Shown here: positions 1 to 24,275 of the stretch, piece after piece | Layout of the letters: each line of letters opens with the position of its first letter | Position numbering within the stretch: the first letter of the stretch is position 1 | Source: a virus | Strand: one strand, 5' to 3' | Length of the DNA: 24,275 nucleotides | Virus record (IMG/VR): IMGVR_UViG_3300027971_000217 | Location: 1-24,275 of that record | Notes under the pieces: generated by a model | The model's database searches: none | Seen by the model: the letters and a program-made list of their open reading frames with translations, nothing else | Told to the model about the DNA's origin: nothing | Program-made: the position numbers and the translations under genes

Positions 1-2
1 AT

Positions 3-365
3 TTACAAAATCCACATCATTCTGTATTCAACAGCAGTTTCATGTGGTGGAATGTGAGTAATTTTTCTCGCATATGGGATCAGTTCTCTCAAGGCGATAT
101 TGCCCAACTGACCAAAAACAATCAAGGCGATCAGGATTACATCACCAAATCCATCAATATCAATCAACGTAGATTTTTTGAAGATCGACTGTTTCAAAGT
201 TTTAGATGGCAATGCCTGGACGGCGGATATAATTTCCAACGGCGCCAGCCACGAGCACCCGGCACTGGTGTGAAGATTGCCCCGGATACTGCGGTGGTGG
301 TGTTCCACGGCATGCCCAAACCGCATCAAATATCCGATCCTGCTATTGCACAATTATGGCGCTGA
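3..365 (+). CDS. glycosyltransferase-like protein, C-terminal part (5' truncated by window edge)
   Basis: The frame is open from the first base of the window, so this is the end of a longer gene and the internal ATG at 42 is probably not its start. The visible 120 residues contain an FNSSFMWW segment, a QGDQDYI segment and, near the end, VVVFHGMPKPHQ. This order (NSS, GDQD, FHGxPKP) resembles the C-terminal half of a group of phage and bacterial proteins related to nucleotide-sugar glycosyltransferases, where the FHG-P-P segment closes the active-site region. The sugar donor and acceptor cannot be read from the sequence. The role may be glycosylation of virion proteins, DNA or host surface, which is inference. 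The family call rests on motif recall, not a search. Confidence 0.55.
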   Translation, partial: LQNPHHSVFNSSFMWWNVSNFSRIWDQFSQGDIAQLTKNNQGDQDYITKSININQRRFFEDRLFQSFRWQCLDGGYNFQRRQPRAPGTGVKIAPDTAVVVFHGMPKPHQISDPAIAQLWR

Positions 366-448
366 TCAGAACTATCTAAACACAGTGATTTTCGCAAACA
401 ATCGCAGATTTTTAGACGAACGCCGTAATAAAATCTCACTGGGTCTGC

Positions 449-456
449 CATAAATA
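449..456 (+). promoter_or_regulatory. T4-type late promoter (CATAAATA)
   Basis: One mismatch to the T4 late consensus TATAAATA. If the last A is at -6 as in T4, transcription starts near 462. That gives a 13-base leader carrying GGAGG at 463-467 before the ATG at 475. Only position and similarity to the other late motifs in the window support it. Confidence 0.6.
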
Positions 457-474
457 CAGCATGGAGGATAAATC

Positions 475-1044
475 ATGGTTCAGAGAATAGTCAAATTGAT
501 AGGTAGTGCATATGCCATCAGTGGCGATCTACATGTGCAAGCAACATACAATGGGGCAGAAATCTTGAATGGTCCGGTCACTACCACTGTGACAGACGTG
601 ATTCCTGATGTGGGACAATTACCTGCTCCGGCTTTGAACGAATTGGTCCTATTTGAAACCACAACAGATGCCACCGGGCAAATACCAGTTATCATCACTG
701 TGACCGGCGGCACTTTGTTTTTTACAAATTTCTGGATGAATTACACTGGATTCATTAAAGAGAGACAAGCAACCGATCCCGACACCCCTATCGACGCCAA
801 CGACCCCAGCACATATATCTGGGTAGTGACAGGGCAGTCCGATTCATACTATTCAGATCCAAATAACAATACTGCGGAAAGTGATGGCGTTTCAAATCTC
901 ACTAAAAATGGTGAACCTTGGGAGTGGCGTGTGAATGTCGGCGATCGAGTAGGTGATTGGACATATCCAATAGCCAGCGGCGAAACCGTGACCTTTGACT
1001 TTTTTGTAGATCCGGCAAAAGTAGCATTGGTGGTTCCTGATTAA
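475..1044 (+). CDS. putative late virion-associated beta-rich protein
   Basis: 189 aa. The ATG is chosen because GGAGG lies 7 bases upstream and a late-promoter motif lies just before that. The sequence is rich in Thr, Val, Asn and Gly and has few charged residues outside the middle, as expected for a beta-sandwich virion or adhesin domain. The segment around residues 70-95 (VTGGTLFFTNFWMNYTGF) suggests a carbohydrate-binding-type beta sandwich, but I cannot confirm the family. No signal peptide or membrane segment is visible. It is monocistronic, bounded by a late promoter and a strong terminator at 1061, which fits a late structural gene just before the early region begins. An accessory head or tail protein is possible; the function is unknown. 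Confidence 0.7.
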   Translation: MVQRIVKLIGSAYAISGDLHVQATYNGAEILNGPVTTTVTDVIPDVGQLPAPALNELVLFETTTDATGQIPVIITVTGGTLFFTNFWMNYTGFIKERQATDPDTPIDANDPSTYIWVVTGQSDSYYSDPNNNTAESDGVSNLTKNGEPWEWRVNVGDRVGDWTYPIASGETVTFDFFVDPAKVALVVPD

Positions 1045-1060
1045 TCACTACTCTGATACC

Positions 1061-1091
1061 AAAAACCCTACATGTTGTAGGGTTTTTTTTT
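1061..1091 (+). terminator. rho-independent terminator
   Basis: A 12-bp perfect stem (1061-1072 pairs with 1076-1087, core CCCTACA/TGTAGGG) with a 3-base TGT loop is followed by a run of T. It ends the late gene at 475-1044 and lies only 5 bases before the -35 box of the first early promoter, insulating late from early transcription. Confidence 0.92.
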
Positions 1092-1095
1092 GAGG

Positions 1096-1124
1096 TTGAC
1101 TTATATTACATTCTGCACTATAAT
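1096..1124 (+). promoter_or_regulatory. early sigma70-type promoter, leaderless start at 1131
   Basis: TTGACT (1096-1101), 17-bp spacer, TATAAT (1119-1124). The -10 box ends so that position +1 is 1131, exactly the A of an ATG that opens a 35-codon frame. Confidence 0.85.
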
Positions 1125-1130
1125 ATGCTC

Positions 1131-1238
1131 ATGTCAACAAAACAAGCACAGTTCAGCAACATTGCAACAAGAGTTGGAATAATCCAACTAAATTCGCAAT
1201 CGAAGTTGGAAAAAGATGCAACTAAACGGGTTGACTAA
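1131..1238 (+). CDS. small leaderless early protein, 35 aa
   Basis: The frame begins with ATG at the predicted transcription start of a near-consensus promoter and stops at TAA 1236-1238. It encodes a 35-residue hydrophilic, slightly basic peptide starting MSTKQAQFSN and ending EKDATKRVD, with no membrane segment and no Cys. There is no Shine-Dalgarno sequence and no room for one if the promoter is used as drawn, so translation would be leaderless. The stop codon overlaps the -35 box of the next promoter (1231-1236). No homologue is known to me. The alternative is that this is an untranslated leader of the AAA ATPase gene containing two imperfect AGTTGGAA...AACTAAA repeats. Confidence rests on promoter geometry repeated elsewhere in the window. 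Confidence 0.5.
   Translation: MSTKQAQFSNIATRVGIIQLNSQSKLEKDATKRVD
1172..1226 (+). repeat. imperfect direct repeat with internal inverted repeat
   Basis: The stretches 1172-1192 and 1204-1226 share AGTTGGAA at the left and AACTAAA at the right. The first copy is a perfect 7-bp inverted repeat (AGTTGGA/TCCAACT, loop ATAA). It may be an operator or RNA hairpin upstream of promoter 2, or incidental to the coding sequence of the small gene. Confidence 0.4.
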
Positions 1239-1259
1239 TAATGGGTATTTTGCTATAAT
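1231..1259 (+). promoter_or_regulatory. early sigma70-type promoter of the AAA ATPase gene
   Basis: TTGACT (1231-1236), 17-bp spacer, TATAAT (1254-1259) with a TGC extended -10. Predicted start is about 1266, giving a 39-base leader with AGGAG at 1292-1296 before the ATG at 1305. Unlike its upstream twin, this promoter makes a conventional leadered mRNA. Confidence 0.88.
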
Positions 1260-1304
1260 AACAGCTTAGTAAGTAAGTTCAACAGCACATTAGGAGCCAA
1301 CCAA

Positions 1305-2327
1305 ATGAGTGCAATTCGTATCGTACGCGGCGAGTATCGCGGCACAACTGTAAAAAACCAAAACTTTACACTAGTGTCAGGATTCCAGACTGGTGCCAAA
1401 GGTGGTTATGTGACCGTGCAAAATGACGGCACATTTCCCAACTGCCCTGCCACAATCCGCATCAAAGTTGATGCTATCTCTGACTACGAGATGATAAATG
1501 GAGACACTGTAGAAATGAACACATCTGCTCCTACTGCTAAGACAGTAGAGACTGAAGACGAAGCAATGACTCGTATCCGCGAGCGTTTTGAAATCCTTAC
1601 AGAAATGAGCAAAGCCTGCATTGGCGGCGACATCCGCGCAATGATCGTGTCGGGCCCGCCTGGCGTGGGCAAGAGCTACGGCGTTGAGCAAGAAATTGAA
1701 AAAGCCACACTGTTTGATCGTCTTGCAGGCAAACGATTGCGAGCTGAAGTTGTGAAAGGTTCGGCTACTCCTATTGGCCTGTATCAAACTCTGTACAAAT
1801 ACTCAGACGAGAATTGTGTGCTGGTGTTTGATGACTGTGACAGCATCCTGCTTGACGACGTGTGTTTGAACTTGCTGAAAGGTGCATTGGACTCGGGCAA
1901 GAAGCGTAAGATTTCTTGGTTGAGCGAGAGCTCGGCTCTGCGCCGCGAAGGCATCCCAGATCAGTTTGACTTCAAAGGCAGTGTGATCTTTATCACCAAC
2001 ATGAAGTTCGACAAGATGAAATCGCAGAAACTGCGTGATCACTTGGACGCTCTGCAAAGTCGTTGCCATTACTTGGACTTGACGCTGGACACTATGCGTG
2101 ACAAGATCTTGCGTATCAAACAGATTGCCAAAGACGGTGTGTTGTTTGAAGGCTACGACTTTGAACCCGAAACTCAAGACAGCATCTTTGAGTTTATGGA
2201 AACCAACCAGACTCGTTTGCGTGAAATGAGCCTGCGTATGGCGCTGAAGATTGCTGATTTGCGTAAGCTGAGTCCCGGTAACTGGAAACGCCTGTCTGAG
2301 ACCACTTGCATGAAGGTAGCAGACTAA
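1305..2327 (+). CDS. AAA-family ATPase, early
   Basis: 340 aa. Walker A is GPPGVGKS at residues 117-124 and Walker B is CVLVFDDCD at 171-179; a sensor-1-like FITN follows near residue 230. The first 70 or so residues form a separate beta-rich N-terminal domain. Single-domain AAA ATPases of this layout occur in many T4-like environmental phages, but the substrate is unknown. The ATG is set by AGGAG 8 bases upstream. Transcription comes from the promoter at 1231 and possibly also from 1096. The next small gene starts one base after this stop codon, suggesting coupled translation. Its position at the head of the early region, before replication and recombination genes, suggests a role in takeover or DNA metabolism; that part is inference. 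Confidence 0.92.
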   Translation: MSAIRIVRGEYRGTTVKNQNFTLVSGFQTGAKGGYVTVQNDGTFPNCPATIRIKVDAISDYEMINGDTVEMNTSAPTAKTVETEDEAMTRIRERFEILTEMSKACIGGDIRAMIVSGPPGVGKSYGVEQEIEKATLFDRLAGKRLRAEVVKGSATPIGLYQTLYKYSDENCVLVFDDCDSILLDDVCLNLLKGALDSGKKRKISWLSESSALRREGIPDQFDFKGSVIFITNMKFDKMKSQKLRDHLDALQSRCHYLDLTLDTMRDKILRIKQIAKDGVLFEGYDFEPETQDSIFEFMETNQTRLREMSLRMALKIADLRKLSPGNWKRLSETTCMKVAD

Positions 2328-2328
2328 A

Positions 2329-2469
2329 ATGGAAGTGTCTATTGTGTGGATGCTGCTGAATGGTTGGTTTGCCAAGCATTGCTTTGAGGATGGCAGCACC
2401 ATGTCAGGATGGGTGTGTTTGTTTATCAGTGCCTATTATCTGGCCCGGGTGCTAGAGGCAGTTTTTTAA
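2329..2469 (+). CDS. small hydrophobic protein, 46 aa
   Basis: The ATG follows the AAA ATPase stop codon by one base, and the frame runs to TAA at 2467-2469. The peptide (MEVSIVWMLLNGWFAKHCFE... ending ARVLEAVF) has a hydrophobic N-terminal stretch, a short polar centre at about residues 15-25, then a second hydrophobic stretch (WVCLFISAYYLA, about 28-39). It looks like a small two-segment membrane protein or membrane-associated peptide. The only ribosome site visible is a weak AAGG 13 bases upstream, so translation is probably coupled to the ATPase gene. No family is recognised. It could regulate or anchor the ATPase, which is inference. A terminator follows at 2529. Confidence 0.6.
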   Translation: MEVSIVWMLLNGWFAKHCFEDGSTMSGWVCLFISAYYLARVLEAVF

Positions 2470-2495
2470 AGTCATGGCGTTACAGTCAATGAAAC

Positions 2496-2523
2496 GTTCG
2501 GGATAGGTTGGCTCCGCCCGAAC
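2496..2523 (+). other. stem-loop GTTCGGG / CCCGAAC upstream of terminator
   Basis: A perfect 7-bp stem (2496-2502 with 2517-2523) has a 14-base loop that could pair further (GG/CC). It is not followed by a T-run. It precedes the true terminator by 5 bases, so the early transcript would end in two stacked hairpins. It could protect the 3' end or be part of a small structured RNA. Confidence 0.4.
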
Positions 2524-2528
2524 TTTAT

Positions 2529-2555
2529 AACAGGCACTTAGGTGCCTGTTTTTTT
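2529..2555 (+). terminator. rho-independent terminator
   Basis: A 9-bp perfect stem (AACAGGCAC / GTGCCTGTT, 2529-2537 with 2542-2550), TTAG loop, then a T-run. Its T-run supplies the first bases of the -35 box (TTGACT at 2554) of the next promoter. Confidence 0.92.
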
Positions 2556-2582
2556 GACTTTTGTTTGCGATAAGTATATACT
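2554..2582 (+). promoter_or_regulatory. early sigma70-type promoter, leaderless or nearly so
   Basis: TTGACT (2554-2559), 17-bp spacer, TATACT (2577-2582). The predicted start (2588-2589) coincides with the ATG at 2588. No Shine-Dalgarno sequence is present. Confidence 0.82.
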
Positions 2583-2587
2583 GAACT

Positions 2588-3454
2588 ATGACCAGTGAAT
2601 ATCTTATCATCACATTAGGCAAAGATCACAGCACAGAATTAAAGTTTCGTATTAGGCCAACGGCATTATCAGAGTTATGGCTTGATCGAATGCAACAAAG
2701 ATATCCGTATCCATTGGATCATGCAGATAGATTTTATGGGTTTGATGATCCAGCAAAAGAAAAATCTCGTGCAACAAGCATGATACAAAACTGTATCAAC
2801 ATCATAAACACCCACGAACACATAATCGAACGTGAATTTGAATACACTCAAGATTGTCTCAACTACCTACATAATATATTTGAAAAATATCATGGGTTAT
2901 TGGATCAGCAAACATCCGACTATTGGTTGAGAGCACCCGAACAGGTACGAGTGGCATTAGCAGAACTAAATCTTGCAGTACATAGATGTGAGGATGCAGC
3001 AGGACTGCCTTTACCAAGGATGGTATGCACATGGTTTGGATTACCTAAGACTCACTGTTTGTCTAAAGAACTCCAACGTGAGTACGGAGAGACTTTGATA
3101 AAGTTTGGCACAGTTTATCTCAACTATTGCGAGATAGGAAAAACAGTTGATGATCTAGCATACGACAATGATATGTACATAAGCGACGAGGCATTTCGGC
3201 CATTTGGCCACTATAGTGCCGATTTCAATGTGGCATTTCATGACCGAGATCCTACTGAAAGATATCCGCAAATACAAAATTATATAGAGCAACATAGTGA
3301 TTTTTTTCTTGCAAAAGGAATCACGAGTGTGTATAATATACAAGCACAACCACTTTATTTTCCCGTGGCGGACCTGGAATATTCTGGAGATCAGATAGAT
3401 CTGATTCAGCAGATAAGAGATCAACAGTTTGTGCGTGAAGTAAAATTACAATGA
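2588..3454 (+). CDS. conserved-type phage protein of unknown function, early
   Basis: 288 aa, acidic and mainly helical in character. The first residues (MTSEYLIITLGKDHSTELKF) look like a beta-strand pair, followed by a long helical region rich in His, Glu and aromatic residues (about 60-150), then a FGLPKT segment near residue 155. No signal peptide, membrane segment or known catalytic motif is evident. The ATG at 2588 is retained because no other start precedes the ordered N-terminus; it lies at the predicted transcription start, so the mRNA is probably leaderless. The 3' end overlaps the UvsW gene by ATGA, indicating coupling. By eye it is more A+T-rich than its neighbours. Function unknown. 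Confidence 0.85.
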   Translation: MTSEYLIITLGKDHSTELKFRIRPTALSELWLDRMQQRYPYPLDHADRFYGFDDPAKEKSRATSMIQNCINIINTHEHIIEREFEYTQDCLNYLHNIFEKYHGLLDQQTSDYWLRAPEQVRVALAELNLAVHRCEDAAGLPLPRMVCTWFGLPKTHCLSKELQREYGETLIKFGTVYLNYCEIGKTVDDLAYDNDMYISDEAFRPFGHYSADFNVAFHDRDPTERYPQIQNYIEQHSDFFLAKGITSVYNIQAQPLYFPVADLEYSGDQIDLIQQIRDQQFVREVKLQ

Positions 3455-4920
3455 AACAATGTACAATACAAATCAATGACGAAGTGAATATCAAAATTGA
3501 AGGTCTGGATCTTGATGCTCGCAAAGCTCTAGTCAAAGCATTCAAATACGATATTCCATACGCACGATATCTGCCGGCAGTGAGACTGGGACGATGGGAT
3601 GGCAAGGTATCTTATTTCCAACTGGGCGGCAGCACATACGTCAATCTACTGCCGGACATTATTCCGCTGTTGGAACGATTTGACTACGATATTGAATTGG
3701 ATGATCGTAGAGAGTACTCAACCACGTTTGAGTTTGCCCAAGTGACAGAACAAAGCTACAGCGATCGACTGTGGCCCAAGAACCATCCTGCAGAAGGACA
3801 GCCCATCCTGTTGCGTGATTATCAAGTGGAGATCATCAACAACTTTTTAACCAATCCACAATGCATACAAGAAGTGGCCACAGGTGCTGGCAAGACCATC
3901 ATGACAGCAGCATTGAGTGATGCTGTGAGTCGATATGGTCGTAGTATTGTTATCGTGCCTAACAAAAGTCTTGTGACACAGACAGAAAAAGATTACATCA
4001 ACATGGGATTGGATGTGGGTGTGTATTTTGGCGACAGAAAAGAATACGGCCGTATGCACACAATCTGCACATGGCAAAGCCTAAACAATCTCATGAAGAA
4101 CACCAAGAACGGCATAGGTGATTGTACCATCCAGGAGTTTATTGAAGATGTGGTCTGTGTGATAGTGGATGAGGTGCATATGGCCAAAGCAGATGCACTC
4201 AAAACTCTGCTGACAGGCGTGATGTCTAGAGTGCCAATTCGATGGGGATTGACCGGCACCGTGCCAAAAGAACTGTTTGAGAGCCAAGCACTATTGGTCA
4301 GTCTAGGTCCAGTGATCAGCAGACTGTCAGCAAGCACATTGCAGGATGCTGGTGTGCTAGCCAACTGCCATGTGAATATAGTGCAACTGGTGGATCATGT
4401 GGAGTACGCAGACTATCAAGCAGAGCTAAAATATCTATTGGAAGAATCTGGCAGACTAGACACCATGGCATCGCTTATACAGCGTGTGAATGAAACAGGC
4501 AATACACTAGTGTTAGTTGATAGAACAGAATGCGGTCGCCAGCTGGTAGAACGACTGGGAGAGCATGCAGTATTTGTATCCGGGGCTACCAAAGCCAAAG
4601 TACGTCAAGAAGAATATGATGAGATTGCTGTGAGTGATGGCAAGATCATCGTGGCCACATATGGTGTGGCTGCTGTGGGTATCAACATACCACGTATCTT
4701 TAACCTTGTGCTAATCGAGCCGGGCAAGAGTTTCGTGCGTGTGATCCAGAGTATTGGGCGTGGTATCCGCAAAGCCGAAGACAAGGATCATGTGCAGATA
4801 TGGGATATCACATCAACATGCAAGTTCGCTAGACGACATCTAAACAAACGAAAGGTGTTCTACAAAGAGGCCAACTATCCATTCACTGCCGAAAAACTGG
4901 AATGGATGAAGATATCTTGA
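3451..4920 (+). CDS. uvsW: UvsW-type superfamily 2 DNA/RNA helicase
   Basis: 489 aa, close to the 503 aa of T4 UvsW. It has the UvsW-type N-terminal domain (RYLPAVRLGRWDGKVSYF, residues 39-56), a Q-like motif LRDYQVEIINNFL (121-133), motif I ATGAGKT (143-149), motif II DEVH (240-243), motif III GLTGT (266-270) and motif VI QSIGRGIRKA (433-442). All catalytic motifs are intact. UvsW of T4 unwinds branched DNA and R-loops and helps switch from origin-dependent to recombination-dependent replication. The start overlaps the upstream stop (ATGA), so translation is coupled to the unknown 288-aa protein. The last bases of the gene carry the -35 box of the next promoter. Confidence 0.95.
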   Translation: MKQCTIQINDEVNIKIEGLDLDARKALVKAFKYDIPYARYLPAVRLGRWDGKVSYFQLGGSTYVNLLPDIIPLLERFDYDIELDDRREYSTTFEFAQVTEQSYSDRLWPKNHPAEGQPILLRDYQVEIINNFLTNPQCIQEVATGAGKTIMTAALSDAVSRYGRSIVIVPNKSLVTQTEKDYINMGLDVGVYFGDRKEYGRMHTICTWQSLNNLMKNTKNGIGDCTIQEFIEDVVCVIVDEVHMAKADALKTLLTGVMSRVPIRWGLTGTVPKELFESQALLVSLGPVISRLSASTLQDAGVLANCHVNIVQLVDHVEYADYQAELKYLLEESGRLDTMASLIQRVNETGNTLVLVDRTECGRQLVERLGEHAVFVSGATKAKVRQEEYDEIAVSDGKIIVATYGVAAVGINIPRIFNLVLIEPGKSFVRVIQSIGRGIRKAEDKDHVQIWDITSTCKFARRHLNKRKVFYKEANYPFTAEKLEWMKIS

Positions 4921-4945
4921 CATTGGCAAGATATCCAACTATACT
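4917..4945 (+). promoter_or_regulatory. early sigma70-type promoter, leaderless start at 4952
   Basis: Consensus TTGACA (4917-4922), exact 17-bp spacer, TATACT (4940-4945). With -10 at -12 to -7, +1 is 4952, the A of the ATG. The -35 box overlaps the uvsW stop codon. Confidence 0.87.
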
Positions 4946-4951
4946 ACACAC

Positions 4952-5452
4952 ATGCGAATACTAACCTTAGACAATAGCTTTTATGACCTAGATCACTTGC
5001 CCGACGAAGTCGATGATATGAGATTTGCCATCTTGGATAACTCGGATCCCAAAGATCCAGACTATCATTTTATACCACTCATATTCCTGGAAAGTTTTAA
5101 TGCACCTGCATTGGTATTAAGGATAGGCGATGCCACTATCAAGATGCCCATGGATTGGCAGATCCTAATCGGTGAGCCCGACGTGGGTGACCTTGAAGTG
5201 CTGCCACTCACCAGCATAAATGATCGTGGCTTCAAGGTATTCCAATTCAATCCGCTGACCAGTTTCCGTCCCAGCTTTCCAGACATTGAAATCTTGGATG
5301 TGTATCACGAAGTGAATTGGTTTGCACCCAAACTCAAAAATGGCCAGCTGCTGGCAGTGCCCTTGAACGACGACGCAGAACCCGATTGTGTGTATTTTGT
5401 CAAAGACATCAGCCGCAACTGCGAAATAGTGGATTACAACAAGGCCTGGTAA
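4952..5452 (+). CDS. conserved-type phage protein of unknown function, leaderless early gene
   Basis: 166 aa, acidic and globular, with alternating short strands (MRILTLDNSFYDLDHL at the start) and many aromatic and proline residues (PLTSINDRGF near 88-97, NPLTSFRPSFPDIEI near 102-116). No membrane segment, Cys cluster or enzyme motif is seen. The ATG lies exactly at the predicted start of a consensus promoter and has no Shine-Dalgarno sequence, so the message is probably leaderless. It opens a tightly coupled operon: its TAA shares a base with the next ATG. I recognise the sequence type as recurrent in environmental T4-like phages but know no function. Confidence 0.87.
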   Translation: MRILTLDNSFYDLDHLPDEVDDMRFAILDNSDPKDPDYHFIPLIFLESFNAPALVLRIGDATIKMPMDWQILIGEPDVGDLEVLPLTSINDRGFKVFQFNPLTSFRPSFPDIEILDVYHEVNWFAPKLKNGQLLAVPLNDDAEPDCVYFVKDISRNCEIVDYNKAW

Positions 5453-5751
5453 TGGGACAGCTCAAGCCCGGAGCCACATTGATATATGAACGGGTGGATG
5501 ACACGGTGTATCAGCGCGAAGCAGGAGCCGATCCCAACACAAGAGTGGAAATAGGATACGATTACGACATACACGAAGAACGTCGCGACTCAGACATACG
5601 GGCAGGAATGAAAAATCGACGCGATGGGATCATGGAAGACAAACTATGGGGCAACATACGCAGAGCTGCACGGACAAATCCCACTTTACAAGATATTCTA
5701 GATCATGCTATAATGGTGTATCATTTGACTCAGACTGAAAAATCACCATGA
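5452..5751 (+). CDS. small phage protein with NPxLQDxLDxxxxxYxLT C-terminal motif (copy 1)
   Basis: 99 aa. The start is the ATG in TAATG (5451-5454), with AAGG 7 bases upstream. An upstream in-frame Met at 5317 is rejected because it lies inside the previous gene. The first 25 residues (MGQLKPGATLIYERVDDTVY) form a distinct strand-rich part. The C-terminal 30 residues, IRRAARTNPTLQDILDHAIMVYHLT, are an amphipathic helix pair matching the C-terminus of the next gene. Function is unknown; the shared helix may be a docking or dimerisation module. Confidence 0.8.
   Translation: MGQLKPGATLIYERVDDTVYQREAGADPNTRVEIGYDYDIHEERRDSDIRAGMKNRRDGIMEDKLWGNIRRAARTNPTLQDILDHAIMVYHLTQTEKSP
5685..5714 (+). promoter_or_regulatory. 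possible internal sigma70-type promoter
   Basis: TTTACA (5685-5690), 18-bp spacer, TATAAT (5709-5714) with a TGC extended -10. It lies inside the coding sequence for the conserved LQDILDHAIM motif, so it may be coincidental. The predicted start near 5721 would give a 27-base leader for the gene at 5748. Confidence 0.35.
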
Positions 5752-6050
5752 AAAAGATCATCAATCCTATAGCTGCTGACCGGTATCTAGACCAATGGAA
5801 AGACCTGTGGCTTACCAAGGAGTATGAACCGGATGAATGGGAACGCACCAAATGGGAAAAATTGTGCGAAATGGAAGAATACAAAGAAATCCAAGAAAAA
5901 GTATATGAGCCTTACTATGAACTTGCCGGCGATGAATACCGACTATTCGAACAATGGCGGGACATAGTTGTGGCCGCTGAAATCAATCCTGCTTTACAAG
6001 ACCTACTGGATCAAGTTAAAATGATGTATAAGCTGACCAAGATCAAATAA
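5748..6050 (+). CDS. small phage protein, paralogous C-terminus (copy 2)
   Basis: 100 aa, beginning in an ATGA overlap with the upstream gene. It is very rich in Trp, Tyr and Glu in the first 70 residues (WKDLWLTKEYEPDEWERTKW), strongly acidic and probably helical. The C-terminus INPALQDLLDQVKMMYKLTK aligns position by position with NPTLQDILDHAIMVYHLTQT of the neighbour, so the two share a terminal domain with divergent N-termini. They probably arose by tandem duplication or domain shuffling. No enzymatic motif. Function unknown. Confidence 0.8.
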   Translation: MKKIINPIAADRYLDQWKDLWLTKEYEPDEWERTKWEKLCEMEEYKEIQEKVYEPYYELAGDEYRLFEQWRDIVVAAEINPALQDLLDQVKMMYKLTKIK

Positions 6051-6493
6051 TGGATAAACTAGATATCATAAATGAGATGCGTCAGCTGGACGCAAAGAAC
6101 CGTGACTTCTATGATGAACTCACCACCGAGGAACGAAAGAAATTCAGTATCTATCTCATGATACGTTGGGGCTCAGCAGTGGGCGGCAGTCAAGACATAC
6201 AAGAATATTATGTACAGAGCACCAATCACTATCTCAACAAAAACTTCTTTGACATAGCCAAGCATCCCAAACTGCAATGGCTGTGTGCAACTGCTGCAAG
6301 CCCGGGCATGGGAGTGATGAAACATAACTGGATTGCACCCAAGAAGAAAGAAGCAGGACTCAGTGCCAAACGCAAAGCCTTGATGACTATTTTCCCCACA
6401 TACAAAGATGATGAGATTGATGTGATGGCGCACCTGGTTACACAAAAAGAAATTGATGCTTATAACAAATCCAGTGGTAACGAAAAAAAATGA
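6050..6493 (+). CDS. unknown early protein, weakly clamp-loader-small-subunit (gp62)-like
   Basis: 147 aa, starting in a TAATG overlap (TAA 6048-6050, ATG 6050-6052). A helical N-terminus (MDKLDIINEMRQLDAKNRDF) is followed by RWGSAVGGSQDIQEYYVQST, then NKNFFDIAKHPKLQWL, then a Lys-rich stretch (IAPKKKEAGLSAKRK) and a terminal helix. The order (aligned N..L segment, hydrophobic helix, basic K-rich segment, acidic terminal helix) is reminiscent of the T4 gp62 clamp-loader small subunit of cyanophages, which is also short and poorly conserved. This is a weak resemblance judged by eye. The context of replication genes is compatible; unknown function is the safer label. Confidence 0.72.
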   Translation: MDKLDIINEMRQLDAKNRDFYDELTTEERKKFSIYLMIRWGSAVGGSQDIQEYYVQSTNHYLNKNFFDIAKHPKLQWLCATAASPGMGVMKHNWIAPKKKEAGLSAKRKALMTIFPTYKDDEIDVMAHLVTQKEIDAYNKSSGNEKK

Positions 6494-7191
6494 ATCTAGT
6501 TGTTAATGGTTGTAGTTATATGCATTTATATGCAATCGGACACGGGCATATTGATCTGGCAGAACAACTAAGATTAGACAATCCTGTTAGTCTTGCAATT
6601 AGTGGTAGTGCAAATAGTCGTATATTGCGTACCACTCTCAAACACAGTTACACCGCACCTCCTACCTTTTATATACTTGGCATGACATTTCTCTCAAGGT
6701 TAGAAATTCCTATCTGCACGCCAATAGATGATTTTGAAGGTAGGTGGGTGAATCCGCAAAATCAAGAATTCAGCACCCGTTGGCAATTGGACTGGACACA
6801 GAAAGATCGTGATCAATTTGTTGAAATTAAACTCAAAACTGAAATATATAGTATCTTAGATCGTATAGAAGATCTGATGTATCGTATATTGAGCACTATC
6901 TCAGATTTAAAAAGCCGAGGGCATCGGGTGTTGATATTTCAACAAGCAGATAATTTATATATTGATCTATTAGATGATCCTAGACTGAGATTTTTTGATC
7001 AACCTGAAATTATTGACAAATTCAATTGGCGTGCAGTATCATGGCAAGCCAATCAAGGAGTACCGCCTCAGCAGTATCAAGACGGATCACCGCATGTGCC
7101 ACCGGAAATGACTCATCGAAGAATTAGACATCATCAGACATTGAATGAATATTTGACTAACTATATTCAAGAGAATAAACTATTAACATGA
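6490..7191 (+). CDS. SGNH-hydrolase-like protein
   Basis: 233 aa, starting in an ATGA overlap. Motifs fit the SGNH/GDSL fold in order: block I NGCSYM with the candidate nucleophile Ser9, GSANSRI (39-45) with Asn42 as the oxyanion-hole type residue, and near the C-terminus DGSPHVPPEMTH (198-209), supplying candidate Asp198 and His202 or His209. Such phage proteins, often starting with a short strand then GCSx, are predicted esterases or acyl hydrolases acting on sugars or glycans; the substrate is not known. No signal peptide, so cytoplasmic or virion-bound. By eye the gene is more A+T-rich than its neighbours, suggesting independent acquisition. Its 3' end contains an early promoter for the next gene. 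Confidence 0.7.
   Translation: MNLVVNGCSYMHLYAIGHGHIDLAEQLRLDNPVSLAISGSANSRILRTTLKHSYTAPPTFYILGMTFLSRLEIPICTPIDDFEGRWVNPQNQEFSTRWQLDWTQKDRDQFVEIKLKTEIYSILDRIEDLMYRILSTISDLKSRGHRVLIFQQADNLYIDLLDDPRLRFFDQPEIIDKFNWRAVSWQANQGVPPQQYQDGSPHVPPEMTHRRIRHHQTLNEYLTNYIQENKLLT
7153..7181 (+). promoter_or_regulatory. early sigma70-type promoter inside upstream gene, leaderless start at 7188
   Basis: TTGACT (7153-7158), 17-bp spacer, TAAACT (7176-7181). +1 falls on 7188, the A of the next ATG. The promoter lies in the last codons of the SGNH gene. Confidence 0.75.
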
Positions 7192-7862
7192 GTTTTGTTT
7201 GTGGTCATTGTGATAAAACTTTCTTGAGAGAAAGCAGTATCGAAGTTCACATGTGCGAGCCAAAACGTCGCAGACTGCAACGCGGCGATAGAGGAGTGCA
7301 GTTGGGGTTACAAGCCTATGTGAGGTTTTATGAGACCATGCAGGGCTCGGCCAAGAACAAAACATTTGATGATTTTGAAACATCATCTTATTATCGTGCT
7401 TTTGTGAAGTTTGGACATTACTGTGTGAATACTCGAGTAATCAATCCAGAAAGATTTATGGCGTGGCTACTCAAGCAACAGAAGAAGATTGATAAATGGT
7501 GCAGCGATCAGATCTACACAGAGTATCTCGCAAACTATCTCACACTGGAAGCAGTGGATGATGCACTAGCAAGAGCAATGGAATACGGATTGGACTGGGC
7601 AGAGAAGACCGGTAACCCAGCACATGACTGTTTGAGATACGGCAATGCCAATGTGATATGCCATGCTATCACCGCCGGGCGTGTGAGTCCTTGGGTGATA
7701 TACAGTTCCGAATCGGGGCAAAAATTCTTGAGCGAACTCAGTTCAGACCAAATAGCTATGATATGGATTTATATCGACTCGGATGTGTGGCAGAAAAAAT
7801 TCCAGACATATCCAGCCGATCACGAATACGCACAGGAAATGTTGAAACAAGCAGGATGGTAA
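7188..7862 (+). CDS. phage protein with N-terminal C2HC zinc finger
   Basis: 224 aa. The first 23 residues form a finger with Cys5, Cys8, His21 and Cys23 (FVCGHCDKTF...EVHMC), followed by a basic KRRRLQRG stretch. The rest is helical and aromatic-rich (AYVRFYETMQ, SSYYRAFVKFGHYCV, RVSPWVIYSS), ending with YPADHEYAQEMLKQAGW. The finger-plus-basic start suggests nucleic-acid binding, perhaps in transcription or replication; the long C-terminal domain is unrecognised. I recall related proteins in cyanophages and other T4-like phages without assigned roles. It overlaps the SGNH gene by ATGA but also has its own promoter with +1 at the ATG, so it can be made from a read-through mRNA or a leaderless one. 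Confidence 0.85.
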   Translation: MSFVCGHCDKTFLRESSIEVHMCEPKRRRLQRGDRGVQLGLQAYVRFYETMQGSAKNKTFDDFETSSYYRAFVKFGHYCVNTRVINPERFMAWLLKQQKKIDKWCSDQIYTEYLANYLTLEAVDDALARAMEYGLDWAEKTGNPAHDCLRYGNANVICHAITAGRVSPWVIYSSESGQKFLSELSSDQIAMIWIYIDSDVWQKKFQTYPADHEYAQEMLKQAGW

Positions 7863-7863
7863 C

Positions 7864-8442
7864 ATGAGCGCAGATATTGATATTGACTTTGCTGACAGAG
7901 AACATGCGTTGAAACTGATACGCCATACACCCGCACGGCAACTGCATCAAGGCACAGCGAGAAAACACAATTCGGGTGTGTATGTCACTGATATTCCACA
8001 GGATCCTGTGATGGCATGTGCAGCCATAGATTACGAAACTGCTGAGTCACGTGGTTATTTCAAAATAGATTTTCTGAACATGGGGGTGTATGGTTTGATT
8101 CGAGATCCTGCACACTATGCTGAGATGCTGGCAGCTGACCCACCGTGGGAGAGATTGTGGTTGGACACTGAGTGGGCACAGCAATTGGTACATGTGGGCA
8201 ACTACACAGGATTACTACAGAGTATGAGACCTGATTCAATCCCCAGGATGGCTGCATTTATCTCTATCATACGGCCGGGCAAAGCACACTTACAAAATCA
8301 GTCTTGGACGGATGTGTTTGGCTCGGTATGGGATGGTGATCTCAGTCGGGGATATGTGTTTAAGAAAGCCCATGCACTAGGTTATGCAGCCCTAGTGGCA
8401 TTGCACATGAATCTGCTTAATCAAGCCGTCGCACCAGCATGA
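7864..8442 (+). CDS. miniature DNA polymerase III alpha (C-family palm)-like protein
   Basis: 192 aa against about 1160 for E. coli DnaE, yet the landmarks of the C-family polymerase core appear in order: DIDIDFADRE (4-13, cf. PDFDVDF with catalytic D401/D403), ARKHNSGVYVTDIP (32-45, cf. GKHAGGVVIAP), AESRGYFKIDFLNMGVY (60-76, cf. VKFDFLGL with D555; here D69), SMRPDSIPRMAAFISIIRPGKAHL (120-143, cf. the PD-FED-ALVALFRPGP block) and YVFKKAHALGYAALVALHMN (164-183, cf. FNKSHSAAYALVSYQ). PHP, most of the fingers, the beta-clamp-binding and C-terminal domains are absent. Catalysis cannot be assumed; a regulatory or degenerate role is possible. AGGA lies 7 bases before the ATG. Its 3' end overlaps the convergent minus-strand gene by 26 bases. 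Confidence 0.8.
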   Translation: MSADIDIDFADREHALKLIRHTPARQLHQGTARKHNSGVYVTDIPQDPVMACAAIDYETAESRGYFKIDFLNMGVYGLIRDPAHYAEMLAADPPWERLWLDTEWAQQLVHVGNYTGLLQSMRPDSIPRMAAFISIIRPGKAHLQNQSWTDVFGSVWDGDLSRGYVFKKAHALGYAALVALHMNLLNQAVAPA

Positions 8443-8794
8443 TGCTTTTGCGTTTGCTTTTCTTTCGAGCTATATCTAATAGACTGCAAGCAGGGCCATG
8501 CATTATTTCTAGATCTTTATTGACGAATGTACGCAGAGTGTAACGGAATTGTTCCCAATCTTTACGCAAGAAGATATTGATGGGAATAGATCTGTTGCTT
8601 TCCCACCACCAAACTGATGCTAATTCTAGATACATCATCTTGTCAGACTGATCTGCCACTGCGCCAAAGTCATAGATCGTGGTAACCACATCATCTTTGT
8701 TTTGGATCACACCCACATATTCAGAATTGGCATACATGCATAGACTGATAAAAGGATATTTCTCCGTTAGTTTTTCAAATACATTGTTACCCAT
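8417..8794 (-). CDS. unknown late protein, leaderless candidate
   Basis: 125 aa from the ATG at 8794 (MGNNVFEKLTEKYPFISLCM); a longer frame from 8869 is rejected because it would cross the late promoter. Features are a VWWWESNRSIPINIFL stretch in the middle and a very basic C-terminus (ARKKSKRKSIMLVRRL), suggesting a nucleic-acid or RNA polymerase contact, which is inference. No Cys cluster, membrane segment or known motif. The late promoter on the minus strand (CATAAATA, 8807 to 8800) puts +1 at 8794, the A of the ATG, and there is no Shine-Dalgarno sequence. Tail-to-tail overlap of 26 bases with the plus-strand polymerase-like gene. Confidence 0.8.
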   Translation of the reverse strand: MGNNVFEKLTEKYPFISLCMYANSEYVGVIQNKDDVVTTIYDFGAVADQSDKMMYLELASVWWWESNRSIPINIFLRKDWEQFRYTLRTFVNKDLEIMHGPACSLLDIARKKSKRKSIMLVRRLD

Positions 8795-8799
8795 TGGGG

Positions 8800-8807
8800 T
8801 ATTTATG
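8800..8807 (-). promoter_or_regulatory. T4-type late promoter (CATAAATA), minus strand
   Basis: One mismatch to TATAAATA. By T4 spacing +1 is 8794, coinciding with the start codon of the minus-strand gene. It is one half of a divergent late promoter pair with 8822-8829. Confidence 0.6.
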
Positions 8808-8821
8808 GTCAGTATTTTTCG

Positions 8822-8829
8822 GATAAATA
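8822..8829 (+). promoter_or_regulatory. T4-type late promoter (GATAAATA)
   Basis: One mismatch to TATAAATA. Predicted +1 at 8835, leaving a 2-base leader before the ATG at 8837. An AGGA at 8832-8835 would be too close to the ATG to act normally. Confidence 0.62.
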
Positions 8830-8836
8830 ATAGGAT

Positions 8837-9907
8837 ATGTATTCTACCACCGCTTATCTTTACCAACAAATCACACGAGTGCTATTAGTAGACACCAGTG
8901 GAGGATACTTTACTGCGAGGTATGACCCTGTGTATGCAAAGACCCTAACCATTAACAAAGGTGTTGATAACGTTCTGTTGTTTGAGTTCATCAATCAAGA
9001 TCAGAAACCCGTCAATATCACCGGTAGCACGTTCGTGTTCCGTCTTATCGACCAAGCTGGCGGACAGTTGCTGTTGGCCAAAGACATGGAGACCCTAAGT
9101 GCAAGCACAGGGCGTGTGAAGGTGGTTCTCAACAGCTCAGACACCATCAACATCCAGTCTCAACCAGCCAGTTACAGCATACAACGTGCTGCCGGTGACT
9201 ATGTACAGGCAGCCTATACCGGTGCAGATAGTGCAGCCCGCGCTGATTGCAACATCGTGGATAGCATATTCCCTAGCTTTATTCCCAGCGCAGAATGCAC
9301 TGTGCCCGATCTATATGGTAAGAATCAATATGTTGGTGCCGCACCCACAGCATTTCCAGATTGGGCATTGACACCACAACCGGTCAACAGCATACAACAA
9401 ACTGAATTTTACAGCAGTTATATCAATACCAACCAGACAGCTTTTACCACCATCAAGTTTGATCTTGTGCATTACACAGGCACAGTCAAGATACAGGCTG
9501 CCGAAAACTACGAAGCAGTTTGGACAGATGTATCTGAATCACGGCAATACCTAGACGAAACAGTAAGTGACTACTTTAACATCGTAGGATTCCATCCGCT
9601 GTTGAGATTGGCCATGAACAATAGCATCGGATACGGTGCCAGTGGTACAGCCACCGTGGTAGATGGTGTGGTCACAGGAATAAGTGTGACCTATCCAGGA
9701 CAATATTATGTGGCCCCACCGTATGTGCAGATTTTAGGCAATGGTGCTGGTGCAGAAGCAGTGGCTTCGGCCAGTGGTAATGGTGGTGTTGGATCGGTCA
9801 CGGTAACCAATGGTGGCGCAGGATATGTTCCATTACAGTTCCAGGGCTCATTGGCAGCCACAGTGTTATTCACAAATGGCTTGATCCGCAACGTACAATA
9901 CCGATAA
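8837..9907 (+). CDS. putative baseplate/tail-fibre structural protein
   Basis: 356 aa. The N-terminal 130 residues (AYLYQQITRVLLVDTSG, then TINKGVDNVLLFEFINQDQKPVNI) resemble the beta-sandwich start of phage baseplate and fibre proteins in which the text 'linear change plus default property' ordering (KGVDN, NxDQKPVN, FxFRLID) recurs. Residues 264-331 are Gly-rich repeats of the GxGYxxxPxVxIxGxG type seen in fibre shafts and adhesins. Few charged residues, no signal peptide. Expressed from a late promoter directly upstream. The exact baseplate or fibre position is unknown. The start is kept at 8837 because the ordered N-terminus begins within ten residues; the leader is only about 2 bases. 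Confidence 0.75.
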   Translation: MYSTTAYLYQQITRVLLVDTSGGYFTARYDPVYAKTLTINKGVDNVLLFEFINQDQKPVNITGSTFVFRLIDQAGGQLLLAKDMETLSASTGRVKVVLNSSDTINIQSQPASYSIQRAAGDYVQAAYTGADSAARADCNIVDSIFPSFIPSAECTVPDLYGKNQYVGAAPTAFPDWALTPQPVNSIQQTEFYSSYINTNQTAFTTIKFDLVHYTGTVKIQAAENYEAVWTDVSESRQYLDETVSDYFNIVGFHPLLRLAMNNSIGYGASGTATVVDGVVTGISVTYPGQYYVAPPYVQILGNGAGAEAVASASGNGGVGSVTVTNGGAGYVPLQFQGSLAATVLFTNGLIRNVQYR

Positions 9908-9910
9908 CCG

Positions 9911-9939
9911 TTGCGATTGCTCAAACAATCTGTTAAACT
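9911..9939 (+). promoter_or_regulatory. sigma70-type promoter of primase operon, leaderless start at 9946
   Basis: TTGCGA (9911-9916), 17-bp spacer, TAAACT (9934-9939) with a TGT extended -10. +1 falls on 9946, the A of the primase ATG. The -35 box is weaker than in the other early promoters. Confidence 0.65.
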
Positions 9940-9945
9940 GTACGG

Positions 9946-10929
9946 ATGCTAGACATCCTGCAATATCTACCGGCAAAACGAAAATCCACGCCATCAGGTT
10001 GGGTAAGTTTCAATGCGGTGTGCTGCCAGCACAGCAGCGCCACAGTAGATCGTCGTGGTCGGGGAGGTCTCAAGCCCACAGAATCGGGGTGGAGTTATCA
10101 CTGCTTCAACTGCAATTACACCGCCAGCTTTATCCTTGGCCGCTCAGTGAGCTTTAAAGCCCGTAGGCTCTTGGGCTGGATGGGTGTGCCCGACGCAGAG
10201 ATTGATGCGTTGAATCTAGAAAGCCTAAGGCATCGTAGCATACATGGTATCCTGGATGATCGCCAGCGAGTATTCAATGCATTATCAGACATCCAGTTTG
10301 AAGAACAAGAACTGCCGGCATTGAGTGAGTTATTGGCGGGCGAAGATCTGCGTAGGGAGTATCTAAGGCTTAGGTGTGTGCCTGATGACTATCCTGTGAT
10401 GATACAGGATCATCCGGAAAAATCATGGAAACATAGACCCAGCGTGATCATACCATTCATTCACGACGATCGCATAGTAGGATACACACAGAGATTCTTA
10501 GATGACCGTACGCCTAAATACATCAGCAATAGCCAACCAGGCTATGTGTTTGGTACAGACTTACAACACAACGACTGGACTCATGCAATCGTGGTAGAAG
10601 GTATATTTGATGCGTTATGCATCGGTGGTCTGGCAGTGATGCACAGTACCATAAGTGATGAGCAAGCACGACTGATCCGTAGTCTAGGCAAGGAAATAAC
10701 AGTGGTGCCAGATCAAGACGCCGCAGGCATGGAACTGGTAGATCGTGCTGTGGAACTGGGTTGGGCAGTGAGCATGCCACCATGGCCCGCGGATATTAAG
10801 GATGTGAATGACAGCGTGATGCGTTATGGACGCCTGGCGACTCTGCTAATTATATTTGAAAACAGAAACAGCAGTAAGATCAAAATAGAATTAAGGAAGA
10901 AGCAACTTGTTAAAAGATTACAGCATTGA
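9946..10929 (+). CDS. DNA primase, T4 gp61 type
   Basis: 327 aa, close to T4 gp61 (342). An N-terminal zinc-binding element has C26/C27-x-H29 and C53-x2-C56 (YHCFNCNY). A TOPRIM domain follows: VVEGIFDAL with Glu218, then VVPDQDAAG with Asp256 and Asp258, the metal ligands for primer synthesis. It makes RNA primers for lagging-strand synthesis and acts with the hexameric helicase encoded next. The 23-base overlap with the helicase gene argues for coordinated stoichiometry. Its own promoter has +1 at the start codon and there is no Shine-Dalgarno sequence. Intact, with no missing key residue seen. Confidence 0.93.
   Translation: MLDILQYLPAKRKSTPSGWVSFNAVCCQHSSATVDRRGRGGLKPTESGWSYHCFNCNYTASFILGRSVSFKARRLLGWMGVPDAEIDALNLESLRHRSIHGILDDRQRVFNALSDIQFEEQELPALSELLAGEDLRREYLRLRCVPDDYPVMIQDHPEKSWKHRPSVIIPFIHDDRIVGYTQRFLDDRTPKYISNSQPGYVFGTDLQHNDWTHAIVVEGIFDALCIGGLAVMHSTISDEQARLIRSLGKEITVVPDQDAAGMELVDRAVELGWAVSMPPWPADIKDVNDSVMRYGRLATLLIIFENRNSSKIKIELRKKQLVKRLQH
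10893..10899 (+). promoter_or_regulatory. ribosome-binding site fixing the TTG start of the helicase gene
   Basis: AAGGAAG lies 7 bases before TTG at 10907, inside the primase coding sequence. It decides the non-ATG start of the replicative helicase. Confidence 0.7.
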
Positions 10930-12355
10930 TGTACAAAAATTATTCCTGGAAATGATATTAGAGGATGCTGCCAGCTATGTGCGTGTGCAGAACATTTACA
11001 ATCCAGAGAACTTTGATAAGAGCCTACGAGCAGCAGCAGAGTTTATCAAAGAGCACAGCGAAAAACACAAAACTCTGCCGGATATCACGCAGATAGCAGC
11101 CACCACTGGTCTGAAACTACAGGCGGTGCCAGACTTGAATGAAGGACACTATGAATGGTTCATGGAGGAGTTTGAAGCATTCACACGCAGACAAGAATTA
11201 GAACGTGCTATATTGAAATCAGCAGACTTGCTAGAAAAGGGCGAGTACGGCCCAGTGGAAAAACTGATCAAAGATGCAGTACAGATCAGTCTGACCAAAG
11301 ACATGGGCACAGACTACTTTGCTGATCCAGCAAGTCGTATCAACAACTATTTTAACTCAGGCGGGCAGGTGAGCACTGGCTGGCCACAGATGGATCGATT
11401 GCTGTATGGTGGATTCAGTCGTGGAGAACTAAACATATTTGCAGGTGGGTCGGGATCGGGTAAGAGTTTGGTCATGATGAATATCGCACTGAACTGGTTG
11501 CAACAAGGGCTAAGTGGAGTGTATGTGACATTGGAACTGAGTGAGGATTTGACCAGTTTGCGTACAGATGCCATGCTCACAAACATGAGCACCAAAGACA
11601 TACGCAGAGATATCAATACCACTGAGCTCAAGGTCAGGATGATGGGCAAGAAGTCCGGCAACTATCAAGTGAAAGGGTTGCCGGCACAGAGCAACATCAA
11701 TGACATTAGATCATACTTGAAAGAATATCAGATACAAACCAGCAAACGTGTGGATTTTGTGATGATTGATTACCTGGACTTGCTGATGCCAATCAGTGTG
11801 AAAGTCAATCCCAATGATCAGTTTATCAAAGACAAGTATGTGAGTGAAGAACTGCGCAACTTGGCCAAAGAACTACAGATATTGATGGTCACTGCCTCGC
11901 AGTTGAATCGTAGTGCAGTGGAAGAAGTAGAATTTGATCACAGTCATATCGCAGGTGGCATTTCAAAGATCAACACAGCAGACAATGTGTTTGGTATCTT
12001 TACCAGCAGATCAATGAAAGAACGTGGCAAGTATCAGATCCAATGTATGAAATCGCGTAGTTCCACGGGTGTGGGTCAAAAGATTGATTTGGAATACAAC
12101 ATTGAGACCATGCGTATCACCGATGAAGGTGGCGAAGATGGGGATACCGGGTCACGTGCTTCCAAGCCCAGTTTTATGGAAACTATCAAAGCCCGTGCAA
12201 GTGTCACACCTGCCGAGCCTGTGACATCAAACAACGGATGGGAACGTGCGCAGCCCAAGCCGGGTATAGATCCATTGGATCCCACACCCAAGGTCAGCGC
12301 CGATGTACAAAGCAGCAAGCTCAAGGAGATGTTGGGAAAGATCAAAACGGCATGA
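10907..12355 (+). CDS. replicative DNA helicase, T4 gp41/DnaB type
   Basis: 482 aa with a RecA-like DnaB helicase core: Walker A GGSGSGKS (180-187), an ELSED motif at 210-214 following the first strand-helix, Walker B VMIDYLDLL (285-293), and SQLNR (331-335, motif H3). The N-terminal 130 residues are helical, as in DnaB-type primase-interacting domains. The C-terminal tail after about 400 is low-complexity and Pro-rich, perhaps a docking tail for other replisome proteins. The start is TTG, supported by AAGGAAG; no ATG precedes the conserved N-terminus. It unwinds the fork 5' to 3' in complex with the gp61-type primase. The stop overlaps the radical SAM ATG. Confidence 0.94.
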   Translation: MLKDYSIDVQKLFLEMILEDAASYVRVQNIYNPENFDKSLRAAAEFIKEHSEKHKTLPDITQIAATTGLKLQAVPDLNEGHYEWFMEEFEAFTRRQELERAILKSADLLEKGEYGPVEKLIKDAVQISLTKDMGTDYFADPASRINNYFNSGGQVSTGWPQMDRLLYGGFSRGELNIFAGGSGSGKSLVMMNIALNWLQQGLSGVYVTLELSEDLTSLRTDAMLTNMSTKDIRRDINTTELKVRMMGKKSGNYQVKGLPAQSNINDIRSYLKEYQIQTSKRVDFVMIDYLDLLMPISVKVNPNDQFIKDKYVSEELRNLAKELQILMVTASQLNRSAVEEVEFDHSHIAGGISKINTADNVFGIFTSRSMKERGKYQIQCMKSRSSTGVGQKIDLEYNIETMRITDEGGEDGDTGSRASKPSFMETIKARASVTPAEPVTSNNGWERAQPKPGIDPLDPTPKVSADVQSSKLKEMLGKIKTA

Positions 12356-13458
12356 GCGATTTATATTGCCCAATAATACATGGCGGGCTAGTCATATATT
12401 TTGATCGTGGAAATTTATCCGTAAAACATTGCTGTTTACGAAATGATGGATTTTTAGTAGATATCAATACTGACTATTGGAAAGATAGTAATTTTAGTAT
12501 GCTCAGAGAACAAAACAAACAAAATGTCTGGGCTCAGGGTTGTGAAAATTGTCAGAGTCTAGAATCCAGTGGGCAAATCAGCTATCGATCGGGGATGAAA
12601 CAAGGACTTGAGATATCTGGGTATAATTTATCGGGACCAACTAGGATAGATATCAACGGGGATATCAGTTGTAATCTTGCTTGCAGAACATGTGGGCCAA
12701 ACAGTAGCACTTTCTGGCAGAAACATCTAAAAATTCACAACTCATGGGACCAGTTGGTAAAAACGCCGTACGATGATGTGGTCCCAGCATTAAAGAAATT
12801 GGATCTATCTAATCTACGAATGGTAGTATTTTGTGGTGGAGAAACCATGTTAGGACAATCATATTGGAGCATAGCCGATTGGTTAGCAGATAATGTACCC
12901 AATGCCAAACAACAGTTAACTTTGTGTTTTCAGACCAATGGCACACAACCCATTCACCCACGCCAACACGAACTCATTAACCGATTCCGCCTGGTCAGAT
13001 TACAGATAAGTTTAGATGGTATAGGTGAGAGATTTGAATATTTACGGTGGCCTGCGAGCTGGAATCAGACAGTTGATAACATTCTTGAAATTCGAGAGTC
13101 GGCCCCGAGTAACACCATGTTCCTGATTGAGGAAACGGTCAGCATATTTAATTTATGGTATACTGATGAATTATCTCACTGGGTTAAAAATAATTTCTCA
13201 ATCAATAGAGAAGGTGATCAAGTTGATCATACTAAACATCTAGCATTTGGTATTTTTTCACTAGCAGCATGCTCACAAGAATATGTGTCTGCCATGAGTA
13301 TGACCGATCAGAGACATCTTATACCACAGTCTTGGCAAGAAAATCCAGACAGCATCAACAGCATGATACATGAAATTAAAAAGTTTGACAATTTTAGAAA
13401 TCAATCTTTTGAAAAAACATTTCCTGAAGTAGCTAAATTTTATGCTAGATTTTTGTGA
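12352..13458 (+). CDS. radical SAM enzyme, twitch/SPASM-like type
   Basis: 368 aa from the ATG in the ATGA overlap with the helicase; a longer frame inside the helicase gene is rejected. The radical SAM cluster motif is CNLACRTC (Cys107, Cys111, Cys114), followed by the SAM-binding GGET (162-165) and FQTNGT (191-196). Extra cysteines Cys27, Cys28, Cys64 and Cys67 lie before the core, an arrangement seen in twitch-domain radical SAM proteins with auxiliary clusters. It would bind a [4Fe-4S] cluster and cleave SAM; the substrate (peptide, nucleotide or glycan) is unknown. It is translated with the primase-helicase operon, though by eye it is more A+T-rich than that pair, suggesting a later insertion. 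The IscU/IscA genes at 21018-21714 could supply its cluster. Confidence 0.88.
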   Translation: MSDLYCPIIHGGLVIYFDRGNLSVKHCCLRNDGFLVDINTDYWKDSNFSMLREQNKQNVWAQGCENCQSLESSGQISYRSGMKQGLEISGYNLSGPTRIDINGDISCNLACRTCGPNSSTFWQKHLKIHNSWDQLVKTPYDDVVPALKKLDLSNLRMVVFCGGETMLGQSYWSIADWLADNVPNAKQQLTLCFQTNGTQPIHPRQHELINRFRLVRLQISLDGIGERFEYLRWPASWNQTVDNILEIRESAPSNTMFLIEETVSIFNLWYTDELSHWVKNNFSINREGDQVDHTKHLAFGIFSLAACSQEYVSAMSMTDQRHLIPQSWQENPDSINSMIHEIKKFDNFRNQSFEKTFPEVAKFYARFL

Positions 13459-13536
13459 TTAAGTTAGTCCTAAAAATCAACTCAATGGCCGCAAAGCAAC
13501 AAACTCAAGCAGTTGTTGGGCAGTATAAAGAAATAA

Positions 13537-14817
13537 TTAGATAGCAGTGGTCACGTTGGTCCAGCTGGTACTACCCGTGGTATTCACGTACAGGCGTGTG
13601 CTAGAACTAGACCCATCAGTCCTGAGATATAAACTACCTTGAGCTGCTGCTATTGTTGGCGCACCTGATCCAAAAAATATACCAAGATTGGTAGTGCTAG
13701 ACATCATTATGCCAGCACCTGCTGTGCCACCAACTGGTACTGCGGTGCCAGCCAAAAACAATGCATTACCGGTAGCACTTACTTGACCACCAGTTCGTAT
13801 ATTACCACCAATGACGTTGGCAGTGGCACTGACATTGCCGCCACTGATGTTACCTGACGTAGTGATTGTATTGGATCCAGCAGCAACAATACCAATGATG
13901 TTAGCCCCGGTTACGTTACCAGTCACTGAGAATGTGTTACCTTGATAACCATTGGCACTGATGTTTCCTGTCAATACTACCCCGCCCGCACTTATGGTGC
14001 CAGCTGCTGAAATCAATCCCGCGGTGCGTATATTACCACCGGTGACATTGCCCGTAGCACTGACAAATCCGGATGCTGTTACATTACCAAGTGAAATATC
14101 TGTCACAGTCACATTACCAAATATGTCACCACCCACGTACAAGTTTCCTGCGATTCCCATACCGCCAGCTACAATCACTGCACCTGTGGTGGTACTGGTG
14201 CTACTAGTAGTAGCTGCCACATTAACGGTGTTGGTATAATAACTGAGAGGCCTATTCAAATCAAACACAGTAACAGTAGTACCACCATCACTGGTCACAA
14301 ATCCAAATTCATAATAACCAATTGCTCCGAATGTGATCACATTAGAACTGATACCTTGTATGCCAGTGACACCCAGGGTCACAGCAGCAGGCAAGGTCAC
14401 AGTGTATGCGGTGTTGGTGATATTGATCTGCACACGCATCATGCCCACAGTTCCCGCTGTGGGAAAGTTGGTAAATCCCAGGCTAACACTACCGCTAGTG
14501 CTCACAGTTTGATAATGCCCGGAACTATAATCCAAAGTGACCGATCCCGAAGTCACTGTGTTTTGCACGATACTGCCGGAAAAGTCACGGATCAACGCAG
14601 AGTAGATCAATTGATCCGCCATGTTGTTGTCCAAGGTGGTGCCGGTCAATGCACTTTTAAGGATGGCCTTGTTTTCCAGATCTGTAATTTCGTTTTTGGC
14701 GTAAGTAAAGTTGGTTTGGATGTTAGTGAAGTTATCACGGAATCCTTGAGTATTGTTAGGCACGCCGGCAACAGGGTAGTTGGCGTCGATGTTTTGTGGG
14801 TTGATGCTGCTGGTCAT
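13537..14817 (-). CDS. tail fibre/adhesin-like structural protein
   Basis: 426 aa on the minus strand. The N-terminus (SINPQNIDANYPVAGVPNNT, then QGFRDNFTNIQTNF) is a recurrent attachment module of T4-like environmental phage fibres. The middle (about 230-350) is a beta-repeat region with units around NVTGGNIRTAG, NVTGANI and NVIGGNIRTGG. The C-terminus (QGSLYLRTDGSSSSTRLYVN, then TTGSTSWTNV) matches a common fibre end. No Cys, few charged residues. The late promoter AATAAATA (14846 to 14839) gives a 16-base leader with AAGGA. It is the only structural gene read leftward here and sits between the radical SAM gene and the late plus-strand genes, like an exchangeable fibre cassette. Confidence 0.85.
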   Translation of the reverse strand: MTSSINPQNIDANYPVAGVPNNTQGFRDNFTNIQTNFTYAKNEITDLENKAILKSALTGTTLDNNMADQLIYSALIRDFSGSIVQNTVTSGSVTLDYSSGHYQTVSTSGSVSLGFTNFPTAGTVGMMRVQINITNTAYTVTLPAAVTLGVTGIQGISSNVITFGAIGYYEFGFVTSDGGTTVTVFDLNRPLSYYTNTVNVAATTSSTSTTTGAVIVAGGMGIAGNLYVGGDIFGNVTVTDISLGNVTASGFVSATGNVTGGNIRTAGLISAAGTISAGGVVLTGNISANGYQGNTFSVTGNVTGANIIGIVAAGSNTITTSGNISGGNVSATANVIGGNIRTGGQVSATGNALFLAGTAVPVGGTAGAGIMMSSTTNLGIFFGSGAPTIAAAQGSLYLRTDGSSSSTRLYVNTTGSTSWTNVTTAI

Positions 14818-14838
14818 TGGTTGGTATCCTTGTATAGA

Positions 14839-14846
14839 TATTTATT
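14839..14846 (-). promoter_or_regulatory. T4-type late promoter (AATAAATA), minus strand
   Basis: One mismatch to TATAAATA. Predicted +1 at 14833, with a 16-base leader carrying AAGGA before the ATG at 14817. It forms a divergent pair with 14861-14868. Confidence 0.65.
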
Positions 14847-14860
14847 CACATCCGGAAAAC

Positions 14861-14868
14861 GCTAAATA
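14861..14868 (+). promoter_or_regulatory. late promoter (GCTAAATA)
   Basis: Same GCTAAATA as at 19610 and 22451. Predicted +1 about 14874, 16 bases before the ATG at 14890. Confidence 0.65.
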
Positions 14869-14889
14869 ATCCAAAGGCCATTGATTTAC

Positions 14890-15138
14890 ATGCAAAAGAA
14901 AACACGCAGCATCCTGGAAGAACTGGACAGTCTGTACATCGAACGAGATCGTCGGCTGGTGATAGAAAATCGTGCGGCCACCATAATAGTCAATGCCATC
15001 AGATTGCTGGAACAAATAGACAGTGAATTTGATACAGAAACAGCCGAAGCTCTCAATAGGAAATTTCTCAATGCCATACGCACAAAAAATGCCGGTAAAT
15101 TCTCTCGATCAGTAAGGAAAACAGATGCAAATTCATGA
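14890..15138 (+). CDS. small helical late protein, unknown function
   Basis: 82 aa from ATG 14890; an in-frame TTG at 14881 is less likely because AAAGG (14873-14877) would be only 3 bases from it, although it is 12 bases from the ATG. The protein is highly charged and helical (RSILEELDSLYIERDRR, then AIRLLEQIDSEFDTETAEAL), consistent with a coiled-coil or helical bundle. No Cys or membrane segment. It overlaps the next gene by 14 bases and belongs to the late cluster that includes the capsid-core-like proteins. Function unknown. Confidence 0.75.
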   Translation: MQKKTRSILEELDSLYIERDRRLVIENRAATIIVNAIRLLEQIDSEFDTETAEALNRKFLNAIRTKNAGKFSRSVRKTDANS

Positions 15139-15919
15139 ACTGACCCAACGCCGCCGGCTGAATGAAGTGGGTGCATGGTCCAAAGGATTCTTAAAAGGAT
15201 TTGGTATAGATGTACCCGATCAGCAAAAATCAACCCCAGAACTGGAAGCACTGGCCAACGCACCACCGTTGATAGCCAGACAATCACGACAGATGCAACG
15301 CGATTGGGCAAAACAAGTATCTCAGGCCATGGCAGCAGATGTTGTGACCAATCCGGAAGATCTAAGCGATCAGTCTATGAGAGCATTAGAAAAAACACTA
15401 CGCCAGATGATATCTTCATTGATGAACAACATGGATATTAGAACATTGCCACAGGCAGTGGCCACAGTGGGTGCCAATGGGCAGCCCACGACATACTATA
15501 CCGATCAAGCTACCAATATTATGAACCGATTGGAAGATGGTGTGAGAGAATTGCATACTTTCTGGATGGACAAAACTGCCACACAAGAATTAGCTGAATG
15601 GCAAAAAGTGGCACAGGCAGCGTATGATGCCAGTGTTCTAGTTCAGTTTCATCCGGCACAAACAGCAGCAGCCGGTGGAGGGCAAGCTGCGGCACAAACA
15701 GCAGCAACCAGCGGAGGGCAAGCTGCACCGCAACAACCATCGCCGCCGCAACCACAAGGCCAACCGGGACAAAACACCATGTCACATGCCAGTGTGCGGT
15801 ACAATCAAACATCAGCAGAATGGGAGATAGATTTTGGAACAGGCTGGGTACCATTAGACATGACCAATCCACAACACCAGGCCTACATGCAGGCCATGCT
15901 AGCAGGTACAGCACCATGA
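15125..15919 (+). CDS. late virion/capsid-core-like protein with QA/PQ-rich linker
   Basis: 264 aa; ATG with AAGGA 6 bases upstream (15114-15118). It begins MQIHEL, an (I)xE signature shared with three other late proteins. A helical N-terminal half (to about residue 175) is followed by a low-complexity AQTAAAGGGQAA repeat and a PQ-rich linker (about 177-217), then a small C-terminal domain (SVRYNQTSAEWEIDFGTGWV). The linker contains a 36-bp tandem duplication. No signal peptide or known enzyme motif. It probably packs in or on the virion, by analogy with the T4 internal proteins; inference. The stop overlaps the next ATG. Confidence 0.7.
   Translation: MQIHELTQRRRLNEVGAWSKGFLKGFGIDVPDQQKSTPELEALANAPPLIARQSRQMQRDWAKQVSQAMAADVVTNPEDLSDQSMRALEKTLRQMISSLMNNMDIRTLPQAVATVGANGQPTTYYTDQATNIMNRLEDGVRELHTFWMDKTATQELAEWQKVAQAAYDASVLVQFHPAQTAAAGGGQAAAQTAATSGGQAAPQQPSPPQPQGQPGQNTMSHASVRYNQTSAEWEIDFGTGWVPLDMTNPQHQAYMQAMLAGTAP
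15655..15726 (+). repeat. tandem 36-bp repeat, two copies
   Basis: Copies 15655-15690 and 15691-15726 differ at only 3 positions. They encode two 12-residue units of the AQTAAxxGGQAA type and keep frame. Likely expands or contracts by slippage. Confidence 0.9.
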
Positions 15920-17943
15920 GATATTTACTAGAAGGCGGCAATGTTTTCAAAGGCCCCAAGGGCGAGCCTCTCACACAGCGTATCAATCGTCAAGATGTAC
16001 CTGCCACGATCCAATGGATAGAACAAGTGACTGGTATAGATTTCAGTACAGAACTTGGAGAAGATGGCGTACCATTGCGTTGGTTAGGATCAACCGGCAA
16101 GGCCCCTTCTTCGGGCGACTTGGATCTTGCTGTGGATCTCAATGAAGCTTCAAGAGAACAAGTAGAAAGTATCCTAAAGCAATTTGTTCAAAGCCAAGGA
16201 CTAGATCCCAGAGAATACGTGGTTAAAAAAGGTGAAAAAGGTGAGGTACATCTTAAAACACCTATCGCTGGTGATGCCAATCGTGGATTTGTACAGACTG
16301 ACTTTATGTTCTTTGAGAACTTGGATTGGGGACAGTTCTTTTATGCAGGCGGTACAGGCTCGGCCTACAAAGGCAAGAACCGTAATGTGTTGATGAGCAG
16401 CATAGCCAAACAACTAGGACTCAAAGTGGGCTCCAATGGCATGTTCTCTCGTGCCACAAATGAGCTGGTGCAAGGTGGCCTGGATCCTGACTATGTGGCC
16501 CAGGTGCTGCTGGGATCTGGAGCCACTCGTGCCAATCTCAAGAATGTGGAATCAATCTATGCTGCATTGGCCAAAGATCCCAACCGTGATGCCAAGCTAG
16601 CTGATTTCCGTGGTTATCTAGCCGGCGAAGGCTTGCAGGAACCTGATTTATCTGTGAAAGAAAGCGACGCATATTTCCTAGCTAGATTACGTGATCGTAT
16701 CGTGAATCGCGGATACGTAGCCTTGGTTGAAACTAAAAAATCTTACCAACTTTACGAACAAGAACCTGCTGCTGTAGGCGGAAAAGCCAAAGGCATCGAA
16801 CACCTGGAAGATTATATTTTCCGCAAGGGCAGTGCCGGAGTAGACCAAGCATTGGCCATAGCTGATGGGTTTTATAAAAATTCTCAAACAGGATCCGTAA
16901 AATGGGATGGAAAACCTGCTGTGGTGTTTGGCCGCAAGCCTACAACCGGTGAGTTTGTGCTTACAGATGATTCGGGTTTTTCAGCAGCCGGTTACGATGG
17001 ATTGTTTACCAGCACAGATGCCATTGCTGACGATATGTCTCGACGAGATGCTAATGCTGTTGCTAAAGGCAACAAAGCAGATAGAGTCAAAACTTTACTG
17101 CCAACATACAACGCTATTTGGCCATATCTTGAAGCAGCCACTCCTACAAACTTCCGTGGTTATGTCAAAGGAGATCTGATGTACTGGGCCAACACCGATA
17201 ACCCGTTGCCAGCAACAGAAGAAGAAATTGTACCCGGCGCAGTTTATAAGTCTGCTGGACTACTGATATTTAGACCCAACACTGTGACATATCGTATTCC
17301 GGCGGACAGCAAATTAGGACAACAAATTGCCAACAGCAACATAGGTGTGGCTGTACACACCATGTATGCAGATGCAGGTGCTGCCAAACAACCACTCAGC
17401 GGAGTCAGATTCAATCCTGTGGAAGGATTGTTGCTGATAGAACCAATCACCGCAAAACCTGTACCTAAGAACAGTCCTATGTACAACCAGATCAAAACAA
17501 TGTTGCAGCAGAATCGAGCGGCTATAGATACTTTGCTCAATCCTGGTGAACTACGTGCAATGAAGATCACTGACTTGGCCAAGTTGGCCATAGACTACAT
17601 AAACAAACGTGTGGATCCAAGACACGCTGCCTACACAGGTGATTTTCGTGACCTTGTGCCTGGATTCTTAGCCTGGTTGGAACAAACACAAACACCACAA
17701 AAAGTTGGCAATATTGCACAGTACCTGAGTAGTCCTACCAGCAATGAACAGGGGTTGGCTGCGGCATTCTTGTTGTTTGAAATGTTGCATGATTTGAAAC
17801 TGGATCTGTTAGGAAAACTAGATGCACAGGTGCCCGGCAATGAAGGATGGGTGTTTGCGACCCCTGCAGGCTATGGCAAAGCAGTGAATAGATTTGATTT
17901 TACCGCCAGAAACAAAGCAAAAAACAATCCTCAACCCCAGTGA
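15916..17943 (+). CDS. nucleotidyltransferase plus KxDG ligase-like fusion protein
   Basis: 675 aa from ATG 15916 in an ATGA overlap; a longer frame from 15820 is rejected as internal to the previous gene. I relate it to the DUF6267-type proteins of T4-like phages. N-terminal part: GSTGKAPSSGDLDLAVD (58-74) gives a polymerase-beta-type GS plus D68/D70 motif, and QTDFMFF provides a third Asp (129), as in minimal nucleotidyltransferases. Second part: VKWDGKPAVVFGR (328-340) contains KWDG, the KxDG motif I of covalent nucleotidyltransferases (ligases and capping enzymes), with a possible motif III GYVKGDLMYW (415-424) and motif IV EGLLLIEP (503-510). Substrate and activity are not established. 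The N-terminus MRYLLEGG resembles a capsid-targeting or processing signal. Confidence 0.85.
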   Translation: MRYLLEGGNVFKGPKGEPLTQRINRQDVPATIQWIEQVTGIDFSTELGEDGVPLRWLGSTGKAPSSGDLDLAVDLNEASREQVESILKQFVQSQGLDPREYVVKKGEKGEVHLKTPIAGDANRGFVQTDFMFFENLDWGQFFYAGGTGSAYKGKNRNVLMSSIAKQLGLKVGSNGMFSRATNELVQGGLDPDYVAQVLLGSGATRANLKNVESIYAALAKDPNRDAKLADFRGYLAGEGLQEPDLSVKESDAYFLARLRDRIVNRGYVALVETKKSYQLYEQEPAAVGGKAKGIEHLEDYIFRKGSAGVDQALAIADGFYKNSQTGSVKWDGKPAVVFGRKPTTGEFVLTDDSGFSAAGYDGLFTSTDAIADDMSRRDANAVAKGNKADRVKTLLPTYNAIWPYLEAATPTNFRGYVKGDLMYWANTDNPLPATEEEIVPGAVYKSAGLLIFRPNTVTYRIPADSKLGQQIANSNIGVAVHTMYADAGAAKQPLSGVRFNPVEGLLLIEPITAKPVPKNSPMYNQIKTMLQQNRAAIDTLLNPGELRAMKITDLAKLAIDYINKRVDPRHAAYTGDFRDLVPGFLAWLEQTQTPQKVGNIAQYLSSPTSNEQGLAAAFLLFEMLHDLKLDLLGKLDAQVPGNEGWVFATPAGYGKAVNRFDFTARNKAKNNPQPQ

Positions 17944-17956
17944 TTTTTGCCGATTG

Positions 17957-17964
17957 TATAAATA
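17957..17964 (+). promoter_or_regulatory. T4 late promoter, perfect TATAAATA
   Basis: Exact T4 late consensus. Predicted +1 at 17970, 36-base leader with AAAGGA (17992-17997) 8 bases before the ATG at 18006. The longest leader and best promoter in the window. Confidence 0.9.
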
Positions 17965-18005
17965 AAAGTAGGGCAACAACCCACTAACTTTAAAGGAAAT
18001 TTATC

Positions 18006-18416
18006 ATGGCAGTATTTACAAAAGTAAACGGAACTACACAACCAGTATTTGCACTGGACGTGGCAAACGGTTCTATCGCAGGAACAGCTAACGTAGCTGC
18101 TCAAGGTCCAGTTCAGATCCAAGGTCCTAAACTAGACTTCTTCACATTGACAGCCAACGCTGCTTTGACCAATGCCGGTAACGTCAATGGTTATTTGAAC
18201 AATGTGTTGCAATCTATCCAACAGACCGGTACCATCGCAATTTACCAAGCTGGCGCAACAGCTGGTACAATCAGCTTGGCTATCTACCCAAGTGGCGCAT
18301 ACACCACAGCCACTTTGGTTACTGCTGCTCAAGTAGCCAATGCAACCGGCGGATTGAACATCGGTATTCCAACAGCTAACGTGAGTTCCACAGCTAGCTT
18401 CACTAACCTAGCCTAA
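18006..18416 (+). CDS. candidate abundant small virion protein
   Basis: 136 aa, dominated by Ala, Thr, Gly, Val and Asn with almost no charge (MAVFTKVNGTTQPVFALDVA; GTISLAIYPSGAYTTATL). No Cys, signal peptide or membrane segment. A perfect late promoter, a strong Shine-Dalgarno sequence and a strong terminator directly after make it a stand-alone, probably highly expressed gene. This combination fits a capsid decoration or other high-copy structural protein, by inference from expression signals and composition. Codons look enriched in GCT/AAC/GGT-type choices compared with neighbours. Confidence 0.8.
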   Translation: MAVFTKVNGTTQPVFALDVANGSIAGTANVAAQGPVQIQGPKLDFFTLTANAALTNAGNVNGYLNNVLQSIQQTGTIAIYQAGATAGTISLAIYPSGAYTTATLVTAAQVANATGGLNIGIPTANVSSTASFTNLA

Positions 18417-18440
18417 CAGCTCGGTTAATTGACCACAGCA

Positions 18441-18473
18441 ACCCCGGAGATAAAAAATCCGGGGTTTCTTTTT
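18441..18473 (+). terminator. rho-independent terminator
   Basis: An 8-bp perfect stem ACCCCGGA / TCCGGGGT (18441-18448 with 18458-18465), 9-base A-rich loop, followed by TTCTTTTT. It closes the 18006 transcript. Confidence 0.92.
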
Positions 18474-18476
18474 GGC

Positions 18477-18484
18477 CTTAAATA
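18477..18484 (+). promoter_or_regulatory. late promoter (CTTAAATA)
   Basis: Two mismatches to TATAAATA. Predicted +1 at 18490, only 3 bases before the ATG at 18493, with no Shine-Dalgarno sequence. It immediately follows the terminator. Confidence 0.55.
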
Positions 18485-18492
18485 TCTATCTA

Positions 18493-18924
18493 ATGAGAAT
18501 ACAATGTCGCACCCTCTTTGATTGCAGTTATACAGGTACCACTGGGCATTTCAGACCAGCTGAGATCCCGTTTGAAGATCGAATTGGACAGATGATAACA
18601 AATCAAGCAGACTGGCATCACAGCCGTAATCAACAACGCAACTGGGAAACCCTGTTGCAGATCATTGGATTGCGCACACAGCCAATGGATATCACCACAC
18701 CGGTTTATCGCACTGGTGCTTGGGAATTTGAATTCCGAGTAGAAGCACCATCGGTATATGCTATAGATGGCAACCCAGATCCACTGGCCGGACTGATACA
18801 AGGCTGTGCAGATGTGCCCATGATGACGCATCTTACTGAACAACCGGAATTGAAATCAACCATCACAACCATTGGCTCAGATCAGAATATTTGGTTTCGG
18901 GCACTAAATACATCATTGGAGTGA
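18493..18924 (+). CDS. conserved-type late protein, unknown function, leaderless candidate
   Basis: 143 aa from ATG 18493 (MRIQCRTLFDCSYTGTTGHF). A TTG at 18472 in frame is rejected because it lies in the terminator tail and upstream of the late promoter. The sequence has several Trp/Arg-rich patches (WHHSRNQQRNWETLLQIIGL, residues 43-62) and WEFEFRVEAPSVYAID near 78-93. Similar proteins recur in the late clusters of T4-like environmental phages with no known role; a small tail or head-completion protein is plausible. The end of the gene carries the next late promoter. Confidence 0.8.
   Translation: MRIQCRTLFDCSYTGTTGHFRPAEIPFEDRIGQMITNQADWHHSRNQQRNWETLLQIIGLRTQPMDITTPVYRTGAWEFEFRVEAPSVYAIDGNPDPLAGLIQGCADVPMMTHLTEQPELKSTITTIGSDQNIWFRALNTSLE
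18903..18910 (+). promoter_or_regulatory. late promoter (ACTAAATA) inside the upstream gene end
   Basis: Two mismatches to TATAAATA. Predicted +1 at 18916 leaves an 11-base leader with GGAG (18918-18921) before ATG 18927. Confidence 0.6.
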
Positions 18925-18926
18925 TC

Positions 18927-19193
18927 ATGGTAGATACAACTGATATTGAAAAGAAAAGCCTTGAGGCTCACGTGGAACTGTGTGCCGAGCGTTATCGCCT
19001 GCTGGAGCTCAAGATTGAAAATGTGGAAACCAGTGTGGGTTCGGTAAAAACCATGGTCACAGAAGTGCATGAGATGATGCATGCAATGGCCAACAAACGC
19101 AATGATCAACTGATCAACTGGGGCATAGGAATTATTGGTACGTTGATAGGCACGGTGGCGTGGTTGGCTGTGCATTATTTTAAGAACTCATGA
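18927..19193 (+). CDS. small coiled-coil protein with C-terminal membrane segment, holin-like candidate
   Basis: 88 aa from ATG 18927 with GGAG 5 bases upstream; an in-frame TTG at 18891 is rejected. The first 60 residues are charged and heptad-like (ELCAERYRLLELKIENVETSV). Residues 64-85 (INWGIGIIGTLIGTVAWLAVHYF) are one clear transmembrane helix, with a short basic tail (KNS) after it. The layout (N-terminal coiled coil, one C-terminal TM) is like XhlA/holin-associated proteins and other small phage membrane proteins; a role in lysis or membrane anchoring is inference. No endolysin is seen next to it. Confidence 0.75.
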   Translation: MVDTTDIEKKSLEAHVELCAERYRLLELKIENVETSVGSVKTMVTEVHEMMHAMANKRNDQLINWGIGIIGTLIGTVAWLAVHYFKNS

Positions 19194-19669
19194 TACACGA
19201 ACAAAGACTCGAAGTCCTAATGACAAGAGAGTTCAAAAAACACTCAGCCAATACCATTGTGGATGACGATACTGGTACCAAGTATTTGGTATTTGGAAAG
19301 TATGAAATCGCACAGACCCCTGACGGCTTTGTGGTCAGTGACTGGCACAGTCCTTTACATTGTTTCTCCGCCAAACGTATCGCATTGAGCTGGTGCATAG
19401 CAGACAAATATCAAAGATACAACTTATCAAACAACATAGTGATACTGGATCGTAGGCAACAGGTTCTCAAAACAGATATCTATTGCAGCAGAAAAACAGC
19501 CGATGCCAGCGGGCACGAATCGTTCTACGAGATAGTGAATACCAAGATGCAACCCAAGATTGACATGCTTGAGTCAGTGACTGCCGAATTAGAAAAATGT
19601 GTAAATTCGGCTAAATACCTACAGATTAGAGGATTCCATAATGAAACTGCAAGAACTAGCGGCTCCTAA
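19190..19669 (+). CDS. unknown late protein
   Basis: 159 aa, starting in an ATGA overlap with the one-TM protein. A strand-rich N-terminal half (TKYLVFGKYEIAQTPDGFVV, residues 29-48, then WHSPLHCFSAKRIALSWCIA) is followed by a helical C-terminus (KIDMLESVTAELEKCVNSA). No membrane segment or recognised enzyme motif. The end overlaps the next gene by 29 bases and contains its late promoter and Shine-Dalgarno site. Function unknown; late expression suggests a virion or assembly role. Confidence 0.8.
   Translation: MIHEQRLEVLMTREFKKHSANTIVDDDTGTKYLVFGKYEIAQTPDGFVVSDWHSPLHCFSAKRIALSWCIADKYQRYNLSNNIVILDRRQQVLKTDIYCSRKTADASGHESFYEIVNTKMQPKIDMLESVTAELEKCVNSAKYLQIRGFHNETARTSGS
19610..19617 (+). promoter_or_regulatory. 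late promoter (GCTAAATA)
   Basis: Predicted +1 at 19623, 18-base leader with AGAGGA (19628-19633) 7 bases before ATG 19641. It lies inside the 3' end of the preceding gene. Confidence 0.68.
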
Positions 19670-20603
19670 GCCATCAAAACAAATCGCCAAAGTATTCGAA
19701 AGTTATTTTGGTTCACGCATCAGCTTTGATCGTTTGACTAGAAATCAAACCCAAATGATGCTGAGCAAGGTACGTGGAGTCCTGGGCGAGCACCGCAGCA
19801 CCACGGCACGCCATACCAGCCAGCAGGATCCCAAATACTTGCAACTGGTCATGATGGAGCAAGCTCTATCCAGCCGCTTGCGCGAAGAAGGTGTAATTGT
19901 GCCAGGCGGTGGCGGTGGAGCAACCAATCCAGGAACATCATCAGGATCAGCTCCTGGTCAGACCACACCTCCTCCTGGACAACCAACACCTGGTGCAACA
20001 CCACAGCAGACCCCGCAAGATCCAGAAATGGCTAAAATTCTAAAAATGAGTCAATCTGGTGCATCATTGACTCCTGATCAACAAAAGAAAATGGGTCAAT
20101 ATGTTCTCCAGCAAAATATGGCCATGGCCGAAAGCCGTCTGCGTAGAGAATATCGCATCTTGAAAGAATCCGAAATCCAACAGGCCCAAGTGGTGTTGGC
20201 TGCACAGGACCTAGTGGACAAGATGCAAGACATGGTAGAAGAAGTTTCTGAACTGCAATTCAAAGACCTGCCTGCTCTAGTAGAAAGCATCAAGAATCAA
20301 GTTGGTGTGGATCAAGCCATGCAATTCAACACTGACGCCACTGGCGCACTGGCCGGCCTGCTGCAAAATCTGCAAGGTGCCAAACAACAACTGGAAGCTG
20401 CACTAGGTGTGGTGACCGGTACCGGTGGACCAGACATGAGCGCAATCGCCAATGCTGGCGCTGCTGCTGGTGCTATGGGCGCTGCTGGTGCCGATATGGG
20501 TGCTGCCGCAGGTGATATAGGATTAGCAGGCCCCCCTCCAGGTGAGGAAGAAGAACCACCAGCAGCCCCAGCTGGTGCTGCACTAGGCCGAGCACGTAGA
20601 TAA
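19641..20603 (+). CDS. capsid-core/scaffold-like late protein
   Basis: 320 aa. It begins MKLQEL, an LxE signature like T4 capsid-targeting/processing sites. A basic helical N-terminal segment (to about 85) is followed by a Gly/Pro/Thr linker (about 88-130), a long helical acidic domain (AMAESRLRREYRILKESEIQ, then VLAAQDLVDKMQDMVEEVSE, about 155-260) and an Ala/Gly-rich then Glu/Pro-rich tail. The long helices and low-complexity linkers resemble prohead core or scaffold-associated proteins; that assignment is by character, not by search. Clear Shine-Dalgarno sequence. The TAA shares a base with the next ATG. Confidence 0.75.
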   Translation: MKLQELAAPKPSKQIAKVFESYFGSRISFDRLTRNQTQMMLSKVRGVLGEHRSTTARHTSQQDPKYLQLVMMEQALSSRLREEGVIVPGGGGGATNPGTSSGSAPGQTTPPPGQPTPGATPQQTPQDPEMAKILKMSQSGASLTPDQQKKMGQYVLQQNMAMAESRLRREYRILKESEIQQAQVVLAAQDLVDKMQDMVEEVSELQFKDLPALVESIKNQVGVDQAMQFNTDATGALAGLLQNLQGAKQQLEAALGVVTGTGGPDMSAIANAGAAAGAMGAAGADMGAAAGDIGLAGPPPGEEEEPPAAPAGAALGRARR

Positions 20604-20959
20604 TGCGTATATTTGAAGTTGCCAATTCAGCATCGGCAACTCCGAGCCCGGATCAATTGATAGGGCTGGTTTCGTTTTTGGCAGGCCGTGCGGATGATAC
20701 CAATGCTCGTAAAGAGATAAACCAAGATGCATTTATAAGTTTGGCACAGAGTCTAGATATCAACGTGACCAAAGAGAATCTTGGTGATCTTATCGCTCAA
20801 CCTCCATTAAGCAACATGCTGGCACCGTTGGATCCCAACTCCGGTGTGGTCACATTCAAAGGTGGCGAAGAACCAAACACTGCCATGCCAGTTAATCGAG
20901 CTCAAGACATAGTAGCTGCTGCTGCCAAGTCAGCAATGAAGAAAAAACGAGTCGGTTAG
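20603..20959 (+). CDS. small late protein, probable capsid-core partner
   Basis: 118 aa, starting in TAATG directly after the core-like protein. It begins MRIFEV, an (I)xE signature shared with other late proteins here. A helical N-terminal half (DQLIGLVSFLAGRADDTNAR) is followed by IAQPPLSNMLAPLDPNSGVV (71-90), a VTFKGGEEP turn and a basic C-terminus (AKSAMKKKRVG). No catalytic motif seen. Translational coupling suggests it works with the preceding scaffold-like protein. Function unknown. Confidence 0.75.
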   Translation: MRIFEVANSASATPSPDQLIGLVSFLAGRADDTNARKEINQDAFISLAQSLDINVTKENLGDLIAQPPLSNMLAPLDPNSGVVTFKGGEEPNTAMPVNRAQDIVAAAAKSAMKKKRVG

Positions 20960-20981
20960 TCCAGAACTATTGCTCTTTGTG

Positions 20982-20989
20982 AGTAAATA
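20982..20989 (+). promoter_or_regulatory. late promoter (AGTAAATA) of the Fe-S operon
   Basis: Two mismatches to TATAAATA. Predicted +1 at 20995, 23-base leader with AAGGA (21006-21010) 7 bases before ATG 21018. Confidence 0.6.
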
Positions 20990-21017
20990 CCTTATTATAT
21001 AACATAAGGAACACGAC

Positions 21018-21404
21018 ATGGCCTACTCAGATAAAGTAATTGATCACTATGAACATCCACGAAATGTGGGTAGCTTTGCCAAAGACGATGACAGCATCGG
21101 AACTGGTATGGTAGGAGCACCTGCCTGTGGTGACGTGATGAAATTACAGATAAAGGTAGTAGATGGAATCATCCAAGACGCCAAATTTAAAACGTATGGT
21201 TGCGGCTCAGCGATTGCGTCAAGTTCGCTGGTTACTGAATGGGTCAAAGGACGCACACTTGAGCAGGCAGCGTCGATCAAAAATAGCGAGATTGCTACTG
21301 AGCTTGCCCTCCCTCCAGTTAAAATTCATTGTTCAATACTTGCGGAAGATGCGATCAAAGCGGCAGTAGCAGACTATCGTAGCCGTCATGATAACCTTAA
21401 CTGA
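21018..21404 (+). CDS. iscU: IscU-type Fe-S cluster scaffold protein
   Basis: 128 aa, the normal length for IscU. The three cluster-ligand cysteines are in canonical context: GAPACGDVM, KTYGCGSAI and KIHCSIL. The Asp beside the first Cys (CGD) is present, and LPPVK (the HscA chaperone recognition motif in bacterial IscU) immediately precedes the third Cys site. The N-terminus YSDKVIDHYEHPRNVGSF is classical. This scaffold assembles [2Fe-2S]/[4Fe-4S] clusters with sulfur from a cysteine desulfurase, which must come from the host since none is visible here. It is a full copy, not a fragment. AAGGA lies 7 bases upstream; it overlaps the next gene by 17 bases. Fe-S scaffolds in phages are auxiliary genes known from environmental tailed phages. 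Confidence 0.96.
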   Translation: MAYSDKVIDHYEHPRNVGSFAKDDDSIGTGMVGAPACGDVMKLQIKVVDGIIQDAKFKTYGCGSAIASSSLVTEWVKGRTLEQAASIKNSEIATELALPPVKIHCSILAEDAIKAAVADYRSRHDNLN

Positions 21405-21714
21405 AACAGCTGATAAAAAAATCCGACGACTGCTGGAAAAACGTGGCGGCATAGGCATAAGATTGGCAGTGAAAACTACTGGTTGCTCTGGACTAGCTTA
21501 TGTGTTAGAATACATAGATGCGCACCCATCGGACCTTGACACTGTGATCAACTACGCACAACCCGGATTCTCTGTGATAGTAGATAAAAAACATGAAGTG
21601 TATCTTTCAGGTATGACCATAGATTATGTTCGCCAAGGCCTCAACGAAGGATTTGAATTTTCCAATCCTAACGAGCGCGATCGGTGTGGTTGCGGAGAAA
21701 GTTTTAGAGTTTAA
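21388..21714 (+). CDS. A-type Fe-S carrier (IscA/ErpA/SufA family)
   Basis: 108 aa, family length. It contains TTGCSGLAYVLEY (first ligand Cys) and the C-terminal CGCGESF (two more Cys), the three ligands of A-type carriers. The A-type proteins receive clusters from the scaffold and pass them to target apoproteins. Which subgroup (IscA, ErpA or SufA) cannot be decided by eye. Its start overlaps the end of iscU by 17 bases, so the two are translated together from the late promoter at 20982. Confidence 0.94.
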   Translation: MITLTETADKKIRRLLEKRGGIGIRLAVKTTGCSGLAYVLEYIDAHPSDLDTVINYAQPGFSVIVDKKHEVYLSGMTIDYVRQGLNEGFEFSNPNERDRCGCGESFRV

Positions 21715-21715
21715 C

Positions 21716-22432
21716 TTGTACAATCCAAAATTTAATTATCAACCCATTCCCAGAGTCACTATAGAAGGCAAACGATTCTATGCCACACCCGATGGCAATA
21801 ACTTACCGTCGGTGACCACAATACTGGACAAGACCAAAAGCGAAGCTAGCAAAGCAGCACTACACAATTGGCGACGTGCTGTGGGGGCAGAAAAAGCACA
21901 ACAGATAACAACAGAAGCTGCTAACCGTGGCACCAGGATGCATACCTATCTTGAAGAGTATGTGAAACAAGGTGCGATAAAAGAACGCGGAACCAACCCA
22001 TTCAGTTGGAGCAGCCACGAAATGGCCAAGACTGTGATCCGTGATGGGTTGAAAAATGTGTCAGAATTTTGGGGCATCGAAGTTCCATTATACTTTCCTA
22101 AGATCTACGCAGGCACAACTGATGGTGCTGGCATACATCTAAATGAAGAATCCATATTGGATTACAAGCAAACCAACAAGCCCAAGAAACGCGAATGGAT
22201 TGATGATTATTTTGTGCAGTTATGCGCCTATGCAGAAGCACACAACGAACTGCATGGCACAAAAATACGCAAGGGCGTGATTCTCATGTGTGTGAAGCCG
22301 GACCTCGATGCCGATCACAATCTCATTTCAAAGCCGCAATATCAAGAATTTGTGCTAGAGGGTGCAGAATACGACCGTTATCGTGATCTGTGGTGGCGCA
22401 AAGTAGAAGAATACTATACCAAGTACATCTAG
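21716..22432 (+). CDS. PD-(D/E)XK exonuclease, RecB/MGME1-like
   Basis: 238 aa from TTG 21716, one base after the Fe-S carrier stop. A longer frame from ATG 21626 lies inside that gene; TTG is preferred because the ordered part (NPKFNYQPIPRV) begins at once, though GTG 21686 remains possible. Nuclease landmarks: LPSVTTIL (30-37), RGTRMHTYLEEY (71-82, His76), GTTDG with Asp136, ILDYKQT with Asp149 and Lys151, and DDYFVQLCAYAEAHN (163-177, Gln168/Tyr172). This is the RecB-family layout also seen in MGME1 single-strand exonucleases. Only two Cys exist and not in the Cas4/AddB pattern, so it does not itself bind a 4Fe-4S cluster. Likely in DNA processing or recombination. Confidence 0.85.
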   Translation: MYNPKFNYQPIPRVTIEGKRFYATPDGNNLPSVTTILDKTKSEASKAALHNWRRAVGAEKAQQITTEAANRGTRMHTYLEEYVKQGAIKERGTNPFSWSSHEMAKTVIRDGLKNVSEFWGIEVPLYFPKIYAGTTDGAGIHLNEESILDYKQTNKPKKREWIDDYFVQLCAYAEAHNELHGTKIRKGVILMCVKPDLDADHNLISKPQYQEFVLEGAEYDRYRDLWWRKVEEYYTKYI

Positions 22433-22450
22433 CAGCCCTGGCTGATCCGG

Positions 22451-22458
22451 GCTAAATA
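22451..22458 (+). promoter_or_regulatory. late promoter (GCTAAATA) of the tail spike
   Basis: Predicted +1 at 22464, 19-base leader with AAGGA (22470-22474) 8 bases before the GTG at 22483. Same sequence as at 14861 and 19610. Confidence 0.68.
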
Positions 22459-22482
22459 TGTGATACCTCAAGGAATCACATC

Positions 22483-24252
22483 GTGGCAATTGTACAAATT
22501 TCAAGAATCACCCAACGCAAGGGCTTAACCGAAGACCTACCACAACCGCTGGCCGGTGCAGAATTTGGTTGGGCAACTGATACCCGACAACTTTTTATTG
22601 GAAATGGTACCATTGAAGACGGTGCTCCGGTCATTGGAAATACCGAAGTATTAACGGAATTTTCAGACATTCTGGCATTTAGCACTGCCTACACTTATGA
22701 AGGTGCCGCGGCCGGATACACAGTACAAACTGGCCCTAGTACTAGTTCGCCGGAATCACAGAGCATCCAGGCCAGACTTGACAGTTACGCGGTAGTGACT
22801 GATTTTGGTGCAGTTGGTGATGGAGTTACAGATGATACTGCTGCTATCAATCGTGCTTTGTATCAATTGTACTGCCGAGAAGTCAATACTGCTATCCGTC
22901 GTAGTTTATTTTTCCCCGCTGGAACGTATGTGGTCACTGATACCATAGCTATTCCTCCTTATGCATTGCTGTACGGTGAAGGTTCTAATTCCAGCATCGT
23001 TAAATTTACTGTAAATGCCTGGACCAATGCAATCTCATATTCTGCTGGTGCTCTAGTCAGCAATTCAGGTAGTTTTTATAGAGCTAACTTTGATGTGCCG
23101 ATTGGTACAGCATTGGGTAGCACAACCGGTAGTGGTCAATACTATTGGGGCAATATCAGCACAGGTGCAGCTACTACATTGCCTTCTTGTGTGGCCAGCA
23201 CGGCAGACAGTCTGCAACAGACCGGTGTGAATATTGGCTCCAATGGTGCTACCCCTCCACAATATATTACCATACAAGATATGTCATTTGCTACAGATCA
23301 ATTGAATGATCCATTCTTGTGGCAAAATGCACAACAGTGTTCAGCCAAAGGAGTGACCTTTGCAGGTAGTTTGACCACTGCTGAGCTTGGCGATGCCGTT
23401 GATGATACTCGTGCAGTTGATTTTGCCGGAACTTCTCCAGCCTGCGAAAATATCATCATGGATACTTGTAAATTTACAGGTTGCACATATGCCACATCTA
23501 CCAGTGCTACGTTACAAGGTATCACCTACAGCAACAGCAACTTTGACACACTGTATCAAGGTTTGTATTTTAGTACCAATCCTACTGGTGTGAGGATAGT
23601 ACAAAATACATTTGACAATATCTATGTGGAAGGTATTGTGTTCAGTGCTTGCTCATTGAATGCCAGCGCATATAACACTTTTTACGATGTAGGAAATCAT
23701 TTCTCAGGTATAGGATCTCCGGCCAGTAACATAATCTTGATCTCCGGAGATAACAATATCAGTGTGGGTGACATGTTCACCCGCACCACTGCCAACAGTA
23801 CCACATATGCTCGTATCGCATTGAGCAATACCAATAGCACTGCGCTGAGCATGAACAATCGTGGCATTACCTACTATGTTGCCAATTCAGCTAGTAACAG
23901 CATCGCCAATCAATTGGCACAAGGCACATATGCAAGAGATAATGGTATCAATGACAGTTTGGCCAACAACAGCTCGGGCACATTGTTTATTGTAGATACC
24001 AGCATCATGAAATCATTCAAGATGGATTACACCATCACCCGTGATGTGTTTGCTAGAACTGGCCAGCTCACAGTGGTATATGGGCTGGGTGGTGGATTTG
24101 GATATACAGATGAATATATTGAGAATGGTATTACTGGCATCACATTGGTCGCAGCGGAAGCCTCGGCCGGCGGAAACATCACAGTGAGTTATACATCAAC
24201 TAACTCTGGGTACGTAGGTAACATCAAATACAGCGTAACACATTTAAATTAA
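22483..24252 (+). CDS. tail spike/fibre with pectate-lyase-type beta-helix
   Basis: 589 aa, start GTG with AAGGA 8 bases upstream. The first 60 residues (ISRITQRKGLTEDLPQPLAG, then FGWATDTRQLFIGNGT) form a particle-attachment module common in phage fibres. From about 105, VTDFGAVGDGVTDDTAAINRAL is the classical start of Pectate_lyase_3/right-handed beta-helix spikes, followed by FFPAGTYVV (143-151) and many repeated turns rich in Asn/Ser/Thr to about 480. The C-terminal part (from about 520) is a separate beta-rich domain, perhaps for trimerisation. Such spikes bind and often cleave host surface polysaccharide; the catalytic residues are not obvious by eye. Late promoter directly upstream. 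Confidence 0.9.
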   Translation: MAIVQISRITQRKGLTEDLPQPLAGAEFGWATDTRQLFIGNGTIEDGAPVIGNTEVLTEFSDILAFSTAYTYEGAAAGYTVQTGPSTSSPESQSIQARLDSYAVVTDFGAVGDGVTDDTAAINRALYQLYCREVNTAIRRSLFFPAGTYVVTDTIAIPPYALLYGEGSNSSIVKFTVNAWTNAISYSAGALVSNSGSFYRANFDVPIGTALGSTTGSGQYYWGNISTGAATTLPSCVASTADSLQQTGVNIGSNGATPPQYITIQDMSFATDQLNDPFLWQNAQQCSAKGVTFAGSLTTAELGDAVDDTRAVDFAGTSPACENIIMDTCKFTGCTYATSTSATLQGITYSNSNFDTLYQGLYFSTNPTGVRIVQNTFDNIYVEGIVFSACSLNASAYNTFYDVGNHFSGIGSPASNIILISGDNNISVGDMFTRTTANSTTYARIALSNTNSTALSMNNRGITYYVANSASNSIANQLAQGTYARDNGINDSLANNSSGTLFIVDTSIMKSFKMDYTITRDVFARTGQLTVVYGLGGGFGYTDEYIENGITGITLVAAEASAGGNITVSYTSTNSGYVGNIKYSVTHLN

Positions 24253-24275
24253 TGTGGTTTTCAACCTTTGCCCAG
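24252..24275 (+). CDS. start of a further gene (3' truncated by window edge)
   Basis: The TAA of the spike gene shares its last A with an ATG opening the frame MWFSTFAQ, which runs to the window end. TAATG coupling is the same device used repeatedly in the window. Eight codons do not permit a functional call. Confidence 0.45.

Follow-up and report, generated by a model that had tools for sequence, protein, structure and literature searches.

The repressor gene cI of the temperate phage λ has a leaderless mRNA. Leaderless initiation in λ is named in excerpts of two publications (PMC3160421, PMC9031893). A whole class of leaderless mRNAs is described for the Thermus phage phiYS40, where most middle and late transcripts are leaderless (excerpts of PMC3594737); in the phylum of its host, leaderless genes average 39% (excerpts of PMC3160421). 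In cellular genes of Deinococcus-Thermus, a −10 box that adjoins the start of the ORF gives leaderless mRNA (excerpts of PMC12340547), and in Escherichia coli a 5′-uAUG has been described ahead of genes led by a Shine-Dalgarno (SD) sequence (excerpts of PMC4965119). A paper on phage AR9 mentions in an aside that leaderless transcripts are common among phages (excerpts of PMC5312081). Kasugamycin is reported not to affect leaderless mRNA (excerpts of PMC5230787). Within the open-access literature, as represented by such excerpts, we found no report of a conserved leaderless gene set behind consensus σ70-type promoters in proteobacterial jumbo phages.

The window analyzed here is a stretch of viral DNA of 24,275 nucleotides from IMG/VR record IMGVR_UViG_3300027971_000217, and genes are referred to by their start positions. 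This 24-kb fragment shares its replication gene order with T4-like jumbo phages: Sinorhizobium phage Phosso, Agrobacterium phage Atu_ph07, Pseudomonas phage PA5oct, Salmonella phage Munch, and Cronobacter phage GAP32 carry the helicase, a 4952-like gene, and the primase, arranged as in the window, with a DnaB-type gene next where annotated. Protein identity to Phosso, Atu_ph07, and PA5oct is 29–53% among the matches listed. From the sequence comparisons described below, it appears likely that in a subset of genes of uncultured T4-like jumbo phages promoter and start codon are fused into a compact unit that yields leaderless mRNAs.

Promoters were scored by their match to the −35 and −10 consensus, out of 12, and distance was counted from the last base of the −10 box to the A of the ATG. 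The original prediction placed four ATGs at distance 7 and a fifth one base off. Re-measurement gave exactly 7 at 1131, 4952, 7188, and 9946, and 6 at 2588; all promoters, motifs, and genes given below as ranges lie on the + strand. Promoter P1 (1096–1124, TTGACT-17-TATAAT, 11/12) is of the σ70 type and begins four bases past the T-run of a hairpin (1066–1082) that was read from the sequence, outside the scan list. The ATG at its predicted +1 opens a weakly conserved 35-codon ORF (1131–1238) that extends into the next promoter. Its status as a gene is uncertain; it may not be one, the ATG possibly giving a spurious 5′-terminal AUG, and a chance match is possible. Promoter P2 (1231–1259, TTGACT-17-TATAAT with an extended TG) serves an AAA ATPase gene (1305–2327, phrog_1250) whose ATG lies at distance 46, behind a leader with the SD sequence TAGGAG, and which provides an SD-led contrast. 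The distance-6 promoter (2554–2582, TTGACT-17-TATACT, 10/12) has a −35 box that emerges from the T-run of a terminator-like site (2529–2550) and precedes the gene at 2588–3454. A UvsW-like DNA helicase gene follows (3451–4920), which in the window is without a leaderless promoter. Its stop codon is overlapped by the −35 box of the next promoter (4917–4945, TTGACA-17-TATACT, 11/12), behind which lies the best-supported case, a predicted leaderless gene of phrog_11279 with no assigned function (4952–5452). The promoter at 7153–7181 (TTGACT-17-TAAACT, 9/12) is embedded in the final codons of gene 6490 and precedes a phrog_11058 gene with a Cys/His-rich N terminus (7188–7862). Finally, a promoter at 9911–9939 (TTGCGA-17-TAAACT, 8/12, with TG ahead of the −10 box) precedes the predicted leaderless DNA primase gene (9946–10929, Toprim; phrog_47). 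Its hexamers are weak alone, so this case convinces only through conservation of the geometry, which is strong among relatives.

None of these genes was predicted to have a usable SD sequence, and inspection of 50 bases ahead of each found a good one in 0 of 5. The companion claim, that genes with longer leaders do have one, holds for 1305 and for 10907, where an SD match of at least 5 bases is present in 34 of 54 sequences. Overall, bases 1–12200 are not enriched in promoter-like sites (29 against 26.9 expected from shuffles). By arithmetic, 135 −10 ends (distinct, + strand, at least 8/12) and 29 listed starts, which include three positions that are not start codons (5453, 18494, and 21714), give about 0.16 expected cases at distance 7 against the 4 seen. 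With the strict pattern TTGAC-N18-TAnnnT, the window contains three ATGs at distance 7 and one at distance 6, against a mean of 0.06 at distances 10–60. The repeated geometry is hard to explain by chance, as had been argued, and the relatives give far stronger evidence.

An aligned scan of −10 to ATG distances in relatives, proposed along with the original prediction, showed the distance to be conserved for 4952, 9946, and, in six sequences only, 2588. A promoter of at least 9/12 lies at distance 6–8 in 58 of 88 non-redundant sequences for 4952 (53 of them best at 7), in 32 of 51 for the primase, and in 5 of 6 for 2588, where distance 6 is kept in 5 of the 6. For helicase 3451 the figure is 23 of 90, and the SD-led controls 1305 and 10907 gave 0 of 23 and 2 of 54. 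A looser box (TAnnnT and a −35 match of 4/6 or better) is found at exactly distance 7 in 51 of 88 sequences at 4952 and 37 of 51 at 9946. The spacing stays constant among relatives while the letters between the boxes turn over. The longest SD match is shorter than 4 bases in 78 of 88 sequences for 4952 and 47 of 51 for 9946, and codon periodicity starts at the ATG in both sets, indicating coding from that ATG. When all loci were pooled, promoters of at least 10/12 had 128 ATGs at distance 7, compared with a mean of 8.5 at distances 15–60, and 115 of these 128 cases have the 17-base spacer. Each scan retained its best 80 relatives (65 in one), from totals of 330, at least 594, 112, and 65. The sample therefore consists of close relatives, and the counts, in which kinship is ignored, also cover copies that belong to the window itself or are nearly identical to it. 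Matches that started past residue 4, lay at a contig edge, or had no start codon were left out (74 of 166 for 1305, 39 of 64 for 2588, 210 of 236 for 6050, 44 of 53 for 6490, and 98 of 215 for 7188), and upstream regions at least 93% identical over 60 bases were then collapsed. The codon periodicity and alternative start analysis used 87 of the 88 rows for 4952, and one analysis of 1305 used 20 of 23.

The geometry is not universal. At 4952, 30 of the 88 sequences fail the 9/12 test at distance 6–8; eight of these score 8/12 at distance 7, and another eight have boxes at distance 9–12. The original prediction named relatives that lack the promoter or possess an SD sequence as evidence against it. 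Most close relatives of 4952 and 9946 are not of this kind, but such relatives do occur for 4952 (14 of 88, at 67–71% identity, lack a promoter of this kind close to the ATG), for 7188 (25 of 39 without the promoter), and in the distant phages Munch and GAP32, where leaders containing an SD-like stretch precede both the 4952-like gene and the primase. The 14 sequences with a promoter at distance 7 from 7188 are those whose upstream frame ends as in gene 6490. In 14 sequences chosen by TTGAC or TTAAC at the −35 place before 7188, the codon supplying the first T of the −10 box ends in T in 14 of 14, although the encoded residue varies among N, R, H, S, and A. An alternative start in frame, with no intervening stop, is present farther upstream in 23 of 87 sequences for 4952 and in 6 of 51 for 9946, and 17 of the 87 sequences for 4952 have an SD-like stretch ahead of an in-frame start at codon 23. 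A G stands immediately ahead of the primase ATG in 71% of 51 sequences; this gene and others may have a leader of 1–3 bases instead of none.

The same promoter family also serves SD-led genes. A census of promoters of at least 11/12 in eight large relatives and the window (n = 209) found an open-frame ATG at exactly 7 bases in 37, compared with a mean of 3.2 per distance at 11–60. Thirty Markov resamples of records G001, G002, and G004 gave 1 match against 26 real ones. By simple, loose rules, 115 of the 209 promoters are SD-led, 50 leaderless, and 44 neither. The triplet at distance 7 is ATA in 52 cases and ATG in 46, so the predicted +1 falls at distance 7 in the SD-led siblings too. In 12 environmental records the strict pattern occurs 75 times and its reversed control 7 times, with many near-identical matches common to G002 and G003. 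In the five named phages the counts are 12 and 6, near control level, and an open-frame ATG at 7 follows 0 of the 60 strong promoters found in PA5oct, in GAP32, and in 400 kb of Atu_ph07; PA5oct has one, at distance 8. The PA5oct primase has an annotated GTG directly after a perfect −10 box and a second GTG at distance 7. Across IMG/VR, where counts are lower bounds, TTGAC-N16-TGCTATAAT followed by ATG was found in at least 120 stretches at distance 7 and in 40 at distance 12. The ATG opens at least 40 codons in 49 of 83 distinct cases at distance 7, among the matches listed, compared with 7 of 31 at distance 12; the background rate, over every ATG of G001 and G004, is about 30%. Many other distance-7 matches listed are recurring short frames of about 14 codons that do not look like genes, and for 70 of the 120 loci listed none of the ORFs of G001, G002, G004, or the window gave a match.

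Short gaps are also seen at a late-type gene. A T4-late-like GATAAATA motif (8822–8829) is separated by 7 bases from the downstream ATG of a structural-type gene (8837–9907) with baseplate and other virion profile matches, which is possibly leaderless from a late promoter. TAAATA is present upstream of 8837 in 44 of 45 sequences, and the gap from motif to ATG is mostly 4–7 or 15–17 bases, short and long alternating. The + strand of the window contains 10 TAAATA, candidate late-promoter motifs, 8 of them within 40 bases before a listed start.

If the fused unit is real, a host σ70-type promoter would start transcription at the A of the ATG, give or take about one base, from a unit consisting of the −35 box, 17 bases, the −10 box, 6 bases, and the ATG, and a ribosome-binding site would be unnecessary. 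Such a unit would fit into about 30 bases between genes, beside a terminator, or within the end of the upstream gene, and compaction would be the main reason for it. Presumably, as with λ cI, host ribosomes would load with fMet-tRNA as 70S particles, straight onto the 5′ AUG. Selection would keep the unit in some genes, while siblings with the same promoter family have an SD leader and ATA at the predicted +1.

Several other explanations would account for part of these observations. That the promoters are chance matches within AT-rich upstream sequence is scarcely credible: the low scores at 9911 and 7153 and a total of promoter-like sites at shuffle level are what chance would give, but the conserved spacing and the census controls are not, and for 4952 and 9946 relatives and controls contradict a chance geometry. 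Alternatively, the promoters could be real with the RNA starting elsewhere, or the genes could be translated mainly by coupling on polycistronic read-through RNA, the distance then reflecting no more than tight intergenic space. Space is indeed tight at 7188, whose ATG overlaps the upstream stop codon (ATGA) with the promoter inside that gene, and at 4952, with 31 bases between the helicase stop and the ATG. This explanation is nevertheless distinctly unlikely, since it would predict neither a peak at exactly 7 with a 17-base spacer across gene families that are not related nor the AT found there in the SD-led siblings. That the trait is a host habit, the host itself having leaderless genes in this promoter layout, is very improbable. 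The host is probably betaproteobacterial, judging from an IscU gene and the names of matching records; a search of genome contigs with the 4952 protein for the host found no relative. Leaderless (TA-led) genes are reported in 9 of 71 beta-proteobacterial genomes, at a mean of 6.8%, in a survey of 953 bacterial genomes (excerpts of PMC3160421). However, nine betaproteobacterial genomes (1.7–7.2 Mb) behind 80 IscU loci, among which the true host may not be found, gave 12 strict matches against 8 reversed, close to control level, whereas phage records G001–G008 contain 4–16 matches each in far smaller sequences (0.10–0.35 Mb).

The original prediction went further and regarded the early genes as systematically leaderless, which could be a takeover strategy. 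In such a takeover, leaderless mRNAs would be kept for 70S translation while 30S initiation is impaired or out-competed, aided by phage factors. The σ70-type promoters imply early use, although "early" is read for these genes solely from the promoter sequence. A bS21 gene is present in 9 of 19 records (G001–G004, G006, G014, Phosso, Atu_ph07, and PA5oct). G001, G002, and G004 each encode one or more tRNA-Met in which A faces C or A at 1:72 and the loop reads CTCATAA; we take these to be initiator-like by such hallmarks, their anticodon stems lacking the full GGG:CCC. Extra initiator tRNA strongly favors leaderless mRNA according to a review (excerpts of PMC9031893), and a comparable proposal invokes altered IF2/IF3 levels for phiYS40 in Thermus (excerpts of PMC3594737). 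Against this, the SD-led starts outnumber the leaderless ones behind the same kind of promoter, and late-type gene 8837 also switches between short and long gaps, so that systematic leaderlessness of early genes is not supported. No IF3 gene was found in eight relatives, mostly fragments, host factor levels being a separate matter. PA5oct, GAP32, and Atu_ph07 have initiator-like tRNA yet lack the distance-7 ATG; since bS21 and this tRNA also occur in named relatives without the trait, they cannot explain it by themselves and were rejected as special enabling factors. A takeover role is therefore unsupported and, in our judgment, unlikely. A two-track program, in which one promoter family would give SD-led and leaderless mRNAs through ATA or ATG at a shared +1, and phage initiator tRNA and bS21 would shift the balance during infection, appears quite improbable. 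What remains of the earlier interpretation is the start codon at the predicted +1, the rarity of a good SD sequence, and the repeated geometry, conserved for 4952, 9946, and, in six sequences only, 2588.

If the fused unit is confirmed, start sites called from SD signals would be wrong in these phages. Within one promoter family, the SD-led copies and the leaderless ones would form natural test pairs for the benefit of a leader, and the reason that jumbo phages encode initiator tRNA and bS21 would become testable on their two message classes.

As in λ cI, the start codon lies at or near the predicted promoter +1, mostly with no SD sequence ahead of it, but cI is one repressor gene, whereas several unrelated families (the 4952 family, primase, helicase, and others) are concerned here. 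The 1131 ORF ahead of 1305 possibly resembles the E. coli 5′-uAUG; unlike that arrangement, 1305 has its own downstream promoter (1231), so two separate starts are predicted. The Deinococcus-Thermus layout likewise joins a −10 box to the ORF, in cellular genes of another phylum; here the promoter is a full −35/17/−10 and the genes belong to phages. In phiYS40 most middle and late transcripts are leaderless, compared with 50 of 209 strong promoters here, for which the temporal class would itself follow from the promoter type. The jumbo phage genes likewise suggest a class of leaderless mRNAs, and they differ from those of phiYS40 in their consensus σ70-type promoters, probable betaproteobacterial host, and SD-led siblings.

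The original prediction placed promoters at a fixed distance ahead of four ATG codons, and one base off that distance ahead of a fifth, and its geometry is correct and becomes strong once relatives are counted. Counted from the final base of the -10 box, the distance to the A of the ATG is 7 bases at 1131, 4952, 7188 and 9946, and 6 at 2588. Scored as matches to sigma70-type -35 and -10 boxes, two of these promoters reach 11/12 and the others 10/12, 9/12 and 8/12. Promoter-like sites in bases 1–12200 show no excess (29 versus 26.9 in shuffled sequences); the unusual feature is their placement rather than their number. With the strict pattern TTGAC-N18-TAnnnT, an ATG lies at distance 7 three times and at distance 6 once in the window, the mean at distances 10–60 being 0.06. 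Hairpins with a T-run almost touch or enter the -35 box of the next promoter at 1066–1102 (spotted by eye only) and 2529–2560, where terminator, promoter and start codon appear to be packed together.

The window is an entire IMG/VR record (24,275 bases, GC 44.9%) and encodes a UvsW-like helicase (gene 3451, by start coordinate), a phrog_11279 gene (4952), a phrog_11058 gene (7188), a DNA primase (9946) and a DnaB-type helicase (10907), as well as structural genes. The jumbo phages Phosso, Atu_ph07, PA5oct, Munch and GAP32 carry the helicase, the 4952-like gene and the primase in the same order. A gene of 192 amino acids at 7864–8442 matches DNA polymerase family phrog_11778, and a Phosso gene in a similar position is annotated as DnaE-like; the window's gene may be a polymerase gene that is split or incomplete. 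A long open reading frame on the minus strand (13537–14817) is without a PHROGs match, and AATAAATA precedes its start.

Relatives were collected in four scans keeping the best matches, which together with the window's own locus gave 299 loci. The 60 bases ahead of each orthologous start were compared after near-identical upstreams were collapsed; the sets contain the window's own sequence or a near-identical copy. A promoter scoring 9/12 or better lies at distance 6–8 in 58 of 88 upstreams for gene 4952, 32 of 51 for 9946, 13 of 39 for 7188 and 5 of 6 for 2588, a case of six sequences only. It also occurs in 23 of 90 upstreams of gene 3451, though absent there in the window. The controls led by a Shine-Dalgarno (SD) sequence gave 0/23 (1305) and 2/54 (10907). 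Position profiles show that the -35 and -10 columns are kept and that the mid-spacer is near random. A looser test (TAnnnT with a -35 of at least 4/6) placed the promoter at distance 7 in 51/88, 37/51 and 14/39 upstreams of 4952, 9946 and 7188, and at distances 11–20 summed in 3, 1 and 0. Thirty of the 88 upstreams of 4952 fall short of 9/12 at distance 6–8; 8 of them score 8/12 at distance 7 and 8 have boxes at 9–12. In 14 of the 88 (67–71% identity) there is no such promoter near the ATG.

The strongest cases are 4952 and 9946. In both families the third codon position is far more variable than the first two past the ATG, and not so upstream, and an in-frame stop lies within 36 bases upstream of the ATG in 52/87 and 37/51 sequences, respectively. 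However, an upstream in-frame alternative start with no stop between is found in 23/87 and 6/51, and codon 23 of 4952 offers an in-frame start with its own SD-like stretch in 17/87; no such start was found in codons 2–26 of 9946. The 9946 promoter depends on an extended -10 box: across 51 sequences, position -15 is T in 86% and position -14 is G in 88%. The 7188 promoter sits within the final codons of the 6490 gene and is missing in 25 of 39 sequences. In 14 sequences selected for having TTGAC or TTAAC where the -35 box would lie, the first T of the -10 box comes from a codon that ends in T in every case despite encoding N, R, H, S or A. This points to selection on the promoter, although the 14 are related to one another. 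The 1131 reading frame has 35 codons and runs into the next promoter; it could represent a small gene, or else a functionless 5'-terminal AUG. Upstream of 1305, a promoter with an ATG at distance 7 was seen in 9 of 20 sequences examined, opening frames of 28–60 codons with limited similarity.

A census of eight large relatives selected by the length of their contigs (G001, G002, G004–G008 and G012) and the window yielded 209 promoters that score 11/12 or higher and have a 17-base spacer. Fifty have an ATG at distance 6–8 with a frame of at least 30 codons; an SD-led start follows 115, an upper figure because the SD rule is loose, and 44 have neither. The interpretation holds for the predicted leaderless starts themselves; the claim that early genes are systematically leaderless is too wide. 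Chance accounts poorly for them. An ATG at exactly 7 opening at least 40 codons was counted 37 times, versus a mean of 3.2 over distances 11–60, a range with its own peak (30 at 31 bases) because of the SD-led leader. For G001, G002 and G004 there was 1 match in 30 Markov resamples, versus 26 in the real sequences, and the strict pattern gave 75 matches in 12 environmental records (counting G009, with zero) versus 7 when reversed. The corresponding figures were 12 versus 6 in the five named phages. An open-frame ATG at distance 7 follows none of 60 promoters from PA5oct, GAP32 and the initial 400 kb of Atu_ph07; PA5oct does have a single open-frame ATG at 8, and a single ATG at 7 whose frame is shorter than 40 codons.

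Of the 209 promoters, 52 carry ATA as the triplet at distance 7 and 46 carry ATG. In G001, SD-led copies read TATAAT-ACTTGT-ATAGTAATTAAAAAGGAG and the copy before 115782 reads TATAAT-ACTTGT-ATG, the two differing past that triplet. One promoter family therefore keeps AT at distance 7, with or without a leader, and the predicted +1 would fall at the ATG. Two predicted leaderless genes (G006 84197, L458 4197–5021; G007 78212, L431 18212–19036; ends reckoned from 274 codons) encode proteins that resemble the SD-led 1305 ATPase, by eye from the protein start, but have an N terminus different from it, and this family may use both modes. The primases of Munch (L303 12432) and GAP32 (L304 12447) have a -10-like box and then a leader with an SD-like stretch. 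In PA5oct (L302 9640) the annotated primase GTG directly follows TTGACA-17-TATAAT. With another GTG at distance 7, the true start may be leaderless.

The proposal that leaderless starts serve a takeover of the host is unsupported. Initiator tRNA and bS21 are plausible helpers of leaderless translation (PMC9031893). Among the 19 records searched, bS21 is encoded in nine (G001–G004, G006, G014, Phosso, Atu_ph07 and PA5oct) and was not found in Munch or GAP32. G001, G002 and G004 have 24, 49 and 34 tRNA genes, in every case including one or more for an initiator-like tRNA-Met, and the other five large relatives have 0 or 1 tRNA; an initiator-like tRNA also occurs in PA5oct, GAP32 and Atu_ph07. 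Neither helper is specific to the trait-bearing group. Dense tRNA arrays lie in relatives' loci L395–L396, L410, L416–L417 and L450; some of the tRNAs called have a cta anticodon, and tmRNA was called at L410 and L450. The late-type promoter of structural gene 8837 also bears on takeover. TAAATA is present in 44 of 45 sequences, 4–7 bases from the ATG in 24 occurrences, 15–17 in 20 and 34 in one, and among 16 sequences displayed all three with the longer gap contain GGAG or GAGG. This promoter seems to alternate likewise, which speaks for compaction of promoter and start codon as a general habit, not a special early takeover. TAAATA motifs in the window (451–456, 8824–8829, 14863–14868, 17959–17964, 18479–18484, 18905–18910, 19612–19617, 20984–20989 and 22453–22458) precede mostly structural genes, several with an SD-like leader after them.

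A habit of the host is a further, unlikely explanation. The host is likely a betaproteobacterium, judging by the IscU-like (NifU_N) gene at 21018–21404, which adjoins an IscA-like (Fe-S_biosyn) gene at 21388–21714. Its product is 80–87% identical to bacterial, mostly betaproteobacterial, proteins, and about 75 of the 80 IscU loci kept are Betaproteobacteria by title, the others being Vibrio, Photobacterium, an uncultured bacterium and a MAG with Thermoflexus in its title. In a survey covering 953 bacterial genomes, leaderless genes are reported for 9 of the 71 from beta-proteobacteria (PMC3160421). Nine betaproteobacterial genomes gave 12 strict matches versus 8 reversed.

The proposed fusion of promoter and start codon in one compact unit can be set beside known phages. 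The TAAATA motifs resemble T4 late promoters, and a T4-like late start would lie about 6 bases after the motif. Among the matches listed, open-access titles and abstract openings name no set of leaderless genes of the sigma70 type in jumbo phages of proteobacteria. The phage phiYS40 has leaderless middle and late mRNAs with changed IF2 and IF3 (reviewed in PMC3594737), and the giant phage AR9 has leaders of 26–491 bases, its authors remarking that phage transcripts are often leaderless (PMC5312081).
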